From Actinomycetes bacterium (GTDB lineage: Bacteria > Actinomycetota > Acidimicrobiia > Acidimicrobiales > RAAP-2), in assembly GCA_021791145.1 (NCBI GenBank), contig JAJYXE010000008.1, positions 1-64,000 on the forward strand: 64,000 bases of DNA. The letters run 5' to 3'. This document shows, piece by piece, positions 1 to 64,000 of this stretch. Below the pieces are notes generated by a model, which worked only from the letters and a program-made list of their open reading frames with translations, did not search any database and was not told where the DNA came from. A program made the position numbers and the translations under genes. How positions within the stretch are numbered: position 1 is the first letter of the stretch; every line of letters starts with the position of its first letter.

Positions 1-88
1 GATCGAACTCTGCGAGCTCACGGCGAAGCACCCCGATCGCCTCGAGGAGGCGGGTCGGCGCAACCGCTCCGGGGTCGTGGTCTCCCAT
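1..88 (-). CDS. Partial gene, N-terminal end only, unrecognised
   Basis: An open reading frame runs leftwards from an ATG at 88 to the window edge without a stop, giving 29 residues (MGDHDPGAVAPTRLLEAIGV and onward). The segment LLEAIGVLRRELAEFD looks like an amphipathic helix and the frame has the GC-rich third positions seen in neighbouring genes. No clear ribosome binding site is visible. It would be transcribed in the same direction as the dehydrogenase at 218-1708 and lie downstream of it. Too little is present to name a family. Confidence 0.35.
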   Translation of the reverse strand, partial: MGDHDPGAVAPTRLLEAIGVLRRELAEFD

Positions 89-217
89 GAGCACACGATG
101 CCATGAGGGTGTATCACGCCTTGCGCGAGGAGCCTCCCGGCCCCGGTCACCCGGAGCGCTGGAGGGAGACGTGCGTGCCCGGCGCCACGACGACCGAGAC
201 GCCGCCGGCAGCCGAGT

Positions 218-1708
218 TCAGCGGTTCTGCGGGAAGCCCAGGTCGATCGCGCTCGTCGAGGGGTCGGGCCAGCGCTCGGTGATCACCTTAGCGCGGGTGT
301 AGAAGTTGATGCTCTCGGGGCCGTAGATGTGGGTATCGCCGAAGAGCGACGCCTTCCACCCACCAAACGAGAAGTAGCCGACCGGAACCGGGATCGGCAC
401 GTTGACGCCGACCATCCCTGCCTCCACCTCCTCCTGGAACCGGCGGGCGGCGCCCCCGTCACGGGTGAAGATCGCCGCGCCGTTGCCCCACGGGTTGGAG
501 TTGACGAGCGACATCGCCTGGTCGAAGTCGCCGGCACGCACGACCGAGAGCACAGGTCCGAAGATCTCGTCCCGGTAGCAGTCCATCTCCGGGGTGACCT
601 CGTCGATGAGCGACGCGCCGAGGAAGAACCCGTCCTCGCCGTAGCGGGGGTGGTCCCGGCCGTCGACGACCACTTTGGCTCCCTGCGCCGAGGCGGACTC
701 CAGGTACGACGCGACCCGGTCGCGGTGCTCCTTCGTGACGAGCGGGCCCATCTCGGACTCCTCGTCGAGGCCCGAGCCGATACGCAGCTTCGGGAGCCTC
801 TCTGCGATCGCCTGGATGAGCGGCTCGGCCACACGTCCTACCGGCACCACGACCGACACCGCCATGCACCGTTCCCCTGCCGAGCCGTAGGCCGCGGAGA
901 CCGCCGCGTCAGCGGCCATCTCGACATCGGCATCCGGGAGCACGACCATGTGGTTCTTCGCTCCCGCGAGGGCCTGGACGCGCTTGCCGCGGCGCGCGGC
1001 CTCCTCGTAGATGTAGCGCGCGATCGGCGTCGATCCCACAAACGACACAGCCTGGACGTCTGGGTGCGCGAGCAACGCGTCGACTGCGACCTTGTCGCCC
1101 TGCACCACGTTGAAGACGCCGTCAGGAAGGCCTGCGTCGGCGAAAAGCTCGGCGAGGAGGACGGACGCGAGCGGGTCCTTCTCCGAAGGCTTGAGCACGA
1201 ACGCGTTCCCGCACGCAATGGCGCTCGCGCTCATCCACAGCGGCACCATTGCAGGGAAGTTGAACGGAGTGATGCCGGCGACGACCCCGAGCGGCTGGCG
1301 CACTGAGTACACGTCCACGCCGGTGGAGGCACGCTCTGCGTACCTGCCTGCGAGGAGGTTGGGGATCCCACACGCGTAGTCCACGTTCTCGAGCCCGCGG
1401 GCGACCTCGCCCATGGCGTCGGACAGCACCTTGCCGTGCTGCGCGGTGACCGCCCGCGCGATGTCGGCGCGGTGCGCGTCGAGCGCCTGGCGCATGCGGA
1501 AGAGGACGTCGGCGCGCTTTGCGAGCGACGTTGCTCCCCAGGGTCCCGCAGCGGCTCTGGCGGCGTGCACGGCCCGAGCGACCTCCTCGGTGCTGGCGAA
1601 GTCGACCTCGTGCGTGCGCTCGCCGGTCGCGGGGTCGAACACGTCGCCGTGTCGGCCCGACTCACCGGGCACCACCTTGCCGGCGATGAAGTGGCTGATG
1701 CGTTCCAT
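218..1708 (-). CDS. mmsA: CoA-acylating methylmalonate-semialdehyde dehydrogenase
   Basis: A 496-residue aldehyde dehydrogenase of the MmsA type, which oxidises malonate or methylmalonate semialdehyde with NAD and CoA to acetyl-CoA or propionyl-CoA. The nucleophile lies in GSAGERCMAVSVVV, the usual context in this subfamily. At the position where other ALDHs have the general-base Glu there is AGAKNHMVV, the hallmark of the CoA-dependent group. ITPFNFPAMVPLWM and FVGSTPIARYIY are the expected NAD-binding segments. I chose the ATG at 1708 because AGGAGG (complement of 1714-1719) sits five bases upstream; the frame extends nine codons further without such a site. The aminotransferase just upstream on the same strand would supply the semialdehyde, so the pair probably degrades beta-alanine or a similar amine. 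Confidence 0.9.
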   Translation of the reverse strand: MERISHFIAGKVVPGESGRHGDVFDPATGERTHEVDFASTEEVARAVHAARAAAGPWGATSLAKRADVLFRMRQALDAHRADIARAVTAQHGKVLSDAMGEVARGLENVDYACGIPNLLAGRYAERASTGVDVYSVRQPLGVVAGITPFNFPAMVPLWMSASAIACGNAFVLKPSEKDPLASVLLAELFADAGLPDGVFNVVQGDKVAVDALLAHPDVQAVSFVGSTPIARYIYEEAARRGKRVQALAGAKNHMVVLPDADVEMAADAAVSAAYGSAGERCMAVSVVVPVGRVAEPLIQAIAERLPKLRIGSGLDEESEMGPLVTKEHRDRVASYLESASAQGAKVVVDGRDHPRYGEDGFFLGASLIDEVTPEMDCYRDEIFGPVLSVVRAGDFDQAMSLVNSNPWGNGAAIFTRDGGAARRFQEEVEAGMVGVNVPIPVPVGYFSFGGWKASLFGDTHIYGPESINFYTRAKVITERWPDPSTSAIDLGFPQNR

Positions 1709-1765
1709 GTTGACCTCCTGGTCCTCGTTGACCACGTGTCTCGTCGGCGGCCGGAACCCCCCGGC

Positions 1766-3103
1766 CTACTCCGAGGCGGCGCGGTCGGTGATGTCGAGCG
1801 CGCGGTCGAGCACCGCGAAACCTTCGCCCAATTGTTCCTCGGTGATGCACAGCGGCGGGTTGGTCATGACCTGGTTCCAGTGGAGGTTCACGAACACCCC
1901 GTTGTCGAGCATGAACCGGAGGAGCTCGGCCATCTCAGGGCTCGACGAGTTGAACGGCGCCATCGGCTCCCCGGTCGTGCGGTTGCGCACGAGCTCGAGG
2001 CAGCCGAACAGGCCGATGTTGCGGACGGCGCCGACCGAGGGGTGGCGCGAGGCCAGCTCCTCGTGGTGCCGACGCATGACCTCCCCCATCTTGGCCGCCC
2101 GCTCGATGAGCCCGTCCTCCTCGTAGACGCGGATCGTGGCGAGGGCCGCGGCGAGCCCGACGGGGTGTGAGTTGTACGTGAGCCCTCCGGCGAACACGTG
2201 GTCTTCGAAGTACTGGGCTACATGGGGTCGCATCCCGACAACACCGAGCGGGACGTAGCTCGAGGTGAGCCCCTTTGCCGCGGTGACGATGTCGGGGACC
2301 ACGTCCCAGTGGTCGACCGCGAACCACGCCCCGGTGCGCCCGAAGCCGCTCATGACCTCGTCGGCGATCATGAGGATCCCGTAGCGGTCACAGAGCTCGC
2401 GTACGCCTTGGAGATAGCCGTCGGGCGGGATGAGGATCCCGTTGGTCCCGGTCACCGGCTCGACGATGAACGCCGCGATCGTGGCCGGTCCCTCGAGCTG
2501 GATCGTCTCTTCGAGCACGCGGAGCGCCTCGTCGGCGGTGTCCCAGGGTCGCGTGGTGCCGTGGTAGAAGTCGAGCACGTGCACGACGCCGGGGATCCCC
2601 GGCTCGTTCGCCCAGCGCCTCGGGTCACCAGTGAGGGTGATCGCGCCGGCAGTCGCCCCGTGGTAGGAGCGGTACCGGGCGAGGATCTTCTGACGGCCGG
2701 TCACCGCCCGGGCGATCCGGATCGCGTTCTCGTTGGCCTCCGCGCCGCCGAGCGTGAAGAACGACTTCTCGATGTCGCCCGGGTAGAGCTCCGCGAGCTT
2801 GCGGCCGAGCAACGCACGGACCTCGGTCGTCATCGCGGCCGAGCTCACGTAGGCGAGCTCTCGGACCTGCTTGGCCACCGCGTCCGCAATGCGGGGATCG
2901 CCGTGGCCGGCGTTGACGCTCATGAGCTGCGAGTTGAAGTCCAAGTACTTCTTGCCGTCGGCACCGGTGAAGTAGACGCCGCTCGCCGACGCGACGGGGA
3001 GGGGCGAGGACTTCGATTGCGCCACCCAGTCGAAGAGCGTGTAGCGCTTGGAGAGGTCGACGATCTCGGCCGCCGACAGTCGCTCCTCACCTTGCTCGGT
3101 CAT
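1766..3103 (-). CDS. Class III PLP-dependent aminotransferase (omega-amino acid:pyruvate type)
   Basis: A 445-residue fold-type I class III transaminase. Visible landmarks are SFFTLGGAEANENAIRIAR (cofactor phosphate region), YHGATAGAITLTGDPRRW, the Asp of IADEVMSGFGRTG and the Schiff-base Lys in TAAKGLTSSYVPLG. The GDPRRW segment and overall length resemble taurine- or beta-alanine:pyruvate aminotransferases; the true amino donor cannot be read from sequence. Start at ATG 3103 is supported by AGAGGAGG seven bases upstream; the frame runs upstream only through tandem repeats. It lies 57 bp upstream of mmsA and is divergent from the PucR regulator. Together they suggest transamination of an omega-amino acid to a semialdehyde followed by CoA-dependent oxidation. 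Confidence 0.85.
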   Translation of the reverse strand: MTEQGEERLSAAEIVDLSKRYTLFDWVAQSKSSPLPVASASGVYFTGADGKKYLDFNSQLMSVNAGHGDPRIADAVAKQVRELAYVSSAAMTTEVRALLGRKLAELYPGDIEKSFFTLGGAEANENAIRIARAVTGRQKILARYRSYHGATAGAITLTGDPRRWANEPGIPGVVHVLDFYHGTTRPWDTADEALRVLEETIQLEGPATIAAFIVEPVTGTNGILIPPDGYLQGVRELCDRYGILMIADEVMSGFGRTGAWFAVDHWDVVPDIVTAAKGLTSSYVPLGVVGMRPHVAQYFEDHVFAGGLTYNSHPVGLAAALATIRVYEEDGLIERAAKMGEVMRRHHEELASRHPSVGAVRNIGLFGCLELVRNRTTGEPMAPFNSSSPEMAELLRFMLDNGVFVNLHWNQVMTNPPLCITEEQLGEGFAVLDRALDITDRAASE

Positions 3104-3172
3104 CTCGGGTCCTCCTCTCGGGTTGGCTGCTCTCGGGCCGACGGCCCGGTCCCCGGGGAGCCGATGACATCC

Positions 3173-3310
3173 GCACGGCATCCCACGGGCGGCCGCACGG
3201 CATCCCACGGGCGGCCGCACGGCATCCCACGGGCGGCCGCACGGCATCCCACGGGCGGCCGCACGGCATCCCACGGTCGTCCACCACGGTCGTCCACCAC
3301 GGTCGTCCGC
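3173..3310. repeat. Tandem repeat array in a divergent promoter region
   Basis: Almost five head-to-tail copies of a 22-bp unit (gcacggcatcccacgggcgg plus cc) start at 3173, 3195, 3217, 3239 and 3261. They run into three copies of a 13-bp unit (cacggtcgtccac) at 3272-3310. The units contain no spacers, so this is a minisatellite and not a CRISPR. It fills most of the 317-bp gap between the aminotransferase and the pucR-type gene. Confidence 0.9.
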
Positions 3311-3370
3311 ACAGGCGGGCCCCACGGACATCCCACGAGCGATCGTACGCACCCCGAGCGCTCGTCACAA

Positions 3371-3417
3371 TGCACACTCTGCACACTTCTTCGCCTAAGT
3401 GATGCCGATAGTGTGCA
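3371..3417 (+). promoter_or_regulatory. Candidate operator/promoter of the PucR-type gene
   Basis: Two direct copies of TGCACAC (3371-3377 and 3380-3386) and an inverted copy GTGTGCA (3411-3417) end three bases before the GTG start at 3421. The arrangement in front of a regulator suggests autoregulation. The gene has no Shine-Dalgarno sequence, and GATAGT at about 3407-3412 could act as a -10 element for a leaderless mRNA. This is read by eye and is inference. Confidence 0.4.
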
Positions 3418-3420
3418 CCC

Positions 3421-5091
3421 GTGCCGGTCACGGTCCGTGAAGTCGTCGATCTGGAGCCGCTCCGCAGCGCAGGCCCGCGCGTCCTCGCCGGCACCGTCAA
3501 CCTCGATCGGGCGGTCCGATGGGTCCACGTCGCCGAGCTGCCCGACATCGCCCACCTGCTCCAAGGTGGGGAGCTGTTGCTCACGACCGGGCTCGGCATG
3601 GCCGGCACTCCCGCGGCGCAACGCCGCTACGTCGACGAGCTGGCCGACGCGGGAGCGGCCGGGGTCGTGGTAGAGCTCGGGCGCACCTTCGACGCCGTCC
3701 CCGCCGCGCTCGTGGAGGCGGCGGACGCGCACGGCCTGCCGCTCGTGTCGCTCGACCGTGAGACCCGCTTCGTCGAGGTCACCGAGATCGTCCACCGCGA
3801 GATCCTGAGCCGCCAGTACGACCTCCTCGACCGGGCCGAGCAGGTGAGCCGCGAGCTCGCCGACCAGATCCTCGACGGCGCGGACGCACGCACGCTGGTC
3901 GCGCACCTCGGGACCAACTTTGCGACGACGGTCGTGTTCGAAGACGCCGCCGGCCACGCCGTTGCGACGAGCGGCCCCCGAGGGGCGGACGGCGGCGCAT
4001 CGACCTGGGAGCGCCACGCACGCCTGCGCCACGCCGGTCCGAGCAGCGGCTCCGGTCGGAGCGGTGCGGTGCACCGGGCCCCGAGCTCGGACCCCGAGGT
4101 GCCGGGCTGCGCCTGGGTGGACCTGTGGATCCGGCACGAGCGCTGGGGCCGTCTCCACGTCCTGGACGCGGCCACAACCGGTCGCAACGTGGACGAGCTG
4201 CTCGTCGATCGTGCGGGTGCCGCGCTGGCCCTCGCCATGCTGTCCGAAAAGGATGCTGCGCACCTCGTCGAACGTGCGGGCGATGCGCTCATCGGGGAGA
4301 TCGTCGCGGGCCGTCACGGCTCCGGCGACGAGACGCTCCGGCGGGCGAGGTCACTCGGTGCCGACCTCGCGGGCGGGCGGCTCGCCGCGGCGGCGCTCGA
4401 GGTCCGTCCGACGGCGGCGGCCCACGGCCTCACCGACGGCGCCCGCCTCGAACTGCTCCGCTCGCTCACCGTCGCGCTCCGAGCTGCCGTCGCACAGCGC
4501 GGCTGCAGCGCGCTCGTCGGCACGAGCGGCGACCGGGTCATCGCGATCGTGGCGATCCCCGGGACTCGTCCGGTCGCCGGGGTGCTCGAAGATCTGGTGG
4601 AGGCCGCGTCGGCGCTGATCGATCGGCGCGGCGGCACCCAGTTGGTGGCCGGCGCGAGCGGCCCCGCGTCGAAGGACGCGCTCCACCGGGCAGTCGAAGA
4701 GGCGACGGTCGCCGCGGGCTTCGCCCGTGTCGCGGGTCCCGGCCGTCGCGTCCACCACTTCGCGGAGCTCGGGACCTACCAGCTGCTCCTTCGGCTGGCC
4801 GACGGCCCGGAGCTCGCGCGCTTCGTCGACTCGGAGCTGCACCCGCTCGTCGAGCGAGACCGTGCGGGGAAGCCGAGGCTCATCCCGACCTTGCGCGCGT
4901 ACCTGGCGCACGCGGGGCGCAAGGCCGACGCCGCCCGCGAGCTCGGCGTCCAACGGCGCACCCTCTACCAGCGCCTCGCGAGGATCGAGGCGCTTCTCGG
5001 GCGCAGTCTCGACGAGCAGGCGACCCGCACCCGGCTGACACTTGCGCTCCAGGGTCTCGACTTCCTCGCCCGACGGAGCGGCCACGCCTGA
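3421..5091 (+). CDS. PucR-family transcriptional regulator
   Basis: A 556-residue regulator. Residues about 1-125 form the N-terminal PucR domain (RAVRWVHVAELPDIAHLLQG, then GELLLTTGL). The C-terminus has the PucR/CdaR helix-turn-helix in TLRAYLAHAGRKADAARELG followed by VQRRTLYQRLARIEALLG. The middle is the GGDEF-like linker seen in this family. Family members respond to purine, pyrimidine or amino acid catabolites and usually control adjacent catabolic genes. The divergent aminotransferase and mmsA are the obvious targets. The start is a GTG with no ribosome binding site, which fits leaderless translation. Confidence 0.85.
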   Translation: MPVTVREVVDLEPLRSAGPRVLAGTVNLDRAVRWVHVAELPDIAHLLQGGELLLTTGLGMAGTPAAQRRYVDELADAGAAGVVVELGRTFDAVPAALVEAADAHGLPLVSLDRETRFVEVTEIVHREILSRQYDLLDRAEQVSRELADQILDGADARTLVAHLGTNFATTVVFEDAAGHAVATSGPRGADGGASTWERHARLRHAGPSSGSGRSGAVHRAPSSDPEVPGCAWVDLWIRHERWGRLHVLDAATTGRNVDELLVDRAGAALALAMLSEKDAAHLVERAGDALIGEIVAGRHGSGDETLRRARSLGADLAGGRLAAAALEVRPTAAAHGLTDGARLELLRSLTVALRAAVAQRGCSALVGTSGDRVIAIVAIPGTRPVAGVLEDLVEAASALIDRRGGTQLVAGASGPASKDALHRAVEEATVAAGFARVAGPGRRVHHFAELGTYQLLLRLADGPELARFVDSELHPLVERDRAGKPRLIPTLRAYLAHAGRKADAARELGVQRRTLYQRLARIEALLGRSLDEQATRTRLTLALQGLDFLARRSGHA

Positions 5092-5105
5092 GCGAGCACA
5101 CACCC

Positions 5106-5203
5106 GAACGGCCACACCTGAGCGGCCACACCTGAGCGGCCACACCTGAGCGGCCACGCCTGAGCGGCCACACCTGAGCGGCCACACCTGAGCGGCCACA
5201 CCC
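5106..5203. repeat. 14-bp tandem repeat between convergent genes
   Basis: Seven copies of gagcggccacacct with few mismatches lie at 5106, 5120, 5134, 5148, 5162, 5176 and 5190. A further copy at 5076-5089 overlaps the last codons of the PucR-type gene, so the array seems to have grown out of the end of that coding sequence. No gene is visible within it. Confidence 0.9.
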
Positions 5204-5294
5204 CTTCCCCCTGCGACCGGGGCTGACGAGTGAGCGAGCAGTTTTGCCAGGCCGAGCTCGACCCTTCTCTCTGCGCGCGGGGGTCGACGGGAGT

Positions 5295-8836
<3,542 letters not shown>

Positions 8837-8867
8837 CGCGGTCGCTCCGCCGTCGCTACGCCGACGC

Positions 8868-10061
8868 TCAGCCGCGGAGGCGGGAGACGGCCTCGGGCAC
8901 GACCGCGAGCGCCCGCTCGACGTCGGCGGCGGTCGACGTGTGGCCGAGGCTGAACCGGATCGAGCCGCGGGCGGTGGCCGCCGGCACGCCCATCGCCGCG
9001 AGCACGTGGCTCGGCTCGAGCGCCCCGCTCGCGCAGGCCGCGCCCGCGGAGACGCACACGCCCGCCTCGTCGAGCAGCACGACGAGCTCCTCGCGGTCCA
9101 CGCCGGTGAAGCACAGGTGGCAGTGGCCGGGCAGCACGCTCTTCCGGTCCGCCGCCTCGACCGCCGAGCCCACCGCGCCGAGGAGCCCGTCGGCGAGCCG
9201 GTCGCGCAGCGCGCCGACCCGCACGGCCTCCTCCTCGCGCTCCCTCGCGACCGCGGCCAGGGCGGTCGCGAGGCCGACGGCGCCGGCGACGTCGTGGGTG
9301 CCCGCCCGTCGTTCACGCTCCTGGCCGCCGCCGACGACCAGCGCCTCGAGCTCGGTGCCCTCCCGCACGACGAGCGCCCCGGCCCCCTTGGGGCCGCCGA
9401 GCTTGTGCGCGGAGACGGAGACGAGGTCCGCGCCGGGCGCCGCACGGGCGACGTCGAGCCATGCGGCCGCCTGCACCGCGTCGGTGTGGACGACCGCTCG
9501 CGGCGCGAGCCGCTTCGTGAGCTCGACGACGTCGGCGAGCGGCTGGACCGTGCCCACCTCGTTGTTGGCGAGCATGACGGTGACGAGCGCGACGTCCTCG
9601 TCGAGCAGCTCTGCGAGCCGGTCGACGTCGAGGACCCCGTGGGCGTCCACGCCCACGCGCTCGTGCACGACACCGGGGAGCCGCGCCGCCGCGACCCGGC
9701 ACGCTTCGAGCACCGCTGCGTGCTCGACCGCCGAGCTGACGACGGCCGCTTCGGGACGGCTGCGCGCCGTCGCGCCGAGGACCCCGAAGACCGCGAGGTT
9801 GTCGGACTCCGTCCCCCCGGAGGTGAAGACGACCTCTTGGGGCTCGGCCCCGAGCAGCTCTGCCACCTTGTCCCGGGACTCCTCCAAGGCCTGCCGGGCG
9901 GCGCGCGCCTGGCGGTGGTGGCCCGAGGGGTGGCCGAAGACCTCGGAGGCGAACGGCGCCATGGCCTCGACGACCTCGTCTCGCACCGGCGAGGACGCCG
10001 CGTGGTCGAGGTACGTGAGCGGCGGGCCGTCCGAGCCCGTGGCACCTGTGGCGCGATCCAT
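8868..10061 (-). CDS. Cysteine desulfurase (IscS/NifS family)
   Basis: A 397-residue PLP enzyme that takes sulfur from cysteine as a persulfide. Landmarks are LTYLDHAASSPVRDEV at the N-terminus, EVVFTSGGTESDN, the Schiff-base Lys in SVSAHKLGGPKG and the persulfide Cys in CVSAGAACASGALEPSHVL. It lies 31 bp upstream of mnmA on the same strand, so it probably feeds sulfur to tRNA thiolation; a role in Fe-S assembly is also possible. Start at ATG 10061 is preceded by AAGGGG. Confidence 0.92.
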   Translation of the reverse strand: MDRATGATGSDGPPLTYLDHAASSPVRDEVVEAMAPFASEVFGHPSGHHRQARAARQALEESRDKVAELLGAEPQEVVFTSGGTESDNLAVFGVLGATARSRPEAAVVSSAVEHAAVLEACRVAAARLPGVVHERVGVDAHGVLDVDRLAELLDEDVALVTVMLANNEVGTVQPLADVVELTKRLAPRAVVHTDAVQAAAWLDVARAAPGADLVSVSAHKLGGPKGAGALVVREGTELEALVVGGGQERERRAGTHDVAGAVGLATALAAVAREREEEAVRVGALRDRLADGLLGAVGSAVEAADRKSVLPGHCHLCFTGVDREELVVLLDEAGVCVSAGAACASGALEPSHVLAAMGVPAATARGSIRFSLGHTSTAADVERALAVVPEAVSRLRG

Positions 10062-10166
10062 GGACCCCTTTGTACCGCACTCGCCGCCCGGCCGGCGCAG
10101 GGCAGGGGCCCAAGGGGCCCAAGGGATCGTCTATCGTCGCTGGACCCTCCCTCTCAGGCCGACGAC

Positions 10167-12851
10167 ATGACCCCTCCCAGCCCCGAGGTACCCGACGCAG
10201 AGACCCTCGGCCCGGGGTCGCCACCCGCCGCACCCAAGACACCCAAGACACCCGCCGCACCCAAGACACCCAAGACACCCGCCGCACCCAAGACACCCAA
10301 GACACCCGCCGCACCCAAGACACCCAAGACACCCAAGACACCCGCCGCACCCAAGACACCCAAGACACCCGCCGCACCCAAGACACCCAAGACACGCGCC
10401 GCACCCGAAGCACCCGCCGCTCCCGCCGCGGCGCGCCTCGCCGGGCTGGTCCCCTACGCGTGCATCTGTGCCGCCGTCGTCGCAGCCAACGCGCTGTACC
10501 TCTTCGGTGTCTTCGACCCCAATCCCGTGCTCTCGATGAGCGGCCTTCCGATCGTGGCCCAGGGCGGCGTGCTTGCGGGCCGGTTCACCATCGACCCCAA
10601 CGCGGGGACCACGGCGCTCTCGCTCGGGCACCTGGCCGCCCTCGACCTGCTCCACGGCCATCTCCCGTGGTGGAACCCCTACGAAGGCGTGGGCGCGCCG
10701 CTCGCCGGCGAGATGCAGTCGGCCGCCCTGTTCCCCCCGACGCTGCTCCTCGCGCTGCCCGGCGGCCAGCTGCTCTTCCACGTGCTGCTCGAGGCGGTCG
10801 CCGGGATGGCGACGTACGCGCTCGTGGTCCGGCTCGGGACCTCCCGGGTGATCGCGACCGGCGCCGGTGCCGCCTTCGCGCTCAACGGCACCTTTGCGTG
10901 GTTCGCGCACGCCCCGGTCAACCCGATCCCCTTCCTTCCACTGCTCCTGCTGGGCCTGGAGCGGGCACGGGCGGCTGCCGAAGAGGGGCGCGGCGGGTCA
11001 TTCGGCCTCCTCGCCCTCGCGCTGGCGCTCTCCGTGTACGCCGGGTTCCCCGAGGTCGCGTACCTCGACGGGATCTTCGCCGTGGTGTGGGCCGCGGTGC
11101 GCGTCGTCGGCCTCGAACGGGCCGCGCTCGCGCGCTACGCCCGCAAGGTCGTCATCGGGGCGGGGGCGGGCGTGCTCTGCGCCGCGCCGATCCTGGTCGC
11201 CTTTGGCGACTACCTGCGCGCCGCGTACCTCGGCCCGCACGGCGGTGGCTACGACGCGCTCTCGATCCCGGGCACCGGCGTCGGCGCGCTCTTCTTCCCC
11301 TACGCCGCGGGGCCGATCTTCGGCTTCACCCCCGCGCAGACCGCCGGCGTGCTCGGCAGCTTCTGGATCAACGTCGGCGGGTACCTCACGACCTCGATCC
11401 TCGTGCTCGCGGTCGTCGGCTTGTGGAGCCGGCGGCTGCGCGCGCTGCGCATCGGGCTCGCGGCGTGGGTGGTGGTCGCGCTCGGCCGCGCCTACGGCGC
11501 CGGTCCGGCGCAGCGTCTCTTCGACATCCTCCCGATCATGAACCGCGTGGAGGCCTACCGGTACGTGACGCCGTCGATCGAGCTCGCCGTCGTGGTGCTC
11601 GCCTTCCTCGGCGTCGACGACCTCTTCCGGCGCGACGTCCCGACGTGGTTCGTCGCAGCGTCGGTCGCGCTCGCCGCCGGCGCCGCGCTGGCGACCCTCG
11701 GACTGGGACGCCAGCTGCGCGACGCCGTCGCGTCCGCCTCGCAGTCGCACGCCTGGTTCGCCGGGTCGCTCGCATGGGGCTTCGGGATGCTCGCCGCGGT
11801 CGGCGTCACGGCGCTCCTCGCACGGGGCCGGCTCCGCGGCGCGCTGCTCGCCGGACTCGTCGTCCTCGACGCGTGCGCGATGTTCGTCGTGCCGCAGCTC
11901 TCCGCGCCTCGCAGCGGCCGGATCGACACCGCCTTCGTGCACTGGGTCGCGCGTCATGAAGGGGCGGGGCGCATCTTCACGTTTGGCGGCCTCCTCAACC
12001 CGAACTTCGGGAGCTACTTCGAGGTGGCGGAGGCAGACGTGAACGACCTGCCGATGCCGAAGGCCTACGCCCGCTACATCCTCGCCCACCTCGACCCGAC
12101 GACGATCCCCAACCACTTCGACGGCACGACGATCGTGGCGCGCCGTGCAGCGTCTGCAACCCGTGCGGGCCGCGCCAGCACCCCGAGCCGAACGCCCGAG
12201 ACGCCCGTGCAGGCCTTCGCCGCGGGCCTCCGGAGCTACGAGGCGATCGGGGTGCGCTACGCCGCCGCCTACACGGGGTCGGCGGACGCCGCGGCCCTGT
12301 CGTCGCTCGGGCTCCCCCGCGTCTACGTCGACCCCCACGCGGTGGTGTACCGGCTCTTCGACCCCTCGCCGATGTACTCGTTGCAGGCCGAGCGCCACGC
12401 GGGCCGCATCGGCGCGGCGGACCGGACCCAGGCGTGCACGATCTCCCACGTGCACATCGACTCGGTGGCGCTCGATTGCCGGCGTCCCGCCGTGCTCGTG
12501 CGCCGCGAGCTCGCGATGGCGGGGTGGACGGCAGCCGGCGGTGGCCGGCCGCTCGTGGTGCGCCCCGACGGTCCGCTCTTCCAAGAGGTGACGCTGCCGA
12601 AGGGCCGCGAGGTCGTGCGCTTCTCCTTCGTCCCGCCCCACGAGGACCTGGCCTCGGGCGCGCTGGCGGTCGGGATCGCCGCGTTGGTGACGAGCTGGGT
12701 CCTCACGCGCCGGCGCCCGCGTCGCCTGCGCGCCCGCCACCGGCACCGGCACCGCCGCGCCCTGCGTCTCCGCCGGCCGCGCTTCTCCGCCGCGTCCCGC
12801 TTCACGGCCGCGCCCCTCGGCACCCGCTTCTCCGCCGGCCACGAGCCGTAG
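10167..12851 (+). CDS. YfhO-like polytopic membrane protein with Lys/Pro/Thr repeat tail
   Basis: An 894-residue membrane protein. The first ~80 residues are a cytoplasmic-looking tail of APKTPKTPA repeats. After that come about a dozen hydrophobic segments (LVPYACICAAVVAANALYLF onward) and a luminal-type motif, LPWWNPYEGVGAPLAGEMQS. This is the pattern of YfhO-like proteins, a GT-C-like fold linked in some bacteria to glycosylation of wall polymers. A long extracytoplasmic region follows, then a last TM segment (GALAVGIAALVTSWVLT) and an Arg-rich tail. No ribosome binding site is obvious; TATCGT near 10132 may be a -10. The gene at 61183 is a likely paralogue. The substrate cannot be inferred. 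Confidence 0.7.
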   Translation: MTPPSPEVPDAETLGPGSPPAAPKTPKTPAAPKTPKTPAAPKTPKTPAAPKTPKTPKTPAAPKTPKTPAAPKTPKTRAAPEAPAAPAAARLAGLVPYACICAAVVAANALYLFGVFDPNPVLSMSGLPIVAQGGVLAGRFTIDPNAGTTALSLGHLAALDLLHGHLPWWNPYEGVGAPLAGEMQSAALFPPTLLLALPGGQLLFHVLLEAVAGMATYALVVRLGTSRVIATGAGAAFALNGTFAWFAHAPVNPIPFLPLLLLGLERARAAAEEGRGGSFGLLALALALSVYAGFPEVAYLDGIFAVVWAAVRVVGLERAALARYARKVVIGAGAGVLCAAPILVAFGDYLRAAYLGPHGGGYDALSIPGTGVGALFFPYAAGPIFGFTPAQTAGVLGSFWINVGGYLTTSILVLAVVGLWSRRLRALRIGLAAWVVVALGRAYGAGPAQRLFDILPIMNRVEAYRYVTPSIELAVVVLAFLGVDDLFRRDVPTWFVAASVALAAGAALATLGLGRQLRDAVASASQSHAWFAGSLAWGFGMLAAVGVTALLARGRLRGALLAGLVVLDACAMFVVPQLSAPRSGRIDTAFVHWVARHEGAGRIFTFGGLLNPNFGSYFEVAEADVNDLPMPKAYARYILAHLDPTTIPNHFDGTTIVARRAASATRAGRASTPSRTPETPVQAFAAGLRSYEAIGVRYAAAYTGSADAAALSSLGLPRVYVDPHAVVYRLFDPSPMYSLQAERHAGRIGAADRTQACTISHVHIDSVALDCRRPAVLVRRELAMAGWTAAGGGRPLVVRPDGPLFQEVTLPKGREVVRFSFVPPHEDLASGALAVGIAALVTSWVLTRRRPRRLRARHRHRHRRALRLRRPRFSAASRFTAAPLGTRFSAGHEP
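10221..10400. repeat. 27-bp in-frame tandem repeat (APKTPKTPA)
   Basis: Six or so copies of a 27-bp unit, itself built of a 9-bp acccaagac motif, encode a Lys/Pro/Thr-rich tail at the N-terminus of the YfhO-like protein. One copy carries an extra 9-bp subunit. Confidence 0.9.
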
Positions 12852-12864
12852 AGTCCTGAGCGTT

Positions 12865-14043
12865 GTGTACCGCGTCATCGGCGTCGTCGTCGGGCTCGTC
12901 GCCCTGTGCGCGCTCGGAGCCTCACTTGCGGCCGTCGAGAGCAGCTCTGCGTTCCCTTTCACGGTGACCTCGCAGATGCAGGCAGCGGCCAGGTCCTCCT
13001 GCCGCTCCGCTCTGCCCGGGACCAGAGTGCTCATCGGGACACCGATCACGGTTGGAGAGGTGCGAGCGTTCCCACCGCGCACACATCCCCTCAAGGCGCG
13101 GGTCTTCCCGCACCACGACGCCTTCCCGGGCCTCTCGAAGACACAGATCGTCGCATGGTGCTGGACCCGCGGGACGAAGGCCGGTGAACCGACAGTCGCC
13201 TACGTCGTCGCTCCTGGCTCCAAGCCCCTGGAGATCGCAGTCCGGTTCCCGCAACGACCCACGACGGCGCCTCAAGGCTCTTCCACCTCTCCGACGACCG
13301 CGACACCCGGCATCTCTCCCCCCGACGTGGTCGGCATGTCGCTCGTGACAGCGCAGCGCACCATCTCGGCGAGTGCGGGCGGGACGGCGCTGACCGTGAG
13401 CGCGCAGGTTGTCCGAGCTGGCATCGCTCCTGAGACCGTCATCTCACAGCAAAAGGACAGTGTCGTCGTCTCCGTCCCGCCCGCGAGCCCGTGCTCGTCG
13501 ACACAGCTCGCCGCCACATACCTGTTCGGCCAGCCGGGGGTCGGGAACGTGTTTGCGAGCATCGTGGTCCGCAACACGTCGGCGTCATGGTGCACGGTCG
13601 GCGCACCGATCCAGTTGGCTGGGCTCGGCGCCGACGGTCGAGGCGTGTCCGGGCCGGCGGCGGTCGGGTCATTGGAGCAAACGACGATGGACGCCCTGTC
13701 TCCGGGGACGCCGCCCGTTCCGGCCACGACACCGACGGTCCTCGGCACAGGGATCGGCTACCCGCTCGGGACGTTCTTCGCCTGGGTCGGCTTCTACGGC
13801 CCGTTCAACACGTGCACACCCGAGATCCCTGGTTCGTCGGTGAAGCACGTCGCCGCGTCCGTGTGGCGGGTGACCCTCGGGTCCGGCGTCGCAGTCGACG
13901 CGAGGAACGGCACACCTTCTCTGGTCACAACTCCCACCGCGCCTGCCTCACGGACCGCACGGCCGTTCGAGACGTGCGCCGGGACGATCCTCTCCCTGGC
14001 GGCGACGGTGCGCTTCGGCAACACGAACCTCCTCCCGGGCTAG
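12865..14043 (+). CDS. Secreted protein with PASTA-like and DUF4232-like regions
   Basis: A 392-residue protein with an N-terminal hydrophobic helix (VIGVVVGLVALCALGASLAA) that would export or anchor it. Residues ~150-215 look like one PASTA repeat (PDVVGMSLVTAQRTISASAG), a fold that in other proteins binds peptidoglycan. The C-terminal part (CSSTQLAATYLFGQ ... RNTSASWCTVGAP) resembles the DUF4232 domain of actinobacterial exported proteins. Four Cys in that part could pair. The start is a GTG without a ribosome binding site; TAGAGT (12849-12854), overlapping the previous stop codon, may be a -10. Function unknown; a wall-associated role is inferred. Confidence 0.6.
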   Translation: MYRVIGVVVGLVALCALGASLAAVESSSAFPFTVTSQMQAAARSSCRSALPGTRVLIGTPITVGEVRAFPPRTHPLKARVFPHHDAFPGLSKTQIVAWCWTRGTKAGEPTVAYVVAPGSKPLEIAVRFPQRPTTAPQGSSTSPTTATPGISPPDVVGMSLVTAQRTISASAGGTALTVSAQVVRAGIAPETVISQQKDSVVVSVPPASPCSSTQLAATYLFGQPGVGNVFASIVVRNTSASWCTVGAPIQLAGLGADGRGVSGPAAVGSLEQTTMDALSPGTPPVPATTPTVLGTGIGYPLGTFFAWVGFYGPFNTCTPEIPGSSVKHVAASVWRVTLGSGVAVDARNGTPSLVTTPTAPASRTARPFETCAGTILSLAATVRFGNTNLLPG

Positions 14044-14136
14044 CTGCGGGGCTCGCTCGGGCTCGCTGCCAGCACCCGCGCCGCCCTGCCGCCACCGCCG
14101 GCCCCGGCGGGCTCCTCCGGCCGCCTACGGCCCGGC

Positions 14137-15531
14137 TCAGTCGGCCGCGTCGGCCGTCGAGGGCACGGAGGAGCCGGGGTCCTCGCGCACCGACTTCACG
14201 TTCATGAATTCCTTCATGCCCAGGTCGCTCAGCTCACGTCCGTACCCTGACCGCTTGATCCCGCCGAAGGGGAGCTCCGGGGAGGAGGCGACCATCGTGT
14301 TGACGAACACCTGCCCCGCCTCGATCCCCTCCACGAGCCTCTCGCGCTCCGCTGCGTCCCGCGTCCAGATGCTCGAGCCGAGGCCGTACTGCGTGCGGTT
14401 GGCGATGCGGATCGCCTCGTCGAGGTCGCGGTAGCGCTCGACGGTCGCCACCGGCCCGAACACCTCCTCTTGGAGGACGCGCATCTCCGTGGTGACGTGC
14501 AACAGGACGGTCGGCTCGTAGTACCAGCCGGGGCCTTCGAGCGACGACCCGCCGCAGGCGACGGTCGCGCCCTTGGCGCGCGCGTCGTCGACCTGGGCGG
14601 CGATCTCCTTGCGCTGGGCCTCGGTGACGAGCGGCCCCACGTCCGTCGAGGGGTCCATCGGGTCGCCGACCCGCAGGGCCGCCATGCCCGCGACGAACCG
14701 GTCGGTCCACTCGTCGTAGACCTCGGCGTCCACGATGAAGCGCTTGGCGGCGATGCACGACTGGCCGTTGTTCTGCACACGCGCGGTCACCGCCACCGCC
14801 GCGGCGCGCTCGACGTCCGCGGTCTTGGTCACGACGAAGGGGTCCGAGCCGCCGAGCTCGAGCACGCACTTCTTCAGCACGCGCCCCGCGGTCTGCGCGA
14901 CCGCGGCCCCGGCCCGCTCGCTGCCCGTCAGCGTGACCGCCACGATGCGCTCGTCCTCGATGATCGCCGCGACGTCCGAGGACGAGACGAGCAGCGTGGT
15001 GAAGGCGCCCTCGGGGTAGCCCGCGCGGCGGAAGAGCTCCTCGACGTAGAGCGCGGTCTGGGGCACGTTGGCCGCGTGCTTGAGCACGCCGACGTTGCCC
15101 GCCATGAGGCCGGGAGCGGCGAAGCGGGTCACCTGCCACAGCGGGAAGTTCCACGGCATCACCGCCAGCACCGGCCCGAGCGGGTCGTAGCGGATGTAGC
15201 TGTGGTCGTCGACCCGCTCGGGGGCGAGCAGGCGCTCGGCGTTGTCCGCGAACCACCGGAGCCCGAGCGCGCACTTGGCGACCTCCGCCTTGGCGGAGGC
15301 GAACGTCTTGCCCATCTCGGTGGTGAGCGTGCGCGCCACGTCTGGCGCTTCGCCGTCGAGGAGGTCCGCTGCGGAGCGCATCAGGCGCGCCCTGTCGGTG
15401 AAGCTCATCTTGCGCATGGTCTCGAAGCCGGCCGCCGCACGGGCGAGCCGGGCGTCGATCTCGTCGGGCGTGTGGGCGTCGAAGGTCTTCTCCACCTCGC
15501 CGGTGGCCGGGTTCGTGCTCGCAAAGGTCAT
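14137..15531 (-). CDS. gabD: NAD(P)-dependent succinate-semialdehyde dehydrogenase
   Basis: A 464-residue aldehyde dehydrogenase that fits the SSADH subfamily in length and motifs. The general-base Glu is in CVLELGGSDPFVV, the catalytic Cys in NNGQSCIAAKRFIV, and the N-terminal signature is STNPATGEV. VMPWNFPLWQV and LTGSERAGAAV form the cofactor site. It is the final enzyme of GABA degradation, feeding succinate to the TCA cycle; other semialdehydes are possible substrates. It is divergent from the sirtuin, with 38 bp between start codons. Confidence 0.85.
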   Translation of the reverse strand: MTFASTNPATGEVEKTFDAHTPDEIDARLARAAAGFETMRKMSFTDRARLMRSAADLLDGEAPDVARTLTTEMGKTFASAKAEVAKCALGLRWFADNAERLLAPERVDDHSYIRYDPLGPVLAVMPWNFPLWQVTRFAAPGLMAGNVGVLKHAANVPQTALYVEELFRRAGYPEGAFTTLLVSSSDVAAIIEDERIVAVTLTGSERAGAAVAQTAGRVLKKCVLELGGSDPFVVTKTADVERAAAVAVTARVQNNGQSCIAAKRFIVDAEVYDEWTDRFVAGMAALRVGDPMDPSTDVGPLVTEAQRKEIAAQVDDARAKGATVACGGSSLEGPGWYYEPTVLLHVTTEMRVLQEEVFGPVATVERYRDLDEAIRIANRTQYGLGSSIWTRDAAERERLVEGIEAGQVFVNTMVASSPELPFGGIKRSGYGRELSDLGMKEFMNVKSVREDPGSSVPSTADAAD

Positions 15532-15556
15532 GGAGAGATTCTCGCGTGCCCGGCGC

Positions 15557-15562
15557 TACCCT
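15557..15562 (+). promoter_or_regulatory. -10 hexamer for a leaderless sirtuin mRNA
   Basis: TACCCT lies seven bases before the ATG at 15570. At that distance transcription would begin at or next to the start codon. No Shine-Dalgarno sequence precedes the gene, consistent with this reading. Confidence 0.5.
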
Positions 15563-15569
15563 GCGCCAG

Positions 15570-16466
15570 ATGGACCCGACCGGGCACGAGACCTCCCCTG
15601 CGACTCCCGCCGACGCCGCCCGAGCCGCGCCCGTCGACGCCGTGGTTGCCCAGCCCGCCGACGCCGCCCTCGAGACCGCGAAGCGCCTGCTCCGGGGGGC
15701 CCGGCAGGTCCTCGTCCTCACCGGCGCGGGGGTCTCCACCGGCGCGGGAATCCCGGACTTCCGAGGCCCAGAGGGGGTCTGGACGAAGGACCCGGCTGCC
15801 GAGCGCCTCTCCACGCTCAGCGCCTACATGGAGGACCCCCAGGTCAGGCGCCGAGCCTGGCTGGGGCGGCTGCACTCCCCGGTCTGGGCGGCCCAGCCGA
15901 CGGCCGGCCACCGCGCGCTGGTCTGCCTCGAGCGCCAGGGCAGGCTCTGTTTGCTCGTGACCCAGAACATCGACGGGCTCCACCAGCGCGCCGGCAACGA
16001 TCCCGAGCGCGTGGTCGAGATCCACGGGACCATCCGGGAGGTGGTCTGCATGGCCTGCGGCGAGCGAGGCCCCGCGGGGCCGACGCTCGAGCGGGTGGCG
16101 GCGGGCGAAGCGGACCCCGCATGCTCCGGCTGCGGCGGGATCCTCAAGTCGGCGACGATCAGCTTCGGTCAGTCCCTCGTCCCAGAGGACCTCGCCAGGG
16201 CGGAGGCGGCCGCGCGCCGGGCCGACCTCGTGCTCGCGGCGGGGACGAGCCTCGGCGTGTACCCCGCCGCGGGCCTCGTGCCGCTCGCGGTCTCCCACGG
16301 GGCGCGCGTGGTCATCGTGAACGCCGAGCCGACGCCCTTCGACGGCCTCGCCGACGCGGTCGTGCGCGCCTCGACCACAGAGGCGCTGCCGGCGATCGTG
16401 CCGGGCGTCCCGACGCCACGGGATCTCACGGGCTCGGGGGGTCCCGACGAAGGGCCCGCCGGATAG
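15570..16466 (+). CDS. Sir2-family NAD-dependent protein deacylase
   Basis: A 298-residue sirtuin. NAD-binding motifs are LTGAGVSTGAGIPDFRG and TQNIDGLHQRAGN, and the catalytic His is in EIHGTIREVVC. Zinc is held by CMACGE and CSGCGG, and AAGTSLGVYPA plus VIVNAEPTPFD complete the fold. It would remove acyl groups from lysines of metabolic enzymes. The ATG at 15570 is preferred over a GTG at 15546 because of the -10-like TACCCT just upstream. The first ~45 residues are Ala/Pro-rich and not conserved. Confidence 0.9.
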   Translation: MDPTGHETSPATPADAARAAPVDAVVAQPADAALETAKRLLRGARQVLVLTGAGVSTGAGIPDFRGPEGVWTKDPAAERLSTLSAYMEDPQVRRRAWLGRLHSPVWAAQPTAGHRALVCLERQGRLCLLVTQNIDGLHQRAGNDPERVVEIHGTIREVVCMACGERGPAGPTLERVAAGEADPACSGCGGILKSATISFGQSLVPEDLARAEAAARRADLVLAAGTSLGVYPAAGLVPLAVSHGARVVIVNAEPTPFDGLADAVVRASTTEALPAIVPGVPTPRDLTGSGGPDEGPAG

Positions 16467-16538
16467 CCCGCCGGAGAGTGCTGCGCTTCGGACGCTCCGA
16501 GCTGGGCGCGAGCCTCCGGCTCCGCGGGCGCCTCCGGC

Positions 16539-17486
16539 TCAGCGAGAGCGCTCGGCGTGGTCCAACGCAGGCCCGACCTTCGCCCCCACCTCCCGAGCGT
16601 CCCGCTCGCGGGGCCCGAGCGACAGCACCATCCCCTCACGGGCCGCGAACACGCGGACGCCGGGCGCGGCGAGCTTTGAGACGAGCTCGTCGATCTGGTC
16701 GTCGGTGCGGTGCGGGTCGTGGTGGAACAGCGCGACCGCCCTCGCGCCGGCGGCGACACCCAGTCCGACGGCGTACTCGACGGCGCTGTGGCCGAGGAAG
16801 GCGAGCCGGGGCATCTCTGCGGCGGTGTGCTGGGAGTCGTGGATCAGCAGGTCGACGCCTTCTGCGAGCGCCAACGCCGCCGGGTGGTGCTCACCGAGCC
16901 CCTCGGGGCCCGGCCCGAGCGCGAGCGGCTTGTGGTCGGGCAGGTACGCGATCGACGTCACGCCGTCGGAGACCCGGTAGCCGAAGGTGCGGCTCCCCTT
17001 GTGGGGGATCTCGCGGGCGTCGATGCGGAACCCCTCGAGCTCGAAGGTGCCCGGCTCGATGCCGGTCACCGACCAGGCGTCGCCGAGTGTGCCGACCGGC
17101 ACGGGGAAGTGCGGGGGCGAGAAGGCCCGGTTCATCACGGTCTCGGCGTCGCCCGCGTCGCCCTGCCCGGGCACGTAGATGTCGACGCGGTGGCCCTCCA
17201 TGTAGGCCTCGCGCAGGAACGGGAGGCCGTGGGTGTGGTCCCAGTGAAGGTGGGTGATGCAGACGCTGCCCCGGAACGGCTCGCCGTCGAGCACCCGCTC
17301 CAGGTTGACGAAGCCGGTCCCCGCGTCCAGGACGAGATGCGGCGCGCTCTTGGCGGCGGCCGCCTCGCAGAAGCTCGTCGCCGTCCCCCGCCCGATGCCG
17401 ACGCAGGACGTCGCGGTGCCGTAGCGCTGGTACTCCGCTCCCGACACCGGGGTCGAGCCACGGCAGCCGAAGAAGAAGAGGTTCAT
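16539..17486 (-). CDS. MBL-fold metallo-hydrolase linked to the peptide export operon
   Basis: A 315-residue metallo-beta-lactamase fold protein of the RNase Z-like branch. The metal motif is THLHWDHTHGLPF, followed by a conserved Asp in LIHDSQHTAAEM and His residues in LGHSAVEYAV and LFHHDPHRTDD. The N-terminus FFGCRGSTPVSGAEYQRYG is shared by many uncharacterised bacterial homologues. Some relatives in this branch are cyclic nucleotide phosphodiesterases, but nothing here proves a substrate. It starts 29 bp after the stop of the PCAT gene, so it is probably the last gene of the peptide operon. The ATG at 17486 has GAGG at a workable distance; an ATG at 17495 is the alternative. Confidence 0.75.
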   Translation of the reverse strand: MNLFFFGCRGSTPVSGAEYQRYGTATSCVGIGRGTATSFCEAAAAKSAPHLVLDAGTGFVNLERVLDGEPFRGSVCITHLHWDHTHGLPFLREAYMEGHRVDIYVPGQGDAGDAETVMNRAFSPPHFPVPVGTLGDAWSVTGIEPGTFELEGFRIDAREIPHKGSRTFGYRVSDGVTSIAYLPDHKPLALGPGPEGLGEHHPAALALAEGVDLLIHDSQHTAAEMPRLAFLGHSAVEYAVGLGVAAGARAVALFHHDPHRTDDQIDELVSKLAAPGVRVFAAREGMVLSLGPRERDAREVGAKVGPALDHAERSR

Positions 17487-17515
17487 CGCGGGCATGGTCC
17501 TCGGGTCGGGCAGCG

Positions 17516-20500
17516 TCAGAGGTCGAGCTGCTGGGCGGTGAGGAGAAAATACAGCCCCCGGCGCGCGACCAGCTCGTCGTGGGTCCCCTGCTCGACGAGG
17601 CGTCCCCGATCGAGCACCAAGATGAGGTCGGCGTGGCGGACGGTGGAGAGGCGGTGGGCGATGATGATCGCCGTGCGGTCGCCGAGGAGCCGCCCCAGGT
17701 TCTCCTGGATCGCCCGTTCGGACTCCGCGTCCAGCGCGCTGGTGGCCTCGTCGAGCACGAGGAGCGCCGGGCGCCGGTAGAGGGCCCGGGCGATGGCGAC
17801 ACGCTGGCGCTGGCCTCCCGAGAGCGCGAGCCCCGACTCCCCCACCTTCGTCTGGTACCCGAGGGGGAGGCGCTCGATGAAGTCGGCGGCGTTGGCCAGC
17901 TGCGCGGCCTCTTGCACGCGTGCCGGGTCGAGCGGGGAGCCGAAGGCGATGTTCGCCTCGATCGTGTCGGAGAAGAGGTACGTCTCTTGGAGCACGAGCC
18001 CGATGTGGCTGCGCAGCTGGCGGTGGTCGAGCTGCGCCGCGTCCACCCCGTCGTAGCTCACGGTCCCCGACGTCGGCGACACCAGGGCCGCCACGCAGCG
18101 GGCGAACGTCGTCTTGCCCGACCCGCTCCGCCCCACGACCGCGACGGTGGCCCCCGCGGGGATGTCCACCGAGATCGAGTCGAGGACCGGCGGCGAGCTG
18201 TCCCCGTAGGAGAACGTCACGTCCTTCAAGGTGACGTGGCCGGAGATCGAGGGCACCGCCAACAAGTGCGAGCGGTCCTCCCCCTGCTCGGGCTCGGTGT
18301 CGAAGACGTCCTGGGCCCGGTCGGTGAGGGTCCGGGCGTGCTGGAAGCTGTCGGCGACGACCACCAGCTCTTGCATCGGCGCGGTCGCGAGCGCGACGAG
18401 CGTGACGCATGCCACGAGGCCGCCGATCGACAGCGACTTGCCGACGACCTCGGAGATCCCGATGGCGAGGAAGGCGGCCAGCAGCGCGAAACCCAGGCCC
18501 TGGGTCAGCGCCCCGTAGACGGCGCGCAGGCGGTCGACGCCGACCTGGCGCGCGTTGAGGGCGATCTGGTGGGCGACGAGCGCCTTTTGGAGCGGCTCCT
18601 CTGCGGCGAGCGCCTTGGCGGTCTCGATGCCTTTCACGACCTCGACCTGACGGGAGGCGTAGCGGGCTGCCTCCTCTTCCAGCGACGCCGTTGCAGGGAC
18701 GAGCCGCGCGAGGGACCAGCGCGTGACCATGAGGTACACGGGCACGGAGACGAAGAAGACGATCCCCATGACGGTGCTGTAGTAGAAGAGCAGCGCGACC
18801 GAGGCGAGCAGCTGCGCGCCGAGGGCGAGGCCGACGAGGCCGACGTCCATCACCGCGCCGCGCGCCATGGTCAGCCCGTCGAGACGCCGCTGCAGGTCGC
18901 CGGTCCGCCGTGAGGTGAAGTAGGCGAGCGGCAAGGACAAGAGCCGCTCGGAGAGGAGCTGCAGGCCGTCGCGATCGAGAGCGGCGGCGGTGCGCAGGAG
19001 CAGCAGGCGCTGGCCGAGCGTGCCCAGCGTGAGGACGATCGTCACGGCCGCGAGCACGGCGAGCACCGTGGCGAGGTCGGACCCTCCCCCACCCTTGGAG
19101 ATGCGGTCCACGACGATCTGGATGACGACCTCGAGGCTCAGCTCGATCGCGCTGAGCACGATCGCCATCGCCGCCACCGTCCCGATGTTGGCGAGGTGGG
19201 GCCTCACCAGGGGCCGGAGCCAGCCCATGCCCTGCAGGCGCGAGCCGCCGCGCTCGAAGCCCGGGCCGGGCTCGGCCTGGATAACGTAGCCGCTCCACTC
19301 CCTCTTGAACTCCTCGGGCGTGACGCGCCGGCGGCCGAGCGCGGGGTCGTCGAATGTCACCTGCTTGGGGCTGGTGCGCGTGACGACCACCCAGTGGTCG
19401 CCCTGCCAGTGCGCGATGAACGGGACCGGCAGTGCCTCGAGCGCGGACTTCGACGCCTTGACCACCCGTGCCTCGAAGCCGACTGCACGAGCGGCGCGCA
19501 GGATCCCCGCCGCGCTGGTGCCGTCGACCGTCGTCCCTACGAGCGTGCGCAGCCTGGACAGCGGGACCCGCTTGCCGTGGTACTGGCAGACCATCGCGAG
19601 CGCAGCCACGCCGCAGTCCATCTCGTCGATCTGGCGGATGACGGGGCGACGGCGGAGCCTTCTTCGAGCCGGGAGATCGGGCGAAGGACCATCGCCGGCG
19701 GGCTCGTGCGCGGGCTCGGCGACGTCGACCTCGACGCCTTCGAGACCGGGCGCCGCGGGCTCTCTTCCAGACCCCCCCGCGCCACGCCCGGGGGCGGGCC
19801 GCTGCCCCGCGGCGAGGTCGACGTAGGCCCCCAGCGCGACGCCCGCGCCGGGGCCGCCGCCAGGATCGTCAGCGAAGTCGAGGGGGACCCGAAGCTCCCG
19901 GCGCTGCTCGTAGACGGCTGCGAGCTCGCGGATCGCCTGCTCGAGCTCGGGGTGCCCGGCCACGATCTCGGCGAGGTCCCGGCGTCGCAGCCGGAGCAGC
20001 CGTGCGTCGGTCATCGCCTCGAGGACCTCGCCGGCGCCCATGTCGGCGACGAGCGCAGCCTCCCCGACGAGGTCCCCGCGGCGCGCGTAGCGCGGGAAGG
20101 CGCCCTCGTTGGCGGATCGGACGACGACCCGGCCCTCTTCGACGAGGTAGAGCGCGCCTTCGGCAGTCTCGGCAGGCTCGGCCCCGCCGCCTCCGACACC
20201 TTCTGCCCCGCCGCCCGCATCCCCCGTGCCACCGATCCTCAGCCGATCGCCTGCCGCGAGCTCGACAGGCTCCAGGCGGTCGACGAGCTCCGGCAGCGCC
20301 CGCCCGGCAAGTCGTGCGAGCGGTGACGCGAGCCGGAGCAGGTCGCCGATCTCGTGGCGGCGGCGGATACGCGACAGCCCCTCCATCACGCTCGGCTGGG
20401 TCGCCGCGAGCGCGCGAACGACCGACGCGTCGAGCCGGAGCGCGCTTCCCGGGGACGCCGCACGCACCGTCGAGGTGCGGGCCCCCTCGCGAAGGAGCGC

Positions 20501-20764
20501 GCCTTCCCCGAAGGTGGCGCCAGGGCCGAGCGTCGCGAGAGTCACCTCGCTGCCGTCCGCGCCGTCGCGGACGACCCGGACCCGCCCGTCGGTGAGCACC
20601 CAGTAGGAGTCCGCGGGGTCGCCCTCGCGCATGAGGACCGCGCCAAACTCGAAGTCGACGGGCTCGAAGGCTTGGACTACGAGCCTCCGGACGTCCGCGG
20701 GAAGGTCTCCCAACAGCTCGATACCGAGAGAGTCGAGTGCGGTCGTGGTCGCCGGCTCAGGCAC
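17516..20764 (-). CDS. Peptidase-containing ABC transporter (PCAT) with two N-terminal cNMP-binding domains
   Basis: A 1082-residue fusion. Residues ~15-130 form a Crp-type cyclic-nucleotide-binding domain with the phosphate cassette FGEGALLREGARTSTV. Residues ~155-290 form a second, degenerate one without the cassette Arg. Next comes a C39 peptidase: Cys384 in IRQIDEMDCGVAALAMV, His457 in GDHWVVV and Asp473 in FDDPALG. Then six TM helices and an ATPase domain with GRSGSGKTT, LSGGQRQR and LLVLDEATSALDAE. Such transporters cut leaders after a Gly-Gly pair and export the core, and the three KGG-leader peptides upstream are the obvious cargo. The GTG at 20764 overlaps the stop of the 382-residue gene by 8 bp. 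The two nucleotide-binding domains suggest export gated by a cyclic nucleotide. Confidence 0.92.
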   Translation of the reverse strand: MPEPATTTALDSLGIELLGDLPADVRRLVVQAFEPVDFEFGAVLMREGDPADSYWVLTDGRVRVVRDGADGSEVTLATLGPGATFGEGALLREGARTSTVRAASPGSALRLDASVVRALAATQPSVMEGLSRIRRRHEIGDLLRLASPLARLAGRALPELVDRLEPVELAAGDRLRIGGTGDAGGGAEGVGGGGAEPAETAEGALYLVEEGRVVVRSANEGAFPRYARRGDLVGEAALVADMGAGEVLEAMTDARLLRLRRRDLAEIVAGHPELEQAIRELAAVYEQRRELRVPLDFADDPGGGPGAGVALGAYVDLAAGQRPAPGRGAGGSGREPAAPGLEGVEVDVAEPAHEPAGDGPSPDLPARRRLRRRPVIRQIDEMDCGVAALAMVCQYHGKRVPLSRLRTLVGTTVDGTSAAGILRAARAVGFEARVVKASKSALEALPVPFIAHWQGDHWVVVTRTSPKQVTFDDPALGRRRVTPEEFKREWSGYVIQAEPGPGFERGGSRLQGMGWLRPLVRPHLANIGTVAAMAIVLSAIELSLEVVIQIVVDRISKGGGGSDLATVLAVLAAVTIVLTLGTLGQRLLLLRTAAALDRDGLQLLSERLLSLPLAYFTSRRTGDLQRRLDGLTMARGAVMDVGLVGLALGAQLLASVALLFYYSTVMGIVFFVSVPVYLMVTRWSLARLVPATASLEEEAARYASRQVEVVKGIETAKALAAEEPLQKALVAHQIALNARQVGVDRLRAVYGALTQGLGFALLAAFLAIGISEVVGKSLSIGGLVACVTLVALATAPMQELVVVADSFQHARTLTDRAQDVFDTEPEQGEDRSHLLAVPSISGHVTLKDVTFSYGDSSPPVLDSISVDIPAGATVAVVGRSGSGKTTFARCVAALVSPTSGTVSYDGVDAAQLDHRQLRSHIGLVLQETYLFSDTIEANIAFGSPLDPARVQEAAQLANAADFIERLPLGYQTKVGESGLALSGGQRQRVAIARALYRRPALLVLDEATSALDAESERAIQENLGRLLGDRTAIIIAHRLSTVRHADLILVLDRGRLVEQGTHDELVARRGLYFLLTAQQLDL

Positions 20765-21905
20765 GTCTGGTCACCCAGCGGTCGATTGCCGCCTGCACGC
20801 GCTCTTGCACGCAGAGCTCGACGGCGAGGGCGGCGTCGTCGGGATGGTCCGCGCTCGGATGCCGGCGTGCTCGGACGACGGCGACGACGCCAGGGTCTTG
20901 GGATGTCCCGACGAGCACCGGGCTGTCGATCGGCGCGGAGATGGCGACGGCACGCGTGCGGGCGTCGAGGTCCTCGGCGCGTACGACCGCGTCGTCGGCC
21001 TCGACACGGGCCAGCTCGGCGACCGCGCCGAGCGGCATGGCGTCGTCCCGCATGGTCGCGACCGCCTCCCGGGCCGCGTCGAGCGTGCCGAAATCCGCCC
21101 ACTCGAGCGCCACCTGCACCCATGCCGCAGCGTTCCCCGTGACCGCTCGCTCGATGTCGGCTCGCGGGACCGGCACGCTCGCGAGCTCGTCGGCGGCACG
21201 TCGCAGCGCCTCGAAGCGGCCGCGTGCGGGCGGGGGCGAGCCGCCCGTGCGCTCCGCCCACGAGGCTACGACGCGCACGAGATCCGACGCTGCCTCCTCG
21301 AGGTCCCCTGAGCAAACGACCTCGACCCACGTCGCCTGCTCGTCGACGGCCCGTGTGAGGCGCGACGGCGTCGCCGCGGCCTCGCGCCTGAGCGTCCGGT
21401 CGAGCCAGTCCACCCACTCCTCCTCGGAGATCCCCCAGTGCGCGAGCCACCGCAGGAGGTCCTCACCGGCGACCAGGTGCCGGGCACGGCGAAACTGCTG
21501 CGCCTGGGCGCGCAACCGGTCGGCTGACGGCGCGGCGACGCCGTCTGCCGCGAGGCTCGCGCCTTCTGCGGCGCGGCGAGCAGCCATCGCCCATGAGCCG
21601 TCGTCACGCATCCAACCGACCACGTCCTCCCACGTGAACTGGGTGCCGCAGGAGGCCAGCACCACCTCGTCGAGCGGCGCGCCAGGAAGGCGCACCGAGA
21701 GCGCGACCGCCAGGTCCTGCGACGCGCTCTCGTCCGGGGTCGACGACGCATCGCGCGACGCGGGGTCCCAGCCGTCCCGGTCGAGCCGGGACGTGGTCGT
21801 CTGGACGGCGGTTGCGTTGCCCGTCACCGTCGGCGCCAGGGCCGATGGCGGCGTCGCTCCACCATCAGCAGCGCTCCGCTTGCTCCCCCGACTCCGGAAC
21901 GGCAT
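20757..21905 (-). CDS. Unrecognised 382-residue protein of the peptide export operon
   Basis: I do not recognise this family with confidence. The protein is soluble, with no signal peptide or TM helix. The first ~65 residues are low-complexity and basic. A helical middle follows (LASCGTQFTWEDVVGWMRDD, HLVAGEDLLRWLAHWGISEE). The C-terminus, from IDSPVLVGTSQDPGVVAVV to VQERVQAAIDRWVTRR, is vaguely like the end of PpiC/SurA-type proteins found in some peptide maturation loci. Translation starts at ATG 21905, where GGAGG sits seven bases upstream; longer in-frame starts lack such a site and one lies inside a hairpin. It overlaps the transporter gene by 8 bp, so the two are co-translated. A role in binding, escorting or modifying the precursor peptides is inferred from position only. 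Confidence 0.7.
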   Translation of the reverse strand: MPFRSRGSKRSAADGGATPPSALAPTVTGNATAVQTTTSRLDRDGWDPASRDASSTPDESASQDLAVALSVRLPGAPLDEVVLASCGTQFTWEDVVGWMRDDGSWAMAARRAAEGASLAADGVAAPSADRLRAQAQQFRRARHLVAGEDLLRWLAHWGISEEEWVDWLDRTLRREAAATPSRLTRAVDEQATWVEVVCSGDLEEAASDLVRVVASWAERTGGSPPPARGRFEALRRAADELASVPVPRADIERAVTGNAAAWVQVALEWADFGTLDAAREAVATMRDDAMPLGAVAELARVEADDAVVRAEDLDARTRAVAISAPIDSPVLVGTSQDPGVVAVVRARRHPSADHPDDAALAVELCVQERVQAAIDRWVTRRA

Positions 21906-21969
21906 CTCGTCCCTCCGCGCCCGTTCGTCGGGCGCCGACATTGCACCACAATCTGCGCGTCTGCGCGCC

Positions 21970-21996
21970 GGTGCGGCCGCTCGTGGCGGCCGCACC
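21970..21996 (-). terminator. Strong hairpin after peptide gene A
   Basis: GGTGCGGCCGC and its exact complement flank a 5-base loop (11-bp stem). It lies between peptide gene A and the 382-residue gene and has no T-run after it. It may act as a partial terminator or RNA-stability element giving much more peptide mRNA than transporter mRNA. An identical stem follows peptide gene B. Confidence 0.55.
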
Positions 21997-22049
21997 GATC
22001 GGTACTGCCCTCTGCGGCGCCTGGTGCGGCGACCGCTGGTCCCGGCTCC

Positions 22050-22214
22050 CTACCGCCCGCGGAAGAACTTGGCTCCCTTGGCGCCCTTCAACCCCTTGGC
22101 GCCCTTGGCGCCCTTGGCGCCCTTGGCGCCTCCGCCCTTCACGTTCTCGGCCTCTTCGTCGGTGGCCTCGAGGTCGTCGGTCAGCTCGTTGTCGATGTCC
22201 TTCGGCGTGGTCAT
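22050..22214 (-). CDS. KGG-leader peptide A with Gly-x-Lys repeat core
   Basis: A 54-residue precursor peptide. Residues 1-28 are an acidic leader ending DLEATDEEAENVKGG, a double-glycine site of the kind cut by C39 peptidases. The predicted 26-residue core is seven perfect G-x-K triplets (six GAK, one GLK) and the tail FFRGR. The core has no Cys, Ser, Thr or acidic residue and a charge of about +9. GGGAGAA precedes ATG 22214. It lies upstream of the 382-residue protein and the PCAT, and a Crp-like palindrome lies 90 bases upstream of its start. The lack of modifiable residues argues against a lanthipeptide; it could be an unmodified cationic peptide or one modified on Lys. No family name is known to me. 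Confidence 0.85.
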   Translation of the reverse strand: MTTPKDIDNELTDDLEATDEEAENVKGGGAKGAKGAKGAKGLKGAKGAKFFRGR

Positions 22215-22303
22215 TTCGGGTTCTCCCTTGCAGGTTTTCGGATTCTGGTGCCCTCCGGGATCGGCCCGGTGATTCAATCGTAAGGCGCTCGGATGATCCC
22301 GTC

Positions 22304-22319
22304 TATCACCTCGCTGACA
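22304..22319 (-). promoter_or_regulatory. Crp-like palindrome upstream of peptide gene A
   Basis: On the minus strand this reads TGTCAGCGAGGTGATA, a slightly degenerate copy of the near-palindrome found before gene B. It is part of a longer conserved block at 22301-22320. It lies 90 bases before the start codon, so it is likely an operator or part of the promoter. Confidence 0.55.
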
Positions 22320-22386
22320 CAGTCGAAGAGCTCGTGGTGACGGAGCGCCCACCGCATCCCACCGCCTCGATCGGCCACGACGCGCC

Positions 22387-22413
22387 GGTGCGGCCGCTCA
22401 AGGCGGCCGCACC
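22387..22413 (-). terminator. Strong hairpin after peptide gene B
   Basis: The same 11-bp stem as at 21970-21996 with a different 5-base loop. The sequence between stem and stop codon is also nearly identical in the two copies, showing that the 3' flanks were duplicated together with the genes. Confidence 0.6.
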
Positions 22414-22465
22414 GATCGGTACTGCCTCTGCGGCGCCTGGAGCGGCGGCCGCTGGTCCCGGCTCC

Positions 22466-22630
22466 CTACCGCCGACGGAAGAACTCCAACTTGGCACCCT
22501 TTGCTCCCTTGGCACCCTTTGCTCCCTTGGCACCCTTCAAGCCCTTGGCGCCTCCGCCCTTCACGTCCTCGGCCTCTTCGTCGGTGGCCTCGAGGTCGTC
22601 GGCAAGTTCGCTCTTGATCTTCTCGGACAT
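22466..22630 (-). CDS. KGG-leader peptide B with Gly-x-Lys repeat core
   Basis: A 54-residue precursor, paralogous to peptide A. The leader (residues 1-26) ends DLEATDEEAEDVKGG. The predicted 28-residue core again has seven G-x-K triplets, the second being GLK, and ends LEFFRRR. Charge is about +9, with no Cys, Ser or Thr in the core. GGGGGAG lies a few bases before ATG 22630. Its position 416 bp from gene A, with matching promoter-side element and 3' hairpin, shows a tandem cassette duplication. Confidence 0.85.
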   Translation of the reverse strand: MSEKIKSELADDLEATDEEAEDVKGGGAKGLKGAKGAKGAKGAKGAKLEFFRRR

Positions 22631-23242
22631 TTCAGCTCCCCCTCTACTCACTTTCGAGATCTTGTGGGACCGGGATCTTCCCGGCAGGATCATCGTATTC
22701 CCGGCTCGGAATTTGGTCTATCAGCTCGCTGACACTGCGCACGACTCCGAGCTGACACACCTGGAGAGCTCCTTTGGGCTGAGATGTCGAAGGGCCGCAA
22801 CGCTCAACAGGCGGACACGGCAGGCCGCCCTGGGGAGCGGGTTCGCCAGAGGCCTAGAGCAAGCCCGAAAGAGGTAGGCCCAGATGGGCTCACGGGCCCA
22901 GGCAGCATCCGTGCAGCCTCGGCGGGCCGGTGCGGCCACGGCAGCACTGGCGGGCCGGTGCGGGCCACGGCAGCCCAGGCGGGCCTGTGCGCAACGGCTC
23001 GACGAGCGCGGGCGAGACTTTTCAAAGTCCGCCGCGCCGTGTCGGATCCTGATCGATCAGCTCGTGATCGAGGCTGGTCGGCTGCACGCGGCAGCCAGAC
23101 CAGCTGTGGGGGTTGCTCCGGTCGGCGTCGAGCGGCTCCCGGGACCGGATCGCTTTCGACGTCCGGACAGCCCGCGACGTCCGGACAACCCGCATCGCCC
23201 GCGGCGTCCGGATCGCCCGGATCCCCTGCGGCGCGCGAGTCC
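22631..23242. other. Intergenic region between peptide genes B and C
   Basis: This 612-bp stretch holds the operator of gene B near 22719-22734. The rest is low-complexity, with degenerate repeats such as ggccggtgcggccacggcag (22925-22985) and gacgtccggacagcccgcg-like units (23155-23225). I looked on both strands for another leader ending in KGG and found none. Frames of up to 240 codons cross the region but none has a plausible start or recognisable protein. Confidence 0.6.
22719..22734 (-). promoter_or_regulatory. Crp-like palindrome upstream of peptide gene B
   Basis: On the minus strand this reads TGTCAGCGAGCTGATA. The two halves match as an inverted repeat at every position but one per arm outside the central two bases. 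The TGTCA-N6-TGATA geometry is that of Crp/Fnr family operators. It is 89 bases before the start codon. A Crp/Fnr-type gene lies at the upstream end of the locus. Confidence 0.6.
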
Positions 23243-23395
23243 CTAACGGCGCTTGAAGAAGGACAGCTTCTCGGTTTTCTTCGCCGCGAGAAACTTCTCC
23301 GCCTTCGCTGCGCCGCCCTTGACGCTCTCGGCGTCCTCCTCGGTGGCCTCGAGGTCACCCACGAGCTCGCCCTTGATGTCCTTGGCTGTCGTCAT
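23243..23395 (-). CDS. KGG-leader peptide C with divergent basic core
   Basis: A 50-residue precursor with the same leader type (DLEATEEDAESVKGG at residues 14-28). The predicted 22-residue core is not a Gly-Lys repeat: it is an amphipathic Lys/Ala/Phe-rich stretch ending SFFKRR, with net charge about +6. The shared ending (F-F-x-x-R) across all three cores suggests a conserved function or recognition tag. GGGGGAG sits seven or eight bases before ATG 23395. It is the first peptide gene after the Crp/Fnr-type regulator. Confidence 0.82.
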   Translation of the reverse strand: MTTAKDIKGELVGDLEATEEDAESVKGGAAKAEKFLAAKKTEKLSFFKRR

Positions 23396-23475
23396 GCCTT
23401 CTCCCCCTGCTCTCCAAGATGGGTTCCCGGGACCGCCCCGGCGCCAACATGGTACGGCCGGGCGGTACACCGGTC

Positions 23476-23491
23476 TATCAGCGGCGTTGCA
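23476..23491 (-). promoter_or_regulatory. Degenerate Crp-like site upstream of peptide gene C
   Basis: The right half and flank (GCTGATAGACC on the minus strand) match the elements before genes A and B; the left half is diverged. It is 81 bases before the start codon, similar to the other two. Confidence 0.45.
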
Positions 23492-23549
23492 CGACGGATG
23501 TCGTCCACCTGACACTCCCGCGCCTGTGCGAGCGGCGAGGACGTCTCGT

Positions 23550-23660
23550 CCCTATCTCGACATAACTCTTCTCTCGGCCTGTCTCGAGCTCGCGGTGCCT
23601 ATCTCTCGGCCTGTCTCGATCTCTCGGCCTGTCTCGAGCTCGCGATGCCTATCTATCGGC
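23550..23660. repeat. Short degenerate repeats before and into the regulator end
   Basis: Three copies of a unit around tctcggcctgtctcgagctc, interleaved with gcctatct, fill the gap between peptide gene C and the stop of the Crp/Fnr-type gene. No gene or clear terminator is seen. Confidence 0.7.
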
Positions 23661-24308
23661 GCGCCTCTGGAGAGCGTCGGGGTCGACCAGCTCGACCCGG
23701 CCGCGTCCGACCCGGACCCACCCCCGCTCCTCTACCTGGCGGAGCACCTTGTTGGTGGTGGGACGGGTCGTGCCGGCGAGCCCAGCCAGGTCCTCCTGGG
23801 TGAGCGGGACGACACAGCCGGGGACCGGACCGTCCCACAACCTGGAGGCGTCGAGGAGCCGTCGCAGCACCCGGGTCTCTACCGGCGTGTACATCGCCTC
23901 GACGAGCGACTCCGAGAGACGGCGCACCTGATCTCCGAGCGCCTTGAGCAGAATCTCGTTGACCGCGGGAAAGCGGCGGCGGAGGTCTGTGAACTCGTCC
24001 TTGCGCACCGACAGGGTCTCGGCGCGCTCGAGGGCAACGATGCCCGCGCTGCGCTGAGGGCGAGACCCGTCGAGGAGCGCGAGGATGCCGAAGTAGTCGC
24101 CCGGACCGATGAGTGCCAGCATCGCCGTGGCTCCAAGCGAGGTCTCAACCCGCACACAGAACCGTCCGGTCGCCACGAAGTGCAAGGTGTCCCCCGGATC
24201 GCCTCCGTGGAAGACCACCTCACCCTTGTCGAAGCGCCGGCGGCGCGCAACCGAGAGGAAGTGCCGACGGTCCTCCTCGGGAACCATTTCAAGGAGCGGC
24301 CAGTCCAC
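23649..24308 (-). CDS. Crp/Fnr-family transcriptional regulator
   Basis: A 219-residue regulator of typical Crp length. Residues ~10-125 form the cyclic-nucleotide-binding-type beta roll, and a C-terminal winged helix follows (TQEDLAGLAGTTRPTTNKVL then RQVEERGWVRVGRGRVELVD). The cassette reads FGILALLDGSRPQRSAG, so the Glu that contacts cAMP ribose in Crp is replaced; ligand may differ or be absent. The start is a GTG at 24308 with no ribosome binding site. It sits upstream of the three peptide genes on the same strand. Palindromes of Crp-like geometry precede those genes, making it their likely regulator. Confidence 0.85.
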   Translation of the reverse strand: MDWPLLEMVPEEDRRHFLSVARRRRFDKGEVVFHGGDPGDTLHFVATGRFCVRVETSLGATAMLALIGPGDYFGILALLDGSRPQRSAGIVALERAETLSVRKDEFTDLRRRFPAVNEILLKALGDQVRRLSESLVEAMYTPVETRVLRRLLDASRLWDGPVPGCVVPLTQEDLAGLAGTTRPTTNKVLRQVEERGWVRVGRGRVELVDPDALQRRADR

Positions 24309-24452
24309 GACAGAAGTGTGGCACCCCGAGAAAGGGCGCGCTCGGACGCCCCGAGGGGTTCGAGACCAGAAAACGGGAGCGTGCCGGCCCACTGCGTGGG
24401 GAAAGGGACTGGCAGGTTGCTGGCGGCGCCTCGCCCGCGAACGGTAAGCGGC

Positions 24453-24563
24453 CTACTCCTGGCGGTGCTTGCGGCGGGGCTTGAGGGCGAACCACCAGAT
24501 GCTCGCCATCGTGCCGAGCGCGGCGAGCGCTGCCATCGGCTTCAAGAGCTTCCGCTTCGCCAC
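24453..24563 (-). CDS. Small single-pass membrane protein (36 residues)
   Basis: A short frame from GTG 24563 to TAG at 24453. A basic N-terminus (AKRKLLK) leads into a hydrophobic stretch (PMAALAALGTMASIWWFAL) and a basic tail (KPRRKHRQE), the layout of a small membrane protein. TAGGGT lies six bases upstream of the GTG, fitting a leaderless transcript. I recognise no family. Confidence 0.5.
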   Translation of the reverse strand: MAKRKLLKPMAALAALGTMASIWWFALKPRRKHRQE

Positions 24564-24569
24564 GAGCCA

Positions 24570-24575
24570 ACCCTA
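24570..24575 (-). promoter_or_regulatory. -10 hexamer of the small membrane protein gene
   Basis: TAGGGT on the minus strand, six bases before the GTG start; a loose TTGCGG -35 lies about 19 bases further upstream. Confidence 0.4.
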
Positions 24576-24607
24576 CCGGACCGCGCGACCAGAGCCGCAA
24601 GCGCCTT

Positions 24608-24675
24608 CGGCCCGATGGTGCCCTCGGCCCGATGGTGCCCTCGGCCCGATGGTGCCCTCGGCCCGATGGTGCCCT
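24608..24675. repeat. 17-bp tandem repeat
   Basis: Four exact copies of cggcccgatggtgccct in the gap between the small membrane protein gene and the sedolisin gene, followed by degenerate remnants to about 24715. Confidence 0.9.
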
Positions 24676-24756
24676 CTCGCCCAGTTGCCCTCTCGCCCGG
24701 TGCCCTCCGGCCCGGCGCCATCCGCATGCAGTCCAGGTCGAAGGCACGCACCGGGC

Positions 24757-24762
24757 TATATT
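24757..24762 (+). promoter_or_regulatory. Likely -10 of the sedolisin gene
   Basis: TATATT stands out in very GC-rich sequence and lies 52 bases before the ATG, leaving room for a leader with a purine-rich ribosome binding site (AAAGGGGGGG). No convincing -35 is seen. Confidence 0.45.
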
Positions 24763-24814
24763 CGGCCGCAGTCGGCTCGGCCGCTCGGTCTGCCGGGAAA
24801 GAAAGGGGGGGTCG

Positions 24815-26290
24815 ATGGGACGGCTCCGAAGGCGGCTGGGTGTGGGTGCGGCCGGGATGGTGCTCGCGGCAGGCGGCCTCGTGGTGGCGGGCACCGCGGG
24901 GGTTGCCGGCGCAGTTGTCACCGGTGCCGGTGCGGCGGCAGCGCCCGCGCATGCGGCAAGCGGGGGGCTCGTGGTGCACCCTGGGGTCCGCGAGCTGGGG
25001 TTCGTCGCCTCGACACAGCCGCCCAGCGAGCTGTACTGCACGGCCAACTACGGCATCCTCTGCTACGGCGCGCCGCAGATCGAGACCGCGTACAACGAGC
25101 AGCCGCTCTTCCGAGAGGGGCTGACCGGGCGCGGCGAGACGATCGTCATCGTCGACTCCCTGGGCGCCCCGGCGATCCGCCAGGACCTCGCCGTGTTCGA
25201 CCGGTCCTACGGGCTCGCCCCTCCGCCGCGCTTCTCGATCCTCAAGTACGGCGCGGTGCCCGCGTACACACCCTCCAACCCAACAGCGACAGGCTGGGCA
25301 GAGGAGACGACGCTCGACGTCGAGTGGTCGCACGCGATGGCGCCGGGCGCCAACATCCTGCTCGTCGAGACCGCGACGCCCGAGACGGTGGGCACGACAG
25401 GCTTCCCCACAATCGTCAATGCCGAGAACTACGTGATCAACCATCACCTCGGCTCGGTGATCAGCCAGAGCTTCGGGGCAGGCGAGACGACCTTCAAGTC
25501 CCCTGCCACAATCCTCGGCCTCCGCAGCTCCTTCGAGAACGCCTACCGCAACGGGATCACGGTCCTCGCAGCCGCGGGAGACTCGGGCGCCGCTGAGGAG
25601 CAGACAGTCACAGGAGCGCATTACTTCCCGTTCCCCGAGGCCGGCTGGCCCGCCTCGGACCCGCTCGTGACCGCGGTCGGCGGCACGCGGCTGACGCTCA
25701 ACACACGAGGCCGGCCCACTGCGCCGACCCAGGTATGGAACGACACCACACTGTTCGGCAGTCCTGCCGCCTCCGCAGGCGGCCTCTCCATGGTGTTCAC
25801 CCGACCCTCGTACCAGAACGGCGTGGCGGGGGTGGTCGGCAACCGTCGCGGGGTGCCCGACATCTCCATGAGCGCCTCGGTGTCCGGAGCGGTCAACATC
25901 TACATCAGCGGCCTTCCCTTCGGCGCGGGGTGGGCCTCCATCGGGGGGACCAGTGAGGCAACGCCCCTCTTCGCTGGCATCGTGGCGATCGCCGATCAGC
26001 TCAACACACATCATGCGCTGGGCATGATCGACCCCGCGCTCTACGCGATGAAGGCCGCGCACGACCCCGGGATCGTGCCCGTGACGACAGGCAACAACTC
26101 GGTCTGGTTCACAACATCGGGACACCGGGTCACAGTCCCGGGGTACTCGGCAGCCCCGGGGTACAACCTCGCGGTAGGGCTCGGCACGGTGACAGCCCCG
26201 ATGTTCGTCCGTGAGCTGGTCCAGACCGTCCACCGCGTGGGCACCGCCGTCTCGTACGGCTCCTCCGCGACCTTCCTGCCGCACGCGTAG
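24815..26290 (+). CDS. Secreted sedolisin-like (S53) serine-carboxyl peptidase
   Basis: A 491-residue exported peptidase. A Sec-type signal (LGVGAAGMVLAAGGLVVAGT) ends near APAHAASG. The mature part has the S53 catalytic Glu and Asp in EETTLDVEWSHAMAPGA, the SQSFGAGE segment, and the catalytic Ser in GGTSEATPLFAGIVAIADQL. Family members are active at acidic pH and degrade proteins outside the cell. The usual long pro-domain before the catalytic domain is almost missing: only ~50 residues separate signal and the first conserved segment, which is unusual. The ATG at 24815 follows a purine-rich ribosome binding site. Confidence 0.82.
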   Translation: MGRLRRRLGVGAAGMVLAAGGLVVAGTAGVAGAVVTGAGAAAAPAHAASGGLVVHPGVRELGFVASTQPPSELYCTANYGILCYGAPQIETAYNEQPLFREGLTGRGETIVIVDSLGAPAIRQDLAVFDRSYGLAPPPRFSILKYGAVPAYTPSNPTATGWAEETTLDVEWSHAMAPGANILLVETATPETVGTTGFPTIVNAENYVINHHLGSVISQSFGAGETTFKSPATILGLRSSFENAYRNGITVLAAAGDSGAAEEQTVTGAHYFPFPEAGWPASDPLVTAVGGTRLTLNTRGRPTAPTQVWNDTTLFGSPAASAGGLSMVFTRPSYQNGVAGVVGNRRGVPDISMSASVSGAVNIYISGLPFGAGWASIGGTSEATPLFAGIVAIADQLNTHHALGMIDPALYAMKAAHDPGIVPVTTGNNSVWFTTSGHRVTVPGYSAAPGYNLAVGLGTVTAPMFVRELVQTVHRVGTAVSYGSSATFLPHA

Positions 26291-26340
26291 GAGCCCGCCG
26301 GACCGAGCAAGCCGGACCGAGCAAGCCGCGCCCCCGCGCG

Positions 26341-27267
26341 TCAGTCCGCGCGACGCGCGTGCAAGGCCCGGTACGCGGGCGCCAGCATGCGGAGCCGGTC
26401 CGGTAGCGGCTCGGTCAGCATGCGCAGCGCGGCGAGCATCGCCACGTAGCGCGCCTGGTCGACCGGCGTCCAGCGCACCTGCCAGAGGCGGCGGACCGCC
26501 TCGGGGAAGGCGCCGAAGACCAGCGTCCTCGTCGGGCCCGCGAGCGCGAGGCCAAGGGCCGCGCGCACGGGCCGGGGAACCGGCAGCGCGCGGAGGTGGT
26601 CGCCTGCGAGGAGGGCCTCGCGGAGCTGCGCAGTGCCGGGGTTGGGCCGGAGCATCGAGCTCACGCCGTCGTCGACGTACGCGCGCAGCCCGCAGAGGTC
26701 CGGGGGCATGTCTCGCTCCCTCACCCCGTAGAGGATCCCGATGGCGCGCGTGTCCGCGTAGAAGGCCTCGAGCTCTCGCCGCGCCAGAGGGCCGCACATG
26801 ACGTCGAGCGCGTAGATCAGTGCCTCTGCCGTCGTGAGGTGCACCCAGGTCCACACGTCGCGGTCCCACGCGCGGTAAGGGCGGCCGTCGTAGCCAACCC
26901 CGGCGATCCCGCGGTGCAGCTCGTGGAGCTCGGCCGCCGTGCCCGCCCGGTCCTCGCCGAAGACGAGCCGCAGCGCGTAGCGAGTCGTCGCCGCGGCCCG
27001 TCCCCATGGGTCCTCGAACACCGTCGAGTGCTCGACGAGCGCTCGGGCGACGGTCGGGTGGCTCCCTTGCAGCCCGATCGCCCGGGCGTAGAAGGGGACG
27101 AAGACCCGCCACTGGGCCACCTGGCGCGAGAGCGGCCTCTGCGTGGCTTGCAGCGGCCTCTGGTCCGCGCCCCCGGCACCACCCATGCGGTCCGCGCCCC
27201 CGGCACCACCCATGCCGCCCGTGCCACCCGTGCCACCCATGCGGTCCGCGCCCCCGGCACCACCCAC
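26341..27267 (-). CDS. MpaB-like oxygenase domain protein (DUF2236)
   Basis: A protein of about 308 residues of the MpaB/rubber-oxygenase-like family. The family pattern is clear in ARAIGLQGSHPTVARALVEH and DPWGRAAATTRYALRLVFG, with more conserved helices such as YRAWDRDVWTWVHLTTAEAL. Members are thought to bind haem and oxidise organic substrates. The N-terminus is a Gly/Ala repeat (MGGAGGADR) encoded by 27-bp units at 27170-27267, so the exact start is uncertain. I give the GTG at 27267, 15 bp after the ileS stop; an in-frame ATG within the repeat is equally possible. It follows ileS on the same strand. Confidence 0.7.
   Translation of the reverse strand: MGGAGGADRMGGTGGTGGMGGAGGADRMGGAGGADQRPLQATQRPLSRQVAQWRVFVPFYARAIGLQGSHPTVARALVEHSTVFEDPWGRAAATTRYALRLVFGEDRAGTAAELHELHRGIAGVGYDGRPYRAWDRDVWTWVHLTTAEALIYALDVMCGPLARRELEAFYADTRAIGILYGVRERDMPPDLCGLRAYVDDGVSSMLRPNPGTAQLREALLAGDHLRALPVPRPVRAALGLALAGPTRTLVFGAFPEAVRRLWQVRWTPVDQARYVAMLAALRMLTEPLPDRLRMLAPAYRALHARRAD
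27165..27267. repeat. 27-bp in-frame tandem repeat (GGAGGADRM)
   Basis: Roughly four copies of a 27-bp unit, two close to gcggtccgcgcccccggcac plus caccccat-like ends, encode the Gly-rich N-terminus of the MpaB-like protein. Confidence 0.75.
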
Positions 27268-27281
27268 AGGCCCTGACCCGC

Positions 27282-30200
27282 CTACACCTTCTCGAGCCAG
27301 GCCCGCACCCCGTCTGGGCCATCGACGTCGAGCGCGACCGCCTCGCCGGGTCCTGGTCCTTCGGCCACGGCGAGGGCGAGCACCTCTTGGGCGATGTCCT
27401 CGAAGAGCGCCGGGTCGACCCCGGAGAGCCACAGCCGGATCCTGTCGGACACCTCGAGGCCCCGCTCCTTGCGCAGCTCTTGGAGCTGGCGGACGAGCTC
27501 GCGCACGAGCCCGCGCCGGGAGAGGTCGTCGTCCAGGGCGAGATCGAGCGCGACCACGGCGCTCCCCTCCCGGGAGACCGCGAAGCCGGCCTGTCCCCGG
27601 ACACGGACCTGGACCTCGTCTGGCCCGAGGGCGACGGGTCCGCTCGACAGCTCGACGGTGACCTGGCCGCCGCCGTCGAGCGCGGCAGCTGCCTTCGTGG
27701 CGTCCAGCGCGCCGAGCGCGCCGCGCACCTCCTTCACCGCCTCGCCGAGGCGGGGGCCGAGGATCCGGAAGTTCGGCACGAGCTCCAAGCTGACCGCCCC
27801 GCCCAGCTCGTCGACCTCGACGACCTCGTCGACATTGAGCTCGTCGGCGACGATGTCGGCGAGCACGCCGGGCGAACCGGGGGCGAGGAAGACGAGCGCC
27901 CGGGAGAGCGGCTGGCGGACCTTCACCCCCGCCTCGCTGCGCGCGGCCCGTCCGAGCGAGGAGAGCTGCATCGCAAGGGCCATCTGCGCCTCGAGATCGG
28001 GGTCGATCGCCGTCTCGTCGAAAGTGGGCCACCGTTGGAGGTGGACGGAGTCGTCGTCTGCGGCCGCGAGGTCGAGCTCGCGCCACAACCGGTCCGCCAC
28101 GAACGGGCAGAACGGCGCCAGCATGAGGCAGACGGCGACGAGCGCCTCGTAGAGGGTGGCCTGTGCGGCGAGCGCGTCGGACGGCGGGGCGTCGGGGTCC
28201 GTGCGCCAGAACCGCCGCCGGCTCCGCCGGACGTACCAATTCGACAGGTCGTCGACGAGCCGGTCGAGCGCGCTCGCAGCGGCCAGCGGCTCGTAGTCGT
28301 CGAGCGCGGAGGTGACCGCCGAGATCGTCGACATCACCCGTGACCTCGCCCACCGGTCGAGCGCGCCGCGCGAGGACGGCGGGGGGACCTGGGCGTCGCC
28401 CGGATCAAACGCGTTGAGCGCCGCGTAGGTCGAAAAGAAGCTCGACGTGTGCCAGAGCGTGAGGAGCATCTCGCGCATGGACGTGTCGATGGCGCGCGTG
28501 CTCACCCGCGTCGCGGTCCACGGAGAGCCCTGGGAGAACATCCACCAGCGGAGCGGGTCCGCGCCGCGGCTCACGACGAGCTCCCAGGGGTCGACGACGT
28601 TGCCGAGCGACTTGGACATCTTGCGGCCGTCGGCGTCCACGAGGAGCCCGAGGACCATCACGTGGCGGTAGGGCGCCTTCCCGAAGACGAGGTCGTTGAC
28701 GGCGAGCAGCGAGTAGAACCAGCCGCGGGTCTGGTCGATGCCTTCGACGATGAAGTCGGCCGGGAACTGCATCGCCTCCTTCGACCCGCGCACATGGGGG
28801 TAGCCCACCTGCGCGGCGGGCATCGACCCCGAGTCGAACCACGCGTCGATCACCGGTTCGACGCGCCGCGCGTCGGAGACCGGGAGCTCGGACGCGACGG
28901 AGCCGATCGCCGCGCCCGCCGCCGCCTCCGCCCCGGCGATCGACGCGCACACCGGGCAGGGGAAGACCACCTCGTCGATGGCGGGCCGGTGCGGGTCGAC
29001 CGAAGAGAGGTCCCGACCGGCCAGCTCGGCGAGCTCGGCCATCGAACAGACGCAGGTGACGTGGCCTTCCTCGCAGCGCCAGATCGGCAGCGGCGTGCCC
29101 CAGTAGCGGTCGCGCGACAGCGCCCAGTCGACGTTGTTCGCCAGCCACTCGCCGAACCGTCCGTCCTTGATGTAGGCCGGATGCCAGTCGACCTTCTGGT
29201 TGGCCGCGATGAGGTCGGCCTTGCGCGACGAGGTCGCGACGTACCAGCTCGGCTTCCCCCAGTAGATGAGCGCGGTGCCGCACCGCCAGCAGTGCGGATA
29301 GGTGTGCGTGTAGAAGTGCCGGCGCAAGAGGAGCCCGCGGGGCTCGAGCGCGTCGTTGACCAAGTCGTTGGTCTCACGGACCGGGCGTCCTGCGAACGGC
29401 TCGCCCGCGGCCGCCGTGAACCTGCCGTCGGGACCGACCGGGTTGAGCGTCGGGAGCCCCTGGAGCCTGCCGACCTCGCGGTCGATCTCCCCGAACGCCG
29501 GCGCCAGGTGCACGAGCCCGGTGCCCTCGTCGGTGGTCACGAAGTCGGCGAGCACCACGCGCCAGCCCCGCGCGGCGTCCTCGCTCGAGACAAAGACCGC
29601 GTCGAACGGCCGCTCGTAGCGCAGGCCCTCGAGGTCGCGCCCGCGCACGTGGCGCGTCGCCCGGGAGCGCGCGCCGTCGCCCAGCACCTCGTCGGCGAGG
29701 TCCGCGGCCAGGATCATCTGGTCGACCACCACGTAGTCGAGGTCCGGGTGGGCCGCGATCCCCGTGTTGGAAAGGAGCGTCCAGGGCGTCGTGGTCCACA
29801 CGAGGAGCCACTTGGCGTCGCCCACGACCGCGGGGTCGGGATCGACGATCCGGAGCTTCACGTACGCCGACTCGTCCTCCTCGTCGGTGTACACCTCGGG
29901 CTGGCCCAGCTCGTGGCTCGAGAGCGCGGTCCCACAACGCGGGCAGTAGGGCACGACCTTCAGGTCCTCGTAGAGGAGTGTCTTGTCGAAGAGCTGCTTC
30001 AGGTACCACCAGACCGACTCGATGTAGGTCCGGTCGAAGGTCCAGTAGGCGTGGTCGAGGTCGGTCCAGTAGCCGATGCGCTCGGTGAGCGTGTTCCACT
30101 CCTTCACGTAGCCGAGCACCGACTCCCGGCACAGCCGGACAAACTCGGCGATCCCGACTTCCTCTTCGATCTGGCGCTTGCTGTTGATGCCGAGGCGCTT

Positions 30201-30491
30201 CTCGACCTCGACCTCGACGGGGAGGCCGTGGGTGTCCCAGCCGGCGCGGCGCTCCACGAGGAACCCGCGCATCGTGCGGTAACGGCAGAAGAGGTCCTTG
30301 TACACACGGGCCCAGACGTGGTGGAGACCCGGACGGTTGTTGGCGGTCGGGGGGCCCTCGTAGAAGACCCAGGGCTGCGCGCCCTTTCGCTGCGCCACCG
30401 AGCGCTCGAAGACCCGGTGCGTGCGCCAGCGCTCGAGCTCCTCGGTCTCGAGGGCGACGAAATCGGCGTCGGTCGGCAGCGGACGGAACAT
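27282..30491 (-). CDS. ileS: Isoleucyl-tRNA synthetase
   Basis: A 1069-residue class I synthetase charging tRNA(Ile). The HIGH-equivalent is in GPPTANNRPGLHHVWAR, the KMSKS loop in DGRKMSKSLGNVVDPWE, and the CP1 editing domain carries WLLVWTTTPWTLLSNTG. The C-terminal anticodon domain (SNWYVRRSRRRFWR) is followed by a long tail without the zinc-finger of the E. coli type. Those traits and the length match type 2 (archaeal/eukaryote-like) IleRS, which in other organisms tolerates mupirocin. No strong ribosome binding site precedes ATG 30491. Confidence 0.96.
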   Translation of the reverse strand: MFRPLPTDADFVALETEELERWRTHRVFERSVAQRKGAQPWVFYEGPPTANNRPGLHHVWARVYKDLFCRYRTMRGFLVERRAGWDTHGLPVEVEVEKRLGINSKRQIEEEVGIAEFVRLCRESVLGYVKEWNTLTERIGYWTDLDHAYWTFDRTYIESVWWYLKQLFDKTLLYEDLKVVPYCPRCGTALSSHELGQPEVYTDEEDESAYVKLRIVDPDPAVVGDAKWLLVWTTTPWTLLSNTGIAAHPDLDYVVVDQMILAADLADEVLGDGARSRATRHVRGRDLEGLRYERPFDAVFVSSEDAARGWRVVLADFVTTDEGTGLVHLAPAFGEIDREVGRLQGLPTLNPVGPDGRFTAAAGEPFAGRPVRETNDLVNDALEPRGLLLRRHFYTHTYPHCWRCGTALIYWGKPSWYVATSSRKADLIAANQKVDWHPAYIKDGRFGEWLANNVDWALSRDRYWGTPLPIWRCEEGHVTCVCSMAELAELAGRDLSSVDPHRPAIDEVVFPCPVCASIAGAEAAAGAAIGSVASELPVSDARRVEPVIDAWFDSGSMPAAQVGYPHVRGSKEAMQFPADFIVEGIDQTRGWFYSLLAVNDLVFGKAPYRHVMVLGLLVDADGRKMSKSLGNVVDPWELVVSRGADPLRWWMFSQGSPWTATRVSTRAIDTSMREMLLTLWHTSSFFSTYAALNAFDPGDAQVPPPSSRGALDRWARSRVMSTISAVTSALDDYEPLAAASALDRLVDDLSNWYVRRSRRRFWRTDPDAPPSDALAAQATLYEALVAVCLMLAPFCPFVADRLWRELDLAAADDDSVHLQRWPTFDETAIDPDLEAQMALAMQLSSLGRAARSEAGVKVRQPLSRALVFLAPGSPGVLADIVADELNVDEVVEVDELGGAVSLELVPNFRILGPRLGEAVKEVRGALGALDATKAAAALDGGGQVTVELSSGPVALGPDEVQVRVRGQAGFAVSREGSAVVALDLALDDDLSRRGLVRELVRQLQELRKERGLEVSDRIRLWLSGVDPALFEDIAQEVLALAVAEGPGPGEAVALDVDGPDGVRAWLEKV

Positions 30492-30764
30492 CGGTCCCGT
30501 GAGCCTACCGGGCGGCCCAGGGGGGCCTGTGGGCCCCGCGCGGCCTCCCCCGGCGCAGCTCGGTGCGGCGCACGACCGTCACCACGAAGCCCGTCACCAC
30601 GAAGCCGTCACCACGAAGCTGCCCTCGGTCAGTGACGACGACCGTCTCTCCTGCCCGCTCTCCTGCCCGGACCCGCCCCACCCCTCGGCCGACGTGCCCG
30701 CGCTCGGCAACCCTCAAAAGATGGATTCGCAGTGACGCGATTCGCAGATGAGTACACTCGGCGA
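30492..30764. other. Divergent intergenic region with short repeats
   Basis: The gap between ileS and the AAA ATPase holds three tandem copies of gtcaccacgaagc at about 30578-30620. The ATPase promoter lies at its right end (TACACT at 30753-30758). I see no gene and no T-box-like structure before ileS. Confidence 0.6.
30753..30758 (+). promoter_or_regulatory. -10 hexamer of a leaderless AAA ATPase gene
   Basis: TACACT lies six bases before the ATG at 30765 and there is no Shine-Dalgarno sequence, so the transcript probably starts at the initiation codon. Confidence 0.5.
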
Positions 30765-31982
30765 ATGCCCAACCCGTTCTCTTTCGGCGGCCCGGTCAGC
30801 GGGCTCGCCTTCACCGGGCGCGAGCAGGAGACCGCGCTCCTCGTCGCCTGGGTACGCGGCGGGGTCAACGTGGTCGTCGCCTCCCCGCGCCGCTACGGCA
30901 AGACCTCGCTCCTGGGGCGCGCCGAGCAGGAGCTCGCACGGAGCGACCCCGCAGCCGCGCTCGTCGCGACCAACGTGCTCTTGTGCCGGGACGTCGACAC
31001 GCTCGCGTCCCGGCTCGCGGCCGGCGTCTACCGGGTCCCCGGCGCGCGCTGGCACCGCTCGACCCAGGCGATCGTCGAGTTCTCCAAGAGGCTGCGGCTC
31101 CGGCCGCGCATCTCGATCGACGACGAGGGGCGCCCGATGTTCGCCTTCGGCGACCTGCGCCAAAAGGACGCCGACGTGGTGATCGAAGACGTCTACCGGC
31201 TGCTCGACGAAGAAGCCACGCGTCGGCCTGCCGCGCTGGTGCTCGACGAGTTCCAGGCGATCGTGCGCCACGGCGCCCACCTGCCCGACCTCTTGAAGGG
31301 CTTGGCCGACGAGCACCCGCACGTCTCGCTCGTCCTCGCGGGCTCCCAGCAGCACCTCATGGAGGCGCTCGTCTTCTCGCGCCAGGCTCCGCTCTACGGC
31401 ATGGCCGAGCGGCTCGCGCTCGGCCCGATCCCCGAAGACGAGATGGTGGCGTTCCTCGAGACCTCCGCGTCGACGGCCGGCAAGCCCATGCGCGACGGTG
31501 CGGCCAGCTCGCTGGTCGCGCTCGCCGGTCCCGTCCCCAACGACATCCAGCGGCTCGCGTGGGAGGCGTACAACCTCGCGCCCGGCGAGATCACGCCCGA
31601 GGTGGTGGCCCGAGCCTTCGAGGAGGGGGTGGCCCACGAGTCCAACGCCTTCGCCGACCGGCTCGCGTCGCTCACGCCAGCACAGGCCCGCGTGCTGATG
31701 GGCATCGCGTCGCCTGGCGACCTGCCGCTCTTCTCCGCGCGGTTCGCGCGTCGAGCGGGGCTGGCCTCGGGCGCGTCGGTCAAGCGCGCCGTCGAGGCGC
31801 TCGAGTCGGCCGAGCTCGTGGTGCGCCGCGACGGCCGCTACCGGGTCGTGGACCCGTACCTCGCTCACTGGCTCCGCGGCGTGCAGACAGTGGCTGGGCC
31901 GACAGCCCCCGGCTCGACAGACCCCGGCTCGACACCCCCCGGCTCGACACCCCCCGGCTCGACACACCCCGGCTCGGCCTGA
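30765..31982 (+). CDS. AAA-type ATPase with winged-helix end and repeat tail
   Basis: A 405-residue ATPase of the archaeal-ATPase/STAND-like group. GREQETALLVAWVRGG leads to a Walker A-like loop in VASPRRYGKTSLLGRA; Walker B is ALVLDEFQAIV and sensor 1 is VLAGSQQHLM. A winged helix (FARRAGLASGASVKRAVEAL ... DGRYRVVDPYLAHWL) ends the folded part. Relatives are found with toxin-like or regulatory partners, but none is adjacent here. The last ~25 residues are a PGSTP repeat overlapping the end of the HAD gene on the other strand. A longer in-frame start at 30732 exists but the -10 placement favours 30765. Confidence 0.72.
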   Translation: MPNPFSFGGPVSGLAFTGREQETALLVAWVRGGVNVVVASPRRYGKTSLLGRAEQELARSDPAAALVATNVLLCRDVDTLASRLAAGVYRVPGARWHRSTQAIVEFSKRLRLRPRISIDDEGRPMFAFGDLRQKDADVVIEDVYRLLDEEATRRPAALVLDEFQAIVRHGAHLPDLLKGLADEHPHVSLVLAGSQQHLMEALVFSRQAPLYGMAERLALGPIPEDEMVAFLETSASTAGKPMRDGAASSLVALAGPVPNDIQRLAWEAYNLAPGEITPEVVARAFEEGVAHESNAFADRLASLTPAQARVLMGIASPGDLPLFSARFARRAGLASGASVKRAVEALESAELVVRRDGRYRVVDPYLAHWLRGVQTVAGPTAPGSTDPGSTPPGSTPPGSTHPGSA

Positions 31983-32716
31983 GGGCCACCCTCCCCGACC
32001 TGCTGGCTCCCGCCGACCTCCTCGGCTGCCCGCGCGGAGACGAGACGGCGCCAGAGCGCCTCGTCGGCCTCCTCGAGGGACGAGAGCACCGCGTCGGCGA
32101 TGCCGAACACGGGCTGGTCGCGCTCTTGGGGCGCGGGCACCGCGATGCAGGCCATGCGGGCGGCCTTCGCCGCGAGCACCCCCGCGGGCGCGTCCTCCCA
32201 TACGAGGCAGCGCTCGGGGGCGACCCCGAGGCGCTCTGCGGTGGTGAGGAAGACCGCAGGGTGGGGCTTGCCGTAGGGCTCCTCCTCGGCCGAGTGGGCG
32301 AAGCGGAACTGCCCGGCGAGCCCGAAGCGCTCGAGGACGAAGCCGATCAGCCGGTGCTCGGAGGACGACGCGACGGCGAGCGCGAGCCCGTGGTCCCTGC
32401 ACAGCGAGATCGCCTTGTCCACGCCCGGCTGGAGCCGCCCTTCCTGGGCGATGAGCTCGATCACCCGGTCGACGATCCGGGTCGCGACCTCGTCGGTCGA
32501 AGGCCCCTCCCAGGGGTGCCTCCCGTACCACAGGCGCGTCACCTCGCGCACGAACACGCCCTTGGTCTCGCGCGCGTCGCCCTGGGCGATCGGCACCCCG
32601 AGGCCGCCGAGCACCTCCACCTCCGCCTCGTGCCACAAGGGCTCCGAGTCGACGAGGAGCCCGTCCATGTCGAAGATCGCCGCGTCGAACGGCGATTGCG
32701 GGTTGCAGACGGCCAC
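31865..32716 (-). CDS. HAD-superfamily phosphatase (beta-phosphoglucomutase/DOG phosphatase type)
   Basis: A 283-residue HAD hydrolase. Motif I is AAIFDMDGLLVDSEPLW, motif II the Ser of ALAVASSSEHRLIG, motif III YGKPHPAVF and motif IV VWEDAPAGVLAAKAA. The cap inserted after motif I places it among sugar-phosphate phosphatases such as 2-deoxyglucose-6-phosphatase; substrate unknown. GGAGGAGG precedes the GTG at 32716. The C-terminus carries a VEPGG repeat tail not typical of the family, encoded by the same DNA repeat that encodes the PGST tail of the opposite gene; the two overlap by 118 bp. Confidence 0.85.
   Translation of the reverse strand: MAVCNPQSPFDAAIFDMDGLLVDSEPLWHEAEVEVLGGLGVPIAQGDARETKGVFVREVTRLWYGRHPWEGPSTDEVATRIVDRVIELIAQEGRLQPGVDKAISLCRDHGLALAVASSSEHRLIGFVLERFGLAGQFRFAHSAEEEPYGKPHPAVFLTTAERLGVAPERCLVWEDAPAGVLAAKAARMACIAVPAPQERDQPVFGIADAVLSSLEEADEALWRRLVSARAAEEVGGSQQVGEGGPQAEPGCVEPGGVEPGGVEPGSVEPGAVGPATVCTPRSQ
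31905..31978. repeat. 15-bp repeat read by two convergent genes
   Basis: Five copies of a 15-bp unit (ccccggctcgacacc and variants) give PGST repeats on the plus strand (ATPase) and VEPGG repeats on the minus strand (HAD phosphatase). Confidence 0.9.
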
Positions 32717-33011
32717 GCGCCTCCTCCTCCTCGCTCCTTGGCCCGCCCACTCTACGGACGCCGACGAAGACGGGGCCCGAGCCCGAGCGCCCGAGCCCGG
32801 CGCGGCGGCCCACGTCGGCGGAGCGAGGCACCCTCACCAGCCGCTTGGTTGCGAGCAGCGCCGGAGCCTCGTGCGCTCGGCGTCCGAGGGACGCCGCAAC
32901 GAGGCGCATGCCGGCTCCGCGTCCTCGCACGCGCTCCAATGGCGCGCCCCAAGCTGTGTCGTGCAGGCTGGGCTAAGAACGCGCACGAGCCCACGAGGAG
33001 GTCCCAAGCGG

Positions 33012-33962
33012 ATGCATGCGGTCGTCGTCGACAACGGAGCGCTCCGGCTCGAGGGGCGCCCCGACCCGGTCCCCGGCGACACCGAGGTCCTGGTCTCGGT
33101 GCGCGCGGCGGGGCTCAACGGCGCGGACATGCTCCAGCGCCGCGGTCAGTACCCCGCGCCGCCCGGTGCGCCGCCGGACGTCTTGGGACTCGAGCTCGCA
33201 GGCGAGGTGATCGGCGTGGGCGCACGCGTGCAGGCCGCGCGCCCCGGCGACCGCGTCATGGCGCTCGTCGCGGGAGGCGCCCAGGCCACCATGGCGGTCG
33301 TCGAGGAGACCCACCTGCTCCCCATCCCTGACCCGGTCCCCTGGGCCGAGGCCGGCGGCTTCCCCGAGGTCTTCTCCACCGCCTACGACGCGCTCTTCAC
33401 GCGCTGCGGCCTCTCTGTCGGCGACCGCCTCTTGGTCACCGGCGCGGCCGGCGGGGTCGGCGTCGCCGCCGTCCAGCTCGCTGCGGCCGCAGGCGCGACG
33501 GTCGTCGCCTCGGTGCGCGACGAGGCGCGCCGTGAGGAGGTCGGCGCCCTCGGCGCCCACGAGGTGATCGGCGCCGACGAGGTCGGCGCCCACGGTCCCT
33601 ACGACGTGGTCCTCGAGCTCGTGGGCGCAGCGTCGCTCCCCCAGGCCCTCGGCGCCCTTGCGACCGGCGCGCGCGTCGCGGTGATCGGCGTGGGGAGCGG
33701 CTCGCGCATCGAGCTCGATCTGCGCGTCCTCATGGCCACGCGCGCGACGATCGGCGGCTCGACCCTTCGGGCACGAAGCCGCGTCGAGAAGGCCGCCGTC
33801 GCCGCTGCCGTGCGCGCGCACGTCCTCCCGCTCCTTGCGACGGGCCGGGTCCGCGTCCCGGTCTTGGGCACCTACCCGCTCGCCGAGGCGGCCGCCGCCT
33901 ACGACCGGTTCACCGAGGGGAGGAAGCTCGGGAAGCTCGTGCTCGTCGCCGGCGGCTCGTGA
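33012..33962 (+). CDS. Zinc-independent quinone oxidoreductase-like MDR protein
   Basis: A 316-residue medium-chain reductase of the NADPH:quinone oxidoreductase (zeta-crystallin) group. The N-terminal GroES-like domain has VRAAGLNGADMLQRRGQYP and the Rossmann fold has VTGAAGGVGVAAVQLA. There is no catalytic Cys-His zinc set, as expected for this branch. PLAEAAAAYDRFTEGRKLGK near the end is typical. GAGGAGG ten bases before ATG 33012 supports the start. It probably reduces quinones or enones in the cytoplasm. Confidence 0.85.
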   Translation: MHAVVVDNGALRLEGRPDPVPGDTEVLVSVRAAGLNGADMLQRRGQYPAPPGAPPDVLGLELAGEVIGVGARVQAARPGDRVMALVAGGAQATMAVVEETHLLPIPDPVPWAEAGGFPEVFSTAYDALFTRCGLSVGDRLLVTGAAGGVGVAAVQLAAAAGATVVASVRDEARREEVGALGAHEVIGADEVGAHGPYDVVLELVGAASLPQALGALATGARVAVIGVGSGSRIELDLRVLMATRATIGGSTLRARSRVEKAAVAAAVRAHVLPLLATGRVRVPVLGTYPLAEAAAAYDRFTEGRKLGKLVLVAGGS

Positions 33963-34160
33963 GCACGGTCGCCGACGACGTCGTCACGTTCAGCGCCCAC
34001 AAGCCCGCGCGCGACGCCACGAGGAGGCCGACGTGACCCTTCCCATAGGGGTTGCGCACCGTCCGCCAGCCCGCCGAGCGCGTCGCACGCGCACTGGAGA
34101 AGCAGCGCCCCTCGGCGTGACGCCGGCGGGCCCGCCCAGCAGGACGGAAGGGAAGAGACG

Positions 34161-34466
34161 ATGACGGTCGACGACGTCGCCGAGCTCGCGGCGACCCTCG
34201 ACGGGGTGCGCCGCACCGTCATCGACGGGCTGACGGAGTGGCGGTACCGCGGCCGCGTCGTCGCCCGGCAGCTGGACGACCGCCACGTGGTCATCCGCTG
34301 CGCCTTCGACCTTCGCGACCAGCTCCTCGCGGCCTTCCCCGGGACCTTCAGCGTCCCGGCGCGGTTCCGCAAGCACATGATGGTCGTTGCCGACCTGTCG
34401 GCGGGTGATCCGGGGGCCATCGAGGACGCCTTGGAAGCCGCCTGGCTCCTCCAGCGCCGCCGCTGA
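34161..34466 (+). CDS. MmcQ/YjbR-like protein
   Basis: A 101-residue protein with the pattern of the MmcQ/YjbR fold (DVAELAATLDGVRRTV, TEWRYRGRVVARQL, HVVIRCAFDLRDQLLAAFPG, FRKHMMVVADLS). Members are small DNA-binding-like proteins without known function. GGGAAGAGACG precedes the ATG. It follows the oxidoreductase by 198 bp, in which I see no convincing gene apart from a possible 25-codon frame at 33959. Confidence 0.7.
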   Translation: MTVDDVAELAATLDGVRRTVIDGLTEWRYRGRVVARQLDDRHVVIRCAFDLRDQLLAAFPGTFSVPARFRKHMMVVADLSAGDPGAIEDALEAAWLLQRRR

Positions 34467-34632
34467 CCGCCCGACGCCGGGGGAACCTGCGACACCTGTG
34501 CAGTTCGGGTTCGGGAGGCTGACGGCTCGCGGCCTCGGGCTCGAAGACGGCGGCGGCGGCGCGGGGCGACCCGGTGGCGGCAGAACCGGAGAGATCGTGC
34601 TCGTCGCCCGCGGAGACTGACGCCGAGGGACG

Positions 34633-35466
34633 TCAGTCGCGTGGGCGCAGCCCCGCGAAGAGGTCGTCTTCGACGCCGACCGGGCACGGCCGGCCGGTCC
34701 GGTCGAGCGCGCGGACGAAGGCCTCCTCGCCGAACACCTGGCCGAAGACCTCCTCACCGAGGGAGAGGAAGAAGATGTTCTCCGCCTGGCTCGCGTGGGC
34801 GGCGAGGCTCGCGTACTTGGCGGCGCTGAAGGCCGAGCAGTCCACCACCGCCCCGATCTCCTCGTCGGGCGTGCCGAAGGGCGCGTCCTCCATCCCCGAG
34901 GGGACCTCGACCCCGCGGGCGGCGAGCCTCTCTGCGAGCCGCGGGATCGCCGAGAGCGGGACCGCCGGGTAGTACAGCTTCTCGGGGATGCCGGTGCGCT
35001 CGACGGCCCCGACGGTCACCCGGTGGGCCTGGATGTGGTCGGGGTGGCCGTAGAAGCCGTTCGCGTCGTAGGTGACGACGACCTGGGGTCGGTAGCGCGC
35101 CATGAGCGCGCCCACGCGCTCGGCGGCCTCCTCGACGCTCGCGTGCCAGAACGCCCCGGGGGCGTCGTTCTGCGGCCAGCCCATCATCCCCGAGTCGCGG
35201 TAGCCGAGGAGCTCGAGGTGGCCGACCCCGAGGGCGGCGCAGCTCGCCTCGAGCTCCGCGCGCCGCAACACGACGACCTCGTCGGGTGTGTGCCCGGGCT
35301 CACCGGGCTTCACGCCGCCGGGGGCGTCGCCGAGCGCTCCGTCGGTGCAGGTGACCAGGATCGTCTCGTGACCCTCTTCGGCGTAGCGGGCGAGGATCCC
35401 CCCCGTCGAGATCGCCTCGTCGTCGGGGTGCGCGTGCACGCACATCAAGGTGAGCCGCGGAGTCAT
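34633..35466 (-). CDS. mca: LmbE/PIG-L deacetylase, mycothiol S-conjugate amidase-like
   Basis: A 277-residue zinc amidase. The zinc ligands are in VHAHPDDEAISTGG and the later His in NGFYGHPDHIQAHR. The length and the segments GYRDSGMMGWPQNDAPGAFW and ENIFFLSLGEEVFG fit Mca, which cuts mycothiol conjugates during detoxification, better than MshB, the biosynthetic deacetylase. Mycothiol supports an actinobacterial host. TAACGT (complement of 35475-35480) lies eight bases before ATG 35466 and no ribosome binding site is seen, so the mRNA may be leaderless. Confidence 0.82.
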   Translation of the reverse strand: MTPRLTLMCVHAHPDDEAISTGGILARYAEEGHETILVTCTDGALGDAPGGVKPGEPGHTPDEVVVLRRAELEASCAALGVGHLELLGYRDSGMMGWPQNDAPGAFWHASVEEAAERVGALMARYRPQVVVTYDANGFYGHPDHIQAHRVTVGAVERTGIPEKLYYPAVPLSAIPRLAERLAARGVEVPSGMEDAPFGTPDEEIGAVVDCSAFSAAKYASLAAHASQAENIFFLSLGEEVFGQVFGEEAFVRALDRTGRPCPVGVEDDLFAGLRPRD

Positions 35467-35813
35467 CGGACGTGACGTTACGGCACGCTCGCGCGCCGCG
35501 GTGCGGCAATGAGAGCTCGTTGACGGGCGCCGCCGCGGCCCGTTACCGTGTCACTGCGCGGGTCTGACGCGTGTCGGGTGATGCAAGCGGCGCCGCTTTC
35601 ACCGGTCTGGCGCCGCACAATGACGGGATCGGCGCCGCGAGGCCGAGTACATTGGGGATGTCGGGGGACGGCCCCATCGATGGCCGAAGGGCCTGCCAGG
35701 CGAGCAGTTGCGCAGTTCGGCAGTATCGGAGTCAATGGGGCTCGAGCGAGGGACCGTGAGCGAGCCGGAGACGGGTCGCGGCGGCCTGGCCGCCCAGTCC
35801 AGGGAGATCAGCG
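35467..35813. other. Upstream region of the ECF sigma fusion gene
   Basis: This 347-bp gap between divergent genes holds the mca -10 at its left end. On the plus strand TACATT (35648-35653) could be a -10 for the sigma gene with a ~150-base leader. Small frames exist but none looks coding. Confidence 0.45.
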
Positions 35814-37952
35814 ATGGCCTTAGCGCCGACCGACGTCGCGAGCACCGAGGAGGCGAGCGCGATCCGCCTCGTGTCCGCGCACCGCTGCGGCGACCGCGAG
35901 GCGTTCGAGGAGATCGTCCGGACCCACTACCGCTCGCTGCTCGCCACCGCGCGTAACCGGCTCGGCAACCCCGAGGACGCCAAGGACGCCGTCCAAGAGA
36001 CGCTCTTGCGCGCGCTGCTCGCGCTGGACCGCTTCGGGGACACGGGCGACTGGCGCCTCGGCGCCTGGCTCAACACGATCCTCATCCACGTCTGCGCGGA
36101 CATCCCTTCCCGGCGCAAGCCGACGGTCCCGCTCAGCGACTGGGTGGCGGAGAGCCATCCCGACGAGCACGAGCAGCCCGCGTCCGACCACGTCGCGCTC
36201 GCCGCGGTCCAGCGGGCGATCGCCCGGCTGCCCGAGACCCAGCGCAGGGCGTTCGAGCTGCGCCTCGTCGACGGCCGTCCCTACGAGGAGGTCGCCGGCG
36301 CGCTGGGCATCACCGAGACGAACGCCAGGACCCGCGTGCGCCGCGCCCGTGCGGCGCTGCAGAGCGCCCTCGAGTCGGAGGACGCCGTGAAGGGCGCGTG
36401 GGCCGCCGCGCCGCTCGTGCTCGCCGCCGGGGTCCGGGCCGCGTTGCGCCGCGTGCTCGCAGGCGTGGGCCACCCCGCCGCGCGCGAGGCGGGCGCGCAG
36501 GCGCTCGCCGCGAGCACCCCTGCGACCGGCACGTCGGCCGCCTCTGCGATCGCAGGCACGCCGGTGCAGGCGGGGCTCCAGCTCCTCACCCAGGTCTCGG
36601 CGACCCCGCTGGGCCAGGCCGCCGTCGCCTCTGCCACCGCCGCGCCGGGCAAGGGCTCGGTCGTGCTCGGGATCGTGGCCAGCCTCGCGACGGCCGGGGG
36701 CCTGGCGGCCCCCGCCGCCCTGTCCGGCTCCACAGCGACCCCGACTGCCCCGCACACCCAGTTCGTGAGCGCGCTCCCCGCGGCCACGACATCGGCGACA
36801 CCGTCTTCGGCTGGCCCGTCGCCGTCGAGCTCGTCTTCCTCCGCGAGCGTGCCGACGACGACGTCCTCGACCCCGTCGACCACGTCGGGGAGCCCTTCAC
36901 CGAAGTACCACTTCGCGGCCCCCGCGTGGCTGACGCTCGCCGCCACGGCCGCCGCGTACGTCGTCTCGGCCCCCGCCACCTCGTCAGCCAGCAGCTCGTC
37001 AGCCAGCAGCTCGTCGGCCTCGACCCCCACCGCGCCATCCTCCACGTCCGGAGCGACTGGAACGGCCGGGTCCACGACCAGCCCCCCAGCCTCGAGCCCG
37101 GCAGCGGCGTCTGCCAGCTCGGCCTCGGCCTCCAGCTTGACCGGCTCGGCAGCGAAGGGGGCCAGCGGCACGGGAGCGACGCCGCTGGTCACGACGTCAC
37201 CGACGAGCTCCGCCCCTCGCGCGACTGGCGCCGCCGTCGCGCTCCCGGTCGGGACCTGTGCAGGCGTCACAGGGTTCCCCGGGGTCACCGCACCGACGTC
37301 GGTTCCCGCACTCAGCTCGTCGGCGCTCGACGCCATCTTGAGCACCGGCTCGCTCAGCTTGGCGACGGCCACCGGTTCCCCCGCCTTCTCGGGGACCGCC
37401 CTCGTGAAGCCGACCTCGGGATCGACAGCCCCCGTCCACGTGAGGGTCGGCACGTGCCTCGCGCAAGGGGGCTCCGTCCTCGCGGTGGACCTGACCGGCA
37501 CAACAGGTGCCGAGGTCCAGCTCGTGGGCTCCCTCGTCGCACAGCCGTTCCGGACGTCCACAGGCGCGGACGGCTACCTCTTCCGTGGCAACGTGACCCA
37601 GCTCGCGGGCACCGCCCTTCCGGGCGGCCGGCTCCCGTGGGGCCTTCCCCAGGACTTCGTCGCCGAGGTGCAGGTCCAGCAGGCGAAGACGGGGTCGCTC
37701 ACCGTGGTCTTCCTGCAGAATTCCAGTTCAGCGAGCGCACAGACAGCGAGCGCGCCGACGTCGAGCGCTGCGACCACATCCATCGCTGGAGCCCCCTCTT
37801 CCCCGACAGCAGCCGGCACTGCACCCGCGACAGCATCAACGGCAACGTCGACGGCAACCACGCAGACGAGCCCACAGGGGACAGCTGAGGTCGTGTCGCA
37901 CCCCACCACCGATCCCTCGCTCATCTCAGGCGGATCTCACACGTCGATCTGA
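35814..37952 (+). CDS. ECF sigma factor fused to TM segment and extracytoplasmic Ser/Thr-rich tail
   Basis: A 712-residue fusion. Residues ~20-95 are sigma region 2 (RTHYRSLLATARNRLGNPED then AKDAVQETLLRALL) and ~130-185 region 4 (LPETQRRAFELRLVDGRPYE then EVAGALGITETNARTRVRRA). After ~200 come an Ala-rich linker and a hydrophobic helix at ~281-303 (GSVVLGIVASLATAGGLAAP). A very Ser/Thr/Pro-rich stretch to ~450, with another hydrophobic segment near 370-388, leads to a folded-looking domain at ~470-640. A Thr/Ser/Ala tail ends the protein. The layout implies a membrane-tethered sigma factor whose outer part senses something or binds the wall, doing the job of a separate anti-sigma factor; none is adjacent. 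GGGAG lies seven bases before the ATG. Confidence 0.78.
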   Translation: MALAPTDVASTEEASAIRLVSAHRCGDREAFEEIVRTHYRSLLATARNRLGNPEDAKDAVQETLLRALLALDRFGDTGDWRLGAWLNTILIHVCADIPSRRKPTVPLSDWVAESHPDEHEQPASDHVALAAVQRAIARLPETQRRAFELRLVDGRPYEEVAGALGITETNARTRVRRARAALQSALESEDAVKGAWAAAPLVLAAGVRAALRRVLAGVGHPAAREAGAQALAASTPATGTSAASAIAGTPVQAGLQLLTQVSATPLGQAAVASATAAPGKGSVVLGIVASLATAGGLAAPAALSGSTATPTAPHTQFVSALPAATTSATPSSAGPSPSSSSSSASVPTTTSSTPSTTSGSPSPKYHFAAPAWLTLAATAAAYVVSAPATSSASSSSASSSSASTPTAPSSTSGATGTAGSTTSPPASSPAAASASSASASSLTGSAAKGASGTGATPLVTTSPTSSAPRATGAAVALPVGTCAGVTGFPGVTAPTSVPALSSSALDAILSTGSLSLATATGSPAFSGTALVKPTSGSTAPVHVRVGTCLAQGGSVLAVDLTGTTGAEVQLVGSLVAQPFRTSTGADGYLFRGNVTQLAGTALPGGRLPWGLPQDFVAEVQVQQAKTGSLTVVFLQNSSSASAQTASAPTSSAATTSIAGAPSSPTAAGTAPATASTATSTATTQTSPQGTAEVVSHPTTDPSLISGGSHTSI

Positions 37953-38375
37953 TCCCCTCAGCGCCCAAATCGACGTCTCAGTGATCCAAATGAGAGAGCT
38001 TCTGCGGAGATGTGTATGGCCCGTGACGGCGAGCGCACCGCCGCTCGGGCGGCGGGGGGTCGCGCAGGACTGCGCACAACGACATCGCTTCTGCCGTCGA
38101 GCTCGGCGTCGAGCACACCGGTGACGAGCGACCCCACGCGCGGATCGGCCAGATCTGTGAGAAGGTCCGGCCCAACCCCCTCGAAGGTCTCGGGGAGAGT
38201 TGGCCCGCGCCCATGGCCGAAGATCCCGATCCGCACCTGAGTCTGGCCAGGGCCTCAGCGTGGCGAAAATCGGGCTGCTCACCCGATCAGGCAGGCAGGC
38301 GGCGCACCACCGTGCGCGTCGTCGACCCCGCGGCCGGCCGCGAATGTCGGATCGACCTCGGACGCTTGGGGCTCG
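37953..38375. other. Gap at the left edge of the D-amino acid island
   Basis: This 423-bp region has no convincing gene. A minus-strand frame 37958-38236 begins MRIGIFGHGRGPTLPETFEG, which looks like the start of a real protein but decays into low-complexity residues, so it may be a gene remnant. No tRNA or insertion sequence is visible at this edge. Confidence 0.4.
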
Positions 38376-40016
38376 TCAACGACGCCCTTCACCGTGCTGA
38401 GCCAACTTCCAGATCCGGAGCCGCAGCATGACCCCGAACCGTGTCTCGGGGCTCTCTAGGTCGATGCCGCTGATTACGCTCAGCCGTCGTAGCCGGTACC
38501 GGAAGGTGTTGGCGTGCACGTGCACCGACTTGGCCGCTAGCGGTACATCCCCGAAGGAGTCCAAGAACGCCATCAGGGTCTCGAGCATGTTGGCGTGGTG
38601 ACGCTGGTCGTAGGCGGCCAGGGCGGCAAGCGGCCCGAACGCCATGTCCTCGTCTTCCTCCACCAGGTCGACCAGGCGCAGCAGCAGGGAGTCGACCTGC
38701 ACGTCCACAAAGCGGGCCACGCTGACCTTGCGGCCCCGAGGGTCGTTTTGCAGCACCCGGAGGGTCTTGTCGGCGTCCGTCCGTGACCGGCCGATGTCGG
38801 CGAACGAGCGCGTCGGCCGGCCGATGCCCACCAGGTAGGCGCCCGAGGGGTCGGTGTAGTCGATGAAGTCCTGCATGAGGGCGGCCGGACCCCGGCCGGT
38901 CTCGTCCAGCTCGTCCAGGGGGGCGAGCACGGCGTAGACGACGTCGTGCACCCGCGCCACGGCCGAGCGTGGCCGCACCGCCTTCAGGTGCACCGACAGC
39001 GAGGTCTCGAGCCGCTGCAGCTCGACCTCGGCCAGCACGCTCTCGGTCCGGTGGGTGGTCGCGGCCACCACGCAGCAAGGACCTGCCCCGAGGCCGAGCC
39101 ACCTGGCCATCTCCAGGGCGGCGTGGCCGCCTTGCAGCAGGGTGGACAGGTGATCCGAGCGCGTGCGCTGCCGCATGTCGCTCACGGACCGCAGGCGCAG
39201 CAGGTGGAAGGCGACCAGGCGGGCGGCGTCCATGAGCCACTGCTCTCGCTCCGCCGACAGCCGCTCGTCGGTCGCCACCCAAATGGAGCCGAGCACGTCC
39301 TGGCCGGCCCGCACGCTCACCGCCGTGCGGGCCTTCATGCCGTCGTAAAGGCCCTCGATGAAGACCGGACGGGTGTCCTGGGCCAGGCGTCGGAAGATGC
39401 CGCGGTCGCTCAGCGCCTGGATCAAGCGTTCGGGCACCTGGCGGCCGAGGACGGTCTCGGCTCGCGCCTCGTCCACGTCGCTCTGATTCTCAGAGAAGGC
39501 GAGCACCCGCGAGGAGCGGTCCTCGATGGTGACCGGCGCCCCGAGCATGGCGCTCACCACCTCGGCCAGAGCGAAGAGGTCGGTCTTCGTGCCGGTCGCC
39601 TGGTCTTCGGACCTCGGTGTCCCCGAGATGATGAGCGAGCGGATCATGACCACGATCTGCTCCCAGGAGGCCCCGTTGGTCAGCTGCACCAGCGGCACCC
39701 CGGCGGCGTCGGCCGCGGCCACGACGACGTCGTCGAGCGGCTCCTGCCGGCCGCCCGTCCCCTTCAGCACGAGGCCGGCGCAGCCGGTGCCGGCCAGCCG
39801 CCGGACCAGATCCCAGTGCTCCTTGGCCTCGCGAATGCCCACGCCGAGCACCAAGTCGCCCTGGGCCACGGACGGCTCGTCCACGGCGTCCCAGATGACG
39901 ATATCGAGGACATCACCGCCACTACCCGGGGGGAGCCAGCGCGAATCGAGGAGGCTCGGACCGAGGACAGAGAGGATCCGCGCCAGGGAGACCCCTGGGT
40001 GCAAGGGGTTGTTCAT
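38376..40016 (-). CDS. PucR/CdaR-type transcriptional regulator
   Basis: A 546-residue regulator. The N-terminus is a PucR-like ligand domain (QGDLVLGVGIREAKEHWDLV, AGVPLVQLTNGASWEQIV), a GAF-like middle follows, and the C-terminal helix-turn-helix reads LAAKSVHVHANTFRYRLRRL. The ATG at 40016 overlaps the stop of the hydrolase gene (ATGA), so it is the last gene of the transporter-peptidase operon. It probably controls that operon in response to an imported peptide or amino acid. Confidence 0.82.
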   Translation of the reverse strand: MNNPLHPGVSLARILSVLGPSLLDSRWLPPGSGGDVLDIVIWDAVDEPSVAQGDLVLGVGIREAKEHWDLVRRLAGTGCAGLVLKGTGGRQEPLDDVVVAAADAAGVPLVQLTNGASWEQIVVMIRSLIISGTPRSEDQATGTKTDLFALAEVVSAMLGAPVTIEDRSSRVLAFSENQSDVDEARAETVLGRQVPERLIQALSDRGIFRRLAQDTRPVFIEGLYDGMKARTAVSVRAGQDVLGSIWVATDERLSAEREQWLMDAARLVAFHLLRLRSVSDMRQRTRSDHLSTLLQGGHAALEMARWLGLGAGPCCVVAATTHRTESVLAEVELQRLETSLSVHLKAVRPRSAVARVHDVVYAVLAPLDELDETGRGPAALMQDFIDYTDPSGAYLVGIGRPTRSFADIGRSRTDADKTLRVLQNDPRGRKVSVARFVDVQVDSLLLRLVDLVEEDEDMAFGPLAALAAYDQRHHANMLETLMAFLDSFGDVPLAAKSVHVHANTFRYRLRRLSVISGIDLESPETRFGVMLRLRIWKLAQHGEGRR

Positions 40017-41713
40017 CGGCCCGTGTCGACCGGCAAGCGCAGCCGCGAGGCGCGGGCGCCGCCGTGGTGGACGGTGTTGAGGGCAACCCGGGGCTCGGCC
40101 ATCTCGGCGAAGTGGCCGAAGCGGTTGAGGGACCGGGCGAACCAGGGGAAGTCGCTGCTCGTCACCGTCACCCGGACCCGGTGGCCGGGGAGGAACACGT
40201 GGTGGGTTGGCCACAGCTCCACCTCGAAGCGGTGCGTCTGGCCGGGCACCAGCGGCTCGGGCTTCTCGAGCGAGCGGTAACAAGCGCCGCGCAGGCAGCC
40301 CTGGGTGACCCGGAACGAGCGCCCGTCGGGGTGAACATCGGTCAGCTTCACGTGCCAATCGGTGTCGCTGCCGTCGGTGGAGGCGAACAGCTCGAGCGTC
40401 GCCCATCCCGAAACGGTGAGCTCCTCCTTCAAGGGGTCGCTGGTGAAGCAGACCACGTCCCCGCGGGCCTCGGTCGCCGTCTGCTCCATGGTGACGTCCT
40501 CGAACGGGTACCTGCGGATGTCCATCGGCGTGGTGACCGGATCCCTCGGGTCGTAACGGTACGAGGTGGCGGCCTCCTCGGCGGGCGGGCGGCCCTCCAG
40601 GCGCCCAGGGGCGAGGTAGAGGACTCGCTCGCCGTTCGACAGGGGCCAGGAATCGGCGCCCCGCCAGGTGTTACGGCCGGGCTCGAACACCCGTACCCGC
40701 TTCACCGACGACAGCCCGGTGTCCTTGCCCTTCAGCCAGTGGTCGAACCACCGGAGATGCTCGGCATCCATGTCCCACGCCGCCTCGGGGCCGAAGTCGA
40801 GCCCGCCGCACTCCCGGTCGGGGTAGCGCGACTTCACGTGGCTCCACGGGCCGACCAGCAGGTACTGATGCTCCCGAGCGGGGGAGGTCTGCATGCCCTC
40901 GTAGTGATGGAAGGCGCCGAGCAGGTCCTCGAGGTCGTACCATCCGGTCACATGCAGGCAGGGCACGTCGATCTCCCGGTAGCGGTCATCGTAGCGCAGC
41001 GCCTGCCAGAAGTCGTCCAGGGTGTCGTGACCGACGAGAAGCTCCCAGTTGGGGCCTGCAACATCGATCACCGAACCCAGCGCACCCACGGGCAGCGTGC
41101 GAAGGACCGACTCCCAGTCGGTGGTCATCACGCCGTATGCCTCCTCGATACGCCGGCGAGTGGCGTATGCCCACCAGGCGAAGTAGAGCTGGAAGACGCC
41201 GTTGGTGTACGGGATCTCCTGCTGCCAGCGGCCGGCTGCCGAGGTCGAGATCATGGCCTTGAGGTGAGGCGGCCGCTCGGAGGCGCCAGCCCACTGGACC
41301 CAGCCCATGTAGCTGAGCCCGGTGGTGCCGACGTTGCCGTCGCACCAGCGCTGGGCTGCCACCCACTCAATGGTGTCGTGGACGTCCTTCGGATCGTTGA
41401 CGAATGCGAGCCATTTGCCTTCGGACTTGCCCCGGCCCCGGACGTCCACAGCGACGAAGACGTAGCCGTTGGACCGCCACAGCTCGGCGTCGTCGGCCAT
41501 GATGGCCTCGTTGTCCTTGTTGTAGGGCGTGACCTCCACCACGGCTGGCACAGGCCCGAGAGGCTCATCGTCTGGCAGGTATACGTCGGCCGCCAGCTCG
41601 ATCCCGTCGCGCATCGGGATGCCGACCTCGAAGACGCGCCGGTTGGCCAACTGCTCGATGCGTGCCGTCCAGCGGCGGAAGGGGGTGGCGGTTTCCTCGC
41701 TGTCCTCGGGCAT
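40013..41713 (-). CDS. CocE/NonD-family alpha/beta hydrolase (X-Pro dipeptidyl-peptidase-like)
   Basis: A 566-residue serine hydrolase. The nucleophile is in GTTGLSYMGWVQWAG, the acid in HVTGWYDLEDLLGAFHHY and the His in LVGPWSHVKSRY. A C-terminal beta-sandwich (SGWATLELFASTDGSDTDWH) matches the X-Pro peptidase/CocE family, whose members cut Xaa-Pro dipeptides or esters. In this operon a peptide or acyl-amino acid substrate is plausible. AAGGAG precedes the ATG at 41713; an ATG at 41746 overlapping the previous stop is the alternative. Confidence 0.85.
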   Translation of the reverse strand: MPEDSEETATPFRRWTARIEQLANRRVFEVGIPMRDGIELAADVYLPDDEPLGPVPAVVEVTPYNKDNEAIMADDAELWRSNGYVFVAVDVRGRGKSEGKWLAFVNDPKDVHDTIEWVAAQRWCDGNVGTTGLSYMGWVQWAGASERPPHLKAMISTSAAGRWQQEIPYTNGVFQLYFAWWAYATRRRIEEAYGVMTTDWESVLRTLPVGALGSVIDVAGPNWELLVGHDTLDDFWQALRYDDRYREIDVPCLHVTGWYDLEDLLGAFHHYEGMQTSPAREHQYLLVGPWSHVKSRYPDRECGGLDFGPEAAWDMDAEHLRWFDHWLKGKDTGLSSVKRVRVFEPGRNTWRGADSWPLSNGERVLYLAPGRLEGRPPAEEAATSYRYDPRDPVTTPMDIRRYPFEDVTMEQTATEARGDVVCFTSDPLKEELTVSGWATLELFASTDGSDTDWHVKLTDVHPDGRSFRVTQGCLRGACYRSLEKPEPLVPGQTHRFEVELWPTHHVFLPGHRVRVTVTSSDFPWFARSLNRFGHFAEMAEPRVALNTVHHGGARASRLRLPVDTGR

Positions 41714-41738
41714 GGGGGCTCCTTCCCTCGGTGGACGG

Positions 41739-42584
41739 TCAGTCATACGTGTAGGCGTTGGCGGCCAGGGCAGCCGTGCCGAGGGAGAGGAAGACCCGAA
41801 GCAGTCGGTAAAGGGCGGGCACGTCGCTCGAGGTGTAAGCCACCTCGCGCGGGGCGACGCGAGTGACGCCGGGGATGTTGGCGCACAGGGCCGCCGTCGA
41901 GGTGGAGTTCCAAACGACTCGCAAGCTGGTGGGCGTCTCCACCTGGTAGGGCGTGAAGTCACCCAGACGCCCGAGCGCCCGAGCTGCGCCCTCCCGGATG
42001 CGCTGGCGGGCCACCGAGGGGTGGACCGAGAGGGCCGTGTACTTGTCGACGGCCCGCTTCACCTCGACGGCCTCCACGTCGCCCAGCACCGCCTTGGCCT
42101 CGGCGCAGACGACGTCGTCGCCGGTCACGAGCACCACCGGCACCCCTGCCGCCCCGGCCACGGCCGCGTTCAGCCGGAGCTCGCCTGCCGGCTCTGTGTT
42201 GAGGAAGACGTCCGCGACGTCGTGCCCCCGCATGGTGTGGTTGAGCACGCCGTCGCCGCCGCCCGCCCGGGCGTGGTAGCCGACGAACATGGTGGCGTCC
42301 ATCCCGGCGTCGATTCCCTGGCACATCCCGAAGGGCTTGGTGCGGCCCCGGATCACCTGCGCCCGCGGGTCGAGCTCCTCCTGGAGCAGGTTGAGCATGG
42401 TGCCGTGCGAGTCGTTGACGAGCACCTCGGTGGCGCCTGCCTCGAAGCTGCCCTCGATGGCAGCGTTGCACTCGCCGGTCATGAGCCTGCGGCAGTACTC
42501 GTAGTGCGGAGCCCCCACGGTGGTGTCGGCACCGTCGGCGATGCCCCCGATGCCCTCCATGTCGATCGAGATGTGGACCTTCAT
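41739..42584 (-). CDS. M55-family D-aminopeptidase (DppA type)
   Basis: A 281-residue zinc peptidase that releases D-amino acids from the N-terminus of peptides such as D-Ala-D-Ala. The zinc ligands expected for DppA are present: Asp8 and Glu10 in HISIDMEGIGG, His in VNDSHGTMLNLL and His in MFVGYHARAGGGDG, with HTMRGHDVADVF following. Length equals that of the family. AGGAGG lies about 12 bases before ATG 42584. Its place between a peptide permease and a hydrolase matches Bacillus dpp loci, where imported D-peptides are recycled. Confidence 0.92.
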   Translation of the reverse strand: MKVHISIDMEGIGGIADGADTTVGAPHYEYCRRLMTGECNAAIEGSFEAGATEVLVNDSHGTMLNLLQEELDPRAQVIRGRTKPFGMCQGIDAGMDATMFVGYHARAGGGDGVLNHTMRGHDVADVFLNTEPAGELRLNAAVAGAAGVPVVLVTGDDVVCAEAKAVLGDVEAVEVKRAVDKYTALSVHPSVARQRIREGAARALGRLGDFTPYQVETPTSLRVVWNSTSTAALCANIPGVTRVAPREVAYTSSDVPALYRLLRVFLSLGTAALAANAYTYD

Positions 42585-42707
42585 CGCCTCATGCCCTCCT
42601 CTGTTCTTCTTCCGTCTTCTTGGCGCAGGGACTTGGCGCAGGGATCGGACGATCCCGCGCGCCGAGGCTCGTTGCCGGCGCTGCCGGGCCTGCCGACGAG
42701 CGCCTGC

Positions 42708-43649
42708 TCAGCGCTGGCGGAGCCGGACGTCCAGGGCGTCCCGGGTGGCATCACCCAGGAGATTGAACGCAACCACGGTCAGCACGATGCAAACACCAGC
42801 GGGGTAAATCTGCCACCAGTAGCCGTCGAAGATGTAGTTGAGCCCTGTGGTGAGCATGCCTCCCCAGTTGACCGCAGGAGGCGGGGGGCCGAGCCCGAGG
42901 AAGCTCAAGGCGGCGAGCAGCAAGATGGCGTTGGCGACCTCGAAGGTGGCCTGCACCGCCACGATGCCGATGACGTTGCGCACGACGTGGCGCAGCACGA
43001 TCCTGATCGGTCGCTCACCCACCACCGTGGATGCGCTCACGTAGTCCAGGGTGCGGATCACGAGCACCTCACCGCGCACGAGGCGAGCCGTGATGATCCA
43101 CGAGACGAATCCCAGGACGTAGATCATGGTGAGGACGCTCGGCGTCACGATACTGGCAAGCAGGAGGACCAAAAGGACCGTAGGGATGGCGATCAAGGCG
43201 TCGACGACGCGCATCATGACCGAGTCGACCCAGCCGCCAGCGAAGGCGGAGATCGCCCCCCACAGGGTCCCGATGCCTCCCGCGATGGCCGCTGCAGCGA
43301 GCCCCACCTCCAACGAGGACTGGCCGGCCACCATGAGCCGGCCCAGCACGTCGTAGCCGACTTGGTCGGTCCCGAGCGGGAACCTACCGCTCGGTGGGAG
43401 GTTCACCTGGGTGAGGTCGGTCGCCACCTGGTTGGTGTGGTATAGGAGCGGGCCCACGAAGCTGAAGAGGACCATCACCAGGATGATCCCGACGGCCACC
43501 ATGCCGAGGCGGTTCCTGATGAGCTCGCTCAGGGTGAGGCGCCAGGTGCTCTGACTAGTTCCGCCGGGGTGCTGGAGCTCCGCCGACGGGGTCACGACGT
43601 CGGCAGCGAGCAGCCCGCTTCTCGGGTCGAGGGTGTCTCGCGAGGTCAC
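42708..43649 (-). CDS. dppC: Peptide ABC transporter permease, DppC type
   Basis: A 313-residue inner-membrane permease. An N-terminal TM helix (GMVAVGIILVMVLFSFVGP) is followed by the OppC motif PLGTDQVGYDVLGRL, five more TM segments and the EAA loop around SASTVVGERPIRIVLRHVV. The GTG at 43649 overlaps the dppB stop (GTGA), so the two are translated together. ATP-binding subunits are not encoded nearby. Confidence 0.9.
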   Translation of the reverse strand: MTSRDTLDPRSGLLAADVVTPSAELQHPGGTSQSTWRLTLSELIRNRLGMVAVGIILVMVLFSFVGPLLYHTNQVATDLTQVNLPPSGRFPLGTDQVGYDVLGRLMVAGQSSLEVGLAAAAIAGGIGTLWGAISAFAGGWVDSVMMRVVDALIAIPTVLLVLLLASIVTPSVLTMIYVLGFVSWIITARLVRGEVLVIRTLDYVSASTVVGERPIRIVLRHVVRNVIGIVAVQATFEVANAILLLAALSFLGLGPPPPAVNWGGMLTTGLNYIFDGYWWQIYPAGVCIVLTVVAFNLLGDATRDALDVRLRQR

Positions 43650-44602
43650 GCAGCCGAATACCTGATACGCGGGTCCATCACGGCGTAGACGATGTCGGCC
43701 AGGAGGTTCCCCGCTACCGTCGCCACCGCCACAACGATGGTGAAGCCCATCAGCACCGGGTAGTCGTGGGCGCTCGCCGCCTGCCAGAAGAGCCACCCCA
43801 TCCCCGGGTAGTTGAAGACAGCCTCGACCACGATGGCCCCCGAAACGACCGCGGGGAGGCTGAGACCGATCAGGGTCACAATGGGGAGCAGGCTGTTGCG
43901 CAAGAGGTGACGGGCGACCAGTTGGCGCTGGGAGACGCCCTTGGCTTTGGCCGTGCGTATGTAGTCCTGCAGAAGGTTGTCGATGGCTGAGGAGCGCATG
44001 AAACGACTGAACTGGGCGACCGTCACGATGGTGAGGGTGACGACGGGCAAGACCAGCACCTTGGGATCGTGCAAGACCGCGCCCACAGATGACGCTGCTG
44101 TGCCAGCCTGGGCAGGAAGGAGGTGGTACTGCACGGCGAAGAGCACGATGAGGAGCATCGCCAACCAGAACGTCGGCATCGAGTACCCGATGAACGCGAA
44201 GGCAGTGAAGGCGTGGTCGACCGGCTTGTTGCGCTTGAGGGCTTGGACGAGGCCGACAGGAATGGCGATCACGATCGCGAGCACGAAGGACACTCCCACC
44301 AGCAGGGCGGTCTTCGGGAGGTCCAGGGCCAAGAGCGAGCCCACCGACTGATCCATGTGATACGAGAACCCGAGGTTCCCGTGGACCAGGCGGTCCAGAT
44401 AAAGGACGTACTGGATGGGGAGGGCCCGGTTGTAGCCGTTGGCCCTGTTGAAGGCGGCGATCGCTCCCGGGGTGGCCTTCACCCCCAGCATGGCCCTCGC
44501 GGGGCTTCCGGGGAGGAAGTGGAGGACTGCGAAGACGATCATGGTCACCAGCACGATGACAACGAGCGCCTGGGCAACCCGCCGAACCAAGTAACTGGTC
44601 AC
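43646..44602 (-). CDS. dppB: Peptide ABC transporter permease, DppB type
   Basis: A 318-residue permease with the DppB/OppB N-terminus (MTSYLVRRVAQALVVIVLVT), the periplasmic segment YLDRLVHGNLGFSYHMDQSV, six TM helices and the EAA loop (AKGVSQRQLVARHLLRNSLL). It pairs with the DppC-type subunit to form the membrane channel. It begins 94 bp after the binding-protein gene. Confidence 0.92.
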   Translation of the reverse strand: MTSYLVRRVAQALVVIVLVTMIVFAVLHFLPGSPARAMLGVKATPGAIAAFNRANGYNRALPIQYVLYLDRLVHGNLGFSYHMDQSVGSLLALDLPKTALLVGVSFVLAIVIAIPVGLVQALKRNKPVDHAFTAFAFIGYSMPTFWLAMLLIVLFAVQYHLLPAQAGTAASSVGAVLHDPKVLVLPVVTLTIVTVAQFSRFMRSSAIDNLLQDYIRTAKAKGVSQRQLVARHLLRNSLLPIVTLIGLSLPAVVSGAIVVEAVFNYPGMGWLFWQAASAHDYPVLMGFTIVVAVATVAGNLLADIVYAVMDPRIRYSAA

Positions 44603-44696
44603 GGTACCGCTGCGGTCCCCCTGCTCGGTCGCCGACGCTCCTGGGCGGTCGGGCGGCGGCGATCGAGCCCCGCCGAGATGGTGGTGGCCCTCGGCG

Positions 44697-46553
44697 CTAC
44701 GGCTTGAACGACCATGTCTCGGGGTAGATGTGGCCGGTCGAGTCCTGCGCGGACACCCCCCTCAGCTTGGTTGAGATGGCCGAGATCTGGTAGGCGGCAT
44801 TGGGGAACCACAGGTCGGGAAGCTGCTTCGCAACGTACTCCTGGTACTTGTAGAGCGTCTTCAGTGACGCCGAGTTCCCTTGGGATTCGATCTGTGTGAG
44901 ATAGGCGTTAACCCGCCGGTTGCAGTAATTCCCCCCATTGGTGGCGCCCCCGCAGCCGAAGAGGCTTGTACCGTCAGGGTAGTAGATCGGGACGTAGGTG
45001 TACACGGGCGAGGAGATGATCGAGAGCACCGGCGTGTTGGTAGGGCATGTCGCCGCCTTCTTGCCGATGCAGGCGTAGCCGTCGGAGAGGACCGTGTTCT
45101 CCGGTGCCTCCGACAGTGTGAGGTGGATGCCCGCCTTGGCGTATGTCGAACGCATCACCTGGATCTCGTTGTCGATGTCGGGAAAGCCGCTCGGGTACAT
45201 GAACGAGACGGCCAGCTTCGCTCCCTTCGCGATCCCCTTCCCGCATCTACCAGGTCCTGTGCCCGGTCTTGCGCACACGTCAGTGGCCCCGGCGTGGATG
45301 TTCCAGCCATGAGACTTAAGCAGCTTCTTCGCCTTGGCCACCGAGAATGGGTAGGGGTTCTTAGTCTCGGCCTTGGCCAAGAAGTCGGTCTTCGGGAAGG
45401 TCGGCACTGGGCCGTAGGTCGGGGTCCCGTACTTCTCGAGGATCGTCTTGATGTAGAGCGGCTGGTTGATCGAGGTCTGCATCGCCTGGCGGATGTAGAG
45501 CTGGCTCACGAGGGCCTGGTACTTCGGGTTGTTGAAGAGAATCCCGATAAAGGTGAGCCCCCACTCGTACCAGGGATCGACCTTGAAGCCCGAGGCCTTC
45601 AACGAGGCGAGCGCCCCGATGTCTGTGGTAGGGACATAGCCGTAGTCGACGCTGCCCGACCGAAGGGCGTCGTACTCGGCCGTCGCACTCGTGAATGGCA
45701 ACTCCTCGAACTTGGCCGCTTTCGGCTTGTTCGGACCTGAGTATTTGGTGTTGGGGATCATGGTCACTTTGCCCGTCACCTGGAAGCCGGTTGTCGGCTC
45801 CAGCCGCCATGGTCCATCGACCACCTGCCACAGCGGTGTCGTGTCCCAGGTGGAGAGCGAAAGAGACCGGGAGTTCAAGAAGGTGTAGACCGACTTGGCT
45901 CCCGCCGCGGTCGTGTCGTATGTGCCGACTGGGCTGGAGGCTGACGTCTTGTCCCAGGCCTGCTGGGGCATGGGAGTCAGAGTAGCCAGGCCGTTGTAGA
46001 GCAGATAGGTCTGGTTGTACGCCTTGGTCATTGTGAGAACGAAGGTTGTCGTGCCCTTGGCCGAGTAGCCGGCGACGTGTGTCATCCAGCCGCCGGGCAC
46101 GTACCCGGCGTAATTTGTCTTCTCGTTCATCACGAGGTTCATCCAGAACACCAGGTCCCTGGCGGTCACCGGCGCACCTGTCGACCAGACGTAGTGCTTC
46201 AGCTTCATGGTGACAGTCTTGCCACCGTTGGAGAACACCGGCGGGTCGGCCATCGAGAGCTTGTAGTTGATCGTCGCGGCACTGGATGTCGGGTGGCCAA
46301 ACCAATAGAGGGGGAGCCACATGAGGGGCTGAAGGTAGGTGATGTCGGAGTTCTGCGAGTTGGCTCCGTTGTACAAGGGGAAGATGTACGTTGGCGGCGA
46401 CCCAGGCTGTTCGGCAAAGGTGAGGGTTCCCCCGCTCTTGGCGGTGCGATGCGCCCCGGCGGCCTGCGCGCCGTCCGTGCCGACAACAACCGACACCGCG
46501 CCGACGGTGCAGGCCGCCGCAACCCACACGAGAAGTCGTCGGAACAAGCGCAT
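44697..46553 (-). CDS. Peptide ABC transporter substrate-binding protein (family 5)
   Basis: A 618-residue exported binding protein. The signal peptide (RLFRRLLVWVAAACTVGAVS) probably ends at AQA-AGAH; there is no lipobox, so anchoring is unclear. The mature protein follows the SBP_bac_5 plan: GGTLTFAEQPGSPPTYIFPL, TVTMKLKHYVWSTGAPVTAR and GPWRLEPTTGFQVTG. The long fold accommodates peptides of two or more residues. First gene of the operon with dppB, dppC, the D-aminopeptidase, the hydrolase and the regulator. Confidence 0.9.
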   Translation of the reverse strand: MRLFRRLLVWVAAACTVGAVSVVVGTDGAQAAGAHRTAKSGGTLTFAEQPGSPPTYIFPLYNGANSQNSDITYLQPLMWLPLYWFGHPTSSAATINYKLSMADPPVFSNGGKTVTMKLKHYVWSTGAPVTARDLVFWMNLVMNEKTNYAGYVPGGWMTHVAGYSAKGTTTFVLTMTKAYNQTYLLYNGLATLTPMPQQAWDKTSASSPVGTYDTTAAGAKSVYTFLNSRSLSLSTWDTTPLWQVVDGPWRLEPTTGFQVTGKVTMIPNTKYSGPNKPKAAKFEELPFTSATAEYDALRSGSVDYGYVPTTDIGALASLKASGFKVDPWYEWGLTFIGILFNNPKYQALVSQLYIRQAMQTSINQPLYIKTILEKYGTPTYGPVPTFPKTDFLAKAETKNPYPFSVAKAKKLLKSHGWNIHAGATDVCARPGTGPGRCGKGIAKGAKLAVSFMYPSGFPDIDNEIQVMRSTYAKAGIHLTLSEAPENTVLSDGYACIGKKAATCPTNTPVLSIISSPVYTYVPIYYPDGTSLFGCGGATNGGNYCNRRVNAYLTQIESQGNSASLKTLYKYQEYVAKQLPDLWFPNAAYQISAISTKLRGVSAQDSTGHIYPETWSFKP

Positions 46554-46950
46554 CTCTAGCCCTCCCCTGATTCTCCGGCCCCGCTTGCTAGGCCATCGTT
46601 TCGCGACAGCAAGGACACCCTACGGAAATCTTAATGCAAGCGTGGCACAATCCTAGAGGAAAGCTCACCACGATCAATGTCGTTCAGAACGAACCGGCTC
46701 GCGTGCGTTTGGACTCGCGAACGAATTTTAGCCGATACGGCCCACAACTGGGGTTCACCCTGGCGCCTTGGCGGATCTCAGCGTGGTCTTGACGTGGGCC
46801 CGACTGGGCCAAGCCGGTCTCACCCACAGGCACGACCGGCGCACCACGCATTGCATCGGCGGCTCATGGTCTGCGGGACGCGCGTCATGCACCGTCATTG
46901 TGCGCGATGGTGTGGTTCGTGCTCCATCGTGTAGCGAGAGAGCTGAGGAG
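46554..46950. other. Divergent control region of the D-amino acid island
   Basis: This 397-bp gap is noticeably less GC-rich than its surroundings around 46600-46740 (for example tacggaaatcttaatgcaag), as expected for a promoter region serving the binding-protein operon to the left and the dehydratase-like gene to the right. I could not fix a -35/-10 pair. A plus-strand frame continues upstream of the dehydratase start to 46768 but lacks family similarity. Confidence 0.45.
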
Positions 46951-48033
46951 ATGGACTGGCTGCTGCCTGAGAACCTGAGCACCCCCGCGCTGGTGGTTGA
47001 CTACGACGTCCTGGTGGGCAATATCGGACGCATGGCGGAGCGCATGCGAAAGCGGGGCGTGGTACTGCGACCCCATGCCAAGACCCACAAGTCTCTAGAT
47101 GTCGCTGCTCTCCAGCGGGATCATGGTGCAACGGGCTTCACCGTGGCAACCGTAGGGGAAGCCGAAGTGTTCGCCGAGGGCGGCCACGACGACCTTTTCA
47201 TCGCCTACCCAGTCATTGCCCAGCGGGACAAAGCCGAGCGATTGGCTCGGCTGGCTGGCAAAGCGCGCCTCAGTGTTGGGGTCGACTCTCTCGATGCTGC
47301 ACGGCTCCTCGTGAACGCTGGGCTGGCGCGCAGCGTGGGGGTAATGGTCGAAGTGGACACGGGTCAACATCGCAGCGGGGTGCCGGCCGACGACTCCGGC
47401 CGCTTGGCCGAGCAGGTGGTCGATCTCGGGCTCGAGGTTGAGGGAGTCTTCACGCACGGGGGACACGGCTACTGGACTCCGGGGGCGGCGGCGGGTGCCG
47501 CGCACGATGAGGTTGCGTGGCTCGGCCAGGCAGTGGAAGCACTCGCCGCGCACGGCATCTCCGCCAGGCGAGTCAGCGCCGGGTCGAGCCCGACCGCTTT
47601 GCGGTCCGCAGTGGCTCCGGTCACCGAAGAGCGGCCGGGAACCTACGTCTTCAACGATCGCCAGCAGGTACGGCTGGGGGTGGCCGAGGACTGGCAGCTG
47701 GCGCTTGTTGTGGCGGCCACGGTGGTCAGCACCGCGGTCCCGGGGCAGGTCGTGATCGACGCCGGCAGCAAATCGCTGGGAAGCGACCGGCCGGCGTGGC
47801 TTGACGGCTTTGGGGCGGTTCCCGAGCTCGATGGAGCCGTCGTCACGTCGCTGTCGGAATGCCACGGGATCGTGGACATCCGCGGTCGAACCCCTCCTCC
47901 GGTGGGAACGATGGTGCGTGTCGTTCCCAACCACGTGTGCAGCGTGGTGAACCTCTTCGACGGCTACGACGTCGTAGCCGCCGGCAAGGTGGTCGACCAC
48001 TGGCCAGTGTCGGCGCGTGGGCGGCTTGCCTGA
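46951..48033 (+). CDS. D-serine dehydratase-like / D-threonine aldolase family PLP enzyme
   Basis: A 360-residue fold-type III PLP enzyme (alanine racemase-like barrel). The Schiff-base Lys is in LRPHAKTHKSLDVAAL after STPALVVDYDVLVGNIGRMA. The metal site reads VPNHVCSVVNLFDGY. His-x-Cys is the zinc pair described in eukaryotic D-serine dehydratases, whereas D-threonine aldolases have His-x-Asp, so D-serine or another D-hydroxy amino acid is the better guess. Ribosome site GCTGAGGAG abuts the ATG at 46951. It is divergent from the peptide operon and convergent with the D-amino acid dehydrogenase, 19 bp apart at the stops. Confidence 0.85.
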   Translation: MDWLLPENLSTPALVVDYDVLVGNIGRMAERMRKRGVVLRPHAKTHKSLDVAALQRDHGATGFTVATVGEAEVFAEGGHDDLFIAYPVIAQRDKAERLARLAGKARLSVGVDSLDAARLLVNAGLARSVGVMVEVDTGQHRSGVPADDSGRLAEQVVDLGLEVEGVFTHGGHGYWTPGAAAGAAHDEVAWLGQAVEALAAHGISARRVSAGSSPTALRSAVAPVTEERPGTYVFNDRQQVRLGVAEDWQLALVVAATVVSTAVPGQVVIDAGSKSLGSDRPAWLDGFGAVPELDGAVVTSLSECHGIVDIRGRTPPPVGTMVRVVPNHVCSVVNLFDGYDVVAAGKVVDHWPVSARGRLA

Positions 48034-48052
48034 CGCGCTCGCAGGATCTGCT

Positions 48053-49303
48053 TCAGCGTAGGGGGTCGAGGGGAAGCAGCTCAGGCGGGGTGACGCCCGT
48101 CGTGATCTGCTTCGCCAACAGCGAGCCGGTGAGCGGTCCTAGCGTGACGCCCCACATGCCGTGCCCTCCGGCCACGTAGATTCCCCGAGTCGCCGTGGCA
48201 CCCACGAGGGGGACGCCGTCGGCCGAGAGCGGGCGCGGCCCCATCCAATGGTCAGCCATCGTGGACCAGTCAACTTCGATCAAGAGGTGGCGGGACGCCT
48301 CGACCATGTGGCCGAAATGGGCTCGCTGAGGCGCGGCGTCGGGTGATCCGAACTCCATGATCCCGGCGAAACGGGCTCGGTCGCCCTGAGGCGTGACTGC
48401 AACCCGCGCCGCGGGGAAGTAGAGCGGCCCGACGAATGGCTTGGGCGATGCGACGGTGAAACTGTAACCTCGGCCCCCGTACACGGGAACCCTCACGCCG
48501 TGCGTGGCCAGAAGAGCGCCAGCCCAAGCGCCGGCGGCCACCACAGCAGCGTCGGCTTCGAGGTCCCCGTGAGGTCCGCGAGCAAGCACAACCTCGTGGT
48601 GGCGTTCCACCGAGCCGATCGGCGTGTGCTCTACGATCTTGCCGCCTCGATCCCGCACGCTCTTGGCTAACGCGACGACGTACTGCGACGGCGTCAGATA
48701 GCGCTGGTCCCGCACCCTCACGCCCAGCTCCACGACGTCTGCGACATGGGGATCGATCGACCGCACCTCGTCCGCGGTGAGCAGTGTGACCTCGACGGGC
48801 TGCCCTGCGGCGGCGACCGACGCCATCTCCTGGAGGAATCCTGCACTTTCGTGAGCACGTGCGAAGCAGACCACCACGTCGCTCTCGTGCAGCTCCAGTC
48901 CGACGCCACAGGCCCGCTGGTGGGCGAAGGCTTCGTTGGCCAACATGTTCAGCGGACGGTAGACGCCCATGCTGCGCCGCCATGCGCTCGTCGTACATGA
49001 GCGGACCATGCCGGCCATGAACCGCGCGAGCCGCGGATCCGCCGAGCGCACCAGTGCGACCGGGGACCGCGGGCTGAGAACGGCTCGGACTCCGTAGCGC
49101 AGGATCCTGGGCTCAGGCAGAGGGACCGACATTGCCGGGGCGACCAGGCCCGCGTTCTGCCATGACGCGCCGGCACCTGGTTGCTCACGATCCACGACAC
49201 AGACCTCGACGCCGAACTCTTGGAGCGACCACGCGCACGACATGCCGACAATGCCCGAGCCAATCACCAGCACCCGAGACGGGGCACGGTAGTCACGCGC
49301 CAT
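48053..49303 (-). CDS. FAD-dependent D-amino acid dehydrogenase-like oxidoreductase
   Basis: A 416-residue DAO-family flavoprotein. The dinucleotide motif is LVIGSGIVGMSCAWSLQEFG, followed by DREQPGAGASWQNAGLVAP, the DadA-type signature after the FAD ribose Asp/Glu. The C-terminus has WMGPRPLSADGVPLVGATAT and YVAGGHGMWGVTLGP, also as in DadA. It would oxidise D-amino acids to keto acids with electrons passed to a respiratory carrier. The ATG at 49303 is preceded by AGGAGG about 12 bases away. It lies downstream of the S12 hydrolase on the same strand with a 255-bp gap holding no visible gene. Confidence 0.85.
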   Translation of the reverse strand: MARDYRAPSRVLVIGSGIVGMSCAWSLQEFGVEVCVVDREQPGAGASWQNAGLVAPAMSVPLPEPRILRYGVRAVLSPRSPVALVRSADPRLARFMAGMVRSCTTSAWRRSMGVYRPLNMLANEAFAHQRACGVGLELHESDVVVCFARAHESAGFLQEMASVAAAGQPVEVTLLTADEVRSIDPHVADVVELGVRVRDQRYLTPSQYVVALAKSVRDRGGKIVEHTPIGSVERHHEVVLARGPHGDLEADAAVVAAGAWAGALLATHGVRVPVYGGRGYSFTVASPKPFVGPLYFPAARVAVTPQGDRARFAGIMEFGSPDAAPQRAHFGHMVEASRHLLIEVDWSTMADHWMGPRPLSADGVPLVGATATRGIYVAGGHGMWGVTLGPLTGSLLAKQITTGVTPPELLPLDPLR

Positions 49304-49558
49304 TGTGCACTCGAACCTCCTTTTCGCTCTGGCGCGCGGCGCATAGCCCCGTGGCTTGCTGTCCGGCACCCACCTCTCTTCTAATCGGCTTCCAAAGAGC
49401 GCTCGTGACGTCGGGACTCTACGCGAGGGTCGGCACGGATGGGAGGGGTTGCCGCACGAACTTCCTGTCGGCTCTTGGTCGAGCCGCACAAGACCGCGAC
49501 CAGCTCGGAGGACGCGACTTCGAGTCCGGCTTAACTCGGCTCGCTTCGCGATGGCGGA

Positions 49559-51148
49559 TCAGGCGACGGACGGTCCGTTCTCAGATCCGCTCACCGGGAA
49601 TTCGACGCGGACGTTTTCAATGGGGCTGACGAACGCAGGTCCGAGCTGGGCACGACGTGGCGAGATATCCAACGGTCTCGCGACGCGGGGGCGGTGCACA
49701 GGAAAAGCCCGGACGACCAACTCTTGAACCTGGGCCGGAACGAACGGGGTGAGGTGGATCATGCAAAGGAGCTCACCGCGTTGCCCGGGGATGCTCCAGG
49801 TGATATCCGCGGGAGTCACAGTGGAGACGACATCGCGACGCGCTCCCACGTCTCCGAGCGGGCCGATCTCGGCGATCATGCGCTCGATCTCTTGACGGCG
49901 CTTGGAGAGTGGGCGATCGAATTCGACGTTGGGCGCGAACACTTCGGCTGCGATCGCGTCGTCCCATTCCCGGACCAGTCCGTCGACGCGCTCTTGGAGC
50001 GCAATGGTCTCCGGCCAAAGTCTGACCGTGTCGGCAGGGGCGCCATCCCGCGCGAGCGAACGACCCAGCGCCTCGACGCACAAGGAGCTCGGGTCACCCC
50101 GGTGGCTGTTCGTGAGAACGACGGCCCCGCGTCCCGAGGCGGGATGCCACGTCATGAACAGCTTGAAACCTGGCAGCCCGCCGGCATGCGAGACAACGGT
50201 GCCGCGATGGAGGTCGTCGGCGATGTGCAGGCCGAGCCCATAGCCGCCTTGCACGATCTGCAGCGCTCCCGCGGTTCCGACGCTGATGGCGGGGGGGCAG
50301 GAGACGTGCTGTCGCTGCAGCTCCCGGCGGGACGCCCGGCTGAGCACAGGCTGAGCTTCATTGCGAGGAGAGGTGCGCAATGCTGACCCGAGCCACGTGA
50401 TCCACCGAGCGAGGTCCCGCACCGTGCTCACGATCCCGCCCGCCGCAGAGAAGGCGTCAGAGACCTGCGGAGCGTACGACACCCAATCGCCGCGTCCGTC
50501 GAGCGAGTATCCGATGGCGCGCCGCACATCTTCGGGTACTGTCCGGTCGAAGAAGGTGGCTTCGAGCCCGAGAGGTCCGATGACCGCTTCTCGAACGAAC
50601 ACTTCGAGAGGTTGCTCGACGGCGCGAGCGATCGCCAGACCGCAGAGCGCAAATCCGAGATTCGAGTACTCGTACACGGCTCCGGGGAGATGACTGAATC
50701 TCACGCCTCGACTGATGTGCTCGATAAGCGTCCTGGTCGGCATACCGATGAAGGGATCAACCCACGCGTTGTCCTCGGTGAGCCCACCGCACATGCTCAA
50801 GAGCATCTCGAGGGTGGGAGGGTTCTCGGCCACGACGTTGTCTCCCGCCATCGTGAACTCGGGGACGTAACGGGTGATCGGGTCGGTCAGCGAGAGACAG
50901 CCGGCGTCCCGCGCGACGAGAGCAGCGCACGCCACGAAGCTCTTGGACATGGAGGCGATCGGAAAAACGGTATCGGCATCCGGAACCAAGCCGTCCTCGT
51001 TCGCCGCGCCGAACCCTCTGGCATGCGAAAGCCCCTCACTCGTCGTGAGCGCGTAAACGAGACCGCGTGCTTGATTGGCCCCGGTGTACTGACCGAAAAA
51101 GGCGTCAAGCTCTTCCTCGAGCGAGATACGGATCGTCTCTTCTGACAT
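49559..51148 (-). CDS. S12-family serine hydrolase (D-aminopeptidase/DD-peptidase-like)
   Basis: A 529-residue beta-lactamase-fold protein without signal peptide. The nucleophile Ser is in FPIASMSKSFVACAALV (SxxK), the second motif is YEYSNLGFALCGLAIA (YxN) and the third is VVSHAGGLPGFKLFMTW (HxG). About 150 residues after the catalytic domain form an extra C-terminal region. Length and motifs resemble D-stereospecific aminopeptidases of family S12, and the context of D-amino acid enzymes supports that; a DD-carboxypeptidase or esterase is possible. It is the last complete gene before the transposase remnant. Confidence 0.8.
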   Translation of the reverse strand: MSEETIRISLEEELDAFFGQYTGANQARGLVYALTTSEGLSHARGFGAANEDGLVPDADTVFPIASMSKSFVACAALVARDAGCLSLTDPITRYVPEFTMAGDNVVAENPPTLEMLLSMCGGLTEDNAWVDPFIGMPTRTLIEHISRGVRFSHLPGAVYEYSNLGFALCGLAIARAVEQPLEVFVREAVIGPLGLEATFFDRTVPEDVRRAIGYSLDGRGDWVSYAPQVSDAFSAAGGIVSTVRDLARWITWLGSALRTSPRNEAQPVLSRASRRELQRQHVSCPPAISVGTAGALQIVQGGYGLGLHIADDLHRGTVVSHAGGLPGFKLFMTWHPASGRGAVVLTNSHRGDPSSLCVEALGRSLARDGAPADTVRLWPETIALQERVDGLVREWDDAIAAEVFAPNVEFDRPLSKRRQEIERMIAEIGPLGDVGARRDVVSTVTPADITWSIPGQRGELLCMIHLTPFVPAQVQELVVRAFPVHRPRVARPLDISPRRAQLGPAFVSPIENVRVEFPVSGSENGPSVA

Positions 51149-51249
51149 TGTACCCCCGATCGGAGTCAGGAACGCTCACAGTAGAGCAGGATCGCAGGGC
51201 GTGGGGCGACCAAGGGGCGGAACTTGTGATTCGTCGAAGACGCGCTGTC

Positions 51250-51640
51250 ACGCGTCAGGTGACGAGCTGCCAGGAGGAAGTCGCCCGAGGGTGGCGACGA
51301 GCTGGTCCGCCCATGGCCATCCCTCGGCGAGTCGCAGGGTTCTCCGCCGGGCCGAGTGTACGACCGATGCCGCCGGTATGCACCAGCGTGTAGAGCAGGC
51401 GCTCGGGCTCGGCGCAGGCGAGGTCTCCCTCGAGGCAGAGGCACTTGGTCCACGCCAGGAGCTCCCCAGCAAATGCACACCACGGTGAGCCACGCCTGGT
51501 TGATGGCGAACCTGTGCGAAGGGAAGTGGGCGAGCCCGGTGTCCTTGGCGTCTCGGATCGCGCACTCCCAGCGTCCCCGGCTTCGATAGAGGGCTTCCAA
51601 GGCAGCGTCGGCGATGACTCAAACTGAGACTCCGCCAGCA
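51250..51640 (-). pseudogene. Remnant of an IS1380-family transposase (C-terminal end, frameshifted)
   Basis: Three reading frames together give the C-terminal end of an IS1380-type transposase. RGRWECAIRDAKDTGLAHFP and SHRFAINQAWLTVVCICW lie in one frame (about 51590-51460). FAGELLAWTKCLCLEGDLAC through ERLLYTLVHTGGIGRTLG lies in a second (about 51470-51340). RLAEGWPWADQLVATLGRLP lies in a third (about 51340-51265). The N-terminal two thirds, with the first catalytic Asp residues, are missing. The order and spacing of these blocks match the end of that family. I could not define terminal inverted repeats. It marks the right edge of the D-amino acid island. Confidence 0.75.
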
Positions 51641-51826
51641 ACTCCGGCCTCATCACATGCGTAAGTTCGGCAGGCGACAACTCGCGGCATCCGGTCCCGC
51701 TCCCGCGCTGACCCTCTCCCGAACCCCACTTGTTCGAAGCTGTCTCCCTGCACGCGTGCAACACAGGGCAACCGTTGGTTGCCCAACTCCGAGGGGTGCG
51801 CACGGGTGGACAACAACAGTCGCGAA

Positions 51827-51860
51827 ATGGAGAAGGGGCCCTTGCGGGCCCCTTCTCCAT
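51827..51860 (-). terminator. Rho-independent terminator of the CWB2 surface protein gene
   Basis: A perfect 15-bp inverted repeat (ATGGAGAAGGGGCCC and its complement, loop ttgc) lies 43 bases beyond the stop codon at 51903. On the minus strand it is followed by a mildly T-rich stretch. It could work in both directions. Confidence 0.85.
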
Positions 51861-51902
51861 TCACATCACTCTCAGCCGGATCCCGTCGCCGGCCGATGAC
51901 AC

Positions 51903-54584
51903 TCAACCGATGTCTGTTTGCATCTTTGCGACGACCGCCGGCGACACCGCCAGCGGACCACCGAACACCGTGAAGCTCTCGATCTTCAGTGTCTCGCTTG
52001 TACCGGTGTCCACCGAGGTGCCCGACTTGCCGTGTGCCTTCAAGAAGGCTGTCGTCGCCGGACCAACTGTCGTCGGGCTCTTGGTCAGGAGGATGGGCTC
52101 CGGCACGGTGCCGGCGTACATCCCACCGACGAGGCCATCGGTGAACCCGTTGCCACGCGCGACTGCGACAGCAGTGTTGTCCCAGTCAAGACCGACATTC
52201 GGCTTCGACATCTCGAACGTGGCAAGCATCGCCGCGGTGTCTGTGTAGGTCTTCCCAGCGACGCGCATCACCTCGACGCCCAGGCTCTGCAGCGAGGTCA
52301 CCACTGTGTTGGCGACCGCGAGCTGGCCGCCCATCAAGATGACCTGCTTGATCCCGAGTGTCGCAATCGCCCCGATGGTGCTCGAAGGAAGCGAAGTCGG
52401 TGTGGTGAGCAGGACCGGAATCCCGTGCCCTGTTGCCTGCCAGTACGAGGTCGTGCTGGCCGCCATGGCGTCCTGGAACTCCTTGCTGCTGGCGATGATC
52501 GCGGTGGGCACCTTCGCACCCGTCAAGGGTGCCGGCGAGGCAGCGCCTGCGGTGTCATTGAACGCCCCGTTGCCCTTTGTGGCGTTGACCCCGGCGTAGG
52601 CTCCCACGAAGCTGGCTTTCATCACATGCGTTGTCGGTGCCTGCTCGGCGATCATCGCCGCGGTGTCCGCAGCGGTCATCCCGTAGATGCGTGTCACCGA
52701 GATGAAGCGTGTGTGGCCATTTGTCGTGAGCTTCGTCGAGCCGCCGCACTTGTATGCCGGCAGTGTCTCGATCTGAGCTTTCACTGTTGTGCTCACCGCC
52801 AACGGGCCACCGACGATGAACACTTGGGTCACACCCTCGGCCTTGAGGGCCCGCATCGTGGGTGCGGACAGTTGCCCGTACGGGGTCAGGAGCACGCCGG
52901 TGTGAAGATAGCTCGCCAGGTACTGCGCCGACAGCGCGTCCTGGAAGTGCTGGTCAGTCGCCAGAATCACAGGCCGGTTGTTTGTCAATGTCGGGTGCAT
53001 GCCCACGCAGGTGCCTTCGCTCGGGGGGAACTTCGTCTCGAGCAGCTTCACCGCGGTCGCGTCAGCTGTTGCGCCGTAGATCTGCGTCGGCGCCTGTGTC
53101 GTGACCGTAAAGGCGAGCGCTTCTGTCACTGTCGGGCTTCCATTCGTCGTGCTGCATGTTGCGGAGCTGCTGAAGACGACGATGGCCTTCTGTGTGCTTG
53201 TAGCCCCCGCTGTCAGGTTCACTGCGAGCCCGGACAGCACGTAGGTGCTCGGCTTTGTCGGTGTCGAGGAGCGGACCTTGTAGATCACCGTCGTCTTTGT
53301 TGTCCCGGTAGTCGGCAGGAGCTTCACTGTCGACGCCGTGCCGTTGCCGCCTGTGACCTTGACGGTCGGCGTCGCCGTGCCGTTGAAGTGAGCGTGGCTC
53401 GTTGTCGCGAGGGTCACGCACACGTAGCCGGTCGGCACCTGTCCGCCCACGGCCTCGACGACCTTCACGGGGCTGATCGCCGCGTCGAAGGAGTCGGGCT
53501 TGACCGTGACAGCAGGTGTGTTCGCAGTGACGTAAGAGTCCGCGACGTTAGCGTTGGAAGCTGCCGTCGTCGTCACCGTCTGGATCGTCGATTTGCCGGT
53601 GATCGCGACTGTGCCGGTCCCGGTTGTCGTACCGACGCTGTAGACGACTGTGCTGACCACGAAGACCGCCGTCGCCGCCGTCGTCGTTGTCTTGGTCAGG
53701 ACGTCGGCCGCTGTGAAGGTGAGGTCCAGCACGTTGTGGCTGTTGGCGCTGCAGCTCCCAGAGTGGCTCAGCGACGCCGTGATCTTCGGCGTTGTCTTCA
53801 CGTCATGCGACTTGGACGCTGTGAAGGCGACCTTCGGCGTCGACTTGAACAGCACGTACGATGTGCCCAAGCACTCCGTGGACGTTGCTGGGGCCACTGC
53901 GAGGGCAATTGTGCTTGTCTTCGCCCACCCGGTTGTCTCGGTGGTCGACCCAGTGATCGTGACGACGAATGTGCCGCCAGGACCTGTGTGTCCCACGCCG
54001 ATCGGGATCGCTGTCGAGGTCACCACGATCGAAGCGGGTGCGCCGGGAGGAGCGGCCGGACCGACCGCGTTCACGACGGATGTCGGGTTGAACAGGGAGA
54101 GTGTGACTAAGGTCGCGCTCTTCCACGCGGGCGTCACCGTGATTGTGCCCTCGGCTCCGGTGGTCTCATAGGTGATCCCGGTGACGAAGACTGTGGCAGT
54201 CGCTCCTGTCGCCAAGTTTGTGGCGAGGGTGCAGGTGAGGGTCGCTGATGCGGACGTGCACGAGACGTGGGCGCCGCTGGCCGAGACCGAGAAGGTTTGC
54301 CAGGCCACGGTACTCGCTCCCGCTGTGGACGCGAGTGTGAGCGTCAGCACCGAGCTGGTGCCACTTGTCGCGCCCGATGAATTCTTGAGGTGCAGGGTCA
54401 AGTTGCCTGCTGGCTGACCCGAGCCCGTCCCGGCGACTGTCGGATGACTGGAGGCGCTGATCGTGCTGGACCGGGTCAATGCGGCGGCGGTGCCGGCAGC
54501 GAGGCCCACCACGCTCCCCACCATGCCTACGCCGAGCGCCAGCGCTGCCGACAGTCGGCGCAGCCGATGTGTTCGATGTTTCAA
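51903..54584 (-). CDS. Cell-wall-binding (CWB2) repeat surface protein
   Basis: An 893-residue exported protein very rich in Thr, Ser, Ala and Val. A signal peptide (RRLSAALALGVGMVGSVVGL) is followed by ~500 residues of beta-rich, adhesin- or S-layer-like sequence with scattered Cys pairs. The last ~350 residues contain three CWB2 repeats with the hallmark (V/F)xxxGGxLAVS: VFIVGGPLAVS, VILMGGQLAVA and FTVFGGPLAVS. These anchor proteins to cell wall polymers. I chose the TTG at 54584 because AAGGAGGG lies eight bases upstream and the result is a classical signal peptide. The frame also extends to a GTG at 54626 without a good site. A strong terminator follows; the gene is probably highly expressed. 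Confidence 0.85.
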   Translation of the reverse strand: MKHRTHRLRRLSAALALGVGMVGSVVGLAAGTAAALTRSSTISASSHPTVAGTGSGQPAGNLTLHLKNSSGATSGTSSVLTLTLASTAGASTVAWQTFSVSASGAHVSCTSASATLTCTLATNLATGATATVFVTGITYETTGAEGTITVTPAWKSATLVTLSLFNPTSVVNAVGPAAPPGAPASIVVTSTAIPIGVGHTGPGGTFVVTITGSTTETTGWAKTSTIALAVAPATSTECLGTSYVLFKSTPKVAFTASKSHDVKTTPKITASLSHSGSCSANSHNVLDLTFTAADVLTKTTTTAATAVFVVSTVVYSVGTTTGTGTVAITGKSTIQTVTTTAASNANVADSYVTANTPAVTVKPDSFDAAISPVKVVEAVGGQVPTGYVCVTLATTSHAHFNGTATPTVKVTGGNGTASTVKLLPTTGTTKTTVIYKVRSSTPTKPSTYVLSGLAVNLTAGATSTQKAIVVFSSSATCSTTNGSPTVTEALAFTVTTQAPTQIYGATADATAVKLLETKFPPSEGTCVGMHPTLTNNRPVILATDQHFQDALSAQYLASYLHTGVLLTPYGQLSAPTMRALKAEGVTQVFIVGGPLAVSTTVKAQIETLPAYKCGGSTKLTTNGHTRFISVTRIYGMTAADTAAMIAEQAPTTHVMKASFVGAYAGVNATKGNGAFNDTAGAASPAPLTGAKVPTAIIASSKEFQDAMAASTTSYWQATGHGIPVLLTTPTSLPSSTIGAIATLGIKQVILMGGQLAVANTVVTSLQSLGVEVMRVAGKTYTDTAAMLATFEMSKPNVGLDWDNTAVAVARGNGFTDGLVGGMYAGTVPEPILLTKSPTTVGPATTAFLKAHGKSGTSVDTGTSETLKIESFTVFGGPLAVSPAVVAKMQTDIG

Positions 54585-54920
54585 GGGTGTTCCCTCCTTG
54601 GCTTTCGCCTTGCTCTTCTCTCTCACGTTGGCTAGCGCCTCGCACCGCCGGCATCAGCCGGGCGGCGCGGCGACGGTCGCACTGGTGCTACGTGAATCAC
54701 AACCGATCCGGAGCTTACTTTGTGACGCGCGACCGCAGTGGGAATTCCTCTCAGCGCGACGGCGAGCGGTGCCGACCCTGTGGATAACTTCGACTTGGCG
54801 CACGGTGGTGCGGGTGGGTCGGGGATCCTCACGCGGCGCACGGGCGTTTCCTAGGATGCGCCTTGACGCGACGGGCCGGGATCGCCGATCGTGTGGGCAG
54901 CAGCCGGACAAGGGGGGTCA
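54585..54920. other. Divergent region between surface protein and NCS1 permease genes
   Basis: A 336-bp gap with promoters presumably for both genes. It contains an AT-richer patch around 54697-54725 on the surface-protein side. I see no repeat, small gene or clear hexamer pair. Confidence 0.4.
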
Positions 54921-56414
54921 ATGACCACGGCACTGGACAAGGCAGCATCGCTCGGGCACCTGCCCGAGACCGACGAAGCGTTCCACATCGAGACCCACGG
55001 GGTCGACTACATCCCGATCTCGGAGCGGTGGGCGAAGCCGAGGGACGTCGGCTGGCTGTGGGCGGGCGCGAGCATCCAGGTCGAGTACTTCATCTACGGC
55101 GCCATCCTCATGACCTTCGGGTTCACCTTCTACCAGGCGCTCTCGGTCATCATCATCGGGAACCTCTCCTACTTCCTCCTCGGCCTCTCGAGCCTCCAGG
55201 GCCCGCAGGCCGGCACCACGGTCTTCGGCACCAACCGCGCCGCCTACGGCCCCAACGGCTCGCGGATCATCTCCTTCTTCAACTGGCTCACCCAGCTCGG
55301 CTTCGAGGTCGAAGGGATCATCCTGATCGTCGGCGCGGCCCTCGTCCTCTCGGACAAGGCGGGCTTCCATCCCGGCGACGCGGCCAAGGTCGTCTTCGTG
55401 ATCATCGCGGTCGCGATCCAGGCGGTCCTGCCGTTCCTCGGCCACGCGACGATGGTGCGGGTCCTTCGGTGGCTCACCATCCCCTTCATCGTGATCTTCG
55501 CGATCCTGCTCGGCTTCGCGGTCCCCCACGTCACGACCGCCAGCCCCGCGCACGGGGTGGGCTGGCCGCTCTACATGGCCGGGCTGGCCTTCACGATCAC
55601 CCTGTCGGGCCTCGGGTGGACCGAGTGCGGGAGCGACTACTCGCGCTACCTGCGGCCCGAGGCCAAGAAGTCGTCGATCGTCGGCTGGGTGTTCGTCTCG
55701 ACCGCCATCCCCGAGATCCTGGTCATGACGCTCGGCGCCGCGGTCTTCACCTTCGTGAAGGGGCTCGGCACAGGCGCCGCCTTCACAGCCCTCGCCCACC
55801 AGAGCGCCATCCCGGCGTGGTTCGTCGTGCTCTTCCTCATCTTCGCGATCTTCCAGATCTTCGCGATCAACGGTCTCGACCTCTACTCGTCGGGGGTCAC
55901 CCTCCAGGCCCTCGGGCTCCGGGTGAAGCGCTACCAGGCCGTCCTCATCGACTGCGTGATCGTGCTCGGCTTCACGATCTTCGCCGTCTTGAGCACGTCG
56001 TTCTCCACGTACCTGGGGGACTTCGTCTTCATGGTGATCATCTGGATCGCCCCGTGGTTCGGGATCTACATCACCGACTGGGCCCTGCGGCGCTTCAAGT
56101 ACGTGCCGGCCCAGCTCCAGCGCACCGGGCGCGACTCCCTCTACTACCGCAACGGCGGCTTCTTCTGGCCGGCGATCATCGCCCAGCTGGTCGGGATGTT
56201 CGCGGCGGCCTCGGGGCTGTCGGTGACACCGAAGATCTACTTCACGATGCCGACCTGGGTGAACGAGGTCACGGTCCACACGACATACGCGGACTTCAGC
56301 GTCTACCTCGGAATCGGGGTCGGCGCCCTCCTCTACCTGGTGCTCGCCTGGTCGAGCGTCCGCAAGCAGGCAGACGAGCAGGAGCGGCTGCTCGCGTCGG
56401 CGCCGCCCCAGTAG
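54921..56414 (+). CDS. NCS1-family nucleobase/hydantoin-type permease
   Basis: A 497-residue transporter with about 12 TM helices. The N-terminal GVDYIPISERWAKPRDVGWL is followed by WAGASIQVEYFIYGAILMTF, as in NCS1 cytosine/purine permeases. GPQAGTTVFGTNRAAYGPNG and SGLGWTECGSDYSRYLRP are the characteristic conserved loops. It should import a nucleobase, hydantoin or related compound with a cation. AAGGGGGG precedes ATG 54921. Its distance from the mmsA/aminotransferase/PucR set rules out any operon with it, though both could serve pyrimidine use. Confidence 0.87.
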   Translation: MTTALDKAASLGHLPETDEAFHIETHGVDYIPISERWAKPRDVGWLWAGASIQVEYFIYGAILMTFGFTFYQALSVIIIGNLSYFLLGLSSLQGPQAGTTVFGTNRAAYGPNGSRIISFFNWLTQLGFEVEGIILIVGAALVLSDKAGFHPGDAAKVVFVIIAVAIQAVLPFLGHATMVRVLRWLTIPFIVIFAILLGFAVPHVTTASPAHGVGWPLYMAGLAFTITLSGLGWTECGSDYSRYLRPEAKKSSIVGWVFVSTAIPEILVMTLGAAVFTFVKGLGTGAAFTALAHQSAIPAWFVVLFLIFAIFQIFAINGLDLYSSGVTLQALGLRVKRYQAVLIDCVIVLGFTIFAVLSTSFSTYLGDFVFMVIIWIAPWFGIYITDWALRRFKYVPAQLQRTGRDSLYYRNGGFFWPAIIAQLVGMFAAASGLSVTPKIYFTMPTWVNEVTVHTTYADFSVYLGIGVGALLYLVLAWSSVRKQADEQERLLASAPPQ

Positions 56415-56481
56415 CCCCGCCCCTAGCCCTGCGCCGCCGACGCGCTCGTCGCCGCGCCGGCGGCGCGCGCGTCGGGGCAGC

Positions 56482-58173
56482 TCAGCAGGCGAGCTCTCCG
56501 AGCACCTGCTCTGCGTCGACGATGCGGTAGGCGTACCCCTGCTCGGCCAAGAACCGCTGGCGGCGGAGCGCGAACTCCTGGTCGTTGGTGTCGCGCGAGA
56601 CCACCGAGTAGAAGTGGGCCTGGCGGCCGTCCCTCTTCGGGCGAAGGAGGCGGCCCAGGCGCTGGGCCTCCTCCTGGCGGCTCCCGAAGGTGCCCGAGAC
56701 CTGGATCGCCACGCTCGCCTCGGGGAGGTCCACCGAGAAGTTGGCGACCTTGGACACGACGAGCACCGGGATCTCCCCGCAGCGGAAGGCGGCGAAGAGC
56801 CGCTCGCGCTCGGCCGTGGCCGTCGCCCCGGTGAGGACCGGCGCGCCCAGGCGCTGGCCGAGCACCTCGAGCTGGTCGAGGAACTGGCCGATCACGAGCG
56901 TCGGCTCGCCGGCCGCCACCGCGGCGGCGCACAGCGCGTCGACGACGGCGAGCTTGGAGCGGGCGGTCGCCCCGGCGCGGTAGCGGTCCTGGGCTTCGGC
57001 GAGCGCGTAGGCCATCCGCTCCTCGTCGGCGAGGGTGACCCGGACCTCGGTGCACGACGCCGGGGCGATGTAGCCCTGGGCCTCGATGTCCCGCCAGGGC
57101 ACGTCGAAGCGCTTGGGGCCGATGAGGCTGAACACGTCGCCTTCCTTGCGGTCCTCGCGCACCAGGGTCGCGGTGAGCCCGAGGCGCCGGCGGCTCTGGA
57201 TGTCCGCGGTCATCCGGAAGACCGGCGCGGGGAGGAGGTGGACCTCGTCGTAGACGATGAGGCCCCAGTCCTCGGCCGACAGGGTGTCCATGTGGGGGAG
57301 CAGCCGGCCGCGCTTCGTGATCACGATCTGGTAGGTGGCCAAGGTGACCGGGCGGATCTCCTTTCGCTCACCTGAGTACTCTCCGATCTCGTCGTCTCGG
57401 AGCGAGGTGTGGGCGAGCAGCTCCGCGCGCCACTGGCGCGCCGCGACCGTGCTCGTCACGAGGACGAGCGTCCGGCTCGAGACCTTCGCCATCGCGGCCA
57501 TCGCGACGGCGGTCTTGCCGGCTCCGCAGGGCAGGACCACCACCCCGCTCCCGGCGGCCACGAAGGCGTCGGCCGCCTGGCGCTGGTAGGCGCGGAGCGC
57601 GAAGGAGCCGTCCTCGCACAGCGCGATCGCATGCGGGCTGCCCTCGACGTAGCCGGCGCGGTCCTCCGCGGGCCACCCGAGCTTGATGAGGGCCTGCTTC
57701 AGCCGGCCGCGGTGCTCCCGGTAGACCGAGACCGTGTCGGCGTCGATGCGAGGCCCGAGGAGGGGGGCGATCATCTTCGCCCTGGTCGCCTCCTCGAGCA
57801 CCGGGCGGTCGCTCGTGCGCAGCACCAGGCCGTGGCGGGGGTCGTCTTCGAGGACCAGCCGCCCGTAGCGGGCGATCGTCTCGTTCACCTGGGCGAGCAG
57901 GGCGTCGGGGAGCGCGAAGCGGGACCAGCGGCGCAGGGAGGCGCAGACCGCCGCTGCGTCCATGCCGGCGGCGCGCGCGTTCCACAGGCCGAGCGGCGTC
58001 ATCCGGTAGGTGTGGACGTGCTCGGGAGAGCGCTCGAGCTCGGCGAAGGCGGCGATCTCCGTGCGGCAGTCCTCCGCGTCCGGGTGGTCGAGCTCGAGCA
58101 GGAGGGTCTGGTCCGACTGGACGATCAGCGGCCCTCCCCCCGGACGTGTGCGTGCATCTGGACCGTTCGTCAC
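56482..58173 (-). CDS. XPB/ERCC3-type DNA helicase
   Basis: A 563-residue superfamily 2 helicase. An N-terminal damage-recognition-like domain comes first (LLLELDHPDAEDCRTEIAAF). Motifs I (VLPCGAGKTAVAM), II (IVYDEVHLLP), III (GLTATLVRED, containing the RED element of XPB) and VI (QRLGRLLRPKRDG) follow. It unwinds DNA 3' to 5' and relates to repair. The GTG at 58173 overlaps the stop of the upstream partner gene (GTGA). Actinobacteria typically carry this gene beside a helicase-associated protein, as here. Confidence 0.92.
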   Translation of the reverse strand: MTNGPDARTRPGGGPLIVQSDQTLLLELDHPDAEDCRTEIAAFAELERSPEHVHTYRMTPLGLWNARAAGMDAAAVCASLRRWSRFALPDALLAQVNETIARYGRLVLEDDPRHGLVLRTSDRPVLEEATRAKMIAPLLGPRIDADTVSVYREHRGRLKQALIKLGWPAEDRAGYVEGSPHAIALCEDGSFALRAYQRQAADAFVAAGSGVVVLPCGAGKTAVAMAAMAKVSSRTLVLVTSTVAARQWRAELLAHTSLRDDEIGEYSGERKEIRPVTLATYQIVITKRGRLLPHMDTLSAEDWGLIVYDEVHLLPAPVFRMTADIQSRRRLGLTATLVREDRKEGDVFSLIGPKRFDVPWRDIEAQGYIAPASCTEVRVTLADEERMAYALAEAQDRYRAGATARSKLAVVDALCAAAVAAGEPTLVIGQFLDQLEVLGQRLGAPVLTGATATAERERLFAAFRCGEIPVLVVSKVANFSVDLPEASVAIQVSGTFGSRQEEAQRLGRLLRPKRDGRQAHFYSVVSRDTNDQEFALRRQRFLAEQGYAYRIVDAEQVLGELAC

Positions 58174-60929
58174 AGCAGCTCCTCCTCGGCGTCGGTCAGG
58201 ACCCGCGCCCAGCCGATCCTCTCCAGCACGTACTTCTGCTCGGACCAGCGGGGGGCCACCTGTCCGAGCATCACCCGCTCCGAGACGTCCAGGACGTCCA
58301 CGGTCACCTCCAGCGCCTTGCCCGCGCCCGACGTGTACGAGAGGCGGACCAGCCAGCCCTCCTCCTCTGCGAGCTCGAGGAGCCGGTGGATCTCGGCCGG
58401 GGCGTGGGCGATCTGCGAGGGGCGCTCCAGCCCGGCCCCGCGCCCCTCGCCGGCGGCGGCGGGCACGCCGTCGTCGTCGTCGATCCCGAGCTCGTAGCGC
58501 TCCATCGCGTCGAGGAGCACCGCGAGGTCCGGGTCGTCGAGGAGCACCTCGAGGTCTGGGTCGTCGAGGTCTGGGTCGTCGAGGTCTGTGGCGTCCTCGT
58601 CGCCTCCGCTCTCGTCCTCCAGCCCTGTCTCGGACCTCGGACGGCGAAGGAGGGTCGGGATCTCGACGCGCGCCGCGCCGGGGTGGCGGGCGGGCTCGGG
58701 CCGGCCCCGCCCCGGTCGGTCCGACGCCGCGAGCAGCGCCTCGGCGAGCGCTTGCAGGCGCTCGCCGTCGCCGGGCGAGGTCCCCTCCCCGTCGGGACCG
58801 GAGACCTGGCGCGCTGCGCCGGGACGGCCGCCGGGGCCCCGGACGCGAGAAGGAGGCGGCTGGGCCCGCTCGGGCTCGACCGAGGTGCGCACCACGGTCC
58901 CGTCCTCGCGCTCCTCCACGGGCAGGTACCCCTCCTCGCGCAGCGTGCCCAGCACCCGGCCGAGCGCGCTCGCGGAGACGAGGACCGTCGGGGAGATCGC
59001 GCGGAGCCCGAGCTTGGCGGCCTTCTTGCTGCGCAGCACCTCGGTCGCGAGCGCGGCGTCGTCGAAGCGGACGTAGCAGGCGCTCTGGCCGAGACGGATG
59101 TGCCCGTGGCGCCGCTCCACGTCGCCGACGAGGTAGGCGAGCGCCTGGGGGACGCCCTTGGCGGCGTGCGCCTCGAGGAAGGAGAGCACCTCGGCGCCGG
59201 TGCGCCCGGCGTCGAAGGCGCGCCGGACCGACCTCTCGCTGAACCGGTAGACCGCCGCGGCGCCGCGCCCTTCCACCTCGGCGAGGAGTGTGAGCTCGGC
59301 GCGCACCTTCGGGGGCACCCGCCCGGTGGCGAGCGCGGTCAGGTCGCCTTGGAGCACCAGCTCCCACGCGTCGGACGCCGCGTCGGCGAGGAGCGCGCGG
59401 GCAGCGCCCGCGTCGCCGTCCGCGAGCGCACGGGCGAGCGCGCTGGGCGCGCCCTGGGCCGCAAGCCCGAGCAGCTCCATCTCTGCGAGGACCCAGCGCG
59501 CGATCAACGACGGCGAGGCGACCACGTCGCTCCAGGCGAGCGGGGCGTCCCACGAGGCGGCCTCGGCCAGCGCCTGGGCGGCCTCGGGGTCGGCATGCCC
59601 GAGCTCGCAGGCGAGCGCCAGCACCCCGGCGCGCTGGGGCCCCGCCGCCGTGTCGGCGTCGTCGGGCACCCAGGCGAGCGCGGGCAGCACCTTGCCGCGG
59701 GTGTCGGTGGCGCCGGCCATCCCCGGATACGTCGGCGCGCCGAGCCAGCCCTGCGCCAGGACCCACCAGCGCGCCGGGACGTCGAGCGCGAGCCAGTCGT
59801 CGGCGGCGGGCGTCGGCAGCACCATTCCCCGCCGGGTGTCCTCCACCACCAGCCCCGACGCGGCGGCGACCTCGAGCAGCACGAACGCATCGCGCTCGGG
59901 CACCTCGAGCTCGGCGGCCAGCCGGCGGACCTCCCTCACGCCCACCCCGCCGGCCTTGAGGACGGGTGCGGGCCTCACCCCCAGGCACTCGACCAGCCGT
60001 TCGACCGCCTGGCTCAGTGCGTCCACCCGGGCCACGACGTCGGCTGGCGACGGCTCGGTGAGCGCCGGGAGCTCCACGCGGGGCCGAAGGTAGGAGGCGG
60101 CGGGGAACGGATGCCCGCCGCGAAGCGCGAGGCCGACCTCGCGGGGCATCACCGCCGAGTGCCAGGTGTCCCGGAAGACGAGGCCGCGGTGGAGCAGCCA
60201 GGCGGGGCCGTCCTCCTCGCGGCGCGCGCCGCGATAGGCCGACGACGCGACCTCCCAGGGCAAGGACATCGACGCGGAGCCCACCGAGAGCCGCTGCGCG
60301 AGGGCGCGTGCCTCTCTGGGCGCGCCCTCGAGAAGCCTGGCGACCGCGTCGTGGTCGCCGAGCACGCCGAGCACGTCACGCACGAGCTCGGCCCTGCGGG
60401 TCGCCACCTTGCGCGTGCCCCACGCCCGCACGATCGACTGGAGGTCCGACACGTTGAGCCGCTCGACCAGGTCGGCTGCCGGAGGGCCGAGGGCGGCGGC
60501 CCCGGCGACCGCGAGGAACGCGGGGTGGACGCACAGCTCGCCGTCAGAGACGCGCGCGACGAGGTGGCGCGCCTCGAGCCACGCGAGAGCCCGCGCGAGC
60601 GGGAGCTCGGTCCCCTCGCCCGCCAAGCGCTGCACGTCCGCGCAGGCGACGTGCTTTTCGCCGAGCAGGGTGAAGAGCTGCACCACCTGGATGACCGAGC
60701 TGTCCGCCTGCCGCAGCGCGCGCAGGACGCTCGGCACCCCAAAGGCCCGGGCCCCGAGCTCCCCGAGAGAGGACGGAGCGGGCTCCGCGAGGTCGGGGCG
60801 CAGCGCGAGCAGCGCGGCCAGCCCCTCGGCGTCGAGGTCCGAGAGGTCCTCGGCGTGGGCGGGGGCCACCGCGCCGAGGTGCCGGGCGCCGGACGTGGGC
60901 CTCCCCTTCGCCTTGGTCCGAGGGCTCAT
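58170..60929 (-). CDS. Helicase-associated protein, partner of XPB
   Basis: A 919-residue protein of the actinobacterial helicase-associated family. The start ATG 60929 follows AAGGAGGCGGCG. The N-terminal two thirds are helical, with winged-helix-like stretches (LVERLNVSDLQSIVRAWGTR, LSFLEAHAAKGVPQALAYLV). A Pro/Gly/Arg-rich linker and an acidic repeat (DDPDL, about 58530-58600) lead to a C-terminal domain (EIHRLLELAEEEGWLVRLSY). Homologues are usually shorter, near 750 residues; the linker and repeat account for the difference. Overlap with the helicase gene implies co-translation. Its molecular role is not established. Confidence 0.8.
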   Translation of the reverse strand: MSPRTKAKGRPTSGARHLGAVAPAHAEDLSDLDAEGLAALLALRPDLAEPAPSSLGELGARAFGVPSVLRALRQADSSVIQVVQLFTLLGEKHVACADVQRLAGEGTELPLARALAWLEARHLVARVSDGELCVHPAFLAVAGAAALGPPAADLVERLNVSDLQSIVRAWGTRKVATRRAELVRDVLGVLGDHDAVARLLEGAPREARALAQRLSVGSASMSLPWEVASSAYRGARREEDGPAWLLHRGLVFRDTWHSAVMPREVGLALRGGHPFPAASYLRPRVELPALTEPSPADVVARVDALSQAVERLVECLGVRPAPVLKAGGVGVREVRRLAAELEVPERDAFVLLEVAAASGLVVEDTRRGMVLPTPAADDWLALDVPARWWVLAQGWLGAPTYPGMAGATDTRGKVLPALAWVPDDADTAAGPQRAGVLALACELGHADPEAAQALAEAASWDAPLAWSDVVASPSLIARWVLAEMELLGLAAQGAPSALARALADGDAGAARALLADAASDAWELVLQGDLTALATGRVPPKVRAELTLLAEVEGRGAAAVYRFSERSVRRAFDAGRTGAEVLSFLEAHAAKGVPQALAYLVGDVERRHGHIRLGQSACYVRFDDAALATEVLRSKKAAKLGLRAISPTVLVSASALGRVLGTLREEGYLPVEEREDGTVVRTSVEPERAQPPPSRVRGPGGRPGAARQVSGPDGEGTSPGDGERLQALAEALLAASDRPGRGRPEPARHPGAARVEIPTLLRRPRSETGLEDESGGDEDATDLDDPDLDDPDLEVLLDDPDLAVLLDAMERYELGIDDDDGVPAAAGEGRGAGLERPSQIAHAPAEIHRLLELAEEEGWLVRLSYTSGAGKALEVTVDVLDVSERVMLGQVAPRWSEQKYVLERIGWARVLTDAEEELL

Positions 60930-61168
60930 CGCCGCCTCCTTCGAGATGTCCTCCGATGGTCGCGTGCAGGTTCGCCTGCGACGCTGCAGCGGGACCGCCC
61001 GACACCCGGTGACGCGTGCCGGGTCACGGTACCAACCCGGTGCGCGCCGGTGGGTGATGCGCGACGACCTGGCACGACGGCGGCCGCGCGGCGCGGCGTG
61101 CGGCCCCGGGCGGCCCGCAGCGGCGGTCGGAGCGTCGCAGAGGCACTCGCCGGGGGCTCGGGGAACGG

Positions 61169-61174
61169 TAGATT
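61169..61174 (+). promoter_or_regulatory. -10 hexamer of the second YfhO-like gene
   Basis: TAGATT is eight bases before the GTG at 61183, with no ribosome binding site between. This fits a leaderless or near-leaderless transcript. Confidence 0.45.
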
Positions 61175-61182
61175 CGGCGGTC

Positions 61183-63885
61183 GTGGACGGGCACTCGGCA
61201 CGCACCCGGCGGGTGCTGCCCGACGCTTCGGCCATCGTGTGGCTGCTCGTCTCAGCGGCGGGGTTCCTCGCTCCCGCGCTCAGCCACGGCAAGGCGATCG
61301 GCCCCTACGACCTGCTGAAGGTGCTCGGCCTCACGAGCGTCCCCGGCGCCCACGTCCACAACGCGGTCGCCTCGGACCAGATCCAGCAGTTCATCCCCTG
61401 GCAGGTCCTGAGCTGGCGCCTGGTCCACGCCGGCATCGTGCCGCTCTGGCAGCCCGCCAACCTGCTCGGGATGCCGCTCGCCTGGAACTTCCAGTCCGCG
61501 CCGTTCGGCCTCGCCAACGCGGTGGGCTACGCGTTCCCGCTCGCGCTCGCCCACAGCGCGACCATCGCGACCGAGCTGGTGGTCGCCGGCACCGGCACCT
61601 ACGTGCTGTGCCGGATGCTCGCCCTCGACGTGCTGCCCTCGGCCATGGGCGCGACCATCTTCGAGCTCTGCGGAGCGTTCACCGTGTGGCTGGGCGTCTA
61701 CGAGGCAGACGTCTGCATGCTGCTCCCCTGGGCCCTCGCCGCGTCGGTGGCGCTGATCCGGCGTCGACGCAAGGCGGTCCCCACCGTCCTGCTCGCGCTG
61801 GTGCTCGCGCTCGCGTTCGCCGCGGGCGAGCCCCAGATCGACGTGTTCTTCATCCTCTTCGTCGCGGTCTTCGCGGTCGTGGTCGCGCTCGGCCGCGGCC
61901 GGGGGGCGCACTCGAGGGGCGCGGGAGGGCGCGGCGCAGGCGGCGGGTCACCCCGGCGCGCGCTGCTCGCGCACCTGTGGGCGCTCGTCGCGGCGGCGGG
62001 CCTGGTCGCGCCGATCTACCTCCCCGCGGGCCAGGTCCTCACCCGCTCGGCGCGTGTGCACGGGCCCTACGTCTCGTCCCTCCCACCGCACGACCTCACC
62101 CACCTGCTCTTCGTCGGCTACAGCGGGGTGCCGACCAACCTCACATCGATCATCGGCGTCGACAACCTCTACGTCTCGATGGTCTACGTCGGCTCGGTCG
62201 GCCTCGTCCTCGCGCTCGTGGGGCTCGTCTGGATCCGGCGCCGTCCCGAGGTCCTCGCCTTCCTCCTCCTCACGGTCGTGCTGCTCGTGGTGCTGTTCGC
62301 GCCGCCGGTCGCCGCGCTGATGCGCCACATCCCCGAGGCGAAGGTCTTCCGGCTGGACCTCGGCACCACGTTTTGCGACTTCGGCTTCGCGATGCTCGCC
62401 GCCTTCGGCGCGCAGGCCCTGGTCGAGTCCCGTCGCCAGCGCACCGCCGGCACCGGCGACGGCGTCGCCACCGACCCGCTCGTCACCGGCTGGACCGACC
62501 GCCTCCTCGTCGGGGGCACGGTGTTCCTCGCGCTCGCGCTCGCCGTGCTCGAGATCCGCCTGGGCGTCGGCCTCGGGCACCTGCGCCCCGCGCAGTCGAG
62601 CGTCCGGCAGGCGAGCTTCCTCTGGCCGACGATCGGGCTCGGGGTGTGCGCGCTCGTCGCCGTGGCGAGGCTTGTGCACCCCTCGGCGCGTGCGGCGCCC
62701 GGATCGCCGAGCGCGGGCGCGGGCGCGGGCGCCGGGCGGGCACGGCTCGCGCTCGCTCGCAGCACGGGGCTCGTCGCGGGCCGCGGCGGGCTGGTGCTCC
62801 TCGTCGGCGTCCAGGCGGCGTACTCGATCATCGGCGGGGCGTGGTTCCTCTCCTCGACCCCCGATCCGCTCCCGGTCACCCCGGCGATCGCCGCGCTCTC
62901 GCACGACACCGCCGGCGCGCTCGTCGGGATGGGGACATGCCCCCAGCTCCACGCCTTCCCCGGGACCGGGATCATGCCCGACGTGAACGCCACCTACGGG
63001 ATCGACGAGCTCGTCGACTACGACCCGATCATGACCACCCAGTACTACGCCGGGCTGGGCGGCCTGCTCGGCACGTCGCGCACGCCGCCTGCGGGCGAGA
63101 ACGCGCTCTTCTGCCCCAAGGTGTCCTCGGTCCGCACGGCCCGCTTCTTCGGCGCCTCCTACGTCCTCGAGCCGCCCGGCGCCGCCGGCCCGCCCGGGAC
63201 GACGCTCGTCGCCACGATCCGAGGCGAGCGCCTCTACGCGGTGCCGGGCTCGGGACGTGCGACGCTCGTGGCGCTCCCCCACGGGACAGGCGGGGGCCAG
63301 GGAGGCACGTGGTCGAGCTCGTGGGAGGGGCGGCCGGGCGCGCCCGCCGTCGTCCAGCCCGCCCGCGAGTCGGAGGCCGGGACATGGCGGGTCCGGGTCG
63401 ACGCCCACGGGCGCTCGCTCCTCGTCCTCCGGGTGACCGCGGTGCCCGGGTGGCACGCCACGATCGACGGCCGCCCGCTCGACCTGCGCACCTACGACAC
63501 ACTGCTCCTGGCCGCGGTCGTCCCCCCCGGGCGCCACGTGGTGGTGCTCCACTACTGGCCCTCGCTCTTCTCGGTGGGGCTGTACCTGGCCGCGGCGGCG
63601 GGGGCGGCACTTGCGGGGACGCTGGGATGGGCGTTGTGGGTGGGGCGGCGGAGGCGCCACGCTCGGGGCGGGGACGGAGGGGTTGCTCTCGGCGGGGCCG
63701 GTCGGAGTGGGGCCGGTCGGAGCGGGGCCGCTCGGGGCGGGGTCGCCGAGGCCGGGGTCAGTAGCGGGGCCGGCGGAGTCGGTCAGGCGAAGGGCGTGCG
63801 GCGGAGCCAGATGGCGCCGCCGGGTGTCTCGAGCATCGCGGGGAGCTCGGCCTCGACGCTGCCGGGGTGCTCGAGCGCGAGGTAG
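61183..63885 (+). CDS. YfhO-like polytopic membrane protein (second copy)
   Basis: A 900-residue membrane protein. It opens with a TM helix (ASAIVWLLVSAAGFLAPALS) and the extracytoplasmic segment IVPLWQPANLLGMPLAWNFQ, which corresponds to the LPWWNPYEGVGAPLAGEM motif of the protein at 10167. About a dozen TM helices, an outer domain and a final TM helix (VGLYLAAAAGAALAGTLGWA) follow. Predicted role: a GT-C-like enzyme or flippase-associated protein of cell envelope glycosylation. The last ~70 residues are Gly/Ala/Ser repeats overlapping the end of the opposite gene by about 100 bp, so the true stop may be poorly conserved. Confidence 0.68.
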   Translation: MDGHSARTRRVLPDASAIVWLLVSAAGFLAPALSHGKAIGPYDLLKVLGLTSVPGAHVHNAVASDQIQQFIPWQVLSWRLVHAGIVPLWQPANLLGMPLAWNFQSAPFGLANAVGYAFPLALAHSATIATELVVAGTGTYVLCRMLALDVLPSAMGATIFELCGAFTVWLGVYEADVCMLLPWALAASVALIRRRRKAVPTVLLALVLALAFAAGEPQIDVFFILFVAVFAVVVALGRGRGAHSRGAGGRGAGGGSPRRALLAHLWALVAAAGLVAPIYLPAGQVLTRSARVHGPYVSSLPPHDLTHLLFVGYSGVPTNLTSIIGVDNLYVSMVYVGSVGLVLALVGLVWIRRRPEVLAFLLLTVVLLVVLFAPPVAALMRHIPEAKVFRLDLGTTFCDFGFAMLAAFGAQALVESRRQRTAGTGDGVATDPLVTGWTDRLLVGGTVFLALALAVLEIRLGVGLGHLRPAQSSVRQASFLWPTIGLGVCALVAVARLVHPSARAAPGSPSAGAGAGAGRARLALARSTGLVAGRGGLVLLVGVQAAYSIIGGAWFLSSTPDPLPVTPAIAALSHDTAGALVGMGTCPQLHAFPGTGIMPDVNATYGIDELVDYDPIMTTQYYAGLGGLLGTSRTPPAGENALFCPKVSSVRTARFFGASYVLEPPGAAGPPGTTLVATIRGERLYAVPGSGRATLVALPHGTGGGQGGTWSSSWEGRPGAPAVVQPARESEAGTWRVRVDAHGRSLLVLRVTAVPGWHATIDGRPLDLRTYDTLLLAAVVPPGRHVVVLHYWPSLFSVGLYLAAAAGAALAGTLGWALWVGRRRRHARGGDGGVALGGAGRSGAGRSGAARGGVAEAGVSSGAGGVGQAKGVRRSQMAPPGVSSIAGSSASTLPGCSSAR
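63695..63760. repeat. Short tandem repeats in the tail of the second YfhO-like gene
   Basis: Units around gggccggtcggagtg (about 15 bp) repeat three or four times and encode the GAGRSGA-type tail. Confidence 0.7.
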
Positions 63886-64000
63886 TGGTTCCACAAGAGG
63901 ATCTCGAAGGCGCCGTTGAAGAGCAAGAAGGCGTGGAGGAGGTAGGCCTCGTTCCACGCACGGCCCGCCTCCACCCAGTGGCGCAGGCACTCGAAGGGCC
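63783..64000 (-). CDS. Partial gene, C-terminal end only, unrecognised
   Basis: An open frame enters from the right edge and ends with a stop at 63783, giving 72 residues. The sequence (WVEAGRAWNEAYLLHAFLLF, NGAFEILLWNHYLALEHPGS) is compositionally a real protein, rich in aromatic residues. I do not recognise the family. It converges on the second YfhO-like gene and overlaps its repeat-encoded tail. Confidence 0.6.
   Translation of the reverse strand, partial: PFECLRHWVEAGRAWNEAYLLHAFLLFNGAFEILLWNHYLALEHPGSVEAELPAMLETPGGAIWLRRTPFA

Follow-up and report, generated by a model that had tools for sequence, protein, structure and literature searches.

Double-glycine peptides, a chaperone-like partner and a transporter with two cNMP-binding-type domains at a putatively Crp-controlled locus of an Acidimicrobiia genome

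The window, by which we mean the whole analyzed stretch of 64,000 nucleotides, carries within positions 16539 to 24308 seven genes, all on the minus strand. They encode, in order, a Crp/Fnr-family regulator (Crp), three precursors with double-glycine (GG) leaders (p1, p2, and p3), a 382-residue protein (P382), a C39-peptidase ABC transporter (PCAT), and an MBL-fold hydrolase (MBL). Gene coordinates and domain matches bear out this arrangement, which had been described in a first-pass annotation of the same DNA. Leader and gene order were seen again in other genomes, so the pattern at the locus goes beyond chance. All features given below are on the minus strand.

The leaders of p1, p2, and p3 all end in KGG. 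Precursor p1 (23243..23395) joins a 28-aa leader to a 22-aa cationic core, p2 (22466..22630) a 26-aa leader to a core of seven Gly-X-Lys units and a terminal LEFFRRR, and p3 (22050..22214) a 28-aa leader to seven Gly-X-Lys units and a terminal FFRGR (core, GAKGAKGAKGAKGLKGAKGAKFFRGR). A 9-bp tandem repeat underlies the Gly-X-Lys cores of p2 and p3. Folding predicts a terminator- or stabilizer-like GC-rich hairpin behind p2 (22387..22413; stretch z, −2.20) and the same hairpin after p3 (21970..21996; stretch z, −3.84). No NCBIfam family matched p1, p2, or p3. Across 15 precursors, mean column entropy was 0.67 bits in the leaders versus 2.16 bits in the cores; leaders are conserved and cores are hypervariable.

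Crp (219 aa; 23649..24308) has the cNMP domain (PF00027, 72.6 bits) and the Crp helix-turn-helix (PF13545, 59.4 bits) of the Crp/Fnr family, whose regulators are also its best solved relatives (e.g., 4cyd at 5e-26). Homologues in genomes G001 and G448 are 84% and 87% identical. In cAMP-responsive Crp, a Glu and an Arg of the phosphate-binding cassette presumably contact the ligand. Our reading of the alignment is that the cassette found here, FGILALL..QRSAG, retains the Arg and has Ile at the position that is Glu-type in solved relatives; the Glu-plus-Arg pair of a cAMP-responsive Crp is therefore incomplete. In relatives judged by eye, Crp retains a subtilase-like neighbor.

Each precursor gene appears to have its own promoter, with a putative operator of Crp geometry near −41.5. 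The sites upstream of p2 (22716..22734) and p3 (22301..22319) are exact matches to TGTCA-N6-TGATAGAC and are the sole exact matches in the window, and each precedes a predicted −10 hexamer TACGAT (22692..22697 and 22277..22282, read from the sequence). At p1, the operator/−35 region (TGCAACGCCGCTGATAGAC; 23473..23491) has a degenerate left half and two mismatches, and the predicted −10 hexamer, likewise read from the sequence, is TACCAT (23449..23454). With up to two mismatches allowed, the window holds five matches versus 1.10 expected; a further two with two mismatches have no visible link to the system. Genome-wide, G001 has two matches and G448 one, all of them upstream of GG-peptide genes, and a reversed control gave 0. 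One of the two G001 operators lies directly behind the Crp gene and before a GG peptide, and as in the window the G001 Crp homologue is directly upstream of that kind of gene; G242 has a remoter Crp-type gene (29%) downstream of its peptide. For the window's clade, these placements support a predicted link between the Crp-type regulator and the promoters of the peptide genes. In another clade, where cores comprise only 4 to 5 residues and are neutral or acidic, the precursor open reading frames each have an ordinary TTGACA-N17-TCTAAT promoter and a purine-rich ribosome-binding site (read from the sequence), and Crp control thus looks clade-specific.

The product of 20757..21905, P382, had been called unrecognised, a description that no longer holds: the protein is apparently cytosolic and seems distantly related both to parvulin/SurA-type proteins and to TIGR04500, the family of MirC. 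Alone, P382 matched no Pfam or NCBIfam model (TIGR04500 included, at E ≤ 1), and its profile found nothing convincing among PDB sequences. The P382 family profile matches PPIC-type proteins at an hhalign probability of 96.7%, against proteins that were retrieved with the same profile, and at only 66% when the window's own P382 clade is used. The best relative of P382 matched TIGR04500 at 3.3e-5 and 23.3 bits, far from the curated cutoff of 180 bits, so that neither it nor P382 belongs to the family as curated; the similarity is confined to the C-terminal, SurA-like part. Lipoprotein-like proteins of PPIC/SurA type from the same class (L020 to L027) share profile similarity across the rotamase-like region, but in seven of these eight a strongly hydrophobic stretch could serve as an export signal, whereas P382 has no such stretch. 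The P382 profile matched 11 of 395 genomes, and eight weak ones were excluded from the tally; these were read as PPIC-type proteins (8/8 sequences inspected, 3/8 through Pfam).

The PCAT gene (17516..20764) overlaps that of P382 by 8 nt. In one chain with intact motifs, its product combines a C39 peptidase (PF03412, 134 bits), an ABC membrane domain (PF00664), and an ATPase (PF00005), together with two PF00027 stretches, and is a PCAT by this composition. Structures of a bacteriocin transporter and of ComA match across the whole C39-ABC part. The best NCBIfam model for that part is TIGR03796 (NHLP/NHLM PCAT) at 512.4 bits, under the curated cutoff of 853.3, and with p1 to p3 lacking any family match, an NHLP/NHLM assignment is not indicated. 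The C39 Cys/His/Asp, which we take to be the catalytic residues, are kept in 9/9 PCATs, as are Walker A and LSGGQ. Likewise in all nine, the first cNMP domain reads FGE...R..TVRA and has both the Glu and the Arg of the ligand site. The second domain of the window's PCAT lacks the Arg. Two cNMP-binding-like domains had been annotated, and two stretches are indeed present, but only the first has both ligand-site residues. The related proposal of nucleotide control over both transcription and export is borne out as far as it links Crp, within the window's clade, to the promoters of the peptide genes, and weakened as to a nucleotide ligand by the missing Glu of Crp and the missing Arg of the second PCAT domain.

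A P382 homologue adjoins a two-cNMP PCAT in 9/9 assessable loci (the window, G001, G242, G510, G513, G539, G030, G015, and G1104), where G1104 is counted though a contig end cuts its P382-like gene; G448 stands outside the nine, its contig ending inside P382 with no PCAT shown. GG precursors are present in 10/10 loci. The first-pass annotation had asked for such a check of co-occurrence in other genomes and had proposed a single maturation and export system; P382, PCAT, and the GG precursors do form one conserved system, and the hydrolase fits that proposal less well. MBL (16539..17495; start perhaps at 17486, matching the G001 homologue) is RNase Z/PhnP-like (PF12706, 59.6 bits), begins 20 to 29 nt downstream of PCAT, and probably shares its operon. 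It adjoins PCAT in the window and G001 only, and the stretches examined of G242, G510, G513, G539, G030, G015, and G1104 contain no homologue.

Class II bacteriocin-type export also uses a GG leader and a PCAT, with no modifying enzyme in the locus. The system in the window differs from it by the cNMP domains, P382, and the Crp operator, and one clade by its tiny cores. The rosaritide cluster, with MirC and MirD, resembles the locus in placing a SurA-like protein by a PCAT and a precursor, with a remote sequence match; in contrast to MirC/MirD, P382 relatives are far under the TIGR04500 cutoff, are similar in the C-terminal part only, and have no ATP-grasp synthetase (PMC13097080). HetC of Nostoc, like the window's transporter, is a PCAT with an N-terminal cNMP-type domain ahead of C39, but it carries a single domain of this type and its substrate is not known (PMC10986499), whereas here there are two, with candidate substrates adjacent and a chaperone-like partner. 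Calling the system apparently undescribed was therefore too strong: a cNMP-fused PCAT (HetC, PMC10986499) and a TIGR04500 protein by a PCAT (PMC13097080) are in print, and the locus is better described as a variant on export machinery already known. No description of the exact seven-gene set was found in the literature searched.

Our preferred reading, at a probability of roughly 0.55, is that Crp activates the system and that a chaperone assists in exporting peptides that are probably unmodified, perhaps with a nucleotide as the gate. Judging from promoter anatomy, the Crp-type regulator would activate transcription of the peptide genes from an operator centered near −41.5 and overlapping a weak −35, with one promoter per peptide and a GC hairpin after p2 and p3. 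The acidic leader would be recognized by P382, acting as a cytosolic SurA/parvulin-derived chaperone, and by PCAT, whose C39 domain would cleave behind GG before the transporter exports the core. The first cNMP domain may gate PCAT on a nucleotide, either a cyclic one or ppGpp, for which an effect on HetC has been reported in vitro (PMC10986499). MBL would be an accessory, and a role in nucleotide turnover is a guess. The variable short cores suggest communication or antagonism.

It seems rather unlikely that this is instead a RiPP pathway whose modifying enzyme has gone unrecognised or is encoded elsewhere, with P382 in a role like that of MirC and the modification installed by MBL or by some distant gene. 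MirC is a chaperone-like partner required for graspetide formation, according to PMC13097080; at G1104, a LanB-type enzyme and cores with T..C are found next to the P382-like/PCAT pair; and cores of G030 and G015 contain Cys. The LanB neighbor, with MirC serving a graspetide synthetase, indicates that such a pair is able to handle modified peptides. Yet no known RiPP-modifying enzyme is seen in the window's locus, as first annotated, and those tested are absent from most related genomes as well: LanB, LanC-like, and YcaO proteins are each missing from 7/8 (G015 being the one positive), and the graspetide synthetase TIGR04187, which the locus lacks, is missing from 6/6 genomes, a set lying outside G030, G015, and the window's genome. 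No radical SAM/SPASM-type maturase is among the annotated locus genes. Cys is absent from all 16 cores in the window's clade, which speaks with the enzyme counts against lanthipeptides; four of them, p3 included, lack Asp/Glu and so the acidic acceptors of graspetides (p1 and p2 contain Glu); and no residue pattern common to cores was found. That no MBL homologue was seen in the stretches examined at seven other loci counts against MBL as the modifier.

Less probable still is that precursor, P382, and PCAT alone form the system, with Crp and MBL as neighbors that serve other functions and another regulator at the peptide promoters. In favor of this, some 13 kb separate the Crp gene of G001 from the P382-linked precursor and 15 kb separate it from the transporter, the Crp gene of G448 is on a different contig, Crp keeps its subtilase-like neighbor, and MBL has its restricted distribution. 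Against it, the operator shows Crp half-site spacing at a class II position, and every match to it in G001 and G448 precedes a GG peptide, one of them immediately following the Crp gene. Somewhat more credible, though still not favored, is that the exported cores act as cationic antimicrobials, in the manner of class II-like bacteriocins, and not as signals, given that 14/16 cores in the window's clade have a net charge of +4 to +9 and that Gly-X-Lys repeat number differs among near-identical precursors. Neutral or acidic cores of 4 to 5 residues, however, are unlikely pore formers, and no immunity gene was recognized among the annotated locus genes. Those tiny cores could themselves be annotation artefacts, being encoded by very short open reading frames with four examples only, but this is very improbable: the GG leader is conserved in 4/4, each has a promoter and ribosome-binding site, and the P382/PCAT pair lies downstream.

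Beyond the preferred reading, we tentatively suggest an Acidimicrobiia family for peptide signaling or antagonism, in which Crp would switch on precursors, a nucleotide would open a chaperone-assisted exporter, and the peptides, including those of 4 to 5 residues, would be unmodified or only minimally processed; P382/cNMP-PCAT may be a portable module that also occurs in a lanthipeptide-type locus. A cNMP-fused PCAT, candidate substrates, a chaperone-like partner, and a likely regulator with its operator all lie at one locus, which makes nucleotide gating of peptide export directly testable. The TIGR04500-like partner is here separate from graspetide synthesis, which suggests a broader role in handling GG precursors. 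In G994, the PCAT next to a TIGR04500 protein has no cNMP domains.

Seven genes on the minus strand of the window encode, in order, a Crp/Fnr regulator (Pfam PF00027 and PF13545), three double-glycine (GG) leader precursors (p1, p2, and p3), a 382-residue protein (P382), a 1,082-residue C39-peptidase ABC transporter (PCAT; PF03412, PF00664, PF00005, and two PF00027 stretches, the cyclic-nucleotide-binding-like or cNMP domains), and an MBL-fold hydrolase (PF12706); the gene set proposed in the first-pass annotation is thus present in full and in place. P382 and p1 to p3 matched no family above cut-off in Pfam or NCBIfam. The P382 and transporter genes share 8 nt, and 20 to 29 nt separate the transporter gene from the hydrolase gene downstream of it. 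In the literature searched, mostly without subscription papers, we found no published description of this gene set. Outside the locus, a Sir2-type deacylase gene (15546-16466) is convergent with the hydrolase gene, a synteny kept in the near relative G001, and a subtilase-like secreted peptidase (24818-26290) and ileS (27282-30491) sit beside Crp. Judged by eye, Crp again has the peptidase as a neighbor in a second near relative, G448 (stretch L078), and ileS in G001 (L077).

A protein search that scored 7,997 candidates returned at least 26 P382-related proteins, the window's own first. No match listed carries a Pfam domain, and both that come with an organism name are from Acidimicrobiales. 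A GTDB-based contig scan found one locus, in the Acidimicrobiales MAG G001, and whole-genome profile searches yielded homologues that are clear in G001 and G448 and more remote in G242, G510, G513, G539, G030, and G015; a TIGR04500 scan added G1104, whose homologue is partial. The P382 family is rare in the genome samples searched: few genomes match its profile (2 of 397 in the order, 5 of 172 in the family, and 11 of 395 in the class). Eight of the 11 class-level matches were rejected as P382, being PPIC-type proteins. Co-occurrence with the same transporter architecture, the check suggested at first pass, was borne out: at all nine assessable loci, the P382 homologue adjoins a transporter that carries, by alignment, two cNMP domains at its N terminus, and GG precursors are present at 10 of 10. 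The G1104 pair is in reversed order, with the P382-like gene cut by the contig end, and the G448 contig ends inside P382, before any PCAT.

The 16 distinct precursors collected from the window's clade have a common leader of ~28 residues (MTT.KDI..EL..DLEATDEEAE.VKGG). Across 15 aligned precursors, mean column entropy was 0.67 bits over the 28 leader columns versus 2.16 bits over the 22 core columns. None of the 16 cores contains Cys, 14 have a net charge of +4 to +9, and four have no Asp or Glu. Both p2 and p3 carry seven Gly-X-Lys units, from 9-bp repeats (22490-22537 and 22068-22130, respectively), with the near-identical precursors P0034 and P0030 falling short by two units and one unit, respectively. 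Between p1 and p2 lie 29-bp and 18/27-bp tandem repeats (22913-22991 and 23157-23233). In G510, G513, and G539, the leader ends in GG and the predicted cores have only 4 to 5 residues (MHEF, VMFE, FTFEG, and MNLRE; L013 10431-10550, L014 10568-10684 and 11025-11144, and L015 10840-10953); all four precursors have a TTGACA-N17-TCTAAT promoter upstream, near-consensus sigma-70 as read from sequence. The G242 core is His-rich, that of G030 has four Cys, and G015 has two cores of 10 to 12 residues with one Cys.

All nine transporters have intact C39 Cys/His/Asp, Walker A, and LSGGQ motifs, and their first cNMP domain keeps FGE...R..TVRA; the Arg of the second is kept in two (G030 and G1104) and missing in the window. 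The functional roles of the C39 Cys/His/Asp and cNMP-domain residues are assumed here. Nucleotide gating of the window's transporter is predicted. HetC, a cNMP-fused PCAT of Nostoc with no known substrate, has an N-terminal domain of the same kind, which is reported to bind ppGpp in vitro and to be required in vivo (PMC10986499).

Upstream of p2, p3, two G001 peptides, and the G448 peptide lies G[T/A]GTCAGCGAG[C/G][C/T]GATAGAC; at p1, this operator is reduced to its right half. In all six promoters, TANNAT follows after 18 nt, and five also carry another GTCA box, 23 nt upstream. TGTCA-N6-[T/C]GATA has Crp half-site spacing, and with a transcription start ~7 nt behind the -10 box, the operator is centered near -41.5, which we take to be the class II position. 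Allowing up to two mismatches, the window contained five hits versus 1.10 expected: exact ones upstream of p3 and p2, a two-mismatch hit upstream of p1, and two more two-mismatch hits (40520 and 45812) with no visible link. Genome-wide, the same search hit G001 twice, G448 once, and a reversed control not at all. In G001, the Crp homologue (84% identical) is directly followed by another GG peptide, like p1 in the window, and the second operator of this genome lies upstream of that peptide. The G448 homologue (87% identical) is on another contig, with no GG peptide seen behind it. A Crp-type gene (29% identity) follows the peptide in G242, and no Crp homologue was detected at 1e-10 in G510, G513, G539, or G030. 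Strong GC hairpins stand behind p2, p3, and the second G001 peptide, which suggests that each is transcribed as a unit of its own; Crp would activate the peptide promoters. The proposal of one peptide export system under nucleotide-type control is partly supported: the gene set, the conserved trio, the leader/core pattern, the operator distribution, and the intact catalytic motifs are documented, and Crp activation, nucleotide gating, unmodified export, a chaperone role, and any biological role stand as predictions.

The RiPP enzymes tested, none of which the first-pass annotation saw at the locus, are missing from it and from most relatives. TIGR04187 was absent from six of six genomes, and LanC-like, LanB, and YcaO proteins each occurred in one of eight, G015, on contigs other than that of the P382 locus. 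On its contig C31 (L079 to L082), LanB and LanC-like genes accompany a 51% identical Crp homologue; the P382 locus is on C17. G1104 (L066 44-7886) is a notable exception: in a row stand a LanB-type protein (TIGR03891), four GG precursors in tandem whose short cores contain T..C, a PCAT with two cNMP domains, and the truncated start of a P382 homologue. This locus is of the lanthipeptide type and shares its export pair with the window. Because this genome joins it to a LanB-type locus, the P382/PCAT pair may be a portable export module. In the window's clade, the pair occurs without a recognizable maturase at the locus, and the cores are probably exported unmodified.

The eight PPIC-type matches from the class have E values of 4e-5 to 6e-4 with the P382 family profile, and the three run through Pfam have PF13616/PF00639 rotamase domains. 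Comparison by hhalign gave 96.7% for the family against these eight, which were found with the same profile and thus are not independent, and 66% for the window's own clade alone. The G539 homologue scored 23.3 bits (E, 3.3e-5) against TIGR04500 of NCBIfam (cut-off, 180), and the P382 profile aligns across 55 residues to a G994 protein, the one TIGR04500 member over cut-off; by the curated test, P382 is not TIGR04500. The TIGR04500 protein MirC, with a SurA-like C-domain, has been shown to be a partner that the graspetide synthetase MirB requires; both belong to the rosaritide cluster, which includes a PCAT (PMC13097080). TIGR04500 proteins are also listed among neighbors of graspetide loci (PMC8939145). 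The best 17-residue hydropathy mean of P382 is 1.21, versus at least 2.1 in seven of the eight PPIC-type relatives. P382 would act as a cytosolic chaperone or in leader handling.

Oligopeptide-binding genes adjoin a GG peptide in G001 (L077 998-2923) and P382 in G242 (L004 8767-10938), and re-uptake of the exported peptide is possible; in the window, such a gene (SBP_bac_5; 44697-46553) lies some 20 kb from Crp.
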